Origin: Cetobacterium sp. 2A | Lineage (GTDB): Bacteria > Fusobacteriota > Fusobacteriia > Fusobacteriales > Fusobacteriaceae | Assembly (NCBI RefSeq): GCF_014250685.1 | Contig: NZ_JACFAJ010000014.1 | Coordinates: forward strand, 62,001-126,000 | Length of the DNA: 64,000 nucleotides | Direction of reading: 5' to 3' | Shown here: positions 1 to 64,000 of the stretch, in pieces | Layout: the number at the start of each line of letters is the position of its first letter | How positions within the stretch are numbered: position 1 is the first letter of the stretch | Made by a program: the position numbers and the translations under genes | The notes under the pieces: generated by a model | What the model saw: the letters and a program-made list of their open reading frames with translations, nothing else | What the model was told of the DNA's origin: nothing | Databases searched by the model: none

Positions 1-1
1 A

Positions 2-169
2 CAAATGGGAACTGGGCCAAAAATGGTTGTTCTTCTGCATACTAAAGATATAACTGTGGAAGCACTTCCTGAAGTAATTAAATACTATAGAAGCAAGGGA
101 TATGAGTTTAGAGCTTGGTCATTAGACGAGCATTTTATGCTAAATTCTTTAAAAGATCCAAGATTATAA
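2..169 (+). CDS. Polysaccharide deacetylase, C-terminal end (partial)
   Basis: The window opens inside a reading frame whose last 55 codons end at a TAA. The visible segment reads VVLLHTKD, then VEALPEVIKYYRSKGYEF. This is the typical last strand and helix of NodB-type carbohydrate esterases, where a His-containing strand is followed by a 'leading to long-term search of the next substrate' helix and the KGY[ET]F turn. The family removes acetyl groups from peptidoglycan or other surface glycans. The catalytic Asp and the metal-binding His pair lie upstream, outside the window, so activity cannot be judged. A ribosome binding site for the next gene follows within 30 bases and no terminator is visible between them. 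Confidence 0.7.
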   Translation, partial: QMGTGPKMVVLLHTKDITVEALPEVIKYYRSKGYEFRAWSLDEHFMLNSLKDPRL

Positions 170-208
170 AATTTTAAAATAAACAAACCAATTAGGAGGA
201 TATATATA

Positions 209-637
209 ATGAAGAAATGGGAAGATATAAAAACTGCAGAGGAATTAATGAGAGCTAGATATCAAGCTTATGTGGATGCAGATATTGAATTTATAAAGGT
301 TACACACGATCCTGAAACAATTCATGCAGTGTCATGGGAAGAGACAGAAAAATGGTCTAAAAATTCTGAATGGTTAGGATTAGAGATTATAAATATTGAA
401 GATGGAACTGAAAATGATGAAGATGGATTAGTTGAGTTCAAGGCAACTTATATGGAGAACGGAAAAGAAGTAGTTCACCATGAGAAGAGTCTTTTTGTAA
501 AAAAAGATGGGAAATGGTATTACAGACAATGGTTGCCTCTACAAGAAACAATAGTTAAAGAAAATAAAGTTGGAAGAAATGACTTATGTGTATGTGGAAG
601 TGGAAAAAAATATAAAAAATGTTGTGGAAAAAAATAG
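209..637 (+). CDS. YchJ-like protein with C-terminal SEC-C zinc motif
   Basis: This 142-residue cytoplasmic protein has two parts. Residues about 5-115 form a small alpha+beta domain with the YchJ/UPF0225 pattern ([17 protein letters not shown], later [10 protein letters not shown]). Residues 121-142 are a SEC-C motif, [17 protein letters not shown], with the CxC...CC zinc ligands seen at the SecA tail. E. coli YchJ also carries an N-terminal SEC-C motif, which is missing here. A clear AGGAGG precedes the ATG. The biochemical role of YchJ proteins is not established; the SEC-C motif is a zinc-dependent protein or ribosome contact in other families. The gene sits between a deacetylase and an aminotransferase with no obvious functional link. 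Confidence 0.8.
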
Positions 638-725
638 TATTAAGATATTATAAATTTAGACTAGAAATAATCCCGATGTTATGATAAAATCTTTGGAAAG
701 ATATTTATACACAAAGGAGATTAAT

Positions 726-1925
726 ATGAGACTATCACAAAGAGTATTAGATTTAAAAACATCGCCAGTTAGAAAATTAGTCCCTTATGCTGAAGATGCT
801 GTAAAAAATGGGAAAAAAATATATCATCTAAATATAGGGCAACCGGATGTAGAAACTCCTCAAGAGTTTTACGATGCTATTAATAATTTTGATGAAAAAA
901 CTCTAAAATATTCACATTCTGCGGGAAAAAAAGAATTAATTGAAGAAATATCTAAATATTATAAAAAATTAAATATAAATTATAATCCTGAAGATATACT
1001 TATAACAGTTGGAGGAAGTGAGGCAGTTTTATTCACACTTCTAGCACTTTTTGATGAAGGTGACGAAATATTAATTCCAGAACCTTACTATGCAAATTAT
1101 AATAGTTTTTTTGATCTTCTAAGAGTTAAAGTAGTTCCTATCAGAACTTCAGGAGATAATGGATTCCATTTACCATCTAAGGAAGAAATTGAAAAATTAG
1201 TTACTACAAAAACGAAAGCTATCATGTTCTCTAATCCAGGAAATCCAACTGGAACAGTTTATAAAGAAGATGAACTTAATATATTAAATGAAGTTTCAAA
1301 AGAGAATAATTTATATATCATAAGTGATGAAGTATACAGAGAGTTTACTTACGGAGAAAATAAAGCTATTAGTTTTGGAGATTTTAAAGATGCGGAAGAA
1401 AGAGTAATAATAATTGATTCAATCTCTAAAAGATATTCTGCTTGTGGAGCAAGAATAGGATGTATAATAAGTAAGAATAAAGAGTTTATGAAATCAATTT
1501 ATAAACTTTGTCAATCTAGATTATCAGCACCAACACTTGATATGGTTGGAGCAGAGGCTCTTTATAAACTTCCAGTTGAATATTTTGACTCTGTAAAAAA
1601 TGAATATCAAAAAAGAAGAAATACTCTATTTAAAGAACTTTCTACAATGGAAGGTGTAAAAGCCAGCGAACCAGAAGGTGCTTTCTATACAGTTGTAAAA
1701 CTTCCAGTTGAAGATGCAGAAGCTTTTTCAATTTGGTTATTAAAAGATTTCCAAATTAATATGGAAACAATTATGTTAACTCCGGCAGAAGGGTTCTATG
1801 CAACACCAGGTCTGGGAAAAGATGAAGTTAGAATTTCCTATGCTATTAAAGATGAAGAGTTAATTACATGTATGAAGATTATGAGAGAAGGATTAATCGA
1901 ATATAAAAAATTAAAAAATAAATAA
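726..1925 (+). CDS. Class I/II pyridoxal-phosphate aminotransferase (aspartate aminotransferase-like)
   Basis: A 399-residue fold-type I aminotransferase that would move amino groups between an amino acid and a 2-oxoacid in the cytoplasm. The N-terminal segment has the HLNIGQPD substrate-loop motif; residues near 175 show FSNPGNPTGTVY, whose Asn contacts the cofactor; SDEVYREF supplies the Asp that bonds the pyridine ring; IDSISKRYSACGARIG carries the Schiff-base lysine and the phosphate-binding Arg. The C-terminal VRISYA motif holds the carboxylate-binding Arg. I start it at the ATG at 726 (MRLSQRVLDLK) because AAAGGAGA lies just upstream and the family usually begins with this sequence; an in-frame ATG at 681 lacks a good ribosome binding site. 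Substrate (aspartate, aromatic or other) cannot be set from sequence. It shares a terminator with the convergent ABC gene. Confidence 0.88.
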   Translation: MRLSQRVLDLKTSPVRKLVPYAEDAVKNGKKIYHLNIGQPDVETPQEFYDAINNFDEKTLKYSHSAGKKELIEEISKYYKKLNINYNPEDILITVGGSEAVLFTLLALFDEGDEILIPEPYYANYNSFFDLLRVKVVPIRTSGDNGFHLPSKEEIEKLVTTKTKAIMFSNPGNPTGTVYKEDELNILNEVSKENNLYIISDEVYREFTYGENKAISFGDFKDAEERVIIIDSISKRYSACGARIGCIISKNKEFMKSIYKLCQSRLSAPTLDMVGAEALYKLPVEYFDSVKNEYQKRRNTLFKELSTMEGVKASEPEGAFYTVVKLPVEDAEAFSIWLLKDFQINMETIMLTPAEGFYATPGLGKDEVRISYAIKDEELITCMKIMREGLIEYKKLKNK

Positions 1926-1966
1926 AAAATAGGGAAGTGGTAGAAAATTACCATTTCCCTATTTTT
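1924..1966. terminator. Bidirectional intrinsic terminator
   Basis: Inverted repeat: AAAAATAGGGAAGTGGTA pairs with TACCATTTCCCTATTTTT around a short AT loop, with A-tract and T-tract on the two sides. It lies between the convergent aminotransferase and ABC exporter genes and can serve both. Confidence 0.85.
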
Positions 1967-3702
1967 CAACTATTATACATTTTGTAGTAAAAATCTTTAT
2001 TTTCTAAAAGCTCAGAATGCGTTCCTGATTCAACTATTTTTCCATCAACAACAACAAGTATTATATCGGCATTTTGAATAGTCAGTAATCTATGAGCTAT
2101 AACAAAACTAGTTCGACCTTTAATAATAGTCTCCATAGCTTTTTGAAGTTTTTGCTCTGTACGTGTATCAACACCACTCGTAGCCTCATCTAATATAAGA
2201 AGCCTAGGATTAGTTACTATTGCTCTTGTTATTGTAATTAGTTGTTTTTGGCCCTGAGACAATAGATTATTTTCTTCACTGATACAAGTATCAAATCCTT
2301 GAGGTAAACTAATTATGAAATCATAGATTCCAACTATTTTGGACGCTAGGATAATTTGTTCATGAGTAATACTTTCATCACCATACTTAATATTTTCTTC
2401 AATAGTTCCAGTAAATAACCAAGAGTCCTGAAGTACCATTCCAAATAACTTTCTAAAATCTTTTCTAGAAAATGAAGTTATATTTTTTTTATCCAAAAGA
2501 ATTTCACCTGAATCGATATCATAAAATCTCATAATTAAATTGACCAAAGTAGTTTTTCCAGCACCTGTTGGACCAACAATTGCAACCAGTGATCCAGGAG
2601 GGACAGTAAGATTAAAATCTTTAATAACAGGATGATTTTTAGAGTAACCAAAAGACACATTTTTAAATTCTAATTCTCCATTTATTTTATTTGGAATCTC
2701 TAAAGTTTTAGAATCTACTTCATCGGGAGTATCCATAATTGAAAAAAATCTTTCTGAACTAACTAAAACAGTTTGAATAACATTATAAAAATCAGAAATA
2801 TTTGCTATAGGTCTATTAAACATTTTTGAATAGATTATAAAACTTGAAAGTGCGCCAATAGTTAGTTTTCCTTCTAAAATGAAAATGGCTCCTAAAAAAA
2901 TAATTAAAGAGTAAGAGATATTTCCTATAAAATTTAGTGTTGGATAGTTAAAACCACCTAAAAAATATGCTTTTATAGCATTAGTTTTATATATAGAATT
3001 CAACGAATTAAATTCATCGATAGCTTTTTTTTCATATGAAAAAGCTTTAACCTCAATTTGACCAAGAAGTATTTCTTCAACATACCCGTTTAATTTTCCT
3101 AAGTATGATTGTTGTATTCTCATTTTTTCTTTACTTTTTTTCATATTATTTTTAATAAAAAATCCAGCTAATGTAATTAAAAATAATTGTACTACTGTAA
3201 GAAGTGGATTAAGAAAAAACATCATAGATAATGCTATTATAACTGTTAATAAACTTGCAAAAATCTGAGTTCCAACTTGAGAAATAGAGCTACTTATATT
3301 ATCAATATCATTGATTAAAATACTCATAATATTTCCATGGGAATTATTATCAAAAAAATTTAATGAAAATTTATGCAATTTTTGAAAGCTATCTTTTCTC
3401 ATTTCATATACAATATTTTGAGAAATTTGATTCATTGTGATGTTTTGTATCCAGCTTAAAATAGCTGAACTTATATAACAAAAAGTTAGAAAAAATATAA
3501 TTATTTGTAAAGTATTAAAATCTTTTGAATTCATATTAATTTTTAAGGCATTAATAGCTAATCCAATTAAATAAGGAGCCAAAAGAGATAGAAGATTAGC
3601 TAAGATTGCAGTTAAAATAATATAGAATAATTTTAATTTGTGTTTAAATAGATATGGAGCTAATTTTTTTAAAATATCATCTTTCAATCTCATCACCACC
3701 AT
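1966..3702 (-). CDS. ABC exporter half-transporter, catalytic partner (BmrD/TM288-like)
   Basis: A 578-residue type-IV ABC exporter half with a six-helix membrane domain (about residues 15-310) followed by a nucleotide-binding domain. Walker A is GPTGAGKTTL, Walker B is LLILDEATSGVD with the catalytic Glu, and the H-loop is IAHRL. The signature motif reads LSQGQ rather than LSGGQ. This is expected in the partner that contributes a non-canonical signature to the degenerate site of heterodimeric exporters such as TM287/288. The gene overlaps the end of the upstream half-transporter by 26 bases, so the two are surely translated together. I chose the ATG at 3702, with AAGGA eight bases upstream, rather than the upstream ATG at 3732. 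Substrate is unknown; drug, lipid or peptide export are all possible. Confidence 0.88.
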   Translation of the reverse strand: MVVMRLKDDILKKLAPYLFKHKLKLFYIILTAILANLLSLLAPYLIGLAINALKINMNSKDFNTLQIIIFFLTFCYISSAILSWIQNITMNQISQNIVYEMRKDSFQKLHKFSLNFFDNNSHGNIMSILINDIDNISSSISQVGTQIFASLLTVIIALSMMFFLNPLLTVVQLFLITLAGFFIKNNMKKSKEKMRIQQSYLGKLNGYVEEILLGQIEVKAFSYEKKAIDEFNSLNSIYKTNAIKAYFLGGFNYPTLNFIGNISYSLIIFLGAIFILEGKLTIGALSSFIIYSKMFNRPIANISDFYNVIQTVLVSSERFFSIMDTPDEVDSKTLEIPNKINGELEFKNVSFGYSKNHPVIKDFNLTVPPGSLVAIVGPTGAGKTTLVNLIMRFYDIDSGEILLDKKNITSFSRKDFRKLFGMVLQDSWLFTGTIEENIKYGDESITHEQIILASKIVGIYDFIISLPQGFDTCISEENNLLSQGQKQLITITRAIVTNPRLLILDEATSGVDTRTEQKLQKAMETIIKGRTSFVIAHRLLTIQNADIILVVVDGKIVESGTHSELLENKDFYYKMYNS

Positions 3703-5404
3703 TTTCAATTCCTTGCGATTTGCAGATTTCAATATATATAGGACAGGTAGTCAATAAAAAAGAATGGGTTCCAAACCCAACAATCTCTCCATTATCCATT
3801 ACTATGATTTTATCTGAATTCATAACAGAAATAATTCTTTGTGAGATTATTATAATAGTGTTATTTTTAAGTTTTTCATTTAACATTTTTTTTAATTTTG
3901 ACTCTGTTATAAAATCTAAAGCACTAAAACTATCATCAAATATATATAGTTTACTATTTTTAAGTATGGTTCTAGCTATTGAAAGTCTTTGCTTTTGACC
4001 ACCAGAAAAATTATTTCCACTTTTTGAAATTATTGTTTGATAAGCATTTGGTAGTTTTTCAACAAATTCAGTCCCTTGAGCTATACGAATACTTTCTTTA
4101 ATTTCTTCTATTGTGGCATCAGGATTTACCCATCTCATATTTTCTTCTATAGATTGTGAGAAGAGGAAGCTTTTTTGAGAAACTATCCCGATTTCATTTC
4201 TTAATATTTCTAAAGGATAATTTTTTATATTTTTTCCATCAAAAAAAATTTCTCCGGAAGTAGCATCATAAAATCTTAAAATTAAATTTATAAGTGTCGT
4301 TTTTCCAGAACCTGTTGAGCCAACAATTGCAATTTTTTCTTTTTTCTTTATAGAAAAGTTTATATTTTTTAAAGTTAAAGGGAGATGATCGTTATAAGTA
4401 AAGTTTACATTTTTAAATTCTAATATATAATCAGTTTCAGAGTTTAAATTTGAACTTTTTATATATGTTTCGGAATCTTGTTTTAGAATTTCATTTATTC
4501 TTTTGGAAGAAATAATAGTTTTACTCGACATCGAAAATAAAAATGATAATGTATTAACAGAAAAAAGAAGCATTCCGAGATAATTTATAATTGCTAAGAT
4601 TTCACCAGGTTTAACCGATCCTAAATTAACTTCCTTAATTCCAGAAAAAAGAATAAAAACTATCCCTAAATTTATTAAAAGTCCTATAAAAGGTGTTTTT
4701 GAATCCATAGTATTATCAGCTTTAACTATTTTTTCTGATAGTTTTTTATTTTTTACTTCAAATCTATCTTCTTCTATCAATTCTTTTGATAAGGCTTTAA
4801 TTACTCTTATTCCTAAAAAATTCTCTCTTAAAATTAATGTTAAATTATCTAATTTTTTTTGAATAGAAGAATATAAAGGAACTGATTTTTTCATATAATA
4901 ATAAGTTGTCCATATTGTTATTGGAACAATAAACAATAGAATTAATGCCAATTTTGGACTAATCATAAATGAAAAAATAACTGAACCCACACCAGTAACT
5001 AAACCTCTTAATACCATTCTCATTGACATCATAGTCATCATAACGACTTGAGTAACATCTTTTGATACTCTAGTTAATAAAGATGACTGATTAAAATTAT
5101 TAAGTTGATCAATACTTAATGTTTGAATTTTAGAGAAAAGTCGATTTCTCAAATCCTCTCCAAATTGTTGGGAAGATGAAACTGAAAAGAAATTACAAGC
5201 TATAGAACTTGCATAACCAATAGTTGAAATTATTATCATTAATGTTCCTTGCTTTATTATATAGTTTAAATCTCCAGACATTACTCCTTTATCTATTATT
5301 CCAGCCATAACTAAAGGTAGAATTAAATCTATAATTGCTTCAACAGATTTAAAACTTATTGCTAATACTATTTTATTAGTATATTTTTTTAAACTTTGTA
5401 GCAT
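3677..5404 (-). CDS. ABC exporter half-transporter with degenerate Walker B (BmrC/TM287-like)
   Basis: A 575-residue exporter half with an N-terminal six-helix membrane domain and a C-terminal ATPase domain. Walker A is GSTGSGKTTL and the signature FSGGQKQR is canonical, but the Walker B region reads YIFDDSFSALD, with Asp where the catalytic Glu should be. The H-loop position reads SQRI, with Gln instead of His. Loss of both residues is the hallmark of the degenerate-site subunit of heterodimeric exporters (TM287, BmrC). Its partner follows with a 26-base overlap. The gene is 20 bases downstream of fetB and probably belongs to the same leftward operon. Sequence evidence for a heterodimer is strong; the transported compound is not shown. 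Confidence 0.88.
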   Translation of the reverse strand: MLQSLKKYTNKIVLAISFKSVEAIIDLILPLVMAGIIDKGVMSGDLNYIIKQGTLMIIISTIGYASSIACNFFSVSSSQQFGEDLRNRLFSKIQTLSIDQLNNFNQSSLLTRVSKDVTQVVMMTMMSMRMVLRGLVTGVGSVIFSFMISPKLALILLFIVPITIWTTYYYMKKSVPLYSSIQKKLDNLTLILRENFLGIRVIKALSKELIEEDRFEVKNKKLSEKIVKADNTMDSKTPFIGLLINLGIVFILFSGIKEVNLGSVKPGEILAIINYLGMLLFSVNTLSFLFSMSSKTIISSKRINEILKQDSETYIKSSNLNSETDYILEFKNVNFTYNDHLPLTLKNINFSIKKKEKIAIVGSTGSGKTTLINLILRFYDATSGEIFFDGKNIKNYPLEILRNEIGIVSQKSFLFSQSIEENMRWVNPDATIEEIKESIRIAQGTEFVEKLPNAYQTIISKSGNNFSGGQKQRLSIARTILKNSKLYIFDDSFSALDFITESKLKKMLNEKLKNNTIIIISQRIISVMNSDKIIVMDNGEIVGFGTHSFLLTTCPIYIEICKSQGIENGGDEIER

Positions 5405-5424
5405 AAAGATCTCTCCTTTAAATA

Positions 5425-6210
5425 TTAAGTATTTTTAATTCTCTTATCAAAAATCAGATATTTGTTAAAATAAAATTTTGAAATTAATTCCATCATAATA
5501 TATGTAGAAAAAAATCTTGCAGTAAAAATGGCAATCATGATAGCTATTTGATACTTAATGGCAACAATAGGAAGAGATCCTCCTAGAATTTGTCCTGTCA
5601 TCATTCCCGGTAAAGAAACTAAGCCAACTGTTGCCATTGATGCTATATTAGGCTTTATTGATAGGGCTATAGATTGGGCCATATATGGCTTAATTGCTTC
5701 TTTTTTTGTAGCACCAAGGGATATAGCAAATAAATACTCGTCTTGATTTTTTGTAAAGGTATTTAAAAAATCGTTTAAAGCAACGATTACACCGTTCAGT
5801 GTATTTCCTAAAATCATTCCAGAGATTGGAATAAGATACATGGCATCAAATGGATTTTCTAATTTTAGGATAAGAATATTAAATATAAATAAATTTAATA
5901 TTAATGGAGAAATAACAGATATAAATATAATCGAATACATTTTGAATTCTTTTAATAAAATTTCTTTTGAAATTGTATAAACTGCAATAGATGCCATAAC
6001 TATAGTGTAGAGTATATTTATAAGGCTACTATTATAATTAAAGATATATTGTAAATAAAGACCCACAAACATAAGTTGAGTAATCATTCTACCTATGGAA
6101 ATCCCTGTGGATTTAATTAAATGTATGTTTAACTGCTTCATTATAAAAAAAATTGGGATTAATGTAATTATAAAAAACATTAAGGATAGATAAGATATAT
6201 CTATAGTCAT
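5425..6210 (-). CDS. fetB: FetB/UPF0014-type ABC permease
   Basis: A 261-residue protein made of about seven hydrophobic segments, with the UPF0014 signature region PISGMILGNTLNG, the SLGATKKEAI cytoplasmic coupling segment and SLPGMMTGQILGG. This is the YbbM/FetB family, the membrane half of a two-gene ABC exporter linked in E. coli to iron export and peroxide resistance. Its ATPase partner is directly upstream and the two overlap by one base (TAATG), so they are translationally coupled. The export role and metal are inferred from the E. coli pair; other substrates are possible in this family. The next two genes encode a heterodimeric ABC exporter. Confidence 0.85.
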   Translation of the reverse strand: MTIDISYLSLMFFIITLIPIFFIMKQLNIHLIKSTGISIGRMITQLMFVGLYLQYIFNYNSSLINILYTIVMASIAVYTISKEILLKEFKMYSIIFISVISPLILNLFIFNILILKLENPFDAMYLIPISGMILGNTLNGVIVALNDFLNTFTKNQDEYLFAISLGATKKEAIKPYMAQSIALSIKPNIASMATVGLVSLPGMMTGQILGGSLPIVAIKYQIAIMIAIFTARFFSTYIMMELISKFYFNKYLIFDKRIKNT

Positions 6211-6833
6211 TAAAGTTCAATCCTCCTAAACATCTCAAAAGCTTTAACCGTATCGTGGGAAACAATTATAACTGTCTTATTTGTATTTTTTATATATAAA
6301 ATGATTTTTTCCTTCATTTCTTGATCTAGTGAAGAAGTAATTTCATCAAAAATCCAAATATCTCTATCTAAAATAATAGCTATTATAAATGCAAATCTTT
6401 GTTTTTCTCCTCCTGAAAGATCATTAAATTTTTTTAAAATAATACTTGAATCCAGGGAAAACTCTTGTAGTAATTCAGTTATTTTTTCATCTGTTAAACT
6501 AATATTCAAATTTGTATCATATGATAATATTTCGGATATTAAGGATTTAATATTTAAATTTCTAAAAGGAATATTTTGAGGAAGATAAGTTATATCATTT
6601 CTTATTTGTGATATATTATCTTCAGTTAGTAATTGGTTCTTTATATATATTTCTCCCATTTTTATTTGTTTAAATCCTAATAAAGCTTTTAAAAGAGTTG
6701 TTTTCCCCTTTCCTGAACTCCCCGTTATTAAAATTTTTTCACCCTTTAATATCTCTAAAGAAAAATTTTCTAAAATGTTTCTATCGTTAAAATTAATTGA
6801 AATATTTTCTAATTTTATTAATGCATGTTTCAT
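6210..6833 (-). CDS. fetA: FetA-type ABC transporter ATPase
   Basis: A 207-residue single ATPase domain with Walker A GSSGKGKTTLL, signature LSGGEKQR, Walker B DIWIFDEITSSLD and H-loop VSHD. The size matches YbbL/FetA. It ends in TAATG shared with fetB, the matching UPF0014 permease, so the pair forms a complete transporter. A plausible promoter with TTGACA lies about 65 bases upstream. It heads a leftward operon of four ABC transporter genes. Iron or other metal efflux is inferred from the E. coli FetAB pair. Confidence 0.85.
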   Translation of the reverse strand: MKHALIKLENISINFNDRNILENFSLEILKGEKILITGSSGKGKTTLLKALLGFKQIKMGEIYIKNQLLTEDNISQIRNDITYLPQNIPFRNLNIKSLISEILSYDTNLNISLTDEKITELLQEFSLDSSIILKKFNDLSGGEKQRFAFIIAIILDRDIWIFDEITSSLDQEMKEKIILYIKNTNKTVIIVSHDTVKAFEMFRRIEL

Positions 6834-6873
6834 GTTTTCTCCTTGTATATTATTTACATATAGTTTTCATAAA

Positions 6874-6902
6874 ATGCTAACATTTAAGTAGAATGATGTC
6901 AA
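6874..6902 (-). promoter_or_regulatory. Candidate promoter for fetAB-ABC operon
   Basis: On the minus strand TTGACA (6897-6902) is followed after 17 bases by TAGCAT (6874-6879), upstream of fetA. The -35 is perfect and the -10 matches 4 of 6. Confidence 0.45.
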
Positions 6903-6977
6903 TTTAATTTATATGTTTAAATTTAGAGAGATTCTATGATATACTTTAATAAGTTTTAGAAATGGAGGAATAATTTA

Positions 6978-7850
6978 ATGAATGAAAAAATTAGAGGGCC
7001 ATTTTATATGTGTCTTTCAGCTTTGTCGTTTGCAACAATGGGAAGTTTTACGAAGGCCTTAAGTCAAGACAGTTTTTCAACTTTTCAAATTTTATTTTTT
7101 AGAGGAATTGTTGGAGCAATAATTTTATTTTTCACAGCTAAAACAGGTGAATTATCTTTTGGTGGTAAAACTTCTAGAGGAAGAAAACTTTTATTTATAA
7201 GAGCAATCTTTGGAACAACAGGAGCTGTTTTGTATTTTTTTGCAATAAGTAAAATAAATTTAGCAAATGCTGTTTTATTAAATAACCTATCTCCTTTTTG
7301 GGTAACTATCCTAGCTTGGATGTTTTTAAAAGAAAAACCTTCCAAAAAAGGAATGATATATTTAGTAGTAATTTTAATAGGAGCAATACTCGTAATTAAA
7401 CCTAAAATGGACTTTTCAATTATTCCATCTCTTTTGGGATTTGCTTCTTCATTTTTTGCTGGAGCTGCCTATACATATGTGAGATATTTAAGAAAACTTG
7501 ATAATTCTTCTAATATTGTATTTTGGTTTTCATTGTATTCTGCTATATTTATGTTACCGCTAATGTTTATGGAAACATTTATTGTTCCAAATTTTTATCA
7601 ACTTTTATTATTGTCAGCTGTTGGAATATGTGGAGCATTGGGACAAATATTTTTGACTTCAGCATATAGAATTGCGCCTGTTAATGAGGTTTCTATATAT
7701 CAATACTTAAATATAATTTTTGCTGCCATTTATGGAGTGCTCTTATGGCATCAAATTCCAGACTCATTATCTCTTATTGGTGGATTTATAATTCTTGGAT
7801 CAGCTTATTTAAATTTCTATGAACATAAAAAAAAGAGAGAACTTATTTAA
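6978..7850 (+). CDS. EamA/DMT-family transporter
   Basis: A 290-residue integral membrane protein with ten predicted hydrophobic segments arranged as two repeats of five, the EamA layout. The first repeat ends near ILVIKPK; the second starts near GFASSFFAGAAYTYVR. The motif NLSPFWVTILAWMFLKEK is the usual family signature in helix 4. Such proteins export amino acids, nucleosides or other metabolites across the inner membrane; the substrate cannot be deduced. The ATG follows GGAGG. The gene is divergent from fetA and ends in an intrinsic terminator, so it is probably monocistronic. Confidence 0.85.
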   Translation: MNEKIRGPFYMCLSALSFATMGSFTKALSQDSFSTFQILFFRGIVGAIILFFTAKTGELSFGGKTSRGRKLLFIRAIFGTTGAVLYFFAISKINLANAVLLNNLSPFWVTILAWMFLKEKPSKKGMIYLVVILIGAILVIKPKMDFSIIPSLLGFASSFFAGAAYTYVRYLRKLDNSSNIVFWFSLYSAIFMLPLMFMETFIVPNFYQLLLLSAVGICGALGQIFLTSAYRIAPVNEVSIYQYLNIIFAAIYGVLLWHQIPDSLSLIGGFIILGSAYLNFYEHKKKRELI

Positions 7851-7866
7851 GTTTTCTCTTTTTTTA
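7827..7866 (+). terminator. Intrinsic terminator after DMT transporter
   Basis: AAAGAGAGAACTT and AAGTTTTCTCTTT form a stem with an ATTT loop, followed by a run of T. The stem begins inside the last codons of the gene. Confidence 0.8.
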
Positions 7867-7979
7867 TCTACAATTCAAATCTTTTTGGAGGTTTCACAGA
7901 TATATCCTAGTATACTATCAAATATAACTATTATCGTCGTAATTTTGGAAGAAATCAATTTTTTAATAAGGAGGATTTT

Positions 7980-8501
7980 ATGAGAAAAATTATAGGAATA
8001 GTATATTTTATTATTTTTTCTCTTTTATGGTCAGAAAATTTACAAGATTACAATTGGAAAAATTTTAAGAAACCCTCTCAAGTTGAACTAAAGAAAAATC
8101 TTACTCCTCTTCAATACGAAGTTACTCAACAAGATGCCACAGAACCTGCATTTAATAACGAATATAACGAAAACAAAAAAGAAGGAATTTATGTGGATAT
8201 AGTTTCTGGAGAACCTCTTTTTTCATCCTTAGATAAATATGATTCTGGAACAGGATGGCCAAGTTTTACTAAACCAATTGATGATAATAATATAGTTATC
8301 AAAAAAGATTATACATTCATATGGCCACGATTAGAGGTTCGAAGCAGATATGGAGACTCTCATTTAGGTCATGTGTTTAATGATGGACCAGCTCCAACTG
8401 GAAAAAGATTTTGTATGAACTCTGCTGCTATGAAATTTATTCCAGTTGAAAGTCTTGAAAAATCTGGATATGGAGAATATATTTATTTATTCAAAAATTA
8501 G
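7980..8501 (+). CDS. msrB: Exported peptide-methionine (R)-S-oxide reductase, single-cysteine MsrB
   Basis: A 173-residue protein with a hydrophobic N-terminal segment (residues 3-17) predicted to be a signal peptide, then an MsrB domain. The catalytic region [11 protein letters not shown] holds the attacking Cys; GTGWPSF and [16 protein letters not shown] carry substrate-pocket residues. This Cys is the only cysteine in the protein: the zinc-binding CxxC pairs are absent and the usual resolving-Cys position reads SGTGWPSF with Thr. It is therefore a 1-Cys MsrB likely regenerated by an external thiol or by a dedicated redox partner. It would repair oxidised methionine in envelope proteins. 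It stands alone, with AGGAGG upstream. Confidence 0.88.
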
Positions 8502-8540
8502 AGTTATGTTTCAACAAAGATTTTATAAACTTTATAAATT

Positions 8541-9422
8541 TTATTTTTCACTATCTTTTAGATAAAATTCATAAGCTTCATTATCTGTATACCCTTTATG
8601 AACTATTAAAGATATTGCCTTTGCCATTGCTGTAGGATGGTTACTCTGGAATATATTTCTTCCCATGTCAACCCCTTTAGCTCCAGCTTTTATACTCTTA
8701 TAAGCAAGTGTTAAAGCCTCCTTTTCAGGTAACTTCTTTCCTCCAGCTATTACAATAGGTACTGGGCACGCTGCTATAACTTCCTCTAATTCATCACAAT
8801 AATAGGTTTTTATTATATTTGCACCTAATTCAGCAATCATTCTAGTTGCTAATTTAAAATATTTAGGTGTTCTTTCCATATCTTTTCCTACGGCTACAAC
8901 TCCCATTACAGGAATATCATATTTTAAAGCTTTATTTATAACTTGTGATAAATTATCTAAACTTTCTCTCTGTCCCTCCGAACCTATAAAAACTTGAACA
9001 GCTAAACAATCAGCATCCATTCTTATAGAGTCATCTATATCTACAGCTACTATTTCTCTACTTAAATCATCATCTAATACCGAAGACCCTGAAGTAACTC
9101 TTAAAACGGTGGCTTTATTATTATTTGGTAAAACACATGTTCTTAATGCTCCTCTTGTAGCCATTAGTGCATCTACATGTTCTGCTACTTTTGGAACTAT
9201 TAAGTCTAATCTCTCAAGACCAGAAACAGATCCCATAAAATATCCGTGATCAAATGCGAACATAACTGTATTACCGCTTTCAGAATTAAAAATATTTGAA
9301 AGTCTTTTTTTCATTCCCCAACCTAAATTTTCAGCTCCCTTGATAAAGAATCCATTTTGATTCTTAAATGGAACATCTAAAAAATAATCTTTTGCTACTT
9401 TCATACCATTTATATCTGCCAT
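8541..9422 (-). CDS. lsrF: LsrF, phospho-AI-2 thiolase
   Basis: A 293-residue class I aldolase-like protein that aligns along its whole length with E. coli LsrF: WGMKKRLSNIFN near residue 35, FDHGYFMGSVSGLERLD, IVIAGGKKLPEKEAL and GVDMGRNIFQS. LsrF takes the isomerised phospho-AI-2 product and transfers an acetyl group to CoA, giving dihydroxyacetone phosphate and acetyl-CoA. The Lys in the KTYYCDE strand is the expected active-site residue. GGGAGG precedes the ATG. It is the last gene of the leftward lsrACDBF operon. The neighbouring lsrG of enterobacteria is absent; a cupin gene lies in the divergent lsrRK operon instead. Confidence 0.93.
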   Translation of the reverse strand: MADINGMKVAKDYFLDVPFKNQNGFFIKGAENLGWGMKKRLSNIFNSESGNTVMFAFDHGYFMGSVSGLERLDLIVPKVAEHVDALMATRGALRTCVLPNNNKATVLRVTSGSSVLDDDLSREIVAVDIDDSIRMDADCLAVQVFIGSEGQRESLDNLSQVINKALKYDIPVMGVVAVGKDMERTPKYFKLATRMIAELGANIIKTYYCDELEEVIAACPVPIVIAGGKKLPEKEALTLAYKSIKAGAKGVDMGRNIFQSNHPTAMAKAISLIVHKGYTDNEAYEFYLKDSEK

Positions 9423-9443
9423 TTTTATTATCCTCCCTGTATT

Positions 9444-10493
9444 TTAGAAATTATAGTTATCTATATTTTCTTTTGTAAATATTGTTCTTTCTGGTAATAA
9501 GACTACTCCTGAATTTTCGTTTGTATCAGCTTTTGGGTCTAAAACTGTATTTGGTAAAACCTCTACTATTCCTATAGTAGGTACATCAATTTTATCACCA
9601 ACTTTAAATGTATTTCCTGCTGCTAAATATGCTGCTAGATATGATGCCATTGCCCCTTGTACTTTTACATCCCATAATCCAAATACAGGAACTGTTCCAT
9701 TTTTAACAAACCCTTTCATTGCAGATGGTGTTGCATATCCTGTAACTATTACCTTTCCCTTCATCCCTTTATTTTCAACTGCCTGAGCTTGCCCAGGTAA
9801 AGCTGTTGAGTCATTGCATATTATTACATCTATATCAGGATGGGCCTCTAGTATTCCCTGTCCAACTTCGACAGCTTTTGCCGCATCTTGATTACTGTAA
9901 TAATTATTAGGAGCCACATTTATCCATTTTGGATAATTCTCTTTTATATATTTCTCTCCTTCTGCTTGCCATGAATTTTGGTCAGTAACAGTTGGAGAAG
10001 AATAATGCCACGCATATTTTATAGCTTTATCTTTAGGATTTTCTATTTGCATTTCCACCATTTCCACTAACATTTCTCCTAATTGTTTAGGAGTTCCTTG
10101 AGAAACCATAAGAGATCTATGATTATTATCAATATCTGAATCCCATGTAACTATTTTTAACCCGTTATTTTTTGCATTATCAACCGCCTTATTAAGTCCA
10201 TTATTTGATAAAGCAGATAAAGCTATCGCATCATACCCTTGAGCCACCGCATTGTTTATTATTTGCACTTGATTCGCTACAGAGGCTTCCGGATTCCCAT
10301 CATATTTCACTTTATATCCTAATTTTTTAGATAATTCTTGTGCACCTTCATTTCCTGTTTCAAAAAACATATTTCCAGATAATTTTGGAATAAAAACAAT
10401 TTGTGTACCTTTTACTGGTTTCACGTCTGCTAAGCTCATCATAGATGAAAATAAAAAGATTCCTATTGAAGATAGTAATAGTTTTTTTCTCAT
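9444..10493 (-). CDS. lsrB: LsrB, AI-2 binding protein
   Basis: A 349-residue periplasmic binding protein with a signal peptide (residues 1-22, SSMMSLA cleavage region). The six positions that contact the AI-2 form R-THMF in Salmonella LsrB are recognisable: Lys in FIPKLSG, Asp in TWDSDID, Asp-Gln in TVTDQNSW, and Pro and Ala in STALPGQA. These residues distinguish true AI-2 receptors from other ribose-binding homologues, so AI-2 binding is a strong inference. It lies between lsrD and lsrF on the same strand, with its own GGGAGG site. Confidence 0.93.
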   Translation of the reverse strand: MRKKLLLSSIGIFLFSSMMSLADVKPVKGTQIVFIPKLSGNMFFETGNEGAQELSKKLGYKVKYDGNPEASVANQVQIINNAVAQGYDAIALSALSNNGLNKAVDNAKNNGLKIVTWDSDIDNNHRSLMVSQGTPKQLGEMLVEMVEMQIENPKDKAIKYAWHYSSPTVTDQNSWQAEGEKYIKENYPKWINVAPNNYYSNQDAAKAVEVGQGILEAHPDIDVIICNDSTALPGQAQAVENKGMKGKVIVTGYATPSAMKGFVKNGTVPVFGLWDVKVQGAMASYLAAYLAAGNTFKVGDKIDVPTIGIVEVLPNTVLDPKADTNENSGVVLLPERTIFTKENIDNYNF

Positions 10494-10505
10494 AACTTTT
10501 CCTCC

Positions 10506-11471
10506 CTATACTTTTTTTATCTTTTTAAAATTCCTTAATGCAACCACTCCAACTAATAAAATTCCGACTGGGATATTCAAATATTGGGTTGAAACATCAA
10601 TCATAGATAATCCAAATTTTAAAAAACCTATTATGAAGCCGGCTAAAATTGTTCCAATCACCCCTCCTTTTCCTCCAGTTGTTAATGTTCCTCCTAAAAC
10701 AACTGTTGTTATAATTGGTAGAGTTAATTCATTCCCTGCGTCAGATCGTGCTGAACCTAAATAGCTAGTTAATAATATTCCAGCTAAGGCGGCTCCAAAT
10801 CCAGATATAACATATGTACTCGCCACTATGAACTTTGGATTTAATCCTGAATAACTCATTGCATTTGGTGATACTCCTGATAAGTAAACTTGTCTTCCAT
10901 AAGATGTTTTACTCAAAACTATATATAAAATGGAAATAATTAATAAAATTAATATAAATAAAATTGGTAGTCCAAATATTTTTGTATGAGTAAATTCTAC
11001 AAAAATTTCAGGAAATCCTGAAATTCCTTCAAAAGCGCTAGATACTCCAATCTTAGAGACATTAATTGCTAATCCTGAAAATAGAAAACTTCCTCCCAAG
11101 GTTACAATCATGGGTTGAACACCTATGTACGCTATAATTATCCTACTAAATAATCCACATAAAGCCCCTAAAAGAAGAACTAATAATATGGCAACAACTA
11201 TATTTATATTAAAGTTTTTCCATAATATACCTAATGTTATAGATGACAAGCCCATTATGGCTCCCGATTGGATATCAATTCCTCCGGTTAAAAAAACAAA
11301 AGTTAAAAATAAAGCTACAATTATTATAAAAGAATAGTCGTTGATACTACCAAGAAATATATTTGGTCTTAATATTCTGGAATTTAAACTTCCAAATATT
11401 AAAATTTCACTTATTAGTAAGAATGTAAGAAAGACTTCCCAGTTAGAAAAAATTTTCTTAACTTTATCCAT
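10506..11471 (-). CDS. lsrD: LsrD, AI-2 importer permease
   Basis: A 321-residue membrane protein of the BPD_transp_2 (ribose-type) permease family with about nine hydrophobic segments. FLTGGIDIQSGAIMGLSS and TTVVLGGTLTTGGKGG are the family's conserved loops, the second touching the ATPase. It overlaps the end of lsrC by 8 bases, and the ribosome binding site AAAGGAGAAGG lies inside lsrC, so the two are coupled. Together with LsrC it forms the membrane channel of the AI-2 importer. Confidence 0.9.
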   Translation of the reverse strand: MDKVKKIFSNWEVFLTFLLISEILIFGSLNSRILRPNIFLGSINDYSFIIIVALFLTFVFLTGGIDIQSGAIMGLSSITLGILWKNFNINIVVAILLVLLLGALCGLFSRIIIAYIGVQPMIVTLGGSFLFSGLAINVSKIGVSSAFEGISGFPEIFVEFTHTKIFGLPILFILILLIISILYIVLSKTSYGRQVYLSGVSPNAMSYSGLNPKFIVASTYVISGFGAALAGILLTSYLGSARSDAGNELTLPIITTVVLGGTLTTGGKGGVIGTILAGFIIGFLKFGLSMIDVSTQYLNIPVGILLVGVVALRNFKKIKKV

Positions 11472-12465
11472 TTATCCCTTCTCCTTTAACTCTGTTACTA
11501 AGACGTATTTTTCTATTTTTATTAACAGAATATTTCTGTAATAATGTATCACTAATAACTATTATGACTAAAAGAGCTCCCGTTATAGTGTTATTTAAAT
11601 CTGAAGAAAATCCCATAAATACTAAGACTTTACTTAATGAAGCCATAATAATTACTCCTAATGATGAACCTATTATGCTTCCTACTCCTCCTGTCAAACT
11701 TATCCCACCCAAAACACATCCTGCTATGATTGTCATTTCATATCCATTTCCTGCTATTGGTGCTATAAATCCCGTTCTTGAAGCAAATACAATAGCAGCT
11801 ATTCCCGAAAAAATACCAGATAAAATAAATGAGATTCTTTTAGTTCTTTTCACAGGTATTCCAACTAAATGTGCTCCATTTGGATTATCTCCAACAGCTT
11901 TAAAATATCCACCTTGTGGTACTTTTGTTAAATATAGGTGCATCGTAATAACCAATAAAAAACTTATCAAGAAAAATATGTTAACTCCCAAAATACTGTC
12001 TTGAGATAAACTTTTAAAATCTGTTGGAAGATTTTCTATCCATCTACCTTTGGTTATAACATAGATGACACCTCTTACAATACCTAATGTTCCCAACGTC
12101 ATAATGATAGAACTGATTTCAAAATCGACAACACCTACTGCATTAATTAATCCTATAATTCCACCTATTAAAATTACAGCTATTAATACTACAAATATAT
12201 TATAGCCATCTCTTATTAAAATTCCAGAGACAGAAGCACATAATCCTAAAGTTGATCCTATTGATACATCTATCTCTCCTGTCATAATTACAAAAGATAT
12301 TCCTATTGATAAAATTATATATATAGAGCTCCCATATAAAGTACTTAATATATTATCACTATTAAAAAATGCTGGATTAATTGTTCCTACTATTAAAAAT
12401 AGAATTATAATCATATATAAAGGTGTTATTTCTCTGGATTTTAAAATACTTTTAACTCTTTCCAT
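11464..12465 (-). CDS. lsrC: LsrC, AI-2 importer permease
   Basis: A 333-residue permease of the same family as LsrD, with FVIMTGEIDVSIGSTLGLC near residue 60 and IAGCVLGGISLTGGVGS near residue 240. Its order after lsrA and before lsrD reproduces the enterobacterial lsrACDB order, which together with LsrB assigns the substrate. The start ATG follows GAGGAG. It overlaps lsrD by 8 bases. Confidence 0.9.
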   Translation of the reverse strand: MERVKSILKSREITPLYMIIILFLIVGTINPAFFNSDNILSTLYGSSIYIILSIGISFVIMTGEIDVSIGSTLGLCASVSGILIRDGYNIFVVLIAVILIGGIIGLINAVGVVDFEISSIIMTLGTLGIVRGVIYVITKGRWIENLPTDFKSLSQDSILGVNIFFLISFLLVITMHLYLTKVPQGGYFKAVGDNPNGAHLVGIPVKRTKRISFILSGIFSGIAAIVFASRTGFIAPIAGNGYEMTIIAGCVLGGISLTGGVGSIIGSSLGVIIMASLSKVLVFMGFSSDLNNTITGALLVIIVISDTLLQKYSVNKNRKIRLSNRVKGEGING

Positions 12466-12487
12466 AAATACTCCTCTCTTAATGGTT

Positions 12488-13987
12488 TTATATTCCGTAA
12501 GACGCTTTCATTAAATTATCTAAAGTAATTTCTTCTTTTATAAATTCCTTCTCAATCTTTCCTTGGTGCATAACTATAGTTTTATCTGATAACTCTACAA
12601 TTTCATCCAAATCAGAAGATATAAGTATTATGCTCACACCTTCCTGCTTTAATTTTTTTATTATATTATAAACATCAATTCTAGCACCTGCATCAATTCC
12701 CCTTGTAGGCTCGTCTAATATTAATACTTTTGGATTTGAAGATAATGCTCGCCCTATAATAACCTTTTGTTGATTTCCACCTGAAAGTTCTCCAATTTCC
12801 TGTTTTAAACTACTAATTTTAGTATTGAAATCATTTATATATCTTGTAGCTATTTGGTTTTCTATTTTTCTATTTATAAAAACCTTAGATATTTTTTTTA
12901 ATATACAAGATGTTGTATTAAAAGATATTGGAGTAATTTTAAAAATACCATTTAAATATCTATCTTCGGGAACATAATTGATTCCTAATTCAATTATCTC
13001 TTTTGTTGATTTTCCAGTTATATTTTTTCCCTCTAAATATATGCCTCCATTTAAGGATTTATCCATTCCAAATAAAGTGGTTGCAAATTCAGTTCTTCCA
13101 GCTCCTATAACCCCTGCAACCCCTAATATTTCTCCTGAATAAGCTGAAAAGTTAAGATTATTAAATCCATATCCTGAATAATTTTTAACTTCTAAAACTT
13201 TAATTTTTTTTAAATCTATAATTTCATTTTCTTCTATTGCTCCAAATCTTGTATTATTCTCTTCATTTTTTTTATTTAATAATGCCTCTATTAGCATCTC
13301 CTTTGTAAAATCTTCTGTTTTTCCATTTAATGTAATTCTTCCATCACACATTACTACTACTTTATTTGTTATTTGAAAAACTTCACTTAATCTATGAGTA
13401 ATATAAAATATTCCCACTCCATCTTTTTTTAAATCCTCTATTATTTCAAATAACATCTGCGTTTCTTTAAATGTTAATGTAGAAGTTGGTTCATCTAGTA
13501 TCAAAATTCTAGATTTTCTTAAGAGTCCTCTTAAGATTTCTACTATTTGTTGTTCAGCTATAGATAATGTATAGGCTTTTCCTTTTAAATCAACTTTCCA
13601 ATCGAATTTTTTCAAAAAAATATTTACTTCTTTTAAAAGTTCACTCTTATCACCGGATATTCCTACAACTATATTTTCAAATATACTCATATTTTGGAAA
13701 AGTAATGGTTCTTGAGGTACTAAGTACACTCCATTTAAAATAGCTAAAGAGGGTGTTGATAAATCAGTCAATTTATCATTTATATAGATTTCTCCCTGAT
13801 CTGCACTATAGATTCCCATTAAAATTTTCATTAATGTACTTTTTCCAGCACCATTTCCACCAATTATAGAGATTACATCACCTCTATAAATCTTTAAGTT
13901 GATACCTTTTAATACTTTATTTTCACCAAAAGATTTATGAACTTCTTTTATAGATAACATTGGGGTATCTTTTTTTGAGGATAACAT
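12488..13987 (-). CDS. lsrA: LsrA, AI-2 importer double ATPase
   Basis: A 499-residue cytoplasmic protein with two fused ATPase domains, as in RbsA and LsrA. The first has Walker A GGNGAGKSTL and Walker B ILILDEPTSTLT; the second has signature LSGGNQQKV and Walker B VLILDEPTRGID, with the degenerate second Walker A (GAGRTE) normal for this class. I start it at the ATG at 13987 because AAGGAGG lies eight bases upstream; an in-frame ATG at 14014 has no such site. It is the first gene of lsrACDBF and is divergent from lsrR across a regulatory region of about 215 bases. Confidence 0.92.
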   Translation of the reverse strand: MLSSKKDTPMLSIKEVHKSFGENKVLKGINLKIYRGDVISIIGGNGAGKSTLMKILMGIYSADQGEIYINDKLTDLSTPSLAILNGVYLVPQEPLLFQNMSIFENIVVGISGDKSELLKEVNIFLKKFDWKVDLKGKAYTLSIAEQQIVEILRGLLRKSRILILDEPTSTLTFKETQMLFEIIEDLKKDGVGIFYITHRLSEVFQITNKVVVMCDGRITLNGKTEDFTKEMLIEALLNKKNEENNTRFGAIEENEIIDLKKIKVLEVKNYSGYGFNNLNFSAYSGEILGVAGVIGAGRTEFATTLFGMDKSLNGGIYLEGKNITGKSTKEIIELGINYVPEDRYLNGIFKITPISFNTTSCILKKISKVFINRKIENQIATRYINDFNTKISSLKQEIGELSGGNQQKVIIGRALSSNPKVLILDEPTRGIDAGARIDVYNIIKKLKQEGVSIILISSDLDEIVELSDKTIVMHQGKIEKEFIKEEITLDNLMKASYGI

Positions 13988-14011
13988 CAATAAAACCTCC
14001 TTATCATAAAT

Positions 14012-14022
14012 CAAAACTTTTG
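14012..14022. promoter_or_regulatory. Palindrome upstream of lsrA, possible LsrR site
   Basis: CAAAACTTTTG is a perfect 11-base palindrome about 25 bases before the lsrA start. It is set in a stretch (TCAAAACTTTTGTTTTTAAC) that resembles the lsrR-proximal one (TCAAACAATTGTTTTTAAAC). The shared sequence suggests the same regulator binds both ends of the divergent region; this is inference. Confidence 0.4.
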
Positions 14023-14048
14023 TTTTTAACTTTTTCTTTTGTCAATCG

Positions 14049-14077
14049 AGTTTAGCTCATTAATTTTTATTTGTCAA
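14049..14077 (-). promoter_or_regulatory. Candidate lsrA promoter
   Basis: On the minus strand TTGACA (14072-14077) and TAAACT (14049-14054) are 17 bases apart, about 60 bases upstream of lsrA. The -35 is perfect, the -10 weak (4 of 6), as expected for a regulated promoter. Confidence 0.4.
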
Positions 14078-14125
14078 ATTTTTTTAGATACTTTTTTGAA
14101 AATAATTCAATTTTTATAAGGTCTA

Positions 14126-14154
14126 TTGACTTTGAAACATTTAAGTGATATTAT
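14126..14154 (+). promoter_or_regulatory. Candidate lsrRK promoter
   Basis: TTGACT (14126-14131) and TATTAT (14149-14154) are separated by 17 bases, 50 bases before the lsrR start. Transcription would begin near 14161, inside or beside the palindrome at 14164-14175. Confidence 0.6.
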
Positions 14155-14163
14155 CAACTTATC

Positions 14164-14175
14164 AAACAATTGTTT
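14164..14175. promoter_or_regulatory. Palindrome at lsrR transcription start, probable LsrR operator
   Basis: AAACAATTGTTT is a perfect 12-base palindrome placed ten bases after the -10 element, covering the expected transcription start of lsrRK. The position suits a repressor site for autoregulation by LsrR. No binding data; assignment rests on location and on the related palindrome near lsrA. Confidence 0.5.
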
Positions 14176-14203
14176 TTAAACAAAACAAATGTAAGGAGGA
14201 TCT

Positions 14204-15115
14204 ATGAATTCTTATGAACAAAATCTAATTTTTAAAATTACTTGGTCGTATTTTATGGAAAATAAAACACAACAAGAAATTTCTGAAATGTATAATATAT
14301 CTAGAGCTAAAATAATGAAGTTACTATCTGAAGCTAAAGAACAAAAAATAATACAATTTAAAATAAGTTCTGATGCATCAAACTTCATATCTTTAGAGCA
14401 AAAAATAAAACTTAAATACTCTTTAAAGGATGTATTTATAACACCATCTAACACAGTTGATATAAATGAAACTATAGCAAAATCTGCCGCCATGTTTATA
14501 CAAGAGAATCTATCTGAGAATGACTTTCTAAATATTGGTTTTGGAGATACAGTTTCTAAAATAGTTAGTAATATATCTTTCGAGGAAAATAATTCTACAT
14601 CCTTAATATCTTTAACTGGAGGTGTCAATTATTATCTTTCATCCCTAGATAGTTTTAACAGAAAGAAAACTAACTTATACATAATACCGTGTCCATTTTC
14701 ACTTTCTAGTGAAGAGTTAGCTAATCAACTTTTTAAAGAAAACTCTGTCAATGAGATTCTTAAAATGTCACAATTTGCTAAAATGACAGTTATTGGAATC
14801 GGGGCTATCTCAAAATACGATACAATTGTTAAGGACCAAAAATTAAGTTCCAATGAAATAGTTGTTCTAAAAAATAAAGGGGTGGTCGCTGATATTTTGG
14901 GATATTTTATTAACAACGCTGGAGAAGAAGTAGAAGATAATTTTTCTAAAAAAATTATTAGTACTCACTTTAACTCTTTAAAAAATCTTAAAAATGTAAT
15001 TGCTGTGGCTGGAGGTGAGCATAAATACGAAGCAATTAAAGCAGCACTAAAAACAAATATTATAGATATTCTTTTTACTGATGAAAATACTGCAATTTAT
15101 TTAGCTAAGGACTAA
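14204..15115 (+). CDS. lsrR: LsrR, SorC-family regulator of AI-2 uptake
   Basis: A 303-residue regulator with an N-terminal helix-turn-helix (residues about 18-50, QQEISEMYNISRAKIMKLL) and a C-terminal sugar-phosphate-binding SorC domain (SLTGGVNYYL, AVAGGEHKYEAIKAAL, IDILFTDENTA). In enterobacteria LsrR represses lsr genes until phospho-AI-2 binds it. Its place at the head of lsrRK, divergent from lsrACDBF, matches that arrangement. AAGGAGG lies seven bases before the ATG. A palindrome covers its own predicted transcription start, suggesting autoregulation. Eleven bases separate it from the lsrK reading frame region. Confidence 0.92.
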   Translation: MNSYEQNLIFKITWSYFMENKTQQEISEMYNISRAKIMKLLSEAKEQKIIQFKISSDASNFISLEQKIKLKYSLKDVFITPSNTVDINETIAKSAAMFIQENLSENDFLNIGFGDTVSKIVSNISFEENNSTSLISLTGGVNYYLSSLDSFNRKKTNLYIIPCPFSLSSEELANQLFKENSVNEILKMSQFAKMTVIGIGAISKYDTIVKDQKLSSNEIVVLKNKGVVADILGYFINNAGEEVEDNFSKKIISTHFNSLKNLKNVIAVAGGEHKYEAIKAALKTNIIDILFTDENTAIYLAKD

Positions 15116-15134
15116 AATTTAAGAGGTGGAGTAT

Positions 15135-16697
15135 ATGAGTAAATATCTAATGACAATCGATGCTGGTACTGGAAGTGTTAGAGCAGTTATTTTTAATTTA
15201 AAAGGGGATGAAATTTCTTGTGTTTCTAGGGAATGGGAACATAAGGAAGATCCAAAATATAAAGGATCTATGGATTTTGACATAGAACTCAATTGGAATT
15301 TAACATGCCAATGTATAAATGAATCTATATCTAAAGCTAATATTAAATCTAATGAGATTATAGCAATTACAACTACTTCAATGAGAGAAGCTATTGTTTT
15401 ATATGATCAAAATCTAAAAGAAATTTGGGCTTGTGCAAATGTTGATTCAAGAGCTATTGATGAAGTTAGAGTATTAAAAGATTATAATCCATCTTTGGAA
15501 AAAGAAATATATGATTTAACTGGACAAACTTTTGCACTAGGAAGTATTCCTAGACTTCTTTGGATAAAAAAGCATCTTCCTGAAATTTATAATAAAACTT
15601 ACAGAATCTCAATGCTAAATGATTGGATTATTTTTAAACTTTCAAATAACATTGTTAGTGAAGCTAGTAACTCATGTACAACAGGTATTTTTAATATAAA
15701 AACAAATGACTGGGATAAAGATATTTCCAAAAAATGTAATTTGAAAAATGATATTTTTCCAACAACTCTAAAAAGTAGTTCTTTAGCTGGCTATGTCAGC
15801 CTAGAAGCATCTAAAATAACTGGATTAGATAAGGATATACCTATTTTTATTGGTGGTGGAGATGCTCAACTTGGATCAATTGGAATTGGATTAATTAATT
15901 CCAATGAAGCTGGGATTTTTGGTGGGAGCTTTTGGCAATATGAATTTAATACAGCTACTCCTTTAATGGATAAAAGTTACAGAGTTCGTGTTAATTCACA
16001 TGCTATAGATAATATATGGCAGTATGAAGCTATTGCTTTTTTCCCTGGACTTATTATGAGATGGTTTAGAGATGCTTTTTGTCAATCTGAAAAAGAAGAA
16101 AGTTTAAAAACAGGAGAAGATACATACAGTATAATTTCGAAGAAAGCTGTAGATGTCCCTGTAGGAAGTAATGGACTTATCTGTACTTTTTCAAATGTTA
16201 TGAATTTTATTGACTGGAGACATGCTTCACCTACATTTACTAATTTTTCTTTTGATAGCAATAAGTTTAATAAATATACTTTTTATAAAGCTATTATGGA
16301 GAATTCTTGCTATGTTACAAAAGGTCATGTTGAATTAATAAAAGAGGTAACTGGAATCTTTCCTTCTGAAATTACTTTTGCTTCTGGAGCATCTAAAAGT
16401 CCTATGTGGTGTCAAATTTTATCAGATGTTCTAGGTATAAAAATAAAAGTTCCTAAAATTAAAGAAGCTACTGCTTTAGGTGGAGCTATTTTAACTAGTG
16501 TGGCAATAGGTGAGTATTCGACTATTAAAGAAGCATGTGAAAATATGATTCAATTTGAAAAAGTTTATATCCCTAATAATGAAAATCATTTAATTTATAA
16601 AGATATTTATAGTAATTGGTTAAATGTTTATTCAGATCAACTAGAAATTGCTAATAAAAATTTGGTTAACCACATGTGGTTAGCTCCTGGACTATAA
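15135..16697 (+). CDS. lsrK: LsrK, AI-2 kinase
   Basis: A 520-residue FGGY-family kinase that phosphorylates imported AI-2, trapping it and producing the LsrR inducer. Conserved stretches include the N-terminal phosphate loop DAGTGSVRAVIF, WACANVDSRA, GGGDAQLGSIGIG with the catalytic-region Asp, MRWFRDAFC, FASGASKSPMW and KEATALGGA. The last residues MWLAPGL match the E. coli LsrK end. I start at the ATG at 15135 (MSKYLMTIDAG), preceded by GAGGTGG, rather than the upstream in-frame GTG. It follows lsrR and precedes the cupin gene by 17 bases, one operon. Confidence 0.93.
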   Translation: MSKYLMTIDAGTGSVRAVIFNLKGDEISCVSREWEHKEDPKYKGSMDFDIELNWNLTCQCINESISKANIKSNEIIAITTTSMREAIVLYDQNLKEIWACANVDSRAIDEVRVLKDYNPSLEKEIYDLTGQTFALGSIPRLLWIKKHLPEIYNKTYRISMLNDWIIFKLSNNIVSEASNSCTTGIFNIKTNDWDKDISKKCNLKNDIFPTTLKSSSLAGYVSLEASKITGLDKDIPIFIGGGDAQLGSIGIGLINSNEAGIFGGSFWQYEFNTATPLMDKSYRVRVNSHAIDNIWQYEAIAFFPGLIMRWFRDAFCQSEKEESLKTGEDTYSIISKKAVDVPVGSNGLICTFSNVMNFIDWRHASPTFTNFSFDSNKFNKYTFYKAIMENSCYVTKGHVELIKEVTGIFPSEITFASGASKSPMWCQILSDVLGIKIKVPKIKEATALGGAILTSVAIGEYSTIKEACENMIQFEKVYIPNNENHLIYKDIYSNWLNVYSDQLEIANKNLVNHMWLAPGL

Positions 16698-16714
16698 AAA
16701 GGAGGTAATAAAAT

Positions 16715-17068
16715 ATGTATATAGTAGATGAAAAAGATTCAGAATATAGATTTGGAAATTTAGGTCCAAAATATTTAATGAAAGGACCTAGAATGAATTA
16801 TTCAATTGTACAATTTCCCCCAAATACAGATTTCCAAGCTCATTATCATGAAATAATGGAAGAAAATTTTTATATACTTGAAGGTAAAATAGATATTATT
16901 GTAGACAATATCTTACATACTTTAACAAAGGGTCAATTTATTCATATAGAACCATCAGAAGTTCATTATGTAAAAAACCCTTATGATGAAACAGTTAAAA
17001 TGGTTTCTACTTTAGCTCCTTTTGTCGTAAAAGATAAAATTGATGTTGAGAATCCTATTAATTATTAA
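16715..17068 (+). CDS. Single-domain cupin in the lsr locus
   Basis: A 117-residue cytoplasmic cupin with both metal motifs intact: HYHEIMEENFYILEG (two His and a Glu) and GQFIHIEPSEVH (third His). Such proteins are usually metal-dependent isomerases or dioxygenases, or bind a sugar. It follows lsrK by 17 bases with a strong AAGGAGG, so it belongs to the lsrRK operon. The enterobacterial locus has lsrG, a ferredoxin-like-fold isomerase of phospho-AI-2, and no lsrG is visible here. I infer that this cupin may do that isomerisation step; nothing in the sequence proves it. It ends at a terminator. Confidence 0.82.
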   Translation: MYIVDEKDSEYRFGNLGPKYLMKGPRMNYSIVQFPPNTDFQAHYHEIMEENFYILEGKIDIIVDNILHTLTKGQFIHIEPSEVHYVKNPYDETVKMVSTLAPFVVKDKIDVENPINY

Positions 17069-17084
17069 AAAATAATTTTTAAAT

Positions 17085-17120
17085 AAAGAAAAGCAGAGTC
17101 AATCGACCCTGCTTTTCTTT
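17085..17120. terminator. Bidirectional intrinsic terminator
   Basis: AAAGAAAAGCAGAGTC and GACCCTGCTTTTCTTT form a stem with an AATC loop and A/T tracts on both sides, between the convergent cupin and GNAT genes. Confidence 0.85.
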
Positions 17121-17121
17121 A

Positions 17122-17406
17122 TTATACTAAAACAATATCTATATACTCATCTGGAAATTTTTCATAAATTAATTTTGCAGTTAAACACTCTAATATTAAT
17201 TTATGACCTTCTTTTTTTGCAAACTCTGCAAGATTATCCATCAAATGTTTTTCTATTTTTATTTCATCTTCACCGGCTAAGAACCAACTTTGATAAACAA
17301 TTAAATTACTATTATTTCCAAATTCATAAAATAATTCTCCAATTTTCTCTTCATTTCTTTTAGCTATAAATTTTTTTTCTTCAACATTTTGAGTTATTGT
17401 TATCAT
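17122..17406 (-). CDS. Small YjdJ-type GNAT acetyltransferase-like protein
   Basis: A 94-residue protein matching the short GNAT-like (YjdJ/PF14542-type) family: an N-terminal beta-hairpin (FIAKRNEEKIGELFYEF), a helix, then LILECLTAKLIYEKFPDEY, equivalent to the family's CPFVAxYI..HPEY end. The usual acetyl-CoA loop R-G-x-G is not preserved here; the corresponding segment reads GEDEIKIEKHL, so catalytic activity is doubtful. AGGAG lies before the ATG. Neighbouring genes give no clue to function. Confidence 0.65.
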   Translation of the reverse strand: MITITQNVEEKKFIAKRNEEKIGELFYEFGNNSNLIVYQSWFLAGEDEIKIEKHLMDNLAEFAKKEGHKLILECLTAKLIYEKFPDEYIDIVLV

Positions 17407-17483
17407 ATTAATCTCCTCTCAAACTTTATGTATATACTTAAGATTCAATGAATATATCATTATTCCTTTTATTATTAATTATT

Positions 17484-18041
17484 TTAAAAACTAAACTGAA
17501 CATTTTCAGATAAATCATCAAGTTGATCTTGAGTAATTCCAATATATCTTAGGGTTGTATCTTGAGAATTATGATTAAATCTTTGCATTAGAAGAGGTAA
17601 ATTTCCTTTAGAATTCTTATATGCAAAATATCCAAATGTTTTTCTTAAACTATGTGTTGAAAAATACGGAATATTCAATTGTTCTCTAACAATTTGATAT
17701 TCTAATTGGGCCATCCTTGGAGTTATATGTCTATTTTGTTGTCTTGATTTAAATATATAATCCTCAGGTTCTAAATTTTTTTTTAATATATACTGATCAA
17801 TCGAAAATTTCAATTCTTGGTTTATTTTAATAAACTGTCTCTTTCCAGTTTTTTTTTCTATTTTCTCTAAATATATTCCTTGAAAATGACTTACCTTCAA
17901 TGAAACTATATCGGAAATTCTAAGTCCTAAATTTAATTGAGTTAACATCATAAGAGCTAATCTTTCATTTTTCATTTTTGCAGTTTGAAGTATTTTTTTT
18001 ACTTCACTCATATCTTTAATAGGTTGACAAGTATAGTTCAT
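17484..18041 (-). CDS. Small tyrosine recombinase (catalytic domain only)
   Basis: A 185-residue phage-integrase-family protein that consists only of the catalytic domain, like the short recombinases of Firmicutes plasmids and phages and similar in size to FimB/FimE. All catalytic residues are visible: Arg in LGLRISDI, Lys in EKKTGKR, HSLRKTFG (His and Arg), His in RFNHNSQDTT and nucleophile Tyr in LRYIGI. It lacks an arm-binding or core-binding N-terminal domain. No phage genes, excisionase or relaxase lie nearby. Upstream lie a 14-base-arm inverted repeat with a 5-base centre and a 17-base inverted repeat pair, possible recombination sites. GGGAGG precedes the ATG. Role (inversion, resolution or relic of an element) is unknown. 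Confidence 0.88.
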   Translation of the reverse strand: MNYTCQPIKDMSEVKKILQTAKMKNERLALMMLTQLNLGLRISDIVSLKVSHFQGIYLEKIEKKTGKRQFIKINQELKFSIDQYILKKNLEPEDYIFKSRQQNRHITPRMAQLEYQIVREQLNIPYFSTHSLRKTFGYFAYKNSKGNLPLLMQRFNHNSQDTTLRYIGITQDQLDDLSENVQFSF

Positions 18042-18198
18042 AAAATCCTCCCAAATTCCTTATTATCAATTATAACAAGTTTCCATAAATAATTCAATAT
18101 AAGAAACTCATTTTAAGAAACTAAAACTGTTTAAATAATTTTAATTATTTTATTCTTTCAAAATGTAATAAAATCAAGGCTTTTATTGATATTTCGTA

Positions 18199-18231
18199 TA
18201 AGTTTCGTAAAATTATATTTTACGAAACTTA
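18199..18231. repeat. 14-base inverted repeat, possible recombinase core site
   Basis: TAAGTTTCGTAAAA (18199-18212) and its exact complement TTTTACGAAACTTA (18218-18231) flank TTATA. Arms of 11-14 bases around a short centre are the architecture of tyrosine recombinase crossover sites. Additional AGTTTC/GAAACT copies occur at 18078, 18103 and 18117, between this site and the recombinase gene. There is no T-tract, so it is not a typical terminator. Could also be a regulator's operator. Confidence 0.6.
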
Positions 18232-18241
18232 CAGAGACAAA

Positions 18242-18317
18242 TTTAAATCGATTTTAAGGCCTTTCAAAATTAAAGTTAACATATTTATATACTTACAACT
18301 CTTAAAATCGATTTAAA
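18242..18317. repeat. 17-base inverted repeat pair around a 42-base segment
   Basis: TTTAAATCGATTTTAAG (18242-18258) is repeated as its exact complement at 18301-18317, enclosing 42 AT-rich bases. Each arm contains the palindrome AAATCGATTT. The pair lies between the glmS terminator and the 14-base inverted repeat, in the gap of about 320 bases upstream of the recombinase, which otherwise holds no gene. Confidence 0.6.
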
Positions 18318-18360
18318 AAAAAGAGGGAAAATTAAGAATATTTCTTTCTTAATTTTCCCA
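18313..18360 (-). terminator. glmS intrinsic terminator
   Basis: GGGAAAATTAAGAA (18325-18338) pairs with TTCTTAATTTTCCC (18346-18359); on the minus strand it is followed by CTC and a run of T. It lies five bases after the glmS stop. Confidence 0.85.
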
Positions 18361-18364
18361 TCTA

Positions 18365-20185
18365 TTATTCTACTGTTACTGATTTTGCTAAATTTTTAGG
18401 TTTGTCTACATCTATTCCTTTTGCAACTGAAGTATAGTAAGCTAAAGCTTGAACCGGAATAACTGAAAGTATCCCAGAAACTAAATCATCACTTTCTGAT
18501 ATTGGAATAAAGTCGTCTGCTACCAATTTCAAGTTTTCACTAGTCTCATGTCCTATAGCTATAACATGTGCTCCTCTAGCTTTTAATTCTTTAATATTTG
18601 AAATTGATTTATCCATAAGATCCCTTTGAGTTGCTAATACCACAACCGGAGTTCCTTCTTCTATAAGAGCTATAGTTCCATGTTTTAACTCTCCAGATGG
18701 AAATGCCTCTGTATGAATATATGAAACTTCTTTAATTTTTAATGATCCTTCCAAAGCAACTCTATAATCTAATCCTCTTCCTATATAGAATCCATTTGTT
18801 TTATCTTTTAAAAAACTAGCTATTTCTTTAACTTTCTCTAATCTTTTTAAATCAAAATTAATTTTTTCTGGAATAGATATTAATTCAGACATAATTCTTG
18901 AATATTCTTCTTGAGTAATAACTCCTCTTTGTTCAGCTAAATATAAAGAAAATAAATAAAACATAACAACTTGAGTAGTATATGCTTTTGTAGATGCTAC
19001 TGCAATTTCAGGTCCAGCCATTGTATAAACAACTTTATCAGCTTCTCTTGAAATTGATGATCCTATAACATTAGTTATTGCCAGCGTTGTAGCACCTCTT
19101 TCTTTTGCTTCTCTTAAGGCTGCTAATGTATCCAGAGTTTCTCCAGATTGACTAACAAAGATTGCAAGTGTTTTATCGTCAATAAATGGGTCACTATATC
19201 TAAATTCTGAGGCAATGTCAACTTCAGAATTTAATTTAGCAATTTTATGTAACGCATATTGACCTTGTAATCCAGCATTATAAGCAGTTCCACAAGCTAC
19301 TATGACTATTTTATTTATTTTTTCAATTTCAGATTTTGATAAAACATCAGAAAAATCAGCTTTTCCATCTTTTAGTCTTCTGTGTAATGTCTCATTAATA
19401 GAAGTAGGCTGCTCTAAAATTTCCTTAATCATAAAGTGAGGATATCCAGCTTTAGTAGCTTGCTCTAATGTCCATTCTATATGATTTAATTCTCTCGAAA
19501 TAGGATTTTTTTCAATATCAAAAATCTCTACAGAGTCAGATTTTATTCTAGCAACATCTCCATTTTCTAGAAAATAAACTTCTCTTGTATATTTTAATAA
19601 AGCAGGTATATCAGATGCTATTAAATTCTCATTTTTTCCTAGACCAATAACAAGTGGAGCATCTTTTCTAGCACAAATAAGTTCATCTGGGTGATTTTTA
19701 TGCAATATTCCTAAAGCATAGCTTCCTTCTATTCTACCTAAAACTTTAAATACAGTTTCAAGAATATCTCCTTCATAATAATATTGAACTAAATGAGCAA
19801 CTACTTCAGTGTCAGTATCAGAAATAAATTTATATCCTAAAACTTCTAATTCTTTCTTTAAATCTAAATAATTTTCAATTATTCCATTATGTACAACTAC
19901 TACGGAATTATCCATACTACAGTGTGGATGAGAATTTACATCAGACGGCGCACCATGTGTTGCCCATCTCGTATGTCCTATCCCCAAAGTTGCTGGTATA
20001 TTTACTTCCATTAAGGCTTCAGAAAGATTTTGTAATCTCCCCTTTTTCTTCTCTACAAAAATTTCTCCATCCGCTACAAGAGCAATTCCAGCAGAGTCAT
20101 ATCCTCTGTATTCTAGCGTTTCAAGACCCTGTAATATAACTTGCTTTACATTTCCTTTTCCTACATAACCTACAATTCCACACAT
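18365..20185 (-). CDS. glmS: Glutamine-fructose-6-phosphate aminotransferase (isomerizing)
   Basis: A 606-residue cytoplasmic enzyme that makes glucosamine-6-phosphate from fructose-6-phosphate and glutamine, the entry step to peptidoglycan and amino-sugar synthesis. The N-terminal glutaminase begins with MCGIVGYVG, exposing the nucleophile Cys after Met removal, and has GHTRWATHG. Two SIS isomerase domains follow (VACGTAYNAGLQG, SQSGETLDTLAAL; later GRGLDYRVALEGSLKIKE). The end DKPKNLAKSVTVE is the classical GlmS tail. Length is normal. Expression is controlled by the glmS ribozyme in its leader; it has its own terminator and is probably monocistronic. Confidence 0.97.
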   Translation of the reverse strand: MCGIVGYVGKGNVKQVILQGLETLEYRGYDSAGIALVADGEIFVEKKKGRLQNLSEALMEVNIPATLGIGHTRWATHGAPSDVNSHPHCSMDNSVVVVHNGIIENYLDLKKELEVLGYKFISDTDTEVVAHLVQYYYEGDILETVFKVLGRIEGSYALGILHKNHPDELICARKDAPLVIGLGKNENLIASDIPALLKYTREVYFLENGDVARIKSDSVEIFDIEKNPISRELNHIEWTLEQATKAGYPHFMIKEILEQPTSINETLHRRLKDGKADFSDVLSKSEIEKINKIVIVACGTAYNAGLQGQYALHKIAKLNSEVDIASEFRYSDPFIDDKTLAIFVSQSGETLDTLAALREAKERGATTLAITNVIGSSISREADKVVYTMAGPEIAVASTKAYTTQVVMFYLFSLYLAEQRGVITQEEYSRIMSELISIPEKINFDLKRLEKVKEIASFLKDKTNGFYIGRGLDYRVALEGSLKIKEVSYIHTEAFPSGELKHGTIALIEEGTPVVVLATQRDLMDKSISNIKELKARGAHVIAIGHETSENLKLVADDFIPISESDDLVSGILSVIPVQALAYYTSVAKGIDVDKPKNLAKSVTVE

Positions 20186-20245
20186 AAAAAAAACCTCCTA
20201 GTATAATATTAAATTTTCAATGTTCAGCTATTATATACTAAGATT

Positions 20246-20379
20246 GTTACGTAAATCTGCTTTGTCCTATTGGTCACCCAATAGATTTGTAAGATTTATC
20301 AGGGTGTAACCCCCTATGGAGTATCCGCCGAATCTTCGATTCTCTCCATTCCTCGTCAACTTTTCTAAGTTCTGGCGCT
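20246..20379 (-). ncRNA. glmS ribozyme-riboswitch
   Basis: On the minus strand the leader reads AGCGCCAGAACT, then GTTGACGAGGAATGGAGAGA, ATCGAAGATTCGGCGGATAC, and TCCATAGGGGGTTACACCC. These are the conserved P1, P2.1 and P2.2 core elements of the glmS ribozyme. A further stem (CTATTGGGTGACCAATAG, then GGACAAAG) matches P4. Cleavage is expected between the A at 20379 and the G at 20378. Glucosamine-6-phosphate acts as cofactor for self-cleavage, leading to mRNA decay, so the gene is switched off when its product is plentiful. The 3' boundary is approximate. About 60 bases remain before the glmS start. Confidence 0.95.
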
Positions 20380-20416
20380 TTTTATATTTCTAATCTTAAT
20401 CTTAATAGCTTGTTTA

Positions 20417-20463
20417 ATATTACCATATTTTTTTTTGATTTTCAAGATTTTTTATACTATGAT
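20417..20463. promoter_or_regulatory. Divergent overlapping promoters for glmS and exporter-like gene
   Basis: Minus strand: TTGAAA (20440-20445), 17 bases, TAATAT (20417-20422), reading into the ribozyme. Plus strand: TTGATT (20435-20440), 17 bases, TATGAT (20458-20463), reading into the FUSC/ArAE-like gene, with a second TATAAT at 20463-20468. The two -35 boxes overlap by one base, so the promoters should compete for polymerase. Confidence 0.5.
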
Positions 20464-20493
20464 ATAATTAAGAATATTATAGGGGGGATTTAT

Positions 20494-21462
20494 TTGAAAT
20501 ATTTTGATCACAGGGTCATAAAAACAGCGTTTGGTGCTTTTATAGCGGTCTTTATCGCCAATCATATAGGACTAAAATATGGGCTTACAACCGCAATAGT
20601 TACGATAATAAGTATACAGGCTTCGAAAAAAGAATCCTTGAAAATAGGAATTGAAAGATTTATAGCTTGTCTTATAGGTTTATTTATCTCTACTCTAATA
20701 TTTTATATAATAGGATATACACCTATTGCTTTAGGAATTTTTATTTTAGTTTTTATGCCGATGTGTTTAAAACTGGACTTATTCCAAGGTTTTCTTGTTA
20801 CTGTTGTACTCTCTACCCATATTTTAACAGAGAAATCTATATCGTTAAGTCTTCTTATAAATGAAGTTGGAATTTTGACTTTAGGAATTGGAATTGCACT
20901 TATTTTAAATCTTTATATGCCAAATGTAATTGATGAAATAAAAAATACAGAGTTAGACATTGATTATTTTATAAAAACAATTTTATTTGATATGTCCAAT
21001 GATTTAAAGTTTAATTTTGTATCTGTAGAGGAAAATAATCTATTCCAAAAATTAAAACAAAGTATAGATTCAGGATCAAAATTAGCTCTTATTGATTATA
21101 ACAACTCTTTTTGGGGTGCTTCAACTTACCAGTTGGAACTATTTAATATGAAGAGAAATCAATACAAAGTTTTAAAAAGAATGAGGTTACATTTTAAAAG
21201 ATTCTATATAACTTATAATCAAAGTTTACTTATTTCTGATTTTACAAAGCATGTAGCTGAAACTGTTGGTCAAGAAAAATTATTTAATTCAATTATGATA
21301 GAACTTCAACTTTTAAAGAACTCGTTTAAAGAAATGGAACTTCCAAAAACCAGAGAAGAATTTGAAAATAGAGCTTCTCTTTTACAATTCATAAATGATT
21401 TAGAAGAATTTATTGAAATAAAGGCAGAATTTTTAAGAAAAAAAAATTGTAGCCATACTTAG
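20494..21462 (+). CDS. Aromatic acid exporter-family (ArAE_1/DUF939-like) membrane protein
   Basis: A 322-residue protein with about six N-terminal transmembrane segments (residues 5-145: TAFGAFIAVFIANHIGL, ATAIVTIISIQASKKESL pattern, GILTLGIGIALILNLYMPN) and a C-terminal cytoplasmic helical domain (residues 150-320). This is the layout of the ArAE_1 (DUF939) family with its C-terminal domain. The likely start is the TTG at 20494, eight bases after AGGGGGGA; a longer frame from 20410 would include the promoter. Transport of an aromatic acid is only a family label. It is divergent from glmS and converges on gltS. Confidence 0.75.
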   Translation: MKYFDHRVIKTAFGAFIAVFIANHIGLKYGLTTAIVTIISIQASKKESLKIGIERFIACLIGLFISTLIFYIIGYTPIALGIFILVFMPMCLKLDLFQGFLVTVVLSTHILTEKSISLSLLINEVGILTLGIGIALILNLYMPNVIDEIKNTELDIDYFIKTILFDMSNDLKFNFVSVEENNLFQKLKQSIDSGSKLALIDYNNSFWGASTYQLELFNMKRNQYKVLKRMRLHFKRFYITYNQSLLISDFTKHVAETVGQEKLFNSIMIELQLLKNSFKEMELPKTREEFENRASLLQFINDLEEFIEIKAEFLRKKNCSHT

Positions 21463-21483
21463 TTGTATGACTACAATTTTTTT
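21443..21483. terminator. Bidirectional intrinsic terminator
   Basis: AAAATTGTAG-CC-ATAC and GTAT-GA-CTACAATTTT pair around TTAGTT, with an A-tract before and a T-tract after. It serves the exporter-like gene and the convergent gltS. Confidence 0.8.
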
Positions 21484-22669
21484 ATTTTAATACATTCATA
21501 AAGAAAGTTATTATAGCTGCATTAAAGAAATCTATAAATAATCCTCCAACTATTGGAATTACAAAGAAAGCTTTTGGAGATGGTAAATATTTTGCTGTAA
21601 GTGCTTCCATGTTAGCTAAGGCTTTTGGAGTTGTTCCAAATCCACATCCACAATGTCCACTTGTCATAACAACTGCATCATAATCTTTTCCTGTAAGTCT
21701 AAATGTTATAAAGTAAGCAAATAGTCCTATTAATAAAGTTTGAACTACAAGCATAATAACTAAAGGTCCTGCTAATTCTTTTAATTCCCATAATTTAAAA
21801 CTCATAAGTGTCATCGATAAGAATATCATTAATGTAAAATTACCAACTGCATTTATTATATCTAAATGAACATCAAATTTTCCAGAATAATCAGATATAT
21901 TTCTAATAACTGCTGCTGCAAACATTGCTCCTATATATGACGGTAAAACTACACCAATATCAGATAAGAATTTAGAAATTATACTTCCAATTCCCATAGC
22001 TATAATAACTTGGAAACAAGCTCCTGAAACTAAAGATGATTTTATAGTATCAGATTTTTCTCCAGAATCTGAATATCCTTTTCCATCTCCAGTCTTATTT
22101 AATAAATCGTTTTTCTTTATAAGTCTATTCGCAATCGGTCCAGCTATAATACTTCCAGCTATTAGTGCATACGTTGCTGTTGCCATCGCAACAACTGTTG
22201 CCCCTTCGGCTCCATAGCTTTCAAGAATAGGTCCAAAGGCTCCTGCTGTTCCAGGTCCTCCCGTTGTAGACATAGATCCTGTAGCCAATCCAATAAAAGG
22301 ACTAAGATCTAAAAGTTGTGCCATACTAACACCAACTACATTTTGAACAATAGCAAGTCCAACAGAAGCAATTAAAAACATTAATACTGGTAATCCAGCT
22401 TTTTTAAGTAATTTTAAACTTGCAGAATATCCTACTGTTGTAAAGAATGCTATCATAAAAATATTTCTTAAAGAGTCTTCAAAAATTATATTAAATAGAC
22501 CAGTCTCATGTCCTATTAGTGTAATTACTGAGAATACAGTTCCACCAGTTACGGCATCCGGTATACAGTTGTCTTTTAAAAATTTGAAAGAACTATTTAA
22601 AAATTTTCCTAAATATAATACTATAACTGATAATGCAATCGTTTGAATTGTTGTAAGTTCAATGTTCAT
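21482..22669 (-). CDS. gltS: Sodium/glutamate symporter GltS
   Basis: A 395-residue inner-membrane carrier that imports glutamate with sodium. Two inverted repeats of five helices are visible, each with a glycine-rich reentrant loop: ATGSMSTTGGPGTAGAFGP near residue 130 and SGHCGCGFGTTPKALANME near residue 345. The central cytoplasmic loop (residues about 180-210) is polar. Length matches E. coli GltS (401). AGGAGG precedes the ATG. A second GltS relative lies at 38730-39956. Confidence 0.93.
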   Translation of the reverse strand: MNIELTTIQTIALSVIVLYLGKFLNSSFKFLKDNCIPDAVTGGTVFSVITLIGHETGLFNIIFEDSLRNIFMIAFFTTVGYSASLKLLKKAGLPVLMFLIASVGLAIVQNVVGVSMAQLLDLSPFIGLATGSMSTTGGPGTAGAFGPILESYGAEGATVVAMATATYALIAGSIIAGPIANRLIKKNDLLNKTGDGKGYSDSGEKSDTIKSSLVSGACFQVIIAMGIGSIISKFLSDIGVVLPSYIGAMFAAAVIRNISDYSGKFDVHLDIINAVGNFTLMIFLSMTLMSFKLWELKELAGPLVIMLVVQTLLIGLFAYFITFRLTGKDYDAVVMTSGHCGCGFGTTPKALANMEALTAKYLPSPKAFFVIPIVGGLFIDFFNAAIITFFMNVLK

Positions 22670-22720
22670 TATGTCCTCCTTGCGTTATTTAAATATGAAA
22701 TATAAACTATATATGCAGTG

Positions 22721-22790
22721 TATCATTCATTCTATGAAAGTAAAAATATATATTATATATATTTATTGAATTTATCATTCATTTATAGAA
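22721..22790. repeat. Repeated TATCATTCATT motif between gltS and asnA
   Basis: TATCATTCATTCTATGAA (22721-22738) and TATCATTCATTTATAGAA (22773-22790) are two near-identical copies 52 bases apart in the gltS-asnA divergent region. The second overlaps TGAATTTATCATTCA, an imperfect dyad. Possibly a binding site for a regulator of amino-acid genes. Confidence 0.4.
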
Positions 22791-22847
22791 CTTTTTTCTT
22801 AAAAATAGAACAAAAGTCTGAATTTTTTATACACAATAAATATTAAG

Positions 22848-22876
22848 TTGACTTTTTGAAAAAATAATTTTATTAT
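22848..22876 (+). promoter_or_regulatory. asnA promoter
   Basis: TTGACT (22848-22853) and TATTAT (22871-22876) are 17 bases apart, about 50 bases before the asnA start. Confidence 0.6.
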
Positions 22877-22924
22877 ATTTAAAATATAAAAAAAATACCA
22901 TCATTATTTATAGGGGTGATTTGT

Positions 22925-23905
22925 ATGTATTATTCAAAATTAAATCTTATGGAAACAGAAAAAGCAATTAAACTTGTTAAAGATAATTTTGAAAAATCTT
23001 TAGCACACGAACTGGAATTAACAAGAGTTTCAGCTCCATTATTCGTTACACCAGAAAGTGGATTAAATGATGATTTGAATGGAATAGAAAGACCCGTATC
23101 ATTCGATGTTAAGTCTAAAGAAATTGCAGTTATAGTTCATTCGCTGGCAAAGTGGAAAAGAATGGCACTTCATAAATATGATTTTAAAGTTGGAACAGGG
23201 TTGTATACTGATATGAACGCTATAAGAAGAGATGAAGATTTAAGTCCTATTCACTCCTATTATGTAGATCAATGGGATTGGGAAAAAATTATAGATAAAA
23301 ATGACAGAACAAAACTAAAATTACAAGAAATAGTTAAAAAAATATATAAATCTTTAAAGGATACAGAAGAATTTATAACAAACATATATCCTTCACTATC
23401 TAAAAAACTTCCAGAAAATATAACTTTTGTGACATCTCAAGAACTCGAAGATCTTTATCCAAATTTAACTTCAAAAGAAAGAGAACATGAATATGCAAAA
23501 AAACATGGCGCTATCTTTATAATGGAAATTGGAAAAACTTTAACTTCTGGAAATAAACATGATGGAAGGGCACCAGATTATGATGATTGGAATTTGAATG
23601 GAGATATAATTGTATATTATGAACCTCTTAAAATAGGATTGGAACTTTCATCTATGGGAATACGTGTTGATGAGGAGTCACTAGATAAACAATTAACTTT
23701 ATCTGATGCCAACGATAGAAGAAAGTATGAGTTTCATAAAAAACTTTTAAATGGAGAACTTCCTTATACTGTAGGAGGTGGAATTGGACAATCTCGTCTT
23801 TGCTTATTCTTCCTTGATAAAATGCACATAGGAGAAGTTCAGTCTTCGATATGGCCACAATCCTTAATAGAAGATTGTAAAAATAAAAATATTTTCCTTT
23901 TATAA
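22925..23905 (+). CDS. asnA: Aspartate-ammonia ligase (asparagine synthetase A)
   Basis: A 326-residue class II-tRNA-synthetase-like enzyme that makes asparagine from aspartate, ammonia and ATP. Family motifs are present along the chain: [52 protein letters not shown] and [14 protein letters not shown] (motif 3 ATP-binding Arg). Length matches E. coli AsnA (330). The ATG at 22925 follows AGGGGTGA; the in-frame GTG at 22916 is part of that binding site. Monocistronic, with its own promoter and terminator. Confidence 0.96.
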
Positions 23906-23910
23906 TATAA

Positions 23911-23946
23911 AAAAGCGAGTTAGAATTTAATATCTAACTCGCTTTT
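23911..23946. terminator. Bidirectional intrinsic terminator
   Basis: AAAAGCGAGTTAGA (23911-23924) pairs perfectly with TCTAACTCGCTTTT (23933-23946); it separates asnA from the convergent lipoprotein gene. Confidence 0.88.
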
Positions 23947-23947
23947 C

Positions 23948-24274
23948 TTAATATTTTTCTCTTCCTACAAATTTCCCGTTTGAATCATATTTGTATTTAA
24001 AAGTTGTCATACCTGTCACTCCAATAACCTGACTTTCAACTACTCTTCCGTCAATAGCATAAATAGTAACTTCTTCTACACCTTTTTCTTCATTTCTACG
24101 TGTTAAAGTTTTAATTGCTCCATTTTCATAATATTCTTTTTTTTCTCCAGATATTTGAGTTGGTGCTTCTATAACTTCTGGACCTGATAAATCTTCTTCT
24201 TTTATAAGAGTATTACTATTTGTACAACTTATAAATATAGTCATAGAAACAATCGCTAATAAATATTTTTTCAT
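23948..24274 (-). CDS. Small lipoprotein with a MORN-like segment
   Basis: A 108-residue protein with a lipoprotein signal (lysines, a hydrophobic stretch, then IFISC with Cys17 as the lipidation site). The mature part holds KKEYYENGAIKTLTRR and TFKYKYDSNGKFVGRE, resembling the YYxNGxxK repeats of the MORN-like/YwqK antitoxin-type domain. No function is known. A GGAGG-like site (GGAGGTCAA) precedes the start. It is probably a free-standing envelope protein. Confidence 0.7.
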   Translation of the reverse strand: MKKYLLAIVSMTIFISCTNSNTLIKEEDLSGPEVIEAPTQISGEKKEYYENGAIKTLTRRNEEKGVEEVTIYAIDGRVVESQVIGVTGMTTFKYKYDSNGKFVGREKY

Positions 24275-24390
24275 AATTTGACCTCCAAAAGTTTTTTTGT
24301 CTTATTATTTTTAACATGTTTTTGCTAAAATTTCAAATAAATGTTATAATTTAAAGGTTATATATAAAAATAAAATTGTAGGTGAAGTTA

Positions 24391-25605
24391 ATGAATAAAT
24401 TTAAAGAAATAAACGTAAGTGATGAACTTATATCAATCCTTAACAGTAGTGGAATAAAACAACCCACTCCAATACAAACAGAAGCTATTCCTCTTATAAA
24501 AAATGGCAATGATTTAATAGCTCAAGCACAAACAGGAACAGGAAAGACTTTAGCTTTTCTTCTTCCAATTTTTGAAAATATGAAGAGTGATGACAAAAAT
24601 ATCCAAACTTTAATTATAACTCCAACAAGAGAATTAGCACTTCAAATTACTGAAGCTGCTCAAAAGCTTAATACTTCAAATAAGTTCAATATCCTTTCTA
24701 CTTATGGTGGAAAAGAAATTTCTGGTCAAATTGAAAAGTTAAGTAATAATACTCAAATGGTTATAGGAACACCTGGAAGACTTTTAGATCATATCAGAAG
24801 AAAAACTATAGACTTAACAAAAATTAAAACTTTAGTTTTAGATGAAGCAGATCAAATGCTACTTATGGGATTCCGTAATGAAATAGATGCTATTATTGAA
24901 GTTTCTAACAAAAAAAGACAGACACTTTGCTTTTCAGCTACTATAGATTCAGCTGTAAAAAAATTAGCTTATAGAATCTGTAAAGATCCAAAAATAGTTG
25001 TAATTGAAAGTGAAGATGTAACTCTTAAAAACATAGATCAATTTCTAATTGAAACAACAGATAGAAGAAAATTAGATATGCTTGCTCAAGTTTTAAATAA
25101 AACTAATCCTTTTATGGCTATTATATTTTGTAGAACTAAAGTAAGAGTTGATAATTTAGAAGAAGCTCTTTTTGCAAAGGGATTCAGTTGTCAAAAACTT
25201 CACAGTGATATTCCACAAGCAAAACGTGAAAAGATTATGAAATCTTTTAAAAATGTAGAGTTCCAATATCTAATCGCTACCGATGTCGCAGCAAGAGGAC
25301 TTGATATCACTGGAATTACTCATATTTATAATTATGATATTCCTGAAAATGCCGAAGGTTATATCCACCGTATCGGACGTACTGGAAGAGCTGGAGAAAA
25401 CGGACAGACTTATCTGTTTATAGATCCAAAAGATATGAAAACATTGGAAGCAATTGAAGAAAATATAAAAATGGAAATTCCTAGATTAGAGTTAGAATAT
25501 ATTCAAAATATTGTTTGTGAAAATGAACTGCCAAAAACAAAATATAATAAAAGAATCAATTCTCGTTCTAAAAAAGCTGAGGATATTAGAAAAATGTATA
25601 AATAA
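24391..25605 (+). CDS. DEAD-box ATP-dependent RNA helicase
   Basis: A 404-residue RNA helicase containing the full motif set: Q-motif QPTPIQTEAIP, motif I AQTGTGKT, Ia PTRELALQI, motif II LDEADQML, motif III FSATI, motif V ATDVAARGLDI and motif VI HRIGRTGRAG. The C-terminal tail is short and basic (KRINSRSKKAEDIRK) with no extra RNA-binding domain, so it is a compact member comparable to CshA/RhlE cores. It likely helps ribosome assembly or RNA decay. The ATG at 24391 follows TAGGTGAAG; an in-frame GTG nine bases earlier lies within the binding site. It ends at an intrinsic terminator. Confidence 0.93.
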   Translation: MNKFKEINVSDELISILNSSGIKQPTPIQTEAIPLIKNGNDLIAQAQTGTGKTLAFLLPIFENMKSDDKNIQTLIITPTRELALQITEAAQKLNTSNKFNILSTYGGKEISGQIEKLSNNTQMVIGTPGRLLDHIRRKTIDLTKIKTLVLDEADQMLLMGFRNEIDAIIEVSNKKRQTLCFSATIDSAVKKLAYRICKDPKIVVIESEDVTLKNIDQFLIETTDRRKLDMLAQVLNKTNPFMAIIFCRTKVRVDNLEEALFAKGFSCQKLHSDIPQAKREKIMKSFKNVEFQYLIATDVAARGLDITGITHIYNYDIPENAEGYIHRIGRTGRAGENGQTYLFIDPKDMKTLEAIEENIKMEIPRLELEYIQNIVCENELPKTKYNKRINSRSKKAEDIRKMYK

Positions 25606-25629
25606 AAAATCCTGAAAAGGATTTTTTTT
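25604..25629 (+). terminator. Intrinsic terminator after helicase
   Basis: AAAAAATCC and GGATTTTTTTT pair around TGAAAA directly after the stop codon. The stem is short but the T-tract is long. Confidence 0.65.
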
Positions 25630-25683
25630 ATTTTTTTGTATAAAATATCGAGTATAGTTTTCACAATTTTCAAGGAGGAACTA

Positions 25684-26691
25684 ATGAAAAAAAGTTTTAC
25701 AAATAAAGAGTTCAATGAAATTTTGTCAATTTTGTCAAATGATTATGATATTTATGCTCCAATTACTCTTCCATATAAAGGAACTTTTTCAGATACCGAT
25801 TCTATTAAATATGGAAAAATATCAAATATTGAGGAAATAAACTTAAACAACAAATCTCATTATTCCGCAAAAGAAATATTACTTCCAATAACTCAAACTT
25901 TATTTTATTTTACAGAAAAAGAATTTATCAAACCAAAAATTAAAACTAAAAAAAGTTTAATCTTTCTAAGAAGTTGTGATTTACATTCTGTAAATCGAGT
26001 TGAAAATATCTATTTACACAACAAGTATTCAGATGAATATTATAAAGAAGTAAGAGATAAAGTTAAATTTATAGTTATGGGATGTCCAGGACAAGGTTGG
26101 GATAGTTGTTTTTGTGCGTCCATGGGAACTAACAAAACAGAGATGTACAATATTGGCGTTAAATTTCAAGACAATAAAATTTTTGTAGATGTAAAAGATC
26201 AAGACTTTAAAGAAGTTTTCAATAACGGAGTGGATTCAGAATTTGAAATGGAATTTGTAACTTCTAATAAAGAAGTAGTTACAATACCGGAGAGAATAAA
26301 TGAGGACGAGGTAATTAACTTTGAGATGTGGAGAGATTATGATCGTTGTATAGCTTGCGGACGTTGTAATTTTGTATGTCCAACTTGTACTTGTTTCACT
26401 ATGCAAGATATTTTTTATAAAGATAATGAAAAAAATGGTGAAAGAAGAAGAGTATGGGCATCTTGCCATGTTGACGGTTTTACAACTATGGCTGGTGGAC
26501 ATGAATTTAGAAAAAAAACTGGAGATAGAATGAGATTTAAAGTTTTACACAAAATTTCTGACTATAAAAAACGTTTTGGAGTTCAAATGTGTACAGGATG
26601 CGGAAGATGTGAAGATATTTGTCCAGAGTATATCTCATATATTAATTGTATCAATAAACTTGCAAAGAAATTAGGTGATAAAAATGACTAA
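25684..26691 (+). CDS. asrA: Anaerobic sulfite reductase subunit A
   Basis: A 335-residue iron-sulfur protein of the AsrA family, an electron-transfer subunit of the NADH-dependent sulfite reductase. The N-terminal region contains FLRSCDLHSVNRVENIY and a Cys cluster GCPGQGWDSCFCASMG; the C-terminal half has two 4Fe-4S motifs, CIACGRCNFVCPTCTC (near 220) and CTGCGRCEDICPEY (near 305). The ATG at 25684 follows AAGGAGG; the longer in-frame start at 25636 lies within the leader. Its last 8 bases overlap asrB. The three asr genes form one operon ending at the terminator near 28500. Confidence 0.95.
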   Translation: MKKSFTNKEFNEILSILSNDYDIYAPITLPYKGTFSDTDSIKYGKISNIEEINLNNKSHYSAKEILLPITQTLFYFTEKEFIKPKIKTKKSLIFLRSCDLHSVNRVENIYLHNKYSDEYYKEVRDKVKFIVMGCPGQGWDSCFCASMGTNKTEMYNIGVKFQDNKIFVDVKDQDFKEVFNNGVDSEFEMEFVTSNKEVVTIPERINEDEVINFEMWRDYDRCIACGRCNFVCPTCTCFTMQDIFYKDNEKNGERRRVWASCHVDGFTTMAGGHEFRKKTGDRMRFKVLHKISDYKKRFGVQMCTGCGRCEDICPEYISYINCINKLAKKLGDKND

Positions 26692-27478
26692 TATATATAA
26701 ACCAACTGCCTGTGAAATTTTAAGTATAAAATCTGAAAGTCCTATTGAGTGGCTATTTAGAGTTAAAACTAACATAAAACCAGAGCCTGGACAATTTATT
26801 CAGGTATCTATTCCTAAAGTTGGAGAAGCTCCTATTTCAGTTGCTGGCTACAATATTGAAGAGGGTTGGATAGAATTTTTAATTAGAAAGGTTGGAAAAG
26901 TTACAGATGCAATATTTAATCTTAATCCTGGAGACTTCTTATTTTTAAGAGGCCCTTATGGTAATTGTTTCCCACTTGAACAATATACAGGAAAAAATTT
27001 AGTTATTGTAGCTGGTGGAAGTGGAACTGCACCTGTTAGACCACTTATAGAAAAATTTATAAACGATAAAATAACTACAGTAGATTTACTCTTAGGGTTT
27101 AAAGATTTAAATTCGGTTCTTTTTAAGGATGAAATTTTAAACTGGAAGAAAAAATCATCTATGATTTTAACTGTTGATAAAGGTTGCGGACTTGACGGAG
27201 AGTGTGTTGGTTTAGTAACTGAATATATTCCACAATTAAAACTAATAAATGATATTCAAAACTTGGAGGTTGTTATAGTTGGACCTCCAATTATGATGAA
27301 ATTTTCAGCTTTAGAATTTTTAAAATTAGGTATTCCAGAAAATCAAATTTGGGTTTCTTTTGAAAGAAATATGTCTTGTGCTGTTGGAAAATGTGGGCAT
27401 TGTAAAATAGACGAAACTTATGTTTGTTTAGAAGGACCAATATTTAATTATACAAAAGCTAAAACACTTTTGGACTAG
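26684..27478 (+). CDS. asrB: Anaerobic sulfite reductase subunit B (NADH-binding flavoprotein)
   Basis: A 264-residue protein of the ferredoxin-NADP reductase family that brings electrons from NADH via FAD to the sulfite reductase. Visible features are FIQVSIPKVGEAPISVAGY (flavin region), GPYGNCFPLEQYTGKNLV and the VAGGSGTAPVRPL nucleotide-binding loop, and a C-terminal 2Fe-2S cluster motif FERNMSCAVGKCGHCKI followed by VCLEGPIF. It starts at the ATG at 26684 inside the end of asrA, with AGGTGA upstream, so it is translationally coupled. Nine bases separate it from asrC. Confidence 0.95.
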   Translation: MTNIYKPTACEILSIKSESPIEWLFRVKTNIKPEPGQFIQVSIPKVGEAPISVAGYNIEEGWIEFLIRKVGKVTDAIFNLNPGDFLFLRGPYGNCFPLEQYTGKNLVIVAGGSGTAPVRPLIEKFINDKITTVDLLLGFKDLNSVLFKDEILNWKKKSSMILTVDKGCGLDGECVGLVTEYIPQLKLINDIQNLEVVIVGPPIMMKFSALEFLKLGIPENQIWVSFERNMSCAVGKCGHCKIDETYVCLEGPIFNYTKAKTLLD

Positions 27479-27487
27479 GAGGAAAAA

Positions 27488-28480
27488 ATGGCTTTAGAAT
27501 TGGTGAGAAAAACTTTTACTAAAAATGGATATAGAGTCACAAAAAATAGAGATGAAACTGCATTAAGAGTCAGAGTTCCCGGTGGAGAAATAACCGCAGA
27601 TTTACTTTTACAAGTTTCTGAAATTGCTAAAAAATTTGGAAATGGAAAAGTTCATATAACAACTCGTCAAGGATTCGAAATTAAAGGTATTGACATTAGA
27701 AAGGTAGACGAAGTTAATAAGGCTATTCAACCCCTTATAGACGGAATGGATATCAATCAGCCTAACGGGATTGGAAATGGTTATCCTGCGGCGGGAACAA
27801 GAAATATTACGGCATGTATTGGAAATCAAGTTTGTCCAAAAGGACAGTACAATACTACTGAGCTTGCAAAAAAAGTTGAGAAAGCAATATTCCCAAGTGA
27901 TTATCATTTTAAAGTTGCAATTACTGGATGCCCAAACGACTGCATTAAAACTAGGATGCATGATTTTGGTATAACTGGTATGGCACATCCTTTATATGAG
28001 TCATACAGATGTGTATCTTGTGGTGCTTGTGTTAAAAAGTGCAAAGGACTATCTACAGGAGCTTTAACATCTGAAAACTATAAAGTTGTAAGAGATCACA
28101 GCAAATGTATCGGTTGTGGAGAATGTGTTTTAAACTGTCCAACTTCAGCTTGGACAAGAGATGAAAACAAATACTACAGATTCTCAATATTAGGAAGAAC
28201 AGGGAAAAAAAATCCTCGTTTAGCTGAAGATTGGATTTTATGGGCTGATGAAGAATCTCTTTTAAAAATAATCGTAAATACATACAGTTTTGTTGGAGAG
28301 CATATCAATAAATCTCTTGCAAAAGAGCATATAGGTTATATTGTTGATAGAACAGGATTTATGATGTTTAAAAATTGGGCATTAAAAGATGTCGATTTAA
28401 ATCCCCTTGCTGTTATTAGAGAAAATGTTTATTGGAACGGAATTATCTATTCTGGCGCTGAAAATGATTTAGGAAAATAA
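27488..28480 (+). CDS. asrC: Anaerobic sulfite reductase subunit C (siroheme subunit)
   Basis: A 330-residue catalytic subunit that reduces sulfite to sulfide. The coupled siroheme/4Fe-4S ligands appear as ACIGNQVCPKGQYNT and GCPNDCIKTRMHDFG. An inserted ferredoxin-like part has CVSCGACVKKC and CIGCGECVLNCPTSAW. The N-terminal half contains the nitrite/sulfite reductase ferredoxin-like repeat (VHITTRQGFEIKGI). AGGAGG lies just upstream. It closes the asrABC operon and overlaps nothing downstream. Confidence 0.95.
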   Translation: MALELVRKTFTKNGYRVTKNRDETALRVRVPGGEITADLLLQVSEIAKKFGNGKVHITTRQGFEIKGIDIRKVDEVNKAIQPLIDGMDINQPNGIGNGYPAAGTRNITACIGNQVCPKGQYNTTELAKKVEKAIFPSDYHFKVAITGCPNDCIKTRMHDFGITGMAHPLYESYRCVSCGACVKKCKGLSTGALTSENYKVVRDHSKCIGCGECVLNCPTSAWTRDENKYYRFSILGRTGKKNPRLAEDWILWADEESLLKIIVNTYSFVGEHINKSLAKEHIGYIVDRTGFMMFKNWALKDVDLNPLAVIRENVYWNGIIYSGAENDLGK

Positions 28481-28518
28481 ATAAAGTGTTCTGAGAATTA
28501 ATTCTCAGAACACTTTAT
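28481..28518. terminator. Bidirectional intrinsic terminator
   Basis: AAAGTGTTCTGAGAAT and ATTCTCAGAACACTTT pair perfectly with almost no loop, between asrC and the convergent CHAD-HD gene. Confidence 0.85.
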
Positions 28519-29748
28519 TTTTTTATTTGTTATTTCAGAAAGTTTTTTGGATTTTTTAAAGAATCTATTTTTTAGTTCTGGACTTATTTTTTTAAAATAA
28601 AATTTTATAGCACTTTTTTTAATTTTAATACCCATATTTTTGACAAATTCTACAGACTCAAATTCTGTTCCATCAGCAGCTCTTAGTATAGCACTCAACA
28701 ATAAAATAATTTGTTTTTCTTTCAATGTAAATCTTTTTAAAAACAATTCCTTATTCCAACTACCCGTATGATATTTTGCAATTATAGCAATTTTAGTTTT
28801 ATCTTTTTGAGTTAATCCCAGTTCTTTTGATGCCATTATGAAATCAAAACTATTTTCAGCATGTTGACCAAGTTTCGAATGTCCAATGTCATGTAAAAAA
28901 GCTGAAATCCTTAAAATTTCTTTATCTTTTTTTGAAGTTTTGTATTCTTTTTTTAATTTCTTTAAAATAATTTGAGATTTTTTTTCAACTCGTCTCACGT
29001 GTTCAAAGTCAGGAGAAAGTTTTTTAGATAAAACTAAAACAGGATCTAAAACTATTTCAAAAAGAGATTGTAAATTTTGTTTAATTTCATCAACATTATT
29101 TAAAATTTCAGTCTCTTTTTCTATAAAAATTTTCCAAATATTGATGATATCCTGTTCCTGCATATTCTTTAAAAACTTGAAAGTCACTATATCATGACTT
29201 TGTCCTAGAATCTCTTGAATCTCTTCAAGCTTTTTAATTTTAGCTTTATCTTCATTAATAGCTTCAAAATGATATCTTAACTTTTTTAATCCAATTCTTA
29301 ACTTATGTAAATTATTAATATTTAAATTTTCTATTAATATTTTTGTCCTCAATTTATAATCCTTAAAATTAATTTTATTTTTCTTTAAACTTAACTTATC
29401 TAAAAATTTATTATCTAGTTTTCGTAACTCTTTCAAAAGATTTTTCTTTATTTTCTCCTCTTCTTCTGAATATAATTTTATTATGTTTTCTTTATTTGAT
29501 AATTCTAAAGAATTTAAAATAGTTTTTTCAACTTGAATCTCTCTAAGAGGTTCTAAACTTTTCATCAGTTTCTTTAAAAAATTAATTAAATCACTATTAT
29601 CACTAGTTAATTCTAAAATAGCCATAGATTTTCTAATCGATACTCTAATTTGATGAGCTATTTCTATATCATTATTGTTTTTAATCTTATGTATTAATTT
29701 ATTTATATTTTTTAAATTTTTATCCAATTTTCTTATAATTTTATCCAT
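28498..29748 (-). CDS. CHAD domain - HD domain fusion protein
   Basis: A 416-residue, very lysine-rich protein. Residues about 5-225 form a CHAD domain: repeated helices with conserved basic residues (AHQIRVSIRKSMAILEL, LHKLRIGLKKLRYHFEAI) that bind polyphosphate in known members. Residues about 260-395 form an HD domain, SAFLHDIGHSKLGQHAENS, then IAIIAKYHTGSW and ILRAADGTEFESV. The pattern matches the C-terminal HD domain of Ppx/GppA exopolyphosphatases, but the Ppx ATPase-fold domain is missing. Suggested role: a polyphosphate- or nucleotide-linked phosphohydrolase; inferred only. It is transcribed alone toward asrC. Confidence 0.82.
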   Translation of the reverse strand: MDKIIRKLDKNLKNINKLIHKIKNNNDIEIAHQIRVSIRKSMAILELTSDNSDLINFLKKLMKSLEPLREIQVEKTILNSLELSNKENIIKLYSEEEEKIKKNLLKELRKLDNKFLDKLSLKKNKINFKDYKLRTKILIENLNINNLHKLRIGLKKLRYHFEAINEDKAKIKKLEEIQEILGQSHDIVTFKFLKNMQEQDIINIWKIFIEKETEILNNVDEIKQNLQSLFEIVLDPVLVLSKKLSPDFEHVRRVEKKSQIILKKLKKEYKTSKKDKEILRISAFLHDIGHSKLGQHAENSFDFIMASKELGLTQKDKTKIAIIAKYHTGSWNKELFLKRFTLKEKQIILLLSAILRAADGTEFESVEFVKNMGIKIKKSAIKFYFKKISPELKNRFFKKSKKLSEITNKKIKCSEN

Positions 29749-29918
29749 ATAATCCTCCAGCTATCTAAATTAAATCAACTCAACTTATATAGAATATTTG
29801 AAATTAAAATCAAATATCATTTTTAATTCTGTTATTTAACTTGATTTTTTTTTAAATATGAGGAAAACTTAAGTAAAAGTTTGATTAAATAAATATTTCT
29901 AATAAAGGAGAGTACATT

Positions 29919-30998
29919 ATGAAGATAATCGCATCGCCTAGTAAGTATATCCAAGGAAAAAATATTATAGAAAATTTTAAAAGTATTGTTGAAACTTTCG
30001 GAAAAAATAATCTTATAATTGCTGATTCATTTGTTACATCTATCGTTAAAGAGCCAATAGAAAACTCTAAGGGAAGTAAAGACACAAAAGTTAGTTTTAA
30101 TTTGTTTAATGGTGAATGTTCAAAGAATGAGATAAATAGAATTGTAAAAATAGTAAACGAGCATAATTATGATTGTATTGTGGGAGTTGGTGGTGGAAAA
30201 ACTCTTGATACCGCAAAAGCAGTAAGTTTTTATACTAAAAAACCTGTTGTTATAATGCCTACAATTGCCTCAACTGATGCTCCTACAAGTGCACTTTCAG
30301 TAATTTATACTGATGATGGAGCTTTTGAAGAATATCTTATGCTTCCAAAAAATCCTGATATTGTAATGATTGATACAGAAATTGTTTCTAATGCTCCTAC
30401 AAGACTTTTAGTTTCAGGAATTGGAGATGCTCTTTCCACTTACTATGAAGCTAAAGTTTGTTTTGATGCTAAAGCAATAGCCATGTCCGGTGGACAATCT
30501 ACTCTTGCAGCTCTTGCTCTTGCTAAACTTTGTAGAGATACTTTGTTAGCTGAAGCTTACGAAGCTAAAATAAGTTCAGATTTAAAATTAGTAAATGAAG
30601 CTTTAGAACATATAATCGAAGCAAATACGTATTTAAGTGGAATTGGTTTTGAAAGTTCTGGTCTTGCAGCAGCTCATGCAATTCATAATGGATTAACTGT
30701 TCTACCAGAAACACACCATATGTTTCATGGAGAAAAAGTTGCCTTCGGTACGATTTCTCAATTAATACTTCAAAATGAAATTGAGGAAGCAAAAAAAATT
30801 ATTACATTCTGTAAAAAAATTGGTCTTCCTACAACATTAGAAGAATTAGGAATTAAAGATAACATAAGAGAAAAAGTTAAAGAAGTATCTATTGCTTCTT
30901 GTGCTCCTGGGGAAACAATTCATAATTTCCCTTATAAAATAACTCCTGATATGGTTGAATCTGCAATATTAACTGCAGATGCTTTAGGAAAATTATAA
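29919..30998 (+). CDS. gldA: Glycerol dehydrogenase
   Basis: A 359-residue iron/zinc-type dehydrogenase that oxidises glycerol to dihydroxyacetone with NAD+. The NAD loop is VGVGGGKTLDTAKAV, followed by MPTIASTDAPTSALSVIY. Metal ligands are the Asp in SGIGDALSTYYEA, the His in GLAAAHAIHNGL and the His in HHMFHGEKVAFG. Length and all landmarks agree with GldA. AAAGGAG precedes the ATG. It is monocistronic, ending in a strong terminator. Confidence 0.95.
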   Translation: MKIIASPSKYIQGKNIIENFKSIVETFGKNNLIIADSFVTSIVKEPIENSKGSKDTKVSFNLFNGECSKNEINRIVKIVNEHNYDCIVGVGGGKTLDTAKAVSFYTKKPVVIMPTIASTDAPTSALSVIYTDDGAFEEYLMLPKNPDIVMIDTEIVSNAPTRLLVSGIGDALSTYYEAKVCFDAKAIAMSGGQSTLAALALAKLCRDTLLAEAYEAKISSDLKLVNEALEHIIEANTYLSGIGFESSGLAAAHAIHNGLTVLPETHHMFHGEKVAFGTISQLILQNEIEEAKKIITFCKKIGLPTTLEELGIKDNIREKVKEVSIASCAPGETIHNFPYKITPDMVESAILTADALGKL

Positions 30999-31001
30999 GA
31001 T

Positions 31002-31040
31002 AAAAAAATCCTCTTGAATTAAACATCAAGAGGATTTTTT
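31002..31040. terminator. Bidirectional intrinsic terminator
   Basis: AAAAAATCCTCTTGA and TCAAGAGGATTTTTT pair around ATTAAACA, between gldA and the convergent flavoprotein gene. Confidence 0.88.
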
Positions 31041-31045
31041 ATTAA

Positions 31046-32755
31046 CTACTTTTTTATAAAATTTGCTGAGTTTTCTCCAGCTATTTTTCCAAATACTACT
31101 ATATCAGTTACCGCATTTCCACCTATTCTGTTTGCTCCATGAACTCCTCCAGTAATTTCTCCTGCTGCATAAAGTCCTTCTATAACTTTTCCATCTTCTC
31201 CCAATACTTCTGTTCTATCATTTATGTGAACTCCACCCATAGTATGATGTATTGCTGGCGAAACTTCTATTGCATAGAAAGGCCCAGTTACAATAGCTCT
31301 AGGAAGTCCTTTTTTTGCAAAATCAAGATCTTCTTTATTTTTTACAAATTCGTTGTATTTATTTAAAGTTTTAGTTAATTCAACTGAATTAACCCCTATT
31401 TTCTTTGCTAACTCTTCTAAAGTATCGGCTTGAACAGTCAATCCTTTTTTTACATATCCATTTATTGCTGAAAGATTTTCTCTAACTCCTTGATCAAATA
31501 CTAAAAAAGCACTTTTCCCTTTTTGGCTTAATTCAGCTTTTGAAACTACATCTCTTGTTTCAAGTTCGTTAATAAATCTCTGTCCATCTCTATTTACAAG
31601 AATTGCTCCTTCTCCTCTTACACTTTCAGTTATCATATCACTTTTATTATGTACAACTGTTGGATGAGTTTGAATTTCTTTCATGTCAATTAGAGCTCCA
31701 CCAGCATCCACAACTAATTTTATTCCTTCACCAGTGATTGCTGGATTATTTGTAGATCCAAACCCTTCTAAAGCTGGGTTGTATTTCGTTACCATCTCAG
31801 GATTTGCACCAAATCCACCAGTTGCCATAACTACTGCTTTTGCTGATATTTCATATTGTTTATCACCTTTTTTTACAACAACTCCAGTGATTTTACCATC
31901 TTTTTTTAATATTTTTACAACTTCACTATTTGTTCTAATCTCTATTCCCTTTTTCTCAAGAGTTGAGTTTAGAGCATCAACTATAACCGGACCTACGGCC
32001 TTTCCACCAGTTGGTCTATGAATTCTTTTAACACTTTGACCACCAGAGAAAGATACTTCTGTTAAATCCGTTCCTTTTTCTATTAACCAACTAACAGCAT
32101 TCTTAGATTCGTCTGTCATCTTTTTTACTAAACTCTTATTATTTAAGTTTTTTCCACCTTTCATAGTATCTTGGTAGAAAAGTTCCTCAGAATCTTCTAT
32201 TCCTAATTTTTTTTGTAAATCTGTATTTGCGGCATTAATTCCTCCTGTTGCATAGTTAGTATTTCCACCAACCATGGCCATTTTTTCAAGAAGAATTACT
32301 TTAGCTCCATTTTCATTTGCAGCAATAGCAGCTGAAAGACCGGCTCCTCCTCCACCTACAACAACAACATCTGTAGATATATCTTTAAGCTCTTCATTTT
32401 TAACAATTGATTTATCTAACTTTTTTAAAGTAACTCCAGCCATAGCCACTGCCTTTCCAACAGCACTTTTTAATCCTTCGCTTGTGTAAGTAGCTCCAGC
32501 TACGTTATCAACATCTAAGCTTTGATTTGCTATAATCTCTTCACTTATAGTTTTCATAGCTCTTTTTGTAAAATTAGACTCTTCATGCTTTACAACTTCT
32601 ATATTTTTTATAGCTTTATTCTCAACTTCAACTTTTACTTGAATAGATCCATTATAACCTTCTCCAGATGCTATATATTCTTTTGCTCCTAAAGCTAAAC
32701 TTCCTACTATAAAAAATGTAGACAAGATTTTTTTAACTAAATTATTCTTTAGCAT
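31046..32755 (-). CDS. Exported FMN/FAD fumarate reductase-like flavoprotein
   Basis: A 569-residue exported protein: signal peptide (residues 1-24), an FMN-binding domain (about 28-110) with DNVAGATYTSEGL, where Thr is the likely ApbE flavinylation site, and a fumarate reductase/succinate dehydrogenase-type FAD domain (VVVGGGGAGLSAAIAANEN onward). Catalytic-site features match soluble fumarate reductases: QTHPTVV, TESVRGEGAI (Thr-Glu and Arg), NELETRD, HHTMGGVHI and NRIGGNAVTD. No CxxCH heme motif is present, so electrons must come through the covalent FMN. Fumarate is the most likely acceptor; a related organic acid such as urocanate is less likely because the Thr-Glu pair is kept. Monocistronic with its own promoter. 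Confidence 0.88.
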   Translation of the reverse strand: MLKNNLVKKILSTFFIVGSLALGAKEYIASGEGYNGSIQVKVEVENKAIKNIEVVKHEESNFTKRAMKTISEEIIANQSLDVDNVAGATYTSEGLKSAVGKAVAMAGVTLKKLDKSIVKNEELKDISTDVVVVGGGGAGLSAAIAANENGAKVILLEKMAMVGGNTNYATGGINAANTDLQKKLGIEDSEELFYQDTMKGGKNLNNKSLVKKMTDESKNAVSWLIEKGTDLTEVSFSGGQSVKRIHRPTGGKAVGPVIVDALNSTLEKKGIEIRTNSEVVKILKKDGKITGVVVKKGDKQYEISAKAVVMATGGFGANPEMVTKYNPALEGFGSTNNPAITGEGIKLVVDAGGALIDMKEIQTHPTVVHNKSDMITESVRGEGAILVNRDGQRFINELETRDVVSKAELSQKGKSAFLVFDQGVRENLSAINGYVKKGLTVQADTLEELAKKIGVNSVELTKTLNKYNEFVKNKEDLDFAKKGLPRAIVTGPFYAIEVSPAIHHTMGGVHINDRTEVLGEDGKVIEGLYAAGEITGGVHGANRIGGNAVTDIVVFGKIAGENSANFIKK

Positions 32756-32793
32756 AAACTATTCCCCTCCGATAATGTTTTGAGTTTGACTAC

Positions 32794-32822
32794 AGTATAC
32801 TAAAATATATAAAATAATACAA
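32794..32822 (-). promoter_or_regulatory. Promoter for exported flavoprotein
   Basis: On the minus strand TTGTAT (32817-32822), 17 bases, TATACT (32794-32799), about 40 bases before the start codon. AGGGG follows as the ribosome binding site. Confidence 0.55.
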
Positions 32823-32900
32823 GAAATTATAATTGATTTTTATATTTTTATGAAGTATATTAGAATGAACTGTTATAATATAATTTAAAAAGGAGGGAAT

Positions 32901-34397
32901 GTGGAAAGTTTTTTATTAGAAGCTAAAAATATAAAAAAAGAATTTCCAGGAGTTTTAGCCTTAGATGGAGTCTCTTTTAATTTAAAAAAAGGAGAGGTTC
33001 ATGCTCTACTTGGAGAAAATGGAGCTGGAAAATCAACTATGATGAAAATATTTTCTGGAGTCCATAAAAAAAATGGTGGAGAACTTCTACTAAATGGAAA
33101 TCCTATAGAAATAAAGTCACCAATTCACGCTGCTAGTCTTGGGATAGGAATTATATATCAAGAATTAAATCTTTGCCCTCATTTGACTGTTGCTGAAAAT
33201 ATTTTTTTAAGTCGTGAATTTACTAAAGGAATATCTGTAGATAAGAAAAAAATGGAAATAGAAGCAAAAAAGATACTTGATACTTTACATGCTGATATCG
33301 ACCCCAGTGTTAAAACCAAAAATCTTTCAATTTCAAAACAACAAATGGTTGAAATTGCTAAAGCTTTATCACAAAATGCAGAAATAATAATAATGGATGA
33401 ACCAACTTCGTCTCTTAGTGAAAGAGAAATAGCTCAACTTTTTGAAATAATAAATAAATTAAAGAAAAATGGTAAAGGAATTGTTTATATTTCACACAAG
33501 CTAGATGAATTGAAGGAAATAACGGATAGAGTTACAATTTTTAGAGACGGTAAACATATATTGACTGATGATTTTGCAAATTTAACTTTGGATGAAATTA
33601 TTTCAAAAATGGTTGGAAGAAGTATCGAAGATAAATTTCCAAGATTAGATAGAAAAAGAGAAGAAAATAAAAAATTAGAAGTTAAAAATTTAACCAACGC
33701 TTTTGTAAAAAATATAGATTTAGATCTTTATGGTGGAGAAGTTTTAGGAATTGCTGGATTAGTTGGGGCTGGAAGAACTGAGCTTTGCAAAACTATTTTT
33801 GGGGCCTTCGGTAAATATGAAGGTGAAATAAAAGTAGACGGACAACTTGTTAATATATCTAATCCACAAGACTCTATAAAACATGGTATATCTTATATTG
33901 CGGAAGATAGAAAAAGAGAAGGTCTTGCAATTAATATGGGTGTTTCTCAAAATATTAGTTTTTCAATACTGGATAAAATTTCAAGTAAAATAATCGGTTA
34001 TATTTTTCAAAAAGATTTAGAAAAACATTCTAACGAAATGGTTGAAAAATTAAAAATTAAAACTCCTCACTTAAAGCAAAAAGTTAAAAATTTAAGTGGT
34101 GGTAATCAACAAAAAATTGTAATAGGGAAGTGGCTTTTAAGAAATCCAAAAATAATAATTTTTGATGAACCTACTAGAGGTATTGATGTAAGTGCTAAAG
34201 TTGAAATTTACAAGATAATAAACGAATTAAAAAATAATGGCTTAGGTGTCATAATAATCTCTTCAGAGTTACCAGAAATTTTAGGAATCACTGATAGAAT
34301 AGCTGTTATGTGCAACGGAAAAGTCAAAAAGATTTTAGAAACTAAAAAAACAACACAAGAAGAGATTATGCATTATGCTACTCAATTCAATGATTAG
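32901..34397 (+). CDS. Ribose/allose-type sugar ABC importer, double ATPase
   Basis: A 498-residue ATPase with two fused nucleotide-binding domains, as in RbsA/MglA/AlsA. Domain 1 has Walker A GENGAGKSTM and Walker B IIIMDEPTSSLS; domain 2 has LSGGNQQKIVIGKWL and IIIFDEPTRGID. It begins at a GTG, four to five bases after AGGAGGG; the overlapping ATG is out of frame. It heads an operon ATPase-permease-binding protein-ROK kinase, the content of the E. coli allose or ribose clusters. The sugar is not fixed by sequence. Confidence 0.88.
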   Translation: MESFLLEAKNIKKEFPGVLALDGVSFNLKKGEVHALLGENGAGKSTMMKIFSGVHKKNGGELLLNGNPIEIKSPIHAASLGIGIIYQELNLCPHLTVAENIFLSREFTKGISVDKKKMEIEAKKILDTLHADIDPSVKTKNLSISKQQMVEIAKALSQNAEIIIMDEPTSSLSEREIAQLFEIINKLKKNGKGIVYISHKLDELKEITDRVTIFRDGKHILTDDFANLTLDEIISKMVGRSIEDKFPRLDRKREENKKLEVKNLTNAFVKNIDLDLYGGEVLGIAGLVGAGRTELCKTIFGAFGKYEGEIKVDGQLVNISNPQDSIKHGISYIAEDRKREGLAINMGVSQNISFSILDKISSKIIGYIFQKDLEKHSNEMVEKLKIKTPHLKQKVKNLSGGNQQKIVIGKWLLRNPKIIIFDEPTRGIDVSAKVEIYKIINELKNNGLGVIIISSELPEILGITDRIAVMCNGKVKKILETKKTTQEEIMHYATQFND

Positions 34398-34408
34398 GAG
34401 GAAATATT

Positions 34409-35371
34409 TTGAATTATAGTTTATCTTTACGTTCAATTAGAGGAAGAGTTGGAGAAGAAAATTTTCAAATTCTATCGGTTTTAAGTGGTCTACTTACAAT
34501 GGTATTTTTCTTTTCTATGGGTTCTCCGTATTTTTTTACAACTAATAATTTACTAACTATAGCTTTACAAACATCTATTATCGCCATTATTGCTATTGGA
34601 CAAACTTTTGTATTAATAACTACAGGAATAGATTTATCTATAGGTTCTAATATGGCTCTTGCTGGTATTATTACGTCAATGGCTTTGGTATCAGGACTTC
34701 CTATGGCTGTTGCTATAATATTAGGACTAATAGCTGGTATTATTTCAGGAGCTATCAATGGTTTACTTATCGTTTTAGCTGATTTACCACCATTTGTTGT
34801 AACTCTTGGAAGTATGAGTATTGTTAGAGGTTTGGCTCTTGTAATTACAAATGGAATTCCTATTAGCGGGCTTCCTAAAGCATTTAGATATATAGGAAAT
34901 GGAAAACTTTTAGGAATTCCTTTCTCAGTTCTTCTAATGATTTTTCTAACTTTGTTATTTGGATTTATATTATCTAAAACTAGACTTGGAACTAATATTT
35001 ATGCTTGTGGAAGCAACTTAGAAGCCGCAAGACTTTCTGGAATAAACACAAAAAAAACTCTTATCACTGTATATATATTTTCTGGTTTCTTAGCTGCCGT
35101 AGCTGGTATTGTTCTTGCATCAAGAATAGCTTCAGGTCAACCTAATGCAGGAATGGGGTATGAGCTTTACGCTGTTGCATCCTCTGTTATTGGTGGAACT
35201 AGTTTAGCTGGTGGAGAAGGTATTATGACAGGAACTCTTATAGGAGCTCTAGTAATTGGTGTTTTAAGAAATGGATTAAACCTAATGGGTGTATCTGCAT
35301 TTTTACAGGAGATTTTAATCGGTGTTGTTATAATTTTAGCAGTATTTGCCGATAGAATAAAAAGAAGATAA
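34409..35371 (+). CDS. Ribose/allose-type sugar ABC importer, permease
   Basis: A 320-residue RbsC-family permease of about nine to ten hydrophobic segments, with LITTGIDLSIGSNMALAG and ASSVIGGTSLAGGEG, the usual contact loop region. The start is a TTG, eight bases after AGGAGG, 11 bases downstream of the ATPase stop. It would form a homodimeric channel fed by the next gene's binding protein. Confidence 0.88.
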   Translation: MNYSLSLRSIRGRVGEENFQILSVLSGLLTMVFFFSMGSPYFFTTNNLLTIALQTSIIAIIAIGQTFVLITTGIDLSIGSNMALAGIITSMALVSGLPMAVAIILGLIAGIISGAINGLLIVLADLPPFVVTLGSMSIVRGLALVITNGIPISGLPKAFRYIGNGKLLGIPFSVLLMIFLTLLFGFILSKTRLGTNIYACGSNLEAARLSGINTKKTLITVYIFSGFLAAVAGIVLASRIASGQPNAGMGYELYAVASSVIGGTSLAGGEGIMTGTLIGALVIGVLRNGLNLMGVSAFLQEILIGVVIILAVFADRIKRR

Positions 35372-35386
35372 AAGGGGAGGATTTTT

Positions 35387-36295
35387 ATGAAAAAAAGTTT
35401 AAAATTTTTATTGTGTGCGGGATTATTTTTAGGAATGATTAACACTGCTTTTGCTGCAAAGAAATTCGTTTTAATCACTATGGACTCTATGGATGAACAT
35501 TGGCTTTCTGTTAAAAAAGGAGCTGAAAAAAAGGCGGCTGAATTAGAAGGAGTTGAACTGTTATTCCGTGCTCCTGCTGGAAAAGTAGATCCTAACGAAC
35601 AAACTAGAATGGTGGAAGATGCAATAAACCAAAATGTTGATGCAATCTTAATCGCACCTTCTGATAAATCTGCTTTAGCTCCTGTTGTAGACAGAGCAAT
35701 AGAATCTAAAATTCCAGTAGTTATAATCGATTCACCTATCGACAGTGAAGGATATGTAACTTTCTTATCAACTGATAACTATGCAGCTGGTGCTTTAGCT
35801 GCAGATACTCTTGCTAACTTAGTTGATAAAAAAGGTAAAGTTGCTATAATAAATGCTCAACCTGGGGCTGGAACAGCAATTGCTAGATCTTCTGGTTTTG
35901 AAGATAGACTAAAATCAACTTACCCTGAAATGAAAGTTGTTACTATTCAATATTCAAATGGAGATAAATCATTAGCTTTAAATCAAGCAACTGATATAAT
36001 GACAGCTAATCCTGATTTAGTTGGATTCTATGCTTCAAATGAAGGTTCAACTGTTGGAGTTTCAAGAGCTCTAGAAGAAGCTGGTAAAGGTGGAGTAATT
36101 AAACTTGTTGGTTTTGACTTCTCTAAAGATACTATCACAGGTTTAAATAATGGTACTATTCAAGCTTCTATGGTTCAAAATCCTGAAATGATGGGTTATA
36201 AAGGTGTTGAGGCAGCATTTAAATTTATAAACAAAGAAACTGTTGAAAATCATATGGATACTGGTGTAAAAGTGGTAACTAAAAAGGACCTTTAA
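35387..36295 (+). CDS. Ribose/allose-type sugar-binding protein
   Basis: A 302-residue periplasmic binding protein with a signal peptide (residues 1-23, NTAFA-AKK cleavage). The mature part shows the type I fold of the ribose-binding family: VKKGAEKKAAELEGVEL, QNVDAILIAPSDKSAL, IPVVIIDSPID and KLVGFDFSKDTITGLNNG. It resembles RbsB/AlsB but binding-site residues cannot assign the sugar with confidence. It overlaps the kinase gene by one base (TAATG). Confidence 0.88.
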   Translation: MKKSLKFLLCAGLFLGMINTAFAAKKFVLITMDSMDEHWLSVKKGAEKKAAELEGVELLFRAPAGKVDPNEQTRMVEDAINQNVDAILIAPSDKSALAPVVDRAIESKIPVVIIDSPIDSEGYVTFLSTDNYAAGALAADTLANLVDKKGKVAIINAQPGAGTAIARSSGFEDRLKSTYPEMKVVTIQYSNGDKSLALNQATDIMTANPDLVGFYASNEGSTVGVSRALEEAGKGGVIKLVGFDFSKDTITGLNNGTIQASMVQNPEMMGYKGVEAAFKFINKETVENHMDTGVKVVTKKDL

Positions 36296-37206
36296 TGAAA
36301 TATTATTTAGGACTAGATATAGGTGGTACTAAAATGGCCACAACGATTGCAGACAAACATTTTAATATATTAAAAAAAATAGTTTTTCAAACATCTGAAA
36401 CAATCACTCCAGAAAAAACATTAGAAAAATTCTATTTAACAATTGATAAGATTTTAAAAGATTTATCGATTGATTTACAAGATATAAAATCTATTGGAAT
36501 AAGCTGTGGTGGCCCATTAGATAGTAAAAAAGGAATAATACTCTCACCTCCTAATTTACCAACATGGGATTATGTTGAAATAGTTAAAATTTTATCAAAA
36601 AAATATTCCAAACCAGTTTTTATACAAAATGATGCTAATGCTTGTGCCTTAGTTGAATGGAAATTAGGAGCCGGAAAAAATTTAGATAATGTAATTTTTT
36701 TAACTTTTGGAACTGGAATGGGAGCTGGACTTATTTTAAATGGAAAACTTTATACTGGTAAAAATGATATGGCTGGAGAAATTGGGCATATTAGATTATC
36801 AGAAGAGGGACCTATAGGATACAATAAAAAAGGCTCTTTTGAGGGATTCTGTAGTGGTGGTGGAATAGTTCAACTTGCTAAAATGAGAGGCCTAAATCTT
36901 AATACCGCTCAAGAGGTTTTAGAGCAAGCACAAAGTGGAAATAATTTAGCTAAAAGTATTATTGACGAAAGCGCTAATTACTTAGGATTAGGACTATCTG
37001 TCTTGATCGATATTTTAAACCCTGAAGCTATTATTATTGGAAGTATCTACACAAGATGTGAAGATTTATTTCAAGAAAAAGTTACAGAAGTTTTAAAACA
37101 AGAAACATTACAAATATCTTTTGACAATTGCAGAATACTAAAATCTGAATTAAAAGAATCTTTAGGAGATTTAGCAGCTATTATCGTTGCTACTGGTGAA
37201 TACTAA
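36295..37206 (+). CDS. ROK-family sugar kinase
   Basis: A 303-residue kinase with the N-terminal ATP motif GLDIGGTKMA, the catalytic region QNDANACALVEW, TFGTGMGAGLI and GEIGHIRLS. The zinc-binding motif of many ROK proteins (CxCGxxGCxE) is absent; the corresponding loop reads GSFEGFCSGGGI, a known Zn-less ROK form. It overlaps the sugar-binding protein gene by one base, so it probably phosphorylates the sugar that the transporter imports. E. coli allokinase AlsK is in the same kind of operon. No isomerase is present in the operon. Confidence 0.87.
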   Translation: MKYYLGLDIGGTKMATTIADKHFNILKKIVFQTSETITPEKTLEKFYLTIDKILKDLSIDLQDIKSIGISCGGPLDSKKGIILSPPNLPTWDYVEIVKILSKKYSKPVFIQNDANACALVEWKLGAGKNLDNVIFLTFGTGMGAGLILNGKLYTGKNDMAGEIGHIRLSEEGPIGYNKKGSFEGFCSGGGIVQLAKMRGLNLNTAQEVLEQAQSGNNLAKSIIDESANYLGLGLSVLIDILNPEAIIIGSIYTRCEDLFQEKVTEVLKQETLQISFDNCRILKSELKESLGDLAAIIVATGEY

Positions 37207-37243
37207 TAAATAAAGAGACGGATTAATTCGTCTCTTTATTTAT
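37205..37243. terminator. Bidirectional intrinsic terminator
   Basis: AATAAATAAAGAGACG and CGTCTCTTTATTTATT pair around GATTAATT, between the ROK kinase and the convergent mgsA. Confidence 0.85.
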
Positions 37244-37608
37244 TCCTTCATTCCTTTTACCATCAGTCTTGCTGCACTTATATTTGTTGCTATTGGTACC
37301 TTATGAACATCTGACACTCTAATTAAAGCAGCTATATCAGGTTCGTGTGGTTGTGTTGTTAAAGGGTCTCTAAAAAAAAATATCGCCTTTATACCTCCAA
37401 CTGCTACTTCTGCTCCGATTTGTTGATCTCCACCAATAGGTCCAGATTTATACCTAAATATTTCTAAATTAGTTGCTTCCATAATTTTTCTTCCTGTGGT
37501 TCCCGTTGATACTAAAGATTGTTTTGAAAAAAAATCCAAATTTTCTTTCACAAACTCTACTATCTCCACTTTCATGTTGTCATGGGCTATAAGTGCTATT
37601 TTCTTCAA
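37240..37608 (-). CDS. mgsA: Methylglyoxal synthase
   Basis: A 122-residue enzyme that turns dihydroxyacetone phosphate into methylglyoxal and phosphate, relieving sugar-phosphate build-up. Conserved parts are LIAHDNMK, STGTTGRKIME (phosphate-binding), SGPIGGDQQIGAEVA (catalytic Asp) and FFRDPLTTQPHEPDI. Size is slightly below the E. coli protein (152), as in other Gram-negative anaerobes and Firmicutes. AGGGAGG precedes the ATG. It is convergent with the sugar import operon, whose phosphorylated products could feed this pathway. Confidence 0.95.
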   Translation of the reverse strand: MKKIALIAHDNMKVEIVEFVKENLDFFSKQSLVSTGTTGRKIMEATNLEIFRYKSGPIGGDQQIGAEVAVGGIKAIFFFRDPLTTQPHEPDIAALIRVSDVHKVPIATNISAARLMVKGMKE

Positions 37609-37706
37609 GTTTTTTGTCCTCCCTAATTATAGTAAAAAATTTTATTTATATAAGATATTCTGTATTTTTCATCATTTTATCAAAATAAATACATATTTTA
37701 ATTATA

Positions 37707-37740
37707 ATTCAAATATTATTTTTATTCAAATATTATTTTA
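37707..37740. repeat. Tandem 17-base duplication
   Basis: ATTCAAATATTATTTTT occurs twice in direct succession (the second copy differs at the last base), in the leader between mgsA and the Gate-domain gene. Likely a slippage product in AT-rich DNA. Confidence 0.7.
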
Positions 37741-37767
37741 TCTAAATGTTAACAAGGAGACTATTAA

Positions 37768-38190
37768 ATGATTAATGCCATTCAAAATGGAACAAAAAAA
37801 GGTATTTCTATGACTATAAAACTATCAAAAGTTACAATACCAATTTATATTATAATAAAGATTTTAGAACTTACTCCATTCTTTTTATATCTAAGTAAAT
37901 TCTTTAGTCCAGTTATGAAAATTTTCAATTTACCTGGAGAAGCTGCTCTTCCATTAGTTTTAGGAAATTGCCTAAATGTTTATGCTGGAATTGGAGCTAT
38001 GAGTGCACTTAATTTAAATTCTAACCAAATAACTACTTTGGCAATAATGATTTCTTTTTCTCATACTTTATTCCTTGAAACTGCAGTAATTAAACAAGTT
38101 AAAGTAGACGCTATAAAAATGGTTTTTTTAAGAATTGGAACTGCCATTATTTTCGGTATCTTAACAGGCCAATTATTGGGAGGTAACTAA
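37768..38190 (+). CDS. Nucleoside-recognition (Gate) domain membrane protein, first of a pair
   Basis: A 140-residue protein with about four hydrophobic segments of the nucleoside-recognition/Gate family. FSPVMKIFNLPGEAALPLVLG is the family's conserved loop between helices (similar to E. coli YjiG and SpmA). Such half-size proteins typically occur in pairs, as here, and are thought to form one membrane unit. The ATG follows AAGGAGA. One base separates it from the second Gate gene, so they are co-translated. Substrate unknown; the 'nucleoside' label is a family name. Confidence 0.75.
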   Translation: MINAIQNGTKKGISMTIKLSKVTIPIYIIIKILELTPFFLYLSKFFSPVMKIFNLPGEAALPLVLGNCLNVYAGIGAMSALNLNSNQITTLAIMISFSHTLFLETAVIKQVKVDAIKMVFLRIGTAIIFGILTGQLLGGN

Positions 38191-38191
38191 T

Positions 38192-38647
38192 ATGGAATTT
38201 CTAATTACAGTTGGAACAGGTTCTTTACTTTCTGTTTTTAATATGGCAAAGATAATTATACCTCTTATGATATTTATGGAAATTGCTAAAAAATATAAAA
38301 TTCTAGATAGAATTGGAATGCTTTTTAAGCCGGTTACCAACTTATTTAATATGGGTGAAAAATCTGGATTACTTTTAGTTATTGGTTTAGTCTTTGGGCT
38401 TTCATATGGAGCTGGAGCAATAATTCAGCATACTGAAGAAGAGCAAGTTCCAAAAAAAGATTTAATACTTATGATGTCTTTTTTATCTCTTTGTCATGCT
38501 GTTCCTGAAGATACACTTCTATTTATAGAAATAGGTGCTAAATGGTACTATTTATTAGGATCTAGACTTTTTGCTGCCATTATTTTTACATTTTTTCTAT
38601 CTAGAACAAAGAAGTTTAGAAATGATCTACAGGTTGAAATAGAGTAG
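38192..38647 (+). CDS. Nucleoside-recognition (Gate) domain membrane protein, second of a pair
   Basis: A 151-residue membrane protein with about four segments and the related loop RIGMLFKPVTNLFNMGEKSG, then VFGLSYGAGAIIQHTEE. The C-terminal end is cytoplasmic and charged. It complements the preceding gene, as SpmB does for SpmA or YjiH for YjiG. The downstream GltS-like gene has its own promoter about 10 bases after this stop, but may be co-expressed. Confidence 0.75.
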   Translation: MEFLITVGTGSLLSVFNMAKIIIPLMIFMEIAKKYKILDRIGMLFKPVTNLFNMGEKSGLLLVIGLVFGLSYGAGAIIQHTEEEQVPKKDLILMMSFLSLCHAVPEDTLLFIEIGAKWYYLLGSRLFAAIIFTFFLSRTKKFRNDLQVEIE

Positions 38648-38655
38648 ATGGTTTA

Positions 38656-38684
38656 TTGACAAGTATTACATAATAAAGTATATA
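38656..38684 (+). promoter_or_regulatory. Promoter for second GltS operon
   Basis: TTGACA (38656-38661) and TATATA (38679-38684) are separated by 17 bases and lie 45 bases before the GltS-like start. Confidence 0.55.
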
Positions 38685-38729
38685 AATTACTGTATAACCA
38701 ATAAAATAAAAATTGAAGAGGTGAGTGTT

Positions 38730-39956
38730 ATGAATTTTACATTTAACGACTTTGGGATACTTCTAAAATTTGATATGATTGGTACTTTAGCTATTGGACT
38801 TATATCACTTTATATTGGACTACTGATTAAAAAAAAATTTAAATTCTTTTATAATTTTGGAATTCCAGCTCCTGTCATAGGTGGAATTTTATTTGCTATT
38901 ATTCATCTTTTTATTAGAATTTCAAAAATTGGCTCTATCGAATATACAACAACACTTGAAACGCCATTTATGGTTGCATTCTTTGCTACTATCGGTTTAG
39001 GTTCTTCTGTAAAAGCCTTAAAAAAAGGTGGAAAGCTCTTAGTTATCTTTTGGTTACTAAGTGGATTTATGACATTTATGCAAACTGTTATAGGTGTTTC
39101 TCTAGCAAAAATTACTGGTATTAATCCTTTACTTGGAATTTTAGCAGGCTCTGTTTCTATGTCAGGTGGACATGGCTCTGCTGGAGCCTTTGGAAAAACA
39201 GTAGAGGGTATGGGAGTAATTGGAGCATCTGCAATGGCCCTATCATCAGCAACTTTTGGTTTAATTGCCGGTGGATTACTTGGAGCACCTCTTGCAATAT
39301 ACTTAATTAAAAAGAATTCTTTAAAACCTAAAGACATTGTAGGAAAAGAAAATATTGGATTAAAGGAAAATGATGAAGTAAAAACTATAACTAGTGATTC
39401 TCTTCTTAGCCATATTGGAATGCTAACTGTAATTATGGCAATTGGAATTACATTCAGTCAATATTTAAAATCTATTTTAGGAATAGCACTTCCTTCATAT
39501 GTTGGTGCTATGTTTATTGCTATTTTATTTAATAATCTAAATATTAAATTTAAATTTTTCTCGATAGATAGAAATCTTGTAGAAATTATAGGAGGAGTTT
39601 CTTTAAATATTTTCTTATCAATGGCTCTTATCTCTTTAAGACTTTGGGAGCTTGCAGACTTAGCACTTCCGATGTTTATAATTCTATTTGTTCAAGTTTT
39701 ATTTATGGGAATTTTTACTATGTTTATTGTTTTTAAAGCCATGGGAAAAGACTACGATGCAGCTGTTATGGTTGCTGGAATGTGTGGATCTGGGCTTGGT
39801 GCAACGACAAATGCTATGTTAAATATGGGTGAAGTAAGTGAAAAACATGGATATACAGTTAATCCTTATATAGTTGTGCCACTTACTGGGGCATTTTTAA
39901 TTGATATTTTTCAAATGCCCATAATAATAACAGCAATTAATATGTTCTCTAAATAA
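38730..39956 (+). CDS. GltS-family sodium/glutamate symporter-like protein (second copy)
   Basis: A 408-residue paralogue of the GltS at 21482-22669. The reentrant loops are ILAGSVSMSGGHGSAGAFGK and MVAGMCGSGLGATTNAMLNM; the second differs from the canonical GHCGFG pattern of the first copy, so the substrate may differ from glutamate. The ATG at 38730 follows GAGGTGA; the in-frame GTG nine bases earlier belongs to that site. It opens a rightward cluster with a PhzF-like protein, a peptide-binding lipoprotein, an M42 peptidase and a gamma-glutamyl hydrolase. Confidence 0.85.
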   Translation: MNFTFNDFGILLKFDMIGTLAIGLISLYIGLLIKKKFKFFYNFGIPAPVIGGILFAIIHLFIRISKIGSIEYTTTLETPFMVAFFATIGLGSSVKALKKGGKLLVIFWLLSGFMTFMQTVIGVSLAKITGINPLLGILAGSVSMSGGHGSAGAFGKTVEGMGVIGASAMALSSATFGLIAGGLLGAPLAIYLIKKNSLKPKDIVGKENIGLKENDEVKTITSDSLLSHIGMLTVIMAIGITFSQYLKSILGIALPSYVGAMFIAILFNNLNIKFKFFSIDRNLVEIIGGVSLNIFLSMALISLRLWELADLALPMFIILFVQVLFMGIFTMFIVFKAMGKDYDAAVMVAGMCGSGLGATTNAMLNMGEVSEKHGYTVNPYIVVPLTGAFLIDIFQMPIIITAINMFSK

Positions 39957-39973
39957 TAAAAGGGGTTGAAAAT

Positions 39974-40813
39974 ATGAAAACGTATACTGTTCGAGCTTTT
40001 ACAAAAGATAATAAAGGAGGAAATATAGCTGGAGTAGTTTTAGATTGTAGCATTTTTTCTAATAAAGAAATGCAATATATCGCTAAAGAACTTGGTTTTT
40101 CTGAAACTGCTTTTATTTTAAAATCAGCTGTAGCTGATTTTAAAATAAAGTTTTTTACTCCTGAATCTGAAGTAGATTTATGTGGACATGCCACAATTGC
40201 AGCATTCTCTCTACTTAGAAATTTAAAAATTATTTCATGTGGCACATACACTCAAGAAACAAAAGCTGGAGTTTTAAAAGTTTTCGTTACAGAAAATGAA
40301 ATTTTTATGGAGCAGTCTTTACCAGAATTTTTAAACATACTAAATTCTTCTGAAATTTTAGACTCTCTGAATATAACTGAAGAATCTTTAGATAAAAATA
40401 TTCCTGTAAGAATCATATCAACCGGTTTAAAAGATATATTTATTCCAATAAAAAATAGAGAAATACTCAATAAAATATCCCCTAATCAAGATATGATTAA
40501 AAGTATTTCTAAAAAATTTAACGTTATTGGATACCATCTTTTTGCTTTAGATGAAGAAGTAAATGTCGATGCTTATTGTAGAAATTTTGCTCCTTTATAT
40601 GGAATTGACGAAGAATCTGCAACTGGAACCTCTAATTGTGCTTTGGCATGCTATTTATATAAACTTGATAAAGTTAAAAACGATAATTATCATTTTAATT
40701 TTATTCAAGGCGAGTCTCTTGGAAACATTTCAGAAATAAAAGGACAATTAAAAATAGAATCAAATCATATAAAAGAGTGCTACATAGGCGGACATTGTTC
40801 TTCCACCTATTGA
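39974..40813 (+). CDS. PhzF-family isomerase/epimerase-like protein
   Basis: A 279-residue member of the PhzF/DapF-like fold. The N-terminal repeat shows AFTKDNKGGNIAGVVLD and the GFSETAFIL segment whose Glu is the catalytic residue in PhzF; ESEVDLCGHATIAAFSLL and ESATGTSNCALACYLY carry the two symmetric substrate loops. Known members isomerise amino-acid-like metabolites; several act on unsaturated or D-amino-acid-related compounds. Located 17 bases after the GltS-like gene, suggesting it processes an imported amino acid. Exact substrate unknown. Confidence 0.82.
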   Translation: MKTYTVRAFTKDNKGGNIAGVVLDCSIFSNKEMQYIAKELGFSETAFILKSAVADFKIKFFTPESEVDLCGHATIAAFSLLRNLKIISCGTYTQETKAGVLKVFVTENEIFMEQSLPEFLNILNSSEILDSLNITEESLDKNIPVRIISTGLKDIFIPIKNREILNKISPNQDMIKSISKKFNVIGYHLFALDEEVNVDAYCRNFAPLYGIDEESATGTSNCALACYLYKLDKVKNDNYHFNFIQGESLGNISEIKGQLKIESNHIKECYIGGHCSSTY

Positions 40814-40875
40814 CATATAGCAAATATCGAGGTATAAAGGAGATATTAGCTTTTATTAAATAGGAGGGAATTTAA

Positions 40876-42396
40876 ATGAAAAAAACTTTAATACTCACGT
40901 CAATAATTTCATTAAGTATTCTATTAACAAGTTGTGGTGATAACCACGAGAAGAATAAAACTTCTAAAGTTACACCTAAAAAAAATACACTTGTTTATGC
41001 TCAAATTTCCGAAGGTAAATCACTTGATCCACAAGATTCTACAGATCAATATTCTCAAAATGTTACAACTCAAATATATGATAGATTGATTGAGATTGAT
41101 GAAATTAATGGAAATTTAATACCTGGATTGGCCGATTCATGGGAAAAGTTAGATGACAAAACTCTCCTGTTACATTTAAATACAAAAGCTAAATTCCATA
41201 ATGGAGAAGATTTTACAGCTAAAGATGTTAAATTTACGCTTGAAAGAGCAAAATCTCTCCCTAAAGTTGGACACCTTTATAAACTTATTGATACTATCGA
41301 TATTATAGATGACGATACTGTTAAAATTGTTACATCAGAACCCTTTGCCCCTTTAGTAAACCATCTTAGCCACAAATCAGCGGCTATTATAAGTGAAAAA
41401 TACTTTGCTGAAAAAGATAAAGATTATTTCCTTAATCCAATTGGAACAGGGGCATATAAATATAATGATTGGTCTATGGGTGAAAAGATAACTTTAACTG
41501 CAAATAAAGATTATTTTAAGGGAAGCCCATCCATTGAGACAGTTATAATAAAAGCTATTCCTGAAGAAAATAGTAAAGTTATTGGTCTTGAAACTGGTGA
41601 AATTGATATAGCTTCAACTATTCAAACTATTGGAAGAACTACTATTATCAACAGTGATCATTTAACTTTTATGGAAAGACCTTCAGTTTCAACATCATAC
41701 ATAGGTCTTAATACGAGAAAAGGGGTATTACAAGATAAAGAAATCAGAAGAGCAATTGCAATGGGTATAGATAGAGAATCTGTTATAAAGGCTTTAATCG
41801 ATGGAGATGTTAAAATTGCTGGAAGTTTCTTAGCACCAGTTGTTTTTGGATATTCCGATGATGTTGAAGTTTTAGAATATAATCCAGAAAAAGCTAAAGA
41901 AATATTAAATGGCAAAAATATAAAACTTGTATATGCTACGAGTAATAGTCAACTTAATGCTCAAATTGCAGAGGTTGTTCAAGCTCAACTTAAAGAAGTT
42001 GGAGTTGACGTAGAAATTCAAACTTTAGAGTGGGGTGCTTTTTTAACTGCTACCGCTAATGGTGATTTAGATATGTTTGCAATGGGTTGGGGACCTTCTA
42101 CCTCTGATGGAGATTATGGTTTATATCCAAACTTCCATAGTAAACAGTTAGGAGCTGCTGGAAATAGAACGTATTACTCTAATGCTACTATGGACAAGCT
42201 TTTAGAGGACGCTAGAAGTGAAATGGATGTTGAAAAAAGAAAGAACTTATATATAGAAGCAACTAAAATTATAAATGAGGATGTTCCACTTATTCCTATG
42301 TATTATTCAAATACCACTGTTGGTGTTTCTAATAATCTAGTTGGTGTAGAAGCTACAAGTTATCCTTTATTTTACAAATATTCTTTCAAAGACTAA
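40876..42396 (+). CDS. Peptide-binding lipoprotein (SBP family 5), orphan
   Basis: A 506-residue lipoprotein (lipobox SILLTSC at residue 20) of the DppA/OppA family: LVYAQISEGKSLDPQDSTDQ, FHNGEDFTAKDVKFTLERA, PIGTGAYKYNDWS and LNTRKGVLQDKEIRRAIAMG are typical. Its neighbours contain no Opp/Dpp permease or ATPase genes, so it must either serve a transporter elsewhere or work with the GltS-like carrier. It precedes an M42 peptidase by 14 bases. A second protein of the same type is paired with an M42 peptidase at 50026-51537. Confidence 0.88.
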   Translation: MKKTLILTSIISLSILLTSCGDNHEKNKTSKVTPKKNTLVYAQISEGKSLDPQDSTDQYSQNVTTQIYDRLIEIDEINGNLIPGLADSWEKLDDKTLLLHLNTKAKFHNGEDFTAKDVKFTLERAKSLPKVGHLYKLIDTIDIIDDDTVKIVTSEPFAPLVNHLSHKSAAIISEKYFAEKDKDYFLNPIGTGAYKYNDWSMGEKITLTANKDYFKGSPSIETVIIKAIPEENSKVIGLETGEIDIASTIQTIGRTTIINSDHLTFMERPSVSTSYIGLNTRKGVLQDKEIRRAIAMGIDRESVIKALIDGDVKIAGSFLAPVVFGYSDDVEVLEYNPEKAKEILNGKNIKLVYATSNSQLNAQIAEVVQAQLKEVGVDVEIQTLEWGAFLTATANGDLDMFAMGWGPSTSDGDYGLYPNFHSKQLGAAGNRTYYSNATMDKLLEDARSEMDVEKRKNLYIEATKIINEDVPLIPMYYSNTTVGVSNNLVGVEATSYPLFYKYSFKD

Positions 42397-42410
42397 AAGG
42401 AGAAAATTTC

Positions 42411-43493
42411 ATGAAAAAAATTACAGATTCAAATCTATTGAATTCGATAGAAGAACTAACAAATTGTTTTGGTGCTCCAGGATTTGAAGAGGATGTACTA
42501 GAAATTATAAAAACAAAAGTAAATTCAAAAAGTATAAAAACAGATTCTATAAACAATCTTTATATAGGATTAGATGAAGTTGAAGATAATAAACCTATAG
42601 TTGCTTTTGATTGTCATAGTGATGAAGTTGGTTTTATTGTTGAAAATATTAATCCAAACGGTTCTTTAACTTTTTTACAACTTGGAGGATGGTATGTTGG
42701 TAATATACCTGCTCACGCTGTATTAATAAAAAATAGAAAAGGAGAATTTATAAAAGGTATTGTAACATCCAAACCACCACATTTTATGACTCCTGAAGAG
42801 CTTCAAAAACTTCCAAAACTAAATGAATTAACTATTGATATTGGAACAAGTAGCTATGAAGAAACAACTCAACTTTATGGAATAGAAGTTGGTAATCCTG
42901 TAGTTCCAGACGTTAAATTTTCATATGATGAAAAAATAAAAGTTATGAGGGCTAAAGCTTTTGATAATAGATTAGGTTGTATTGCTGTCATCGAAGTCCT
43001 AAATACTCTTATTAATAAAGATTTGAATATTAATCCAGTTGGAATTATAAGTTCACAGGAAGAAATGGGACTTCGTGGAGCAGAAGTTGCAGCTAAAAGA
43101 GTAAAACCAAATTTCGCTATAATATTTGAAGGTTCACCAGCAGATGATACTTTTAGAGATGGAAACGCTTCTCATGGTGCTTTAAGAAAAGGTCTTCAAT
43201 TTAGAACTATAGATGGAGGAATGATTTCTAATTTAAGAGTTTTAAATTATGCTAGAAAGATTGCTGATGAGAAAAATATTCCTTATCAACTTATTGCTAG
43301 AGAAAAAGGTAGCACTAACGGTGCTAGATATCATATTTCTGGTTCTGGAATCCCTACTCTTGTAATTGGTATTCCTACAAGATATATTCATACACATTAC
43401 TCTTATGCCTCTTTAGAGGACTTAAAATCGGCTATAAAATTGGCTCTCGAAATAGCTAGAAATATTACTAAAGAGGAAATAGAAAGTTTTTAA
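42411..43493 (+). CDS. M42-family aminopeptidase
   Basis: A 360-residue dimetal aminopeptidase. Metal and catalytic residues stand in AFDCHSDEVGFIV (His, Asp), KAFDNRLGC (Asp), SSQEEMGLRGAEVAA (Glu-Glu, catalytic base and ligand), IFEGSPADD and THYSYAS with the last His ligand near RYIHTH. M42 enzymes are large cytoplasmic complexes that trim peptides; some prefer acidic residues (glutamyl aminopeptidase). It follows the peptide-binding lipoprotein by 14 bases and precedes the gamma-glutamyl hydrolase, fitting peptide utilisation. Confidence 0.9.
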   Translation: MKKITDSNLLNSIEELTNCFGAPGFEEDVLEIIKTKVNSKSIKTDSINNLYIGLDEVEDNKPIVAFDCHSDEVGFIVENINPNGSLTFLQLGGWYVGNIPAHAVLIKNRKGEFIKGIVTSKPPHFMTPEELQKLPKLNELTIDIGTSSYEETTQLYGIEVGNPVVPDVKFSYDEKIKVMRAKAFDNRLGCIAVIEVLNTLINKDLNINPVGIISSQEEMGLRGAEVAAKRVKPNFAIIFEGSPADDTFRDGNASHGALRKGLQFRTIDGGMISNLRVLNYARKIADEKNIPYQLIAREKGSTNGARYHISGSGIPTLVIGIPTRYIHTHYSYASLEDLKSAIKLALEIARNITKEEIESF

Positions 43494-43516
43494 AATATAA
43501 AATTGGAGGAATTATT

Positions 43517-44254
43517 GTGAAACCATTAATTGGAATTACTTCTATGGCAGAAACTGGTGAAAGATTAATAACAAAAAATTTTATAAATTTTAATTATGTT
43601 AACTCGGTAATAAAAGCTGGAGGTATTCCAGTAATTTTACCAATATTAGATACAAATATAAATGATTCTTTTATAAACGACTACGTAATGAAGTTAGATG
43701 GAATTATTTTTAGTGGTGGTGAGGATATATCACCTCTTCTATATAATGAAAATCCAAATTTAAAACTTGGGAAAATTGATACAAAAAGAGATGTTTTTGA
43801 GTTAAAACTTTTAGCTGCTGCGTTAGAAAAAAATATTCCAATTCTAGGTATCTGTAGAGGATGCCAAATTCTAAATGTAGGACTAGGAGGATCTCTCTAT
43901 CAAGATATTGATTCACAAGTTGAAAATGTTTTTAACCATCATCCAACTGGAATATTAGGAGAAGAAATTTATCACACTGTTAATATAAAACAGGATTCTT
44001 TTTTAAAAACAATTTTCACTGAAAATACTATTGGTGTAAATTCTTTCCATCATCAATCAGTTAAAACTCTTGCTCCTAGCCTTAAAATAAGTGCAACTTC
44101 AGATGACGGTATAATCGAAGCTTATGAATCAAATGATATGAATTCAAAATTTATAGTTGGGATACAATGGCATCCCGAAGCAATGGTAAATAAATTTGAT
44201 ATTTTTTTAAATATTTTTAAATTATTCGTTGAAAAATCTAATAAAAAAAATTAA
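43517..44254 (+). CDS. C26-family gamma-glutamyl hydrolase (PuuD-like)
   Basis: A 245-residue class I glutamine-amidotransferase-like hydrolase. The nucleophile elbow is ILGICRGCQILNVGLGG (Cys), and the His-Glu pair is in GIQWHPEA; SGGEDISPLLY is the oxyanion region. The family cleaves gamma-glutamyl bonds, such as gamma-Glu-GABA in PuuD. The start is a GTG behind GGAGG. It closes the GltS-PhzF-SBP-M42 cluster, suggesting that gamma-glutamyl peptides or related compounds are the substrate; this is inferred. Confidence 0.85.
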   Translation: MKPLIGITSMAETGERLITKNFINFNYVNSVIKAGGIPVILPILDTNINDSFINDYVMKLDGIIFSGGEDISPLLYNENPNLKLGKIDTKRDVFELKLLAAALEKNIPILGICRGCQILNVGLGGSLYQDIDSQVENVFNHHPTGILGEEIYHTVNIKQDSFLKTIFTENTIGVNSFHHQSVKTLAPSLKISATSDDGIIEAYESNDMNSKFIVGIQWHPEAMVNKFDIFLNIFKLFVEKSNKKN

Positions 44255-44263
44255 ATATATTAA

Positions 44264-44303
44264 TAAGTATAGCGACTATAAAAAATTATAGTCGCTATAC
44301 TTA
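44264..44303. terminator. Bidirectional intrinsic terminator
   Basis: TAAGTATAGCGACTATAA and TTATAGTCGCTATACTTA form an 18-base perfect stem with a four-base loop, between the C26 hydrolase and the convergent M32 peptidase. Confidence 0.85.
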
Positions 44304-44313
44304 ATTTAAATTA

Positions 44314-45804
44314 TTATAATTCATATATTTTTGAATATTTTTCCTTTAGATATTCAATATAATATTTTGGATTTAAATCTTCACCTGTAATTTCCTCGAC
44401 TAATTCTTTAGGAGTTTTTAATTTCCCATATTGGTGAATTTTTTCATGTAACCAGTGTTTAATTTTTTCCATATCTCCACTTATCAATATTTTTTCCACA
44501 TTTAAATCTTTTTTCATTTTATTATAAATTTGTGCTGAATAAGCATTTCCCAAAGCATAAGATGGAAAATAGCCTATAAGTCCACAAGACCAATGCACAT
44601 CTTGAAGAACTCCTTCTCCATCATTCTTAGGTTCAACACCTAGATACTCTTTCATTTTTTCATTCCAAATTTTTGGCAAATCTTTTACCTTATACTCACC
44701 ATTAAATATTCCTTTTTCAATTTCATATCTTACCATTATATGAAGAGAATAAGTTAATTCATCTGCTTCAACTCTTATAAGAGATGGTTGAACACTGTTT
44801 ATTCCTTTATAAAAATCCTCAATTGAAATTTTTTCTAAAAATTTATAGTTATTTTTTAAGTTCTCATAAATTTTTATCCAAAACTCTTTAGATCTTCCTA
44901 CAATATTTTCATAAAATCTAGACTGAGACTCATGTATTGCCATAGATGTTCCATCTGCTAGTATAGTCTCCTTTAAATCGTCTGATATTCCTTGCTCATA
45001 TATTGCGTGGCCAGTTTCATGAATTGTACTAAATATAGAAGAGAAAGGCAGTTCTTCTATATATCTTGTTGTTATTCTTACATCATTCTTATTTACAGTT
45101 AAGGTAAATGGATGAGCACTTTCAGATATTATCCCTCTATTAAAATCAAATCCTAAATATTTTGCTAGTTCATTAGAGATTTTTTTCTGATTTTCTTTAT
45201 CTACTTTTCCATTTATTACAGATGAAAAATCTTTATTTTTTTCTTTTATCTGCTTTAAAAGTGGGACAATTTCTGCTTTTAAAGAGTTGAAAAATATATC
45301 CAATTTTTCTGTTGTCATTCCTTTTTCATAGTCATCAAGAATCATATCATAGGGATTTTCTAGTTTCCCTCTATATTTTATAAATTTTTTATTAAAATCA
45401 AAAATTTTATCTAAACTATTTTCAAAAATTGAAAAATCATTTTTTTCTCTAGCTTCTGCCCAAATTCCTTGAGCTTTTGCTGTTAGTTCAGAATACTCTT
45501 TATATTCTAAAGCCGGAATTTTTTTTAGTTTTTCACTTTCTTCTAAAAGTTCTTCTATCTCTTTTTTTTCTGATATTGTCAATAAATTTTCATTTTTCTT
45601 TAAAAATCCAAGTAATTCTAAAAATTCTGACGATGTTGCAATTTCATAACTTTTTAAACTTAAATAACCTATCATTTCAGATAGTAACTTTTGTCCTTCC
45701 TTAGGAGCCTCAGTCTCTAAATCCCAGTGTATAACTGCCAAAGTGGAGTCTATTAGCTTTTTATCTTTTATGAGACTTCTGAACCTATCTCTTCTACTTT
45801 CCAT
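44314..45804 (-). CDS. M32-family metallocarboxypeptidase
   Basis: A 496-residue carboxypeptidase of the Taq/M32 family. The zinc motif STIHETGHAIYEQ (HEXXH) is near residue 257, and the family signatures DVHWSCGLIGYFPSYALG and VRITTRYIEELPF are present. It removes C-terminal residues from peptides in the cytoplasm. The ATG at 45804 follows AGAGGTGA; an upstream in-frame ATG at 45837 lies in the promoter zone of the divergent gene. It joins a region rich in peptide-use genes. Confidence 0.93.
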   Translation of the reverse strand: MESRRDRFRSLIKDKKLIDSTLAVIHWDLETEAPKEGQKLLSEMIGYLSLKSYEIATSSEFLELLGFLKKNENLLTISEKKEIEELLEESEKLKKIPALEYKEYSELTAKAQGIWAEAREKNDFSIFENSLDKIFDFNKKFIKYRGKLENPYDMILDDYEKGMTTEKLDIFFNSLKAEIVPLLKQIKEKNKDFSSVINGKVDKENQKKISNELAKYLGFDFNRGIISESAHPFTLTVNKNDVRITTRYIEELPFSSIFSTIHETGHAIYEQGISDDLKETILADGTSMAIHESQSRFYENIVGRSKEFWIKIYENLKNNYKFLEKISIEDFYKGINSVQPSLIRVEADELTYSLHIMVRYEIEKGIFNGEYKVKDLPKIWNEKMKEYLGVEPKNDGEGVLQDVHWSCGLIGYFPSYALGNAYSAQIYNKMKKDLNVEKILISGDMEKIKHWLHEKIHQYGKLKTPKELVEEITGEDLNPKYYIEYLKEKYSKIYEL

Positions 45805-45840
45805 AACAATCACCTCTAAATTTATTATAACATACAACTG

Positions 45841-45870
45841 TTGACATCAAGACGAGAATAATTTTATAAT
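45841..45870 (+). promoter_or_regulatory. mscS promoter
   Basis: TTGACA (45841-45846) and TATAAT (45865-45870) with an 18-base spacer, about 40 bases before the mscS-like start. Both boxes are perfect. Confidence 0.7.
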
Positions 45871-45910
45871 AAGACTATAAAATTACTTAATATTATCAAG
45901 GAGAAAAATA

Positions 45911-46768
45911 ATGAATTCAAATTCTTTTTTACAAGAAGTAAGAGAAAAAATCTTAGAAAGAACTTTTTTTGTTGATTTTACAGTTCAATCTATTTATTTT
46001 GTTATAAAACTCTTTATTTGTATTTTACTGTATTACTTTACATTAAAAATAGTAAAAAAAATCCTTCCTGTTTTTAAAAATTCTAATGCTGAAAAAATTA
46101 TGGATCAATCATTAAAAAGTTTTATAAGTTCTATTTTTAATATCGGTTTACATGCCTTTTTAATTACAATCTGCTTATTAATTTTAGGAATTAAAGAGAG
46201 TAGCTTACTTGCTTTCTTTGGTACTCTTGGAATTGGTGTTGGACTTTCTTTAAAAGATAATCTTTCTAATTTTTCCGGCGGAGTAATTATTTTGATATTT
46301 GAGATTTATAAAGTAGGGGACGAAGTTTGTATTGCTGATCATGTAGGTTATGTCTATCAAATAGATATTTTTTCCACAAGCATTAGAACACATAATAATG
46401 ATTTGGTCCTAGTTCCTAATGGAAAAATTGTTTCAGATAAAATTATAAATTATACAAAAACTCCAATCAGAAGATTAAAGTTTATAGTTTCAATCAATTA
46501 TAGTTGTGATATTGACAAAGCAAGAGAAGTACTAGAAATAATGCTCAGAGAGAATCCATTAGTTTTAAAAGAACCTTCAGTTTATTCTCACGTTGATGAA
46601 TATGCAGATAGTTCAATCAATATAGCATTAAAAGGTTGGTGTATTAATGAAAATTATTGGACTATTTATAAAGAAACTTTAAATAATATAAAACCAACTC
46701 TTGATAGTAATAATATTGAAATGCCTTTTCCACAAATGGACGTTCACATGAATATAGTGAAGGAATAA
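45911..46768 (+). CDS. mscS: MscS-family mechanosensitive channel
   Basis: A 285-residue small-conductance mechanosensitive channel that releases solutes on osmotic downshock. It has three transmembrane segments: residues about 25-48, 75-98 and the pore-lining helix near GTLGIGVGLSLKDNLSNFSGG, whose Gly/Ala packing is typical. The beta domain follows (GYVYQIDIFSTSIRTHNNDLVLVPNGKI) and a C-terminal alpha/beta vestibule. Length matches E. coli MscS (286). AAGGAG precedes the ATG. Monocistronic. Confidence 0.93.
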   Translation: MNSNSFLQEVREKILERTFFVDFTVQSIYFVIKLFICILLYYFTLKIVKKILPVFKNSNAEKIMDQSLKSFISSIFNIGLHAFLITICLLILGIKESSLLAFFGTLGIGVGLSLKDNLSNFSGGVIILIFEIYKVGDEVCIADHVGYVYQIDIFSTSIRTHNNDLVLVPNGKIVSDKIINYTKTPIRRLKFIVSINYSCDIDKAREVLEIMLRENPLVLKEPSVYSHVDEYADSSINIALKGWCINENYWTIYKETLNNIKPTLDSNNIEMPFPQMDVHMNIVKE

Positions 46769-46801
46769 TTAATAAAAATCTATGTACCAGTTTATAAAAT
46801 A

Positions 46802-46960
46802 TTAGATTGATAATTTTCTAGAGATAGAACTTACAGTTTCCAAAAAGAATGAGTTTAGTGAATGAAAAAATTCTTCAAACGAAGCTAATATATATATATC
46901 ATTATATTTGAGAAGTACAAAAATTGTAAAAAGCAAGAATATAATTATACAGTTACGCAT
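46802..46960 (-). CDS. 52-residue single-pass membrane protein (unknown)
   Basis: A short ORF in the 330-base gap after mscS. It starts at ATG 46960, five bases after a full AAAGGAGG, and runs 52 codons to TAA. The N-terminal part is a hydrophobic helix (IIIFLLFTIFVLLKY) followed by an acidic/amphipathic tail (FEEFFHSL, LETVSSISRKL). A promoter with TTGAGG and TAAAAT at 17-base spacing lies just upstream. No family is recognised. It may be a small membrane regulator or a type I toxin-like peptide; coding status rests on the strong translation and promoter signals. Confidence 0.6.
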   Translation of the reverse strand: MRNCIIIFLLFTIFVLLKYNDIYILASFEEFFHSLNSFFLETVSSISRKLSI

Positions 46961-46983
46961 GATAGCCTCCTTTAGATTAATTT

Positions 46984-47012
46984 ATTTTATGTATATTTAT
47001 ATATTACCTCAA
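46984..47012 (-). promoter_or_regulatory. Promoter for the 52-residue ORF
   Basis: On the minus strand TTGAGG (47007-47012), 17 bases, TAAAAT (46984-46989). Transcription would start about 17 bases before the ATG, giving a very short leader. The rest of the gap (to 47096) shows no further feature. Confidence 0.5.
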
Positions 47013-47096
47013 TAACCTAAAAATTTCATCATAAAAAAAAGATTTAGAAAATAATGAAAGAAAATAAATATGATAATAATATTTTTTTACTTTAAA

Positions 47097-47624
47097 CTAA
47101 ATTTGAGGAGCGTCAATTGAATAAATTAAATGCTCCATCTCTTTACCATCATATATCTTAATATATTTATCTATTATTTTCATATTTAGTTTTTGTGCTA
47201 CATTAATAGAATTAATATTATTGGGTCTTATTTGTGCTATCACCTTTAAGGAATTCAAATTATTAAAAGCATATTCTATACATGCTCTGGCTCCTTCAAC
47301 AGCATATCCTTTACCCCACGATTTTTTGTTTAAAATATATGCTATTCCTACGAAAGATTTGTTATTTATTTCTTCAACTAAGGGCCCTATAACTCCAATA
47401 ACCGTATCATTTTCTTTGCTAATTGCTAAAAAATAGCTATATCCTTCGTTATCGTACCTTTTTAAATTTTTATTTATCCATAATTTAACTTCATCATCAG
47501 AAAATGATTTTTCCCAAGCATACATAACATCTATATCTTGAAGAATATTTGCAATTTCTAAGTAATCATCTTTTTTTATTTTTCTTAAAATCAACCTCTC
47601 GGTTTCTATCATAACATCATGCAT
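47097..47624 (-). CDS. GNAT-family N-acetyltransferase (RimJ/RimL-like)
   Basis: A 175-residue acetyltransferase of the RimJ/RimL type: ETERLILRKIKKDDYLEI at the N-terminus, VGIAYILNKKSWGKGYAVEGAR (acetyl-CoA-binding loop, with W-G-K-G-Y in place of RGxGxA) and LKVIAQIRPNNINSINVAQKLN. The family acetylates ribosomal proteins or small molecules. The ATG at 47624 follows AAGGAG; the earlier in-frame ATG at 47645 is less likely. It is separated from the alcohol dehydrogenase by a terminator and has its own transcription. Confidence 0.88.
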   Translation of the reverse strand: MHDVMIETERLILRKIKKDDYLEIANILQDIDVMYAWEKSFSDDEVKLWINKNLKRYDNEGYSYFLAISKENDTVIGVIGPLVEEINNKSFVGIAYILNKKSWGKGYAVEGARACIEYAFNNLNSLKVIAQIRPNNINSINVAQKLNMKIIDKYIKIYDGKEMEHLIYSIDAPQI

Positions 47625-47669
47625 AGAATTTCTCCTTAATTTCATATTATAAGTTATCCATTTTTGTAA

Positions 47670-47720
47670 AAAAAACCTTCTAGATTAATGATATTATACC
47701 ATTAATCTAGAAGGTTTTTT
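47670..47720 (-). terminator. Strong inverted repeat upstream of the GNAT gene, terminator of the leftward alcohol dehydrogenase operon
   Basis: AAAAAACCTTCTAGATTAAT and its complement (47700-47720) form a 21-base perfect stem with a 9-base loop and A/T tracts on both sides. It lies 10 bases downstream of the alcohol dehydrogenase stop (leftward operon) and stops that operon before the GNAT gene. Confidence 0.9.
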
Positions 47721-47730
47721 GATGTTTATT

Positions 47731-48888
47731 TTATCTGTTATAAACTTTAGTATAAAGTTCTTTTAAATCCTTTATATTAATTTCTTTTGGATTTCCACCT
47801 GCACAAATATCATTAAAAGCTTGTTCTGATAATTTATTTATATCTTTCATATTAAATATAGTTTTATTTAATTTAGGAATTCCTATTTTTTCAGAAAGCT
47901 CTCTAATCGCTTCTACGGCCATATATGCAGCTTTTTTATCTGAAAATCCTGATGTGTCCTTACCTAAAGCTTGAGCTATATTGGCAAACTTTTTATAATT
48001 TGAAGATAAGTTATATTCCACAACATCTGGAAGAAGTATTGCATTAGCTAACCCATGAGGAATATTATACTCCGATCCCAACTGGTGGGCTAAAGAATGA
48101 ACTATTCCCAATCCACAATTAGAGAAAGAAAGTCCTGCAATATATGACCCCCATGCCATTTGAGAACGTGCTTCAATATCGTCTCCATTTTTTACAGCAT
48201 TCTCTAAAGATTGACCAATTAACTTTATAGATTCAAGTGCCAATACATCACTTAATTCATATGATCCCTTCGTTACATAAGCTTCAATAGCGTGTGTTAA
48301 AGCATCCATTCCTGTTGCAGCTGTTAACCCCATAGGTTTTTTTACCATTAATTCTGGATCATTGACAGCTATTGTCGCTAAAGAATTTGAATCAATCATT
48401 ACCATCTTTATTTTTCGAACTTCATCTGTTATAACATAGTTTATTGTTACCTCGGAAGCTGTCCCTGCGGTAGTATTAATTGCCACTATTGGAACAGATT
48501 TATTTTTAGATTTAAAAAGGCCTTCATAATCTCTTATATTACCACCATTATTCACCAAAATTCCCACGGCTTTTGCTGCATCTTGTGGTGATCCTCCACC
48601 AATGGAAATTATATAGTCACAATGATTAGCATGATATTCCTTCTGTCCGTTATATACATTTTCCATAGTTGGATTTTCTTCTACTTCACAAAATATTGTG
48701 TATTCAGTTGATATTTTCTCTAACTCATCGGTTACTTTTTTTACAACACCAAGATTTACCAAAGTTTCATCTGTTACAATAAAAGCTTTCCCTAAATTCA
48801 TTTTTTTAACTTCATTAACTGCTTCTTTTAAAGCTCCAGGTCCTAATATATTGACAGATGGCCAATAAATTTTTCTTGTTGTTAGCAT
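47731..48888 (-). CDS. Iron-containing alcohol dehydrogenase
   Basis: A 385-residue group III alcohol dehydrogenase. The NAD region is SIGGGSPQDAAKAVG, followed by NTTAGTASEVT; the metal site includes ATGMDALTHAIEAYV and GIVHSLAHQLGSEYNIPHG with the His ligands. Such enzymes reduce aldehydes or oxidise alcohols and diols (FucO, DhaT, AdhB types); the exact substrate is not evident. It is the last gene of the leftward operon, about 80 bases after the M42 peptidase, with GGGAGG upstream. Confidence 0.93.
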   Translation of the reverse strand: MLTTRKIYWPSVNILGPGALKEAVNEVKKMNLGKAFIVTDETLVNLGVVKKVTDELEKISTEYTIFCEVEENPTMENVYNGQKEYHANHCDYIISIGGGSPQDAAKAVGILVNNGGNIRDYEGLFKSKNKSVPIVAINTTAGTASEVTINYVITDEVRKIKMVMIDSNSLATIAVNDPELMVKKPMGLTAATGMDALTHAIEAYVTKGSYELSDVLALESIKLIGQSLENAVKNGDDIEARSQMAWGSYIAGLSFSNCGLGIVHSLAHQLGSEYNIPHGLANAILLPDVVEYNLSSNYKKFANIAQALGKDTSGFSDKKAAYMAVEAIRELSEKIGIPKLNKTIFNMKDINKLSEQAFNDICAGGNPKEINIKDLKELYTKVYNR

Positions 48889-48969
48889 TCAAATCCCCTC
48901 CCATTTTATCAAAAATATTCCTGATACAATATATACTTTATAAATATTTTGTTGTCAATAATATTAATT

Positions 48970-50001
48970 TTATAAATAAGAAGCTAGTAGTTTCATTGTC
49001 TCAAGAACTCCCTCTACATGAGTTCTTTCATAATGATGTGAAGCGTCAACGTTTGGTCCTATGCAAGCTATTCTTACATCTGCCATTTGTAAAACTGCAC
49101 CACTTGCATCTGAACCATATCTGTTATAAACATCTGATGTATATGAGATGCCCTCTTTCTCACAAATATTTATCATATTTTTTCTTATGCCAACATCGTA
49201 TATAGTTTTGAAATCTTTTACTGTTATAGCAACTTTCTTTTCATCTCCCAATGAATCAGCAGTTACAATTCCTATATCCAATGCTATAAACTCTTTTACA
49301 TCTTCAGGAATAACAGAAATTCCATGTCCTATTTCTTCATAATTAGAAATATAAATATATAATTTGTTTTTAGGTTTAATCTTATTTTCTTTTAAAAATT
49401 TTATATATCCAAAAATTTGAGCTATACAAAGTTTATCATCTAAATATTTTGATTTTATATATCCAGATTTACTCACCTTAAATTTAGGATCAAATGATAC
49501 ACAGTCTCCAACTCTTATTCCAAGATTTTCAGTTTCTTTACTATTAAACACTTCCTCATCCAACCTAACTTCCATTGTATCGGCTCTTCTAATAGTTTCC
49601 CTTGCCTCATCTCCATAGTGATGAGCAGAAGCTTTATTTGGAAGTAAAGTCCCTTCATATTCTTCACCTGTTAACGTATGGACAATTACATTATCTGACT
49701 CTAAAGAACCCCAAATAACCCCTCCCATGTTTGTTAACTCTAATCTTCCATTTGATTTTATCCTTCTTACAATTGCTCCTATGGTATCTATATGAGCTGA
49801 AATCATTTTCGCATACTCATTGTCCTCTCCATCTATAACAGCTATTAATGCTCCTTTGTTTGTATGGATATATTCAATTCCAAATTTTTCAAATTCAACT
49901 TCTACTCTTTTTGTTGCCAAATCTGTAAATCCAACAACACTAGGTATACTAATAAGTTCTTCAGTTAAGTTTAGTACATAATTCATATCAAAATTTTTCA
50001 T
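48970..50001 (-). CDS. M42-family aminopeptidase (second copy)
   Basis: A 343-residue dimetal peptidase. The ligand series is ISAHIDTIGAIVRRI (His, Asp), KYLDDKLCIAQ (Asp), SNYEEIGHG (Glu-Glu), ALDIGIV (Asp) and HHYERTHVEG (His). It is related to but clearly distinct from the copy at 42411-43493. It follows the orphan peptide-binding lipoprotein by 24 bases, reproducing the binding protein-M42 pairing seen on the other side of the mscS region. Confidence 0.88.
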   Translation of the reverse strand: MKNFDMNYVLNLTEELISIPSVVGFTDLATKRVEVEFEKFGIEYIHTNKGALIAVIDGEDNEYAKMISAHIDTIGAIVRRIKSNGRLELTNMGGVIWGSLESDNVIVHTLTGEEYEGTLLPNKASAHHYGDEARETIRRADTMEVRLDEEVFNSKETENLGIRVGDCVSFDPKFKVSKSGYIKSKYLDDKLCIAQIFGYIKFLKENKIKPKNKLYIYISNYEEIGHGISVIPEDVKEFIALDIGIVTADSLGDEKKVAITVKDFKTIYDVGIRKNMINICEKEGISYTSDVYNRYGSDASGAVLQMADVRIACIGPNVDASHHYERTHVEGVLETMKLLASYL

Positions 50002-50025
50002 AAAATCTCCCTATCCCCTTTGTTT

Positions 50026-51537
50026 TTACATTTCTATATTATATAAATTGTGATGTCCACTGGATTTATATTCAAATCCCTTAATATTTTTACGAAGTCC
50101 TATATTTTCTTTTCTATAAATAGTTGGAATAAGTGGAACTTCGTCATTCAAGATAATTTGTGCTTTTGAATACAACTCTTTTCTTTTATCTTGGTTCGTC
50201 TCTCTTTGTGCCGCTTCTATAATAGAGTCAAGCTCATTTGATTCATAAAAGCTTCTATTTCCATTAGCACCTTTTGAAGAGCTGTGTAGTAACGGATAAA
50301 GAGCATTATCTGCATCTCCTGTTCCTGCATTCCATCCACCAAGTAACATTTGATGTTCCCCATTAGCACTTCTTTGAAGATAAGATCCCCATTCTAAAAT
50401 TTCTATTTCTAAATCAATTCCTATTTCCTTTAAATTTGACTGAATAATTTGAGCAACCTGAATTCTTACGGCATTATCATTTACCCATACTTTTATTTTT
50501 TTTGTTGGTTCGTTACTATCTTCCAAAAGTTTTTTAGCAACTTCTTGATTATAGCTATACGAAGTTAAATCTTGGTCACTTCCAAATACATAAGGACTTA
50601 CAATCGTTGGAGCAGCTGAAGCTGTTCCTAAGTATATGGCTTCTGCAATTGACTCTTTATCTATAGCAGAAGAAATGGCCTGTCTAAACTTTTTATTGTT
50701 GAATGGAGCCGTCAAATTATTTAACTGGATAAATTCTGTACTATAGCTTAATTCAGAAATTAAAGTTAAATCTTGATTTTTTACGATTTGTTCTACATCT
50801 ATTGGAGCTATCCCATAGGCTATATCAATTTCACCAGTTTCAAGAGCTATCAATCTATTTGTATTTTCTGGAATTACTCTAAAAATTATCTTATCAACTT
50901 TAGATTTTCCTAAAAAATATTCGTTAAAAGATTCAAGTTCTATATTTTCTCCAGATATCCAAGCTTTGTATTTGAATGGCCCTGTTCCTAGAGGTTCTTG
51001 TCTTACCAACTCCCCTTTATCCAGTGTATATTTTTTATTTTGAATCGCTGTTAAGGGATGAGCTAGACCATAAAGTATAGGTGTAAAAGTAGATTCTAAT
51101 TCAATATTTACAGTATTATCGTCTATTTTTGTCACTTTTTTAATTTTTTCAATTACAGATCTACTTCCAGGCATAGAAAAAGCTCTTTCTAAACTAAAAA
51201 TTACATCCTCTACAGTTAACGTTTCTCCGTTGTGGAATTTAACATTATTTTTTATTTTTATTTGTAAATTTAAATCATCCTTAAACTCCCAACTTTCAGC
51301 AAGTTCTGGAACTAATTCACCCTTTGAATTAACCCCTATTAAAGTATTAAAAATTTGTTTTGTGATTGCTAATGCTGGAACCTCATTATATAAATTAGGA
51401 TCTAATGATTTTGGCTGAGCTCCCTGAGAAATTTTTAATATTTTTTCATTTGTTTTATTCTCTTTTTCTTGTTTTCCACATCCTATAAAACTTAGTAATA
51501 ATATAATCCATAATAAAATATTTTTTTTAAAGTTCAT
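50026..51537 (-). CDS. Peptide-binding lipoprotein (SBP family 5), orphan (second copy)
   Basis: A 503-residue lipoprotein with LSFIGCGK (lipid-modified Cys) and the same family landmarks as the first copy: ISQGAQPKSLDPNLYNEVPA, FHNGETLTVEDVIFSLERA, PLGTGPFKYKAW and FNNKKFRQAISSAIDKESIA. No Opp-type permease or ATPase is nearby; the ABC genes immediately upstream belong to another (ribose/BMP-type) class. The start lies behind GGGGGGA. It is co-transcribed with an M42 peptidase. Confidence 0.88.
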   Translation of the reverse strand: MNFKKNILLWIILLLSFIGCGKQEKENKTNEKILKISQGAQPKSLDPNLYNEVPALAITKQIFNTLIGVNSKGELVPELAESWEFKDDLNLQIKIKNNVKFHNGETLTVEDVIFSLERAFSMPGSRSVIEKIKKVTKIDDNTVNIELESTFTPILYGLAHPLTAIQNKKYTLDKGELVRQEPLGTGPFKYKAWISGENIELESFNEYFLGKSKVDKIIFRVIPENTNRLIALETGEIDIAYGIAPIDVEQIVKNQDLTLISELSYSTEFIQLNNLTAPFNNKKFRQAISSAIDKESIAEAIYLGTASAAPTIVSPYVFGSDQDLTSYSYNQEVAKKLLEDSNEPTKKIKVWVNDNAVRIQVAQIIQSNLKEIGIDLEIEILEWGSYLQRSANGEHQMLLGGWNAGTGDADNALYPLLHSSSKGANGNRSFYESNELDSIIEAAQRETNQDKRKELYSKAQIILNDEVPLIPTIYRKENIGLRKNIKGFEYKSSGHHNLYNIEM

Positions 51538-51563
51538 ATGTCCCCCCGTGTATTTATATCATT

Positions 51564-51935
51564 TTAGTTATACTGATTTTCAAATTTTAACCAATCTTCT
51601 TTTCCTTCCACAATACCACCAATCGATATATATCCAGTTTTATTTGCTCCTATTTTAAACTTTTTCTCTATTATTTTATTTGTTCCATCTTCAGTTTTAA
51701 AATTGATTTTTATAACATGGCTCGGACCTTTAACGGCAATTTTTGATTTTTTTCCACTGTTTACTTTAGTCTCTTTTAATCCATCTATAGAATAAACAAT
51801 AACTTTTGGTGCTTTAAATTCTGCAACAGACACATTTTCAACAAAAATTTGATGCTGTTGTCCATAAATATATAGATAGTAAGATCCAATCATCGTGAAA
51901 ATTATTAAGATTATCCAATTTCGAATTATCTTCAT
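51564..51935 (-). CDS. Small membrane-anchored protein of the DUF3798 transporter operon
   Basis: A 123-residue protein with one N-terminal transmembrane helix (residues 7-24, WIILIIFTMIGSYYLYIY) and an extracytoplasmic beta-rich domain (KAPKVIVYSIDGLKETKV, GPSHVIKINFKTED, GYISIGGIVEGKEDW). I do not recognise the family with confidence. Its ATG overlaps the stop of the upstream permease (TAATG), so it is probably an accessory part of the transporter, for example a subunit that holds the complex or contacts the binding protein. AAGTGATAA surrounds the start. Confidence 0.75.
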   Translation of the reverse strand: MKIIRNWIILIIFTMIGSYYLYIYGQQHQIFVENVSVAEFKAPKVIVYSIDGLKETKVNSGKKSKIAVKGPSHVIKINFKTEDGTNKIIEKKFKIGANKTGYISIGGIVEGKEDWLKFENQYN

Positions 51936-53038
51936 TAGTTATCACTTCCTTTATTTATATAAAGTTCGAATGCTTTTTTTCTCTCTTGTTTCTTTTCTTT
52001 ATCTCTTCTCCATTCGTGTAAAACTAAAACTAATGCAATTATTCCATAAGAAATAAATACTCTAAAGAACTCTCCTATTTGTGCAGAACCTACAAGTTCT
52101 TTTCCTGCTCTTGGAGAAATTATAAACATCAAATGAAATAGTACAACTCCTGTTAAGGCGTTTGATATACTAGCTTTTACAACTGAAGCTCCTCCAATAA
52201 GTAATGCAGCAATTGAAAACATTCCAATTTGTTCATGGCTATTATAAGTATTCATAGTTCCTATATTTTGTAAAAATATTATTTGTCCAAAACTAGCAAG
52301 TACTGTAGATATAACAATAGCAATTATTCTTGTTCTATCAACCATTATTCCAGATGATTTAGCAACCTCTATATCTTGTCCGACAGCTCTCATGTCTTGA
52401 CCAAGTTTTGTCTTTTTTATCCAAATTATAAATATACAAAGTAAAAATATTACAAAGAATGTCGCAAGTGGAATTGTTTGATCTCCAATTTTAAATGACC
52501 AGATATCATCCAATGCTCTTCTAACACCTTTTAAATCAATGGCATTTCTAATTCCAGTTCCTCTTGAAAGTATCAATTGTGGATTTTTTATTGAAATGAA
52601 GTTTCCCATTCCATATAAAACAATTAATTGATAAACTCCATTTACGAAAAATCCAAGCATCATCGAAGTAATCATTTCTTTTCCTTTTGCTCTATTTAAA
52701 ACAGTTCCTCCTACAATTCCTAATAAAATTGCCATTGGAATTGAAATAATTGAAGCGAGTATTATTCCTTGAATTCCAACTATGTTCCATTCAGTTATAA
52801 AAATAAGAGCTAGTTGACCTGACATTGCACCTAAAATTATTCCAAAGTTAAGCCCCATACCAGCGATTATTGGTATTAAAAGAGAAAGAACTAAAAAAGA
52901 GTTTCTTCCAAGTCTTTCAATAATTTCCTGAACGAGATATGAACCTGTTAATTTAGAAACAGGAATGGCCGCCATTAAAAATAAAAGTATCATTAATGGA
53001 ACTATATTATTAATTAAAAAACTTTTTATTTTTTCCAT
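51935..53038 (-). CDS. ABC importer permease 2 (ribose/BMP type)
   Basis: A 367-residue permease of the BPD_transp_2 family with about ten hydrophobic segments, AGMGLNFGIILGAMSGQLAL near residue 60 and MFSIAALLIGGASVVKA near 265, the usual coupling-loop region. The N-terminus precedes VPLMILLFLMAAIPVSKLTG. Together with the 343-residue permease it would make a heterodimeric channel as in BMP-type nucleoside importers. It overlaps the upstream permease stop by one base. Confidence 0.85.
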   Translation of the reverse strand: MEKIKSFLINNIVPLMILLFLMAAIPVSKLTGSYLVQEIIERLGRNSFLVLSLLIPIIAGMGLNFGIILGAMSGQLALIFITEWNIVGIQGIILASIISIPMAILLGIVGGTVLNRAKGKEMITSMMLGFFVNGVYQLIVLYGMGNFISIKNPQLILSRGTGIRNAIDLKGVRRALDDIWSFKIGDQTIPLATFFVIFLLCIFIIWIKKTKLGQDMRAVGQDIEVAKSSGIMVDRTRIIAIVISTVLASFGQIIFLQNIGTMNTYNSHEQIGMFSIAALLIGGASVVKASISNALTGVVLFHLMFIISPRAGKELVGSAQIGEFFRVFISYGIIALVLVLHEWRRDKEKKQERKKAFELYINKGSDN

Positions 53039-54069
53039 TAGTTGCTTCCTCCTTTTCTTGTAAGTGCATAAAGTATCATTCCATTTGAAATTATTACTCT
53101 TATTGTTTCTGACATATCCGTTTCTATAACACCACTTATAACTATTGGTGTCATTGTAATTATCCCTTGAAATAAAAATGTTCCTACTATTACGTTAAAT
53201 ATATTCGCTTTATTTATAGAAGCCCCACCTATTAAAATTGCAGCGATTGCAGGAAATGCCATGTAAAATGGTGCTAAATACAGTTGTACAAATCCAAAGC
53301 TCTGTTGGTATATAATTATTCCTACTGCCGCTACAACAGTAGAAATGATTATTGATCTCTCTCTCGTCTTATCAATATCTATTCCTATTGCTTGTGCAAA
53401 TTTCTCATTACTTCCAACCGCCTTCATAGCCATACCTTTTTTTGTTCTAAAAAATTCATTCATAATAAATGCTAATATTAGAAAAAATATTATTTCTCCA
53501 ATATAAGAAAAATTTTTGGGTAATCCAATCATATTTCCTAAAATCTTATCCCAATAACTTTCTATACTTATCGTTGTACGAAGTCCTTCTCCACCATATG
53601 CCCAAATCATATTGGGCTTCTTAAATGGTAAAATTATCCACATAATACACATTAGAGCTACAGATGAGAACCCTATATACGTAGCTATCATCATCTCTCC
53701 ACCCTTTACTTTATTCAGTATTTTTCCATAAAGAGATCCAAAAACAATCGCAAAAGGAATAGAGATAAAAATAGCTCCTAAAAATCCAAAAATTCCAGTT
53801 AATCCAAGTTCTATACTTATAACTGCTCCTAACAGTCCTGCCTCTATTCCAAGGGGCATTCCAAAATTAAGTCCAGTTCCTGATTGTATCATTGGAATCA
53901 GTGATAAAACTAGAACTACATTCATTCCAAATCTTATTAGAGTATCATTGAAAGCTACTTTTAAATTTATTCCAACAAATGGAGCAATTATATAAAGCGA
54001 CAAAAGAAAAACTCCTATTATGATTCTTGGAAGACCTACATTATTTATTATTTTTTTTATATTACTCAT
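53038..54069 (-). CDS. ABC importer permease 1 (ribose/BMP type)
   Basis: A 343-residue membrane protein with the family loops SGTGLNFGMPLGIEAGLLG and AFPAIAAILIGGASINKA. I start it at the ATG at 54069 (MSNIKKIINNVG), behind AAGGTGAGGA; the upstream in-frame ATG at 54078 is less favoured. It overlaps the end of the ATPase gene by 8 bases. The substrate is unknown; these permeases carry sugars, nucleosides or related compounds. Confidence 0.85.
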   Translation of the reverse strand: MSNIKKIINNVGLPRIIIGVFLLSLYIIAPFVGINLKVAFNDTLIRFGMNVVLVLSLIPMIQSGTGLNFGMPLGIEAGLLGAVISIELGLTGIFGFLGAIFISIPFAIVFGSLYGKILNKVKGGEMMIATYIGFSSVALMCIMWIILPFKKPNMIWAYGGEGLRTTISIESYWDKILGNMIGLPKNFSYIGEIIFFLILAFIMNEFFRTKKGMAMKAVGSNEKFAQAIGIDIDKTRERSIIISTVVAAVGIIIYQQSFGFVQLYLAPFYMAFPAIAAILIGGASINKANIFNVIVGTFLFQGIITMTPIVISGVIETDMSETIRVIISNGMILYALTRKGGSN

Positions 54070-55651
54070 TTTCCTCACCTTTCAGTCCAACCATCATTTT
54101 TCCAAATTTTAACAAATTATCTTCTGGAGACAATATTCCAGCTATCTCGCCCTCTGTCACTATAGCTATTCTGTGGCAAATATCTCTTAATTCTTCTATC
54201 TCAGAAGAAGTTATAATAATTGTTGTTCCTTTTTCTTCGTTATATTCTCTTAACGTTTCAAGAACTAATTTTTTGGCTCCTACATCTATTCCACGAGTTG
54301 GTTCAGATACAAATAAAACTTCAGGATTCATTGTAAATGCCTTAGCCAAACAAACTTTTTGTTGATTACCACCACTTAATTCGCCAGTTTTTTGTTTTCC
54401 ATTCGTACATCTTATTTCAAGTTTTTCAATATATTTTTTAGAATTTTTTTCAATTTCTTTATCATCAATTACTTGAAATAGTCCACCTAATTTTTTCTTT
54501 AAAAATTCATTTTTTATTTCTATAGCTGGATAAGCAATATTTTCATCAATACTTTTATCTAAAATTAATCCTACACCTTTTCTATCTTCTGATACAAAAT
54601 ATAATCCTTTTTTTAGTTGATCTATAGGTGTATTTAACTGTAGACTCTCTCCATTAAACTTTATTGTTCCGCCTGAAGTTGCAAGACCCATAACTCCATT
54701 TGCTATTCCTATTTTTCCTTGCCCTGCCATTCCACCAATTCCTAAAATTTCACCCTTTTTAACTTTTAAATTTACATTTTTTACTATTTCACCTGGCATA
54801 TCAACCCATAAATTCTCTATATCTAAAATATTTTTTTCCTCAGAAAAATTTTTTCTTTTCTTTTTCGTATGATCTATTTTTCTTCCTATCATCCACTCAG
54901 TAATTTCGTTAACATTAGTTTCTTTAGTTGAAATTTCGTTTATTAAAACTCCATCTCTTAAGACTACAACTTTATCACATACTGTCATAATTTCATCTAA
55001 TCTATGCGTAATAAAAAGTATGGATATTCCTTCATCTGCTAATCTTCTCATTGTCTTAAGAAGAATATCAGCCTCTGTTTCTGTAAGAACTGCTGTTGGT
55101 TCATCTAGTATAAGTAATTTTGTATTTTTTCTTTCTATTTCCCTAGCTATTTCTGTAAATTGTTTATGGGCAACCGACATCTCACTAACAACCGTTTCAG
55201 GATTAATTTGTACTCCTAAATGAGAAAATGCAACCGTTGCTCTCTCTTCTATTTTTTCCATATTTAACTGATTTAATTTTTCTCCAAACAATTCTTTAAA
55301 AATTGATTTATTTGTTGTCTCTCTATTAAGGACTATATTTTCTGAAGCTGTAAATCCAGGAATTAATGAAAACTCTTGATGAACCATTCCTATTCCAGAT
55401 TCTAAGGCATCAAAAGAAGAACTAAAATTTATTTCTTTCCCTTGAAATAATATTTTTCCGTTATATCCTCCTGTACTAGCTATAACAGGCATTCCAAATA
55501 TAATTTTCATTAAAGTAGATTTTCCTGCTCCATTTTCCCCAACTAATCCAATTATTTCCCCTGTTCTTACTTCCATATTTATATTTTTTAATACTTGGTT
55601 TTCCCCAAAACTTTTAGACAAACCCTCAATTTTAAGTAATATTTCTTCCAA
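54062..55651 (-). CDS. ABC importer double ATPase (ribose/BMP type)
   Basis: A 529-residue ATPase with two fused domains. Domain 1: Walker A GENGAGKSTLMKIIFG, Walker B LLILDEPTAVLT. Domain 2: signature LSGGNQQKVCLAKAF and a Walker B that reads VLFVSEPTRGID, with Ser in place of the usual Asp; its Walker A (GGMAGQGKIG) is degenerate as usual for this class. I start at the TTG at 55651 behind GAGGTGA, since upstream in-frame starts would run into the hairpin region. It follows the DUF3798 gene across a putative attenuator. Confidence 0.85.
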   Translation of the reverse strand: MEEILLKIEGLSKSFGENQVLKNINMEVRTGEIIGLVGENGAGKSTLMKIIFGMPVIASTGGYNGKILFQGKEINFSSSFDALESGIGMVHQEFSLIPGFTASENIVLNRETTNKSIFKELFGEKLNQLNMEKIEERATVAFSHLGVQINPETVVSEMSVAHKQFTEIAREIERKNTKLLILDEPTAVLTETEADILLKTMRRLADEGISILFITHRLDEIMTVCDKVVVLRDGVLINEISTKETNVNEITEWMIGRKIDHTKKKRKNFSEEKNILDIENLWVDMPGEIVKNVNLKVKKGEILGIGGMAGQGKIGIANGVMGLATSGGTIKFNGESLQLNTPIDQLKKGLYFVSEDRKGVGLILDKSIDENIAYPAIEIKNEFLKKKLGGLFQVIDDKEIEKNSKKYIEKLEIRCTNGKQKTGELSGGNQQKVCLAKAFTMNPEVLFVSEPTRGIDVGAKKLVLETLREYNEEKGTTIIITSSEIEELRDICHRIAIVTEGEIAGILSPEDNLLKFGKMMVGLKGEENE

Positions 55652-55669
55652 TCTACTCACCTCATAAAA

Positions 55670-55709
55670 AAGTAGCCACCAACCCATATATTTAACTTAG
55701 GTCAGTGGC
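55670..55709 (-). terminator. Possible attenuator between DUF3798 gene and ATPase
   Basis: On the minus strand GCCACTGACC pairs with GGTTGGTGGC (8 of 10 positions) and is followed by TACTTTTTT. The hairpin sits about 30 bases after the binding-protein stop and just before the ATPase ribosome binding site; partial termination would give more binding protein than transporter. Confidence 0.5.
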
Positions 55710-55740
55710 AAACTCTATATTTATTTTTGTTTTAATTATT

Positions 55741-56919
55741 CTATTGAATCGTAAAATATTTTTCTGGAACTTCTGAAGTTGTCATTTTCATATATCCTTT
55801 TCCAAATACATAAGTATCTTGATAAAGTAAGAAGAAATTTTCTCTTTCCACACCTTTAGTATCTACATATGCACTTCCATTCCATCCAGCTCCCGGAGTA
55901 TTTTTTTCAAATGTATTTTTTATAGAATCAAAATCTAAAATATCAGTTCCATTTTCTATTACATCTTGAATATGATTTCCTAAAGCAACTGTCGAACTGA
56001 AGTTATAAGAATATGCCCATGTTCCCATTCTTCCACTTCCACCTTTTTCTCCTACAGTTTTTTCAACCTTTGCTAATATTTTTGGCCAATTTCCCTTTTC
56101 ATCTTCTGAGAAATTAATTCCTAATGCTCCAGGATATCCCATTGTAGGTGATGGTAAATCCGCTTCAATAAAATATCCACCTTTTTCTGCTATTCTTTTT
56201 AAAAGAGGCTCTGTATGAGCGTCGTTAGTAGCAAAGAAAGCAACATCAGTTCCATATTTATTTATCCAACTTGGTACTTGCTCAAGTATATATTGTTGAG
56301 CTCCTGCAATTCCAACATCACTAACTGGATCTGGAGCTGTCATGTCTATAAATTCTAATCCTAACTCTTTAGAAGCTTCAGACATAATATTTCTTCTTCT
56401 AGATAGTAATTCATAACTCATATGTCTTGGAAATGATATATGCATAAATTTTTTAGCACCTAAATCTTTTGCTGCTTTTACAATTAAATATCCTCTAGCA
56501 ACATTATCTGGGTTAGTAACAAGATCTGAAACTTCTGTTATCATTTCTGGATCTTCATGTGGTGAGTTAGCTACCAATAAAATATCTGGTCTTTTCTCTC
56601 TTATTCTTCTAAAAGCTTCAACTGTTCCCGGAATAGCCTCTACAACTAAAACTGCTTTCATTTTTGGATCATCTGCTAATCCAACCATCTGAGAAATTGT
56701 AGTTTCCATTTCTTGCATAAAATTATCTGGATACGTAACATGAATTACTTTTCCACCCTTATCGGCAGATCCATAAAGTTCTATAAGTTTTTCTGCTCCA
56801 CGAAGGCCATCTTCAGATTGAGACACGGTTCCAGAAACAACTCCTATATGATAGTCTTCCGCTGAAAAACCAACTAATGAAATTATAAAAGTAAACACCA
56901 ATAATAACCATTTTTTCAT
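55741..56919 (-). CDS. DUF3798-family periplasmic binding protein
   Basis: A 392-residue exported protein (signal peptide residues 1-20, cleavage near GFSA-ED) matching the DUF3798 family, known mainly from Fusobacteria and Clostridia. It has a type I periplasmic-binding-protein look: YHIGVVSGTVSQSEDGL at the start, MKAVLVVEAIPGTVEAFRRI, FMHISFPRHMSYELLSRRRN and VAFFATNDAHTEPLL. The ligand is unknown. It heads a leftward operon with ribose/BMP-type permeases and ATPase, so it most likely delivers its ligand to them. AGGAGGAG precedes the ATG. Confidence 0.82.
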   Translation of the reverse strand: MKKWLLLVFTFIISLVGFSAEDYHIGVVSGTVSQSEDGLRGAEKLIELYGSADKGGKVIHVTYPDNFMQEMETTISQMVGLADDPKMKAVLVVEAIPGTVEAFRRIREKRPDILLVANSPHEDPEMITEVSDLVTNPDNVARGYLIVKAAKDLGAKKFMHISFPRHMSYELLSRRRNIMSEASKELGLEFIDMTAPDPVSDVGIAGAQQYILEQVPSWINKYGTDVAFFATNDAHTEPLLKRIAEKGGYFIEADLPSPTMGYPGALGINFSEDEKGNWPKILAKVEKTVGEKGGSGRMGTWAYSYNFSSTVALGNHIQDVIENGTDILDFDSIKNTFEKNTPGAGWNGSAYVDTKGVERENFFLLYQDTYVFGKGYMKMTTSEVPEKYFTIQ

Positions 56920-57123
56920 AATTTTCTCCTCCTCTTAAAATGTATTCCAGTATCACTACTTTGTTTCAGTTTTAAAAAAATATTTTTATAAATTTTATAT
57001 TTTAAAAGATATTAACTCATTTTTTGAAAAATAGCAACACATTAATGTTATTTTTTTAATATCATTGTACAAATAAAATATATTTAGTTAGTTTATACCA
57101 CTAACTTTGTGAAAATAAGATTG

Positions 57124-57152
57124 TTGCATTTTAAAATAACGCATGTTATAAT
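57124..57152 (+). promoter_or_regulatory. Promoter for chalcone isomerase-like gene
   Basis: TTGCAT (57124-57129), 17 bases, TATAAT (57147-57152). An AGTTAGT/ACTAACT inverted repeat lies at 57086-57106 just upstream, a possible operator. The rest of the gap back to 56920 is AT-rich without further features. Confidence 0.6.
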
Positions 57153-57182
57153 ACTAGCGTAATTTATATTAGGGGGGATTTT

Positions 57183-57701
57183 ATGAAAAAACTTTTTTTA
57201 TTATTTTTACTTATTACAAGTTGTACATTTGCACTAAATTTTAATAACGAAACATACATTTTAAATGGAACAGGAGTTAGAAAAAAAGCAATAATTAAGC
57301 TCTACACTGCTAATCTTTATCTAAAAGAGAAAAATTCAAATGCTCAAAATATTCTTGAATCTAAAGAACCAATGTTAATAGAACTAACTATAAATTCAAG
57401 TTTAATTACTAGTGACGATATGAAAGAAGCAATAAATGATGGTTTTAAAAATTCGGCTACTAACTTTTCTAAATTACAAAAAAGAATTGATGAATTTAAT
57501 GAAGTGTTTGTAAAAGAAAAAATTATCAAAAATGATATTTTTAAATTTGAATCTAAAGATAAAAATATAATTGTCTATAAAAATGAAATGTTTCTTACTA
57601 AAATCGAGGGACAAGATTTTAAAGAAGCTTTATTCGGTATTTGGCTAGGAGAAAATCCTATTGATAAAAATTTAAAACTAAATTTATTAAAATCTAAATA
57701 A
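57183..57701 (+). CDS. Exported chalcone isomerase-like protein
   Basis: A 172-residue secreted protein (signal peptide residues 1-17, SCTFA) matching the bacterial chalcone isomerase-like (Chalcone_3) family: LNGTGVRKKAIIKLYTANLYL near residue 30 and GQDFKEALFGIWLGENPIDKN at the C-terminus are its conserved ends. In bacteria these are periplasmic fatty-acid-binding-like folds of unknown function; isomerase activity is not expected. AGGGGGGA precedes the ATG. It stands alone with its own promoter and terminator. Confidence 0.85.
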   Translation: MKKLFLLFLLITSCTFALNFNNETYILNGTGVRKKAIIKLYTANLYLKEKNSNAQNILESKEPMLIELTINSSLITSDDMKEAINDGFKNSATNFSKLQKRIDEFNEVFVKEKIIKNDIFKFESKDKNIIVYKNEMFLTKIEGQDFKEALFGIWLGENPIDKNLKLNLLKSK

Positions 57702-57730
57702 AAAGATAGGGATAAAATCCCTATCTTTTT
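57700..57730. terminator. Bidirectional intrinsic terminator
   Basis: AAAAAGATAGGGAT and ATCCCTATCTTTTT pair around AAA, between the chalcone isomerase-like gene and the convergent HutD-like gene. Confidence 0.85.
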
Positions 57731-58284
57731 ATAACTTTTATTAAAATAACTTTTCCTTTAATACTACATTTTTTTTCATCAAGTTCTCTTAAAAGTAAAA
57801 GTTCCTTAGATTTTAACACTATATCTTGATTTTCAAATTTAATCTCTGAAATTCCATCATAATTATAAATATAATTATCTCTAAATATTTCTATCTCTTC
57901 AAACTCTTTATTATCAATAATTTTTGCCTCTATATTGTATTTATTTTTTTTATAGATAACATTAAAATCTTCTGAAATTTGTAAAGCTTTCGATTTTGTA
58001 GAATCATTTCCAGAAAATTCATGTATTTTAAATTCCTTTAAATTTTCAAATTTTGAATTTTTACTTGATATTTCAATACTTCCTTTTAATATAACCAAAA
58101 TTCTTTCGTAACCACGATAAAATGTAAAATCATTTTCCCCAGGATTTATAGAAGCTACTGAAATTCTTATATCAAAATCATCTTTTACAGTATAATTATC
58201 AGGTTTTATATATAATTGCGCTGTCAGTCCGCCACTCCACTGCGTTTTTGTTGCATTCGAATATTTTATAATTTCAAATTTCAT
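57721..58284 (-). CDS. HutD-like cupin protein
   Basis: A 187-residue protein of the HutD/Ves family: TKTQWSGGLTAQLYIKPDNY near residue 13, DFDIRISVASINPGENDFTF and GYERILVILKGSIEI are the family landmarks. HutD proteins have a bicupin fold, bind small ligands such as formylglutamate, and are linked to histidine use, yet no hut genes are present here. The C-terminal third is divergent and Lys-rich. Function not assigned. Confidence 0.78.
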   Translation of the reverse strand: MKFEIIKYSNATKTQWSGGLTAQLYIKPDNYTVKDDFDIRISVASINPGENDFTFYRGYERILVILKGSIEISSKNSKFENLKEFKIHEFSGNDSTKSKALQISEDFNVIYKKNKYNIEAKIIDNKEFEEIEIFRDNYIYNYDGISEIKFENQDIVLKSKELLLLRELDEKKCSIKGKVILIKVIKR

Positions 58285-58415
58285 TTTCTCCCCTTCATTA
58301 ACTTTATTTATATATTATACCTCTTAATTAAAATATATATAATCAAAATTTAATCCCAACAAATTCATTTTATAAATGGTATAATAATAAAAATGAATAA
58401 TGAGATAAAAGACAA

Positions 58416-58444
58416 TTGAAAAAAAAAGTAGATTATGTTACAAT
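58416..58444 (+). promoter_or_regulatory. Promoter for the guanine-riboswitch transcript
   Basis: TTGAAA (58416-58421), 17 bases, TACAAT (58439-58444). Transcription would start near 58451, 35 bases before the riboswitch aptamer. The preceding stretch to 58285 is AT-rich with no other feature seen. Confidence 0.55.
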
Positions 58445-58484
58445 TATTAAAATTAGAAACATCTAAAAAACAATAATAATAAAG

Positions 58485-58558
58485 TTTACTCATATATCTT
58501 GGTAATATGGTCCAAGAGTCTCTACGTTTTCGCCGTAAAAGAAAACGCTATGGGTAGA
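58485..58558 (+). ncRNA. Guanine-class purine riboswitch aptamer
   Basis: P1 pairs ACTCATA (58488-58494) with TATGGGT (58549-58555). P2 is CTTGG/CCAAG with loop element AATATGG; P3 is CGTTTTC/GAAAACG with loop GCCGTAA. The conserved junction TCTCTAC and the L2/L3 kissing-loop elements agree with the purine riboswitch. The nucleotide facing the ligand, just before TATG, is C (58548), which specifies guanine rather than adenine. The 3' strand of P1 overlaps a segment (AGAACTTATACT) that can pair with the terminator's 5' arm, so ligand binding should release the terminator and stop transcription (OFF switch). Confidence 0.92.
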
Positions 58559-58592
58559 ACTTATACTATATAAATATATCCTAACTATTTAG

Positions 58593-58631
58593 AAAGTATA
58601 GATTCTATCCACACAGAGTCTATACTTTTTT
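58593..58631 (+). terminator. Riboswitch-controlled terminator
   Basis: AAAGTATAGATTCT (58593-58606) pairs with AGAGTCTATACTTT (58615-58628), ending in a T run. Its 5' arm is complementary (10 of 12) to AGAACTTATACT next to the aptamer P1, the alternative antiterminator. Confidence 0.85.
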
Positions 58632-58657
58632 ATTTACAAAAATTATTGGAGGATAAT

Positions 58658-60028
58658 ATGAAACAAATTTTAATTAAAAATGCCTATGTAGTTTCAATGA
58701 ATAGTGAAAGACAAATATTCAACAATGGATCTATTCTTATAGAAAATAATCTAATCAAATCTATCGGTAAAGTTGATCCTTCTCTTGTAAACGAAGATGC
58801 AGAAATATACGATGCTGGTGGAAAAATAGTTCTTCCTGGATTTGTAAATACTCACGTACATCTTTCACAACAACTGGGAAGAGGAATTGCTGATGATGTA
58901 GATTTACTTACTTGGTTAAGAGAAAGAGTTTGGCCATATGAAAGTAGTTTTGATTATGAAGATTCTCTTATCTCCTCAACTGCTTGTTGCGTTGAACTAA
59001 TTAAATCAGGAGTTACAACTTTTCTTGAATCTGGAGGACAATACGTTGATGCTATGGTTGAAGCTGTACAAAATACAGGTCTTAGAGCATGTCTTTCTAA
59101 GTCTGTTATGGATGAAGGGGAAGGACTTCCTAATCAATGGATAAAAACTACACAGGAAGAATTAGACTCTCAAATAAATCTTTTTAATAATCACAATGAT
59201 ACTGCCGAAGGAAGAATAAAAATCTGGTTTGCTTTAAGAACTATTTTTAATAATTCTGATGATTTAATAATCAAAACAAAAATGCTTGCTGATAAATATA
59301 ATACGGGAATTCACATGCATATAGCTGAAATTGCTGCTGAAAATGAATACGTTAAATCATCTAGAGGAAATTCTACTGTTGAACAACTTCATAGACTTGG
59401 AGCCCTTGGTCCAAATCTTCTTGCAGTCCATACTGTGTGGCTTACTGATAGAGAAATTGACTTATTTAAATTATACGATGTAAAAGTTTCTCATAATCCT
59501 GCCGCTGCTATGAAGGTAGTTCTTGGATTTGCAAGAATTCCTGAAATGTTAGAAAAAGGGATTCCTGTTTCGATTGGAACTGATGGAGCTCCTTCAAATA
59601 ATAGAATGGATATGATGAGAGAGATGTATCTTACTTCTCTTATTCATAAAGGTAGAACTTTAAATCCTCATTGTGTTCCAGCTGAACAAGTTTTAGAAAT
59701 GGCAACTATAAATGGAGCAAAATGTGCTCTGTTGGATAAAGAAATCGGAAGTTTAGAAGTTGGAAAAAAAGCAGATTTAATAATTTTAAATCCAAATACT
59801 ATTCACTCACTTCCAATGCATGATCCAATAGCAAATATTGTTTATACTATGTCTAGTGAAAATGTAGAATCAACAATTTGTAATGGAAAATGGCTAATGA
59901 AAGAAAGAAATGTATTAGTAATTAACGAGAATGAAATATTAGAAAAAGTTAAGTTACAAGCTGAAAAAATTAGAAAAAAAGCTAATATTAATTTACCATC
60001 TAGATTCCCAGTTGTGGATATAATATAA
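58658..60028 (+). CDS. Amidohydrolase (purine/pterin-type deaminase) under guanine riboswitch
   Basis: A 456-residue metal-dependent deaminase of the TrzN/SAH-deaminase/8-oxoguanine-deaminase subgroup. Metal ligands are in PGFVNTHVHLSQ (HxH), GIHMHIAE (His, with the catalytic Glu), LAVHTVWL (His) and IGTDGAPSN (Asp). The segment LLTWLRERVWPYE is typical of that subgroup rather than of classical guanine deaminase. The guanine riboswitch and the adjacent purine permease point to a purine substrate such as guanine or 8-oxoguanine, inferred. The ATG at 58658 follows GGAGG. Thirteen bases separate it from the permease gene. Confidence 0.85.
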   Translation: MKQILIKNAYVVSMNSERQIFNNGSILIENNLIKSIGKVDPSLVNEDAEIYDAGGKIVLPGFVNTHVHLSQQLGRGIADDVDLLTWLRERVWPYESSFDYEDSLISSTACCVELIKSGVTTFLESGGQYVDAMVEAVQNTGLRACLSKSVMDEGEGLPNQWIKTTQEELDSQINLFNNHNDTAEGRIKIWFALRTIFNNSDDLIIKTKMLADKYNTGIHMHIAEIAAENEYVKSSRGNSTVEQLHRLGALGPNLLAVHTVWLTDREIDLFKLYDVKVSHNPAAAMKVVLGFARIPEMLEKGIPVSIGTDGAPSNNRMDMMREMYLTSLIHKGRTLNPHCVPAEQVLEMATINGAKCALLDKEIGSLEVGKKADLIILNPNTIHSLPMHDPIANIVYTMSSENVESTICNGKWLMKERNVLVINENEILEKVKLQAEKIRKKANINLPSRFPVVDII

Positions 60029-60041
60029 AGTGGAGGAAATA

Positions 60042-61370
60042 ATGGAAAAAATATCTATAAACAATGAAAATAAAATTTTATCAACTATAAATTCATTTTT
60101 TAAAGTAGAAGAAAGAGGAAGTACAATAAAAACTGAAGTTATTGGTGGAATTACAACTTTTCTAACAATGGCTTACATAATATTTGTAAATCCAGCTATC
60201 CTATCTGCTACTGGAATGGATAAAGGAGCCCTTATCACTGTTACTTGCTTAGCTACAGCAATAGGAACTGCTGTAGCGGCCCTTTGGGCAAATGCTCCAT
60301 TTGCGTTAGGACCAGGAATGGGATTAAATGCATTCTTTACTTATACGCTTGTTTTAGGACAAGGAATTCCATGGGAAGATGCTCTAGGTGTTGTTTTTAT
60401 CTCAGGTCTTTTCTTCCTAATGCTAACTCTTGGTGGAATTAGAGAAAAAATTGCAAATGCAATTCCTTCGACGATATCTACAGCTGCTACTTCAGGAATT
60501 GGACTTTTTATAGCTTTCATAGGATTAAAGAGTATGGGAATAATAACTAGCAATTCTGCAACTCTTGTAAGTCTTGGTTCTTTCAGTTTACCTACTGTAC
60601 TAGGTTTGATAGGATTAGTAATTATGGCTGTTTGTGAGGTTAGAAAAATTACTGGTGGAATACTTATAAGTATAGCTGCCACAACTGCTCTAGGAATTGT
60701 TTGTGGTCTTGTTGATGCACCAAGTTCAATAATTTCAATGCCACCAAGTATCTCTCCAATTTTTATGAAACTTAATATATTAGGGGCTTTAAAAATATCT
60801 CTTATGGGTTCTATTTTTTCTTTTATGTTTATAGATCTTTTTGATTCACTAGGATTTATGATGGCATGTTATAAAAATATGGGCCTTGTTCAGGGTGAAG
60901 AAGGGAAAAAAGGATTAGGTAGAATGTTACATGCCGATGTATCTTCAACTCTAATTGGTGCAGTTCTTGGAACAAGTACAGTTACATCTTTAGCTGAATC
61001 TGCTACTGGAATTGCAATGGGAGCTAGAACTGGCTTAGCATCTATTGTCACAAGTTTCTTATTTATTTTAGCCTTATTATTTACTCCTGTAGTTGGTATA
61101 GTTCCAGGTTTTGCTGCAGCGCCAGCTTTAGTTATGGTTGGAGTATTTATGTTTAAATCAATAGGAAATATTGATTTTTCAGATTTTAAACTCTCTATAC
61201 CAGCATTTATCACAATAATTATGATGCCACTAACATACAGTATTAGTATCGGTCTTAGCTTTGGTTTTGTTAGCTACATAATCACACATGTTGCTGCAGG
61301 TGAAATGAAGAAAATTAATATTTCTCTTTGGGCAATAGGAGCTCTTTCTTTTATAAATTTAATAGTATAA
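60042..61370 (+). CDS. NCS2/AzgA-type purine permease
   Basis: A 442-residue membrane carrier of the AzgA/PbuG subgroup, which imports hypoxanthine, guanine or adenine with protons. TTFLTMAYIIFVNPAILSATG near residue 30, GPGMGLNAFFTYTLVLGQG (substrate-binding helix region) and DLFDSLGFMMACYKNMG, TSTVTSLAESATGIAMGART are its conserved stretches. The ATG at 60042 follows GGAGG. It is co-transcribed with the deaminase from the guanine riboswitch, so guanine levels control both. Confidence 0.92.
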   Translation: MEKISINNENKILSTINSFFKVEERGSTIKTEVIGGITTFLTMAYIIFVNPAILSATGMDKGALITVTCLATAIGTAVAALWANAPFALGPGMGLNAFFTYTLVLGQGIPWEDALGVVFISGLFFLMLTLGGIREKIANAIPSTISTAATSGIGLFIAFIGLKSMGIITSNSATLVSLGSFSLPTVLGLIGLVIMAVCEVRKITGGILISIAATTALGIVCGLVDAPSSIISMPPSISPIFMKLNILGALKISLMGSIFSFMFIDLFDSLGFMMACYKNMGLVQGEEGKKGLGRMLHADVSSTLIGAVLGTSTVTSLAESATGIAMGARTGLASIVTSFLFILALLFTPVVGIVPGFAAAPALVMVGVFMFKSIGNIDFSDFKLSIPAFITIIMMPLTYSISIGLSFGFVSYIITHVAAGEMKKINISLWAIGALSFINLIV

Positions 61371-61375
61371 TATAG

Positions 61376-61407
61376 AAAAAGCAGAGTCATTTCGACTCTG
61401 CTTTTTT
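61376..61407. terminator. Bidirectional intrinsic terminator
   Basis: AAAAAGCAGAGTC and GACTCTGCTTTTTT pair around ATTTC, between the purine permease and the convergent psuG. Confidence 0.88.
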
Positions 61408-61409
61408 AA

Positions 61410-62333
61410 TTAATTTAATGTTGTTAATTCTTTTGCTATTGCTGCTCCTAATCTTGCATTGTTGAAAACAAGCTCTATATTTGCAACTAAACTTTTCCCA
61501 GCTGTTATATCTTTAACTTTAGCTAAAAGGAATGGAGTACTTTCTTTTCCTTTTATTCCTTTTAATTCTGCCTCTGCTACAGCTGCATTGATTGCATTAG
61601 TTATAGTATCAAAATCCATTGCAAATTCTTCTGGAATAGGATTTGTTACAACCATTCCACCATTTAATCCTATATCCCATTTAGCTTTTAAAGCTTCTGC
61701 TATTTCTAACGGAGTTTCCATTTTATAATCTACTTTAAATCCACTTTTTCTAGTATAGAATGCTGGTAATTCTTCTGTTTGATAACCAACTACTGGTACT
61801 CCTTTTGTTTCTAAAAACTCAAGAGTTAATCCAATATCTAAAATTGATTTTGCTCCAGCGCAAACAACAGCAACATTAGTCATTGATAATTCCTCTAGGT
61901 CAGCAGAAATATCCATAGTAGTTTCTGCACCTCTATGAACTCCTCCAATTCCTCCAGTTGCAAATACTTTTATCCCTGCAAGTTCAGCAATTATCATAGT
62001 AGAAGCTACAGTTGTTGCTCCATCATCTTTTTTTGCTAAAATTACTGGAATATCTCTTCTACTAGCTTTTGTAACTGCAAGTCCTTTTTTACCTAAATAA
62101 TCTATCTCATCTTTATTTAATCCAACAACTAACTTTCCATTTAATATTGCGATTGTTGCAGGAACAGCACCAGATTCTCTCACTATTTCTTCCACTTTTA
62201 AAGCAGTTTCAACATTTTGTGGATAAGGCATTCCATGAGATATTATAGTTGATTCTAAAGCTACAACTGGTTTATTGTTAGCTAATGCTTCCTTTATTTC
62301 TTCTGAAATTACTAAATACTTTTCTAAGTTCAT
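61410..62333 (-). CDS. psuG: Pseudouridine-5'-phosphate glycosidase
   Basis: A 307-residue enzyme that splits pseudouridine 5'-phosphate into uracil and ribose 5-phosphate. The family marks are ALESTIISHGMPYPQN at residue 24, FATGGIGGVHRGAETTMDIS, VVCAGAKSILDIGLTLE and GGMVVTNPIPEE. Its length matches E. coli PsuG (312). It follows the kinase gene with no gap (start at 62333), so the two are coupled in a leftward operon. Ends at a strong terminator. Confidence 0.96.
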   Translation of the reverse strand: MNLEKYLVISEEIKEALANNKPVVALESTIISHGMPYPQNVETALKVEEIVRESGAVPATIAILNGKLVVGLNKDEIDYLGKKGLAVTKASRRDIPVILAKKDDGATTVASTMIIAELAGIKVFATGGIGGVHRGAETTMDISADLEELSMTNVAVVCAGAKSILDIGLTLEFLETKGVPVVGYQTEELPAFYTRKSGFKVDYKMETPLEIAEALKAKWDIGLNGGMVVTNPIPEEFAMDFDTITNAINAAVAEAELKGIKGKESTPFLLAKVKDITAGKSLVANIELVFNNARLGAAIAKELTTLN

Positions 62334-63416
62334 TTAATTTCCCTCCTGGATTATATTTATATTATTTATACTCATATTTTTATTTATAGTGTCTTCACTT
62401 GATATTGCAATTGTTGCCGCTGCTATACCATTTTTACAACTCTGTAAAATATCTTCATCATTCATAAAACTGTATGCTATTCCAGCCATGAAAGCATCTC
62501 CAGCACCAGTCGTATTTACAACTTTTGCTTTTAAAGATGGTAATTTTTGTCTAATATCTTTATTGGCAAAATAAACTCCTTCTTCTCCTAAAGATATAAA
62601 TACTTGTTTTACACCTTGATTAATGAACCAATCTGTAACTTTAATTAAATCTTCATCTGTAACTATTTTAATTCCTGAAAGTGCTTCTGCTTCAATTTTA
62701 TTAGGTTTTATTGTATGAAATTTCCCTATAAAGCCCTTAACTTTCTCTGCCTTTATTGTAGAAACACAATCAACAAAAATTGGAATTTTGAATGTATTTA
62801 CTATATATTCTAGTGTCTCTTTTGGCAAGTTAGTATCCACAATACAAAGTTTAGATTTTTCTATTATTTCACTTTTACTTTTTATAAAATTTATATCCAT
62901 CTTATCATATAAATCCATCGCAGCTATAGCAACCCTCATATCTTTTTTTTCATCAAGAATAAAAAGGTAACTTGAAGTTACTGAATTTTGAATTGTTAAC
63001 GAATTATTTATTCCAATTCCAAGATCTCTGCAATTCCTTCTGATTTCTTCACCATAGACATCATCGCCTAAAACTGTTATTAATTCAACTTCTTGCTCTA
63101 ATCTTGAAAGATTATCAGCTATATTTCTACCAACTCCACCAAGAGAAAATTGAACTTTTCCAGGATTAGAATCATATTCTCTTAAATGTCCATGTGGAAT
63201 TCCAGCAATATCAATATTAGTTCCACCAATGACAGATATATATGATTTTTTTTGTATAATATATCCTTTTCCAACTATTTTTCCCTTTTTCAGCAAATTG
63301 GAGATATGAACTGCAACAGAAGATCTAGTAATATTCGCTTTTTGTGCAAGTTCTGCTTGCGATATAAGAGGATTTTCCTCTATCCAATAAAGAATCTCTT
63401 TTTCTCTACTTGTCAT
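62334..63416 (-). CDS. psuK: Pseudouridine kinase fused to a DNA-binding domain
   Basis: A 360-residue protein: an N-terminal winged helix (residues about 1-55, REKEILYWIEENPLISQAEL then ITRSSVAVHISNLLKKGKIVG) and a PfkB-family sugar kinase with SVIGGTNIDIAGIPHG and the catalytic NTTGAGDAFMAGIAY near residue 315. It phosphorylates pseudouridine for PsuG, which follows directly. The DNA-binding domain is known in some bacterial PsuK relatives and suggests that the enzyme represses its own operon. I start at the ATG at 63416 because GAGGAG lies upstream; an upstream in-frame ATG at 63494 is within the promoter. Confidence 0.9.
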   Translation of the reverse strand: MTSREKEILYWIEENPLISQAELAQKANITRSSVAVHISNLLKKGKIVGKGYIIQKKSYISVIGGTNIDIAGIPHGHLREYDSNPGKVQFSLGGVGRNIADNLSRLEQEVELITVLGDDVYGEEIRRNCRDLGIGINNSLTIQNSVTSSYLFILDEKKDMRVAIAAMDLYDKMDINFIKSKSEIIEKSKLCIVDTNLPKETLEYIVNTFKIPIFVDCVSTIKAEKVKGFIGKFHTIKPNKIEAEALSGIKIVTDEDLIKVTDWFINQGVKQVFISLGEEGVYFANKDIRQKLPSLKAKVVNTTGAGDAFMAGIAYSFMNDEDILQSCKNGIAAATIAISSEDTINKNMSINNINIIQEGN

Positions 63417-63430
63417 AACTCTCCTCTCTA

Positions 63431-63494
63431 TTAAACAAATGTTTATACTGTTAAGCTTATGTTTAATATTAACATTTATAAGATTTTTTGTCAA
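63431..63494 (-). promoter_or_regulatory. psuKG promoter with repeated TGTTTAA half-sites
   Basis: On the minus strand TTGACA (63489-63494), 17 bases, TAATAT (63466-63471). Just downstream lie TTAAACA (63431-63437), ATGTTTA (63439-63445) and ATGTTTAA (63459-63466), related half-sites around the expected transcription start, which is where a repressor such as the PsuK helix-turn-helix could bind. Confidence 0.55.
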
Positions 63495-63549
63495 TTGATT
63501 TTAACGACATTTAGGTGTATAATATCTAAAAATATTTAAGGAGAATAAT

Positions 63550-64000
63550 TTGGAAAATCTAATTAATTATATCGCAAGTTTTTTCTTGGATATGGGATAT
63601 ACGGGAATCGTAGTAATGATGTTTCTAGAGGCTTCTTTCTTTCCATTTCCATCTGAAGTTTCCATGATTCCAGCTGGATATTTTATTTCGCAAGGCAAAA
63701 TGACTTTTTTTATGGCAATCGGAGCAGGAATTTTAGGAAGTATATTGGGCTCTAGTTTAAATTATTTTTTAGGAAAATATTTAGGAAGAGAGTTTCTAAG
63801 TAAATATGGAAAATATGTATTCATATCTCATGAAAAACTAGAAAAAATGGATATACTTTTTAAGGAAAAAGGTAAATCAATTGTATTTTTTGGAAGGCTT
63901 ATTCCAGTTGTACGTCAATACATTTCTTTTCCACCTGGAATTTCTAATATGAATTTTTATGTTTTTATGTTTTTAACTGGATTGGGATCAAGCATTTGGG
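63550..64000 (+). CDS. DedA-family membrane protein (partial, 5' part)
   Basis: The window ends after 150 codons of a DedA protein. Visible landmarks are EASFFPFPSEVSMIPAG in the N-terminal reentrant region and FFGRLIPVVRQYISFPPGI, the family's Arg-containing loop. Several DedA proteins act as undecaprenyl-phosphate flippases or drive-linked envelope factors. The likely start is the TTG at 63550 behind AAGGAGA; no ATG is placed as well. The C-terminal part lies beyond the window. Confidence 0.88.
   Translation, partial: MENLINYIASFFLDMGYTGIVVMMFLEASFFPFPSEVSMIPAGYFISQGKMTFFMAIGAGILGSILGSSLNYFLGKYLGREFLSKYGKYVFISHEKLEKMDILFKEKGKSIVFFGRLIPVVRQYISFPPGISNMNFYVFMFLTGLGSSIW

Follow-up and report, generated by a model that had tools for sequence, protein, structure and literature searches.

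A single-domain metal cupin directly after lsrK as a candidate for the LsrG role in a fusobacterial Lsr locus

AI-2 is a signal shared among bacteria, and LsrG is widely regarded as the enzyme handling phospho-AI-2 ahead of LsrF. Its gene is a classical member of the E. coli operon but does not belong to every Lsr system, and it is missing from the locus described here. A different gene adjacent to lsrK, named 'mannose-6-phosphate isomerase' (STM4071 type), was put forward as a possible processor of phospho-AI-2 (Quan and Bentley, 2012; PMC3420918), and the adjacency of cupin and lsrK is thus already published. In Salmonella, this cupin gene is co-regulated with lsr (PMC4804515; PMC3420918). 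Salmonella possesses both genes, and lsrG mutants still show a phenotype, i.e., raised lsr expression (PMC2728841); therefore, the Salmonella cupin does not replace LsrG there. A literature search returned no paper joining Fusobacterium, AI-2 and lsrG.

The window, i.e., the whole analysed stretch of 64,000 nucleotides from the anaerobe Cetobacterium sp. 2A, features at positions 8541-17068 the genes lsrF, lsrB, lsrD, lsrC and lsrA on the minus strand and lsrR, lsrK and a cupin gene on the plus strand. The genes lsrACDBF, lsrR and lsrK had been named by an earlier sequence-only reading; genes, order and coordinates were confirmed. Three products exceeded the NCBIfam cut-offs, namely the phospho-HPD thiolase LsrF (8541-9422, minus strand; NF006081, 404 bits, cut-off 297), the AI-2-binding protein LsrB (9444-10493, minus strand; NF011937, 390 bits, cut-off 384) and the AI-2 kinase LsrK (15126-16697, plus strand; NF008187, 699 bits, cut-off 528). 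LsrF aligned over its full length with the PDB LsrF 3gkf, including the conserved lysine segment IIKTYY, and the autoinducer-2 kinase 5ya0 was the sole strong PDB match of LsrK. Inspection of the sequence suggests ATG 15135, located behind GAGGTGG, as a likelier lsrK start than 15126. For the other four genes the Lsr names held insofar as the best NCBIfam model was the corresponding Lsr model in each case, but the scores remained below the cut-offs: the lsrD-like permease (10506-11471, minus strand; 247 bits, cut-off 500), also named from its operon position, the lsrC-like permease (11464-12465, minus strand; 245 bits, cut-off 388), the lsrA-like ATPase (12488-14014, minus strand; 533 bits, cut-off 586) and the lsrR-like repressor with a Sugar-bind domain (PF04198; 14204-15115, plus strand; 207 bits, cut-off 486). 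With orthologues of LsrK and LsrF and the divergent arrangement of lsrRK and lsrACDBF, the locus has the features of an Lsr system.

The statement that LsrB keeps all six AI-2-contact residues had to be revised. Of the contacts of Salmonella LsrB, which we take to be K35, D116, D166, Q167, P220 and A222, the alignment retained four (K, D, D, Q), whereas P220 and A222 are replaced by N and S. This Asn/Ser pair is of the type found in a solved clostridial LsrB, i.e., the PDB chain 6dsp, which is named LsrB, was the best PDB match (427 bits) and contains the identical stretch ICNDSTALPG. Judged from this shared stretch, binding of AI-2 by the LsrB of the window, a clostridial binding-site variant above the LsrB cut-off, is plausible.

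The cupin gene (16715-17068, plus strand; Cupin_2, 58.6 bits), whose product is the proposed phospho-DPD isomerase in the role of LsrG, follows lsrK directly, as had been noticed before: its open reading frame begins 17 nt past the lsrK stop and is preceded by AAAGGAGGT. Downstream lies a strong hairpin whose 3' side is U-rich (17084-17121, plus strand; -20.3 kcal/mol, z -8.6), which is probably a transcription terminator common to the convergent gene; it was absent from the list of a simple terminator scan. Since this hairpin comes after the cupin, the lsrR-lsrK unit ends with the cupin gene. The protein comprises 117 residues, and the metal site previously described as complete is indeed so, with the motif H43-x-H45-x4-E50...H84 conserved in relatives. 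The alignment of relatives also showed conservation of the basic residues R12, K19, R26, K/R95 and K108. No NCBIfam model matched the protein above its cut-off. The AlphaFold2 model (pLDDT 95.4) is a cupin barrel, and the HxH(x)4E...H motif together with a double-stranded beta-helix of 10 strands places the protein in the cupin superfamily, whose members are very diverse in function. By domain (Cupin_2 only) and by its modelled barrel, it is distinct from the ABM or dimeric alpha-beta fold of the LsrG family.

The absence of lsrG, which the sequence-only reading had stated for the locus, extends to the genome. The ABM model PF03992 gave zero matches in the entire 2.59 Mb, while the same model matched 11 of 14 control genomes; without an ABM-domain protein there is no LsrG, and a distant LsrG concealed elsewhere in the genome is thereby ruled out. 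LuxS is likewise absent from the whole genome, and accordingly the AI-2 signal would come from other species.

A comparison across genomes revealed how regularly the cupin accompanies lsrK. Among the loci nearest to the lsrK of the window and with downstream sequence, the cupin stood directly after lsrK on the same strand in 78 of 78, and lsrG was found within the fetched flanks of none of them. All 97 collected lsr cupins, spanning several phyla, adjoined lsrK on its strand. Whole-genome searches of 46 cupin carriers detected nothing LsrG-like in 40 and weak ABM matches in six, the latter being rejected as LsrG at 31-43 bits compared with 134-159 bits for true LsrG. In most non-proteobacterial relatives a cupin likewise sits in the position of lsrG, and in operons of the alphaproteobacterial type it is lsrG that occupies the slot right after lsrK. 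Moreover, stand-alone modules of lsrF, lsrK and cupin were found without lsr transporter or regulator. Within one order, 30 genomes with lsrK were divided into 24 with lsrG only, five with the cupin only, one with both and none with neither (Fisher p 4e-5), a value which overstates the evidence because the LsrK tree requires just two cupin/lsrG switches and thus few independent events. Unbiased samples contained too few lsrK genomes, i.e., 1 of 369 Gammaproteobacteria and 2 of 341 in the class of Anaerocolumna.

That the cupin never occurs with lsrG does not hold in general. Both genes are present in operons of the Salmonella type only, namely in Salmonella, on an island in some E. coli and in one sampled genome (G687); the cupins concerned form a separate, divergent clade with about 35% identity to that of the window. 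For the clade of the window the avoidance stands, as it was never found alongside a confident lsrG in the sampled genomes. A spirochaete (G1448) has a cupin after lsrK and a separate LsrG-like ABM protein of 89 bits, and one locus in a fragmented assembly (L226, genome G1331) shows lsrF-lsrK with neither cupin nor lsrG. The B. cereus group reportedly carries the cupin as well. Of the 98 Fusobacteriota sampled, just one carries a copy of the AI-2 operon that can be trusted; a second copy (L002, genome G051) was set aside as independent support, since its 3.6-kb contig has 51% GC compared with 29% in the window and may be foreign to the assembly. A cupin scan of viral contigs gave no match, and the matches in a phage collection were copies of the Salmonella type, which probably represent bacterial DNA within phage records.

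The near mutual exclusion, the common slot after lsrK and the lsrF-lsrK-cupin modules support functional equivalence of the cupin to LsrG. The earlier idea of a non-orthologous replacement withstood this broad comparison, but its direction, i.e., a cupin 'in place of' LsrG, is unsupported. In the LsrK tree, the cupin is found on either side of the deep splits, whereas LsrG is limited to a single clade; LsrG could therefore just as well be the late arrival, with the cupin as the earlier partner and not the substitute. We assign a probability of about 0.62 to the explanation as a whole, namely that the locus is an operon for AI-2 scavenging and catabolism in which the cupin performs the step of LsrG with an unrelated fold, turning phospho-DPD into the isomer cleaved by LsrF; substrate, reaction, metal and residue roles of the cupin, as we infer them, are included in this estimate. 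LsrACDB would import AI-2 and LsrK would phosphorylate DPD, whereupon the cupin would convert phospho-DPD to the isomer used by LsrF, which with CoA would cleave it to DHAP and acetyl-CoA. Chemically, the likely route would be a shift between C4 and C3 of an enediol(ate) held by the metal; H43, H45, E50 and H84 would bind this metal, and R12, K19, R26, K/R95 and K108 would hold the phosphate. The closeness of archaeal cupin phosphomannose isomerases in profile and fold also favours this explanation. It is weakened by the small number of independent events, by the coexistence of both genes in Salmonella, by the cases of L226 and G1448, by quercetin dioxygenase being the best PDB profile match and by the functional variety of cupins.

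The cupin accompanies lsrK also at loci lacking an adjacent lsrF, as in the lsrK-cupin pair on a Deinococcus plasmid. This would also suit a function upstream of the kinase, in which the cupin opens, dehydrates or epimerises cyclic or hydrated DPD for LsrK, as KdgF linearises unsaturated uronates, and the LsrG step is done otherwise or is not needed. KdgF is among the fold matches of the cupin model, in Lacticaseibacillus the gene after the cupin encodes an RbsD-type mutarotase, and the coexistence with lsrG in Salmonella-type operons would fit as well. Nevertheless, this function is rather unlikely, as it explains neither the mutual avoidance of window-type cupin and lsrG nor the presence of lsrG in the same slot in Alphaproteobacteria, and the LsrK of E. 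coli K-12 functions without a cupin. The cupin could also be an accessory like Salmonella LsrE, engaged in side-product handling or signal tuning, e.g., by removing phospho-DPD adducts or by lowering phospho-DPD to re-arm LsrR. In Salmonella, lsrG, lsrF, lsrE and the cupin are all kept together, and the cupin gene is co-regulated with lsr (PMC4804515; PMC3420918). The divergence of the Salmonella-type clade agrees with such an accessory, but its survival as one of three genes in the minimal modules and its near-universality where lsrG is missing would be unexpected, which makes this explanation fairly improbable for the cupin of the window.

Acireductone dioxygenase and quercetinase are cupins acting on vicinal oxygenated carbons, and by analogy the protein could be an oxygenase breaking phospho-DPD. 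Although quercetin dioxygenase is its top PDB profile match, most carriers live strictly without oxygen (Clostridia, Fusobacteriota, Treponema), and the retention of lsrF beside the cupin implies continued production of the LsrF substrate; an oxygenase is accordingly very unlikely. Cupin_2 is among the commonest small domains, and a coincidental hitchhiker with the operon, unrelated to AI-2, might therefore be considered. This is hardly credible in view of the conserved metal site and basic residues, and a chance cupin beside the operon was rejected on the co-directional adjacency in 97 of 97 cases across several phyla.

If most lsr operons of gut Clostridia, treponemes and their relatives use the cupin, surveys based on lsrG miss their capacity for AI-2 removal, and assays could turn directly to a named family of proteins that are easy to purify. 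It would also offer a clear case of two unrelated folds serving one signal-degrading step in otherwise matching operons. More tentatively, and with less than even odds, phospho-AI-2 could outside the Proteobacteria be isomerised mainly by a family of metal cupins, which would have partnered LsrK and LsrF before LsrG took over in a single clade; the overlap would be preserved in Salmonella-type operons. In that case, the stand-alone modules, lacking an importer, would serve to dispose of DPD inside the cell instead of being signalling systems.

Compared with known systems, the locus shares importer, LsrR, LsrK, LsrF and the divergent layout with the Lsr system of E. coli and Salmonella (lsrACDBFG, lsrRK) and differs from it by the missing lsrG, the cupin after lsrK, the clostridial LsrB site and a genome without luxS. 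The STM4071-type protein of Salmonella, 35% identical over its full length, is likewise encoded directly after lsrK, but belongs to the divergent clade coexisting with lsrG. The phosphomannose isomerases of Thermococcus (PDB 7zvy, 7zvm) are, like the cupin of the window, single-domain metal cupins of similar size and lie near it in profile (E 1e-16) and fold (TM 0.81/0.84), although they are archaeal, act on another substrate and share about 24% identity. LsrG itself, the phospho-DPD isomerase, has a ferredoxin-like ABM fold unrelated to the cupin barrel with its metal site; the pathway position proposed for the cupin and, in Alphaproteobacteria, the slot after lsrK are common to both. The AI-2 operons of Clostridia show the same gene order including the cupin in C. 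ragsdalei (L009) and the same LsrB variant in 6dsp, whereas the window carries a low-GC fusobacterial copy.

In the 2.59-Mb genome carrying the window, of fusobacterial affiliation as judged from sequence, lsrF, lsrB, lsrD, lsrC and lsrA are encoded on the minus strand (8541-14014), each named after its best Lsr model, and lsrR, lsrK and a gene for a 117-residue cupin lie on the plus strand (14204-17068), as identified by Lsr models and the cupin domain. LsrF, LsrB and LsrK passed the curated NCBI cut-offs; for LsrA, LsrC, LsrD and LsrR the matching Lsr model was the best match, with scores below these cut-offs. A strong ribosome-binding sequence precedes the cupin gene (16715-17068), which starts 17 nt past the lsrK stop and is followed by a hairpin (-20.3 kcal/mol). 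Thus, the cupin gene is the last of the lsrR-lsrK transcription unit. Elsewhere in the window, likely anaerobic sulphite reductase genes (25636-28480) and a likely ABC operon of the ribose type that includes a ROK kinase gene (32901-37206) were recognized from translations read by eye only.

The sequence-only reading had noted the lack of lsrG in this locus, which extends to the rest of the genome: a whole-genome search for LsrG's own family, ABM (PF03992), gave no match and was positive in 11 of 14 control genomes. LuxS is likewise missing from the whole genome, and the host's Lsr importer would therefore serve AI-2 from other species. The claim that LsrB keeps all six AI-2 contacts has to be corrected to four; where the Salmonella protein has P220 and A222, Asn and Ser are found here. 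As the same stretch with both residues is present in the solved structure 6dsp, deposited as LsrB and known as the C. saccharobutylicum protein described by Torcato et al. (2019; cited in PMC12268683), AI-2 binding is still likely, judged from this sequence match.

A scan with an LsrK alignment, including one genome per species, yielded 80 loci which are the nearest to the query and not a random sample, mostly from Clostridia but also from spirochaetes, Planctomycetota-labelled records, Succinivibrio and Parafannyhessea. A homologous cupin follows lsrK in all 78 loci having downstream sequence; lsrF was found in most of these, and lsrG in the flanks of none (0/78). When 46 of these cupin genomes were searched as a whole with the LsrG profile, 40 were without any match, and the remaining six showed nothing beyond weak ABM matches (<=43 bits). 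The only other fusobacterial lsrK-cupin copy (L002) is located on a 3.6-kb contig with 51% GC (G051 contig 117), which is likely foreign to that assembly. Among 346 genomes from the order of Succinivibrio, lsrK is present in 30, with LsrG profile scores of 134-159 bits in 25 and of <=38 bits in the other five. The cupin occurs in six of the 30, adjoining lsrK every time; one genome (G687) features both genes and none lacks both. The resulting Fisher p of 4e-5 counts genomes as independent, which they are not, since the LsrK tree shows their kinship as one lsrG clade and one cupin clade, with a total of two switches. The LsrK proteins of the four genomes of this order with a window-type cupin, i.e., one of the same clade as the window's, were placed within the cupin clade, so the lsr operon probably moved as a block. 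In the phylum of Treponema (256 genomes), LsrK was matched in 12. Five of these combine lsrF with a window-type cupin and lack LsrG, two feature a more distant cupin, one (G1331) contains lsrF-lsrK with neither cupin nor lsrG, and one match sits on a truncated contig. The other three matches, all divergent LsrK-like proteins, are not part of lsr loci, and their genomes encode LsrG-like proteins (89-102 bits) elsewhere; one of the two distant-cupin genomes (G1448) also encodes such a protein (89 bits) elsewhere. These LsrG-like proteins (L233-L236; G1232, G1196, G1448, G1261) lie outside the lsrK loci read.

The slot immediately downstream of lsrK, occupied by the cupin in the window, is taken by lsrG in Thalassospira (L087), Sinorhizobium (L089), a Roseateles-labelled plasmid (L090) and Alloyangia (L092). 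In these operons a class II aldolase/adducin gene is present where lsrF is absent, and the final cleavage step of the pathway thus seems exchangeable as well. An rbsD-type gene comes next after the cupin in the plasmid lsr operon of Lacticaseibacillus paracasei (L004, 12371-12766), and an RbsD/FucU gene lies upstream of lsrG in Roseicitreum (L088). Several Lachnospiraceae and treponeme-type loci (L036, L062, L055, L058, L073, L086) consist of lsrF and lsrK-cupin without importer or repressor, neighbored by housekeeping genes, e.g., pyrG, ftsH and uvrC. Such stand-alone modules possibly dispose of internally formed DPD, and their three genes, for kinase, isomerase and thiolase steps, match the prediction of a replacement of LsrG.

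LsrG isomerizes phospho-DPD, before LsrF moves the acetyl group to CoA, generating DHAP and acetyl-CoA (PMC8016206, review). The cupin would take this isomerase step between the LsrK kinase and the LsrF thiolase. Its metal site is complete (H43, H45, E50, H84), conserved basic residues are predicted to suit a phosphate, and the AF2 model reached a pLDDT of 95.4. Of the solved structures for which an activity is named, those of archaeal single-domain phosphomannose isomerases, whose substrate is likewise a phosphorylated hydroxy-carbonyl, are among the nearest to the cupin (profile E 1e-16, fold TM 0.81/0.84), a likeness which represents similarity and not orthology. The cupin fold serves many reactions, and the top-ranked profile match is a quercetinase; an oxygen-using reaction is unlikely given the strictly anaerobic lifestyle of most carriers. 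Very probably, the cupin acts as an enzyme of the AI-2 pathway, and for its performing LsrG's job the odds are somewhat better than even. Its distribution leans toward the cupin being older than LsrG; the LsrK tree is unrooted and allows either direction of replacement.

The separation of cupin and lsrG held for the window's cupin clade, whereas both genes occur in Salmonella, where the cupin follows lsrK, in the inspected E. coli island and in G687, all with Salmonella-type cupins. The cupins of Salmonella, G687, Deinococcus, G820 and two spirochaetes share a separate clade (support 99/95, some branches long). Of 5426 E. coli genomes, 125 carry a cupin ~70% DNA-identical to that of Salmonella; the one copy inspected (L244, DA33133) belongs to a Salmonella-like lsr island with lsrG, epimerase and cupin beside IS elements. 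Mutants in lsrG are reported to show raised lsr transcription (PMC2728841), so in Salmonella LsrG's loss is not made good by the cupin, which may have an altered role or be a relic.

No statement on a replacement of LsrG by the lsrK-adjacent cupin was found in the literature searched, which excluded most subscription papers. For Salmonella, the B. cereus group and Spirochaeta smaragdinae, Quan and Bentley described a 'mannose-6-phosphate isomerase' gene next to lsrK and suggested that it may take part in phospho-AI-2 processing (PMC3420918). Compared to their work, it is new that the cupin is near-universal where lsrG is missing and that both are nearly mutually exclusive, that two cupin clades have to be kept apart, that the same slot is open to lsrG, and that minimal lsrF/lsrK/cupin modules exist.
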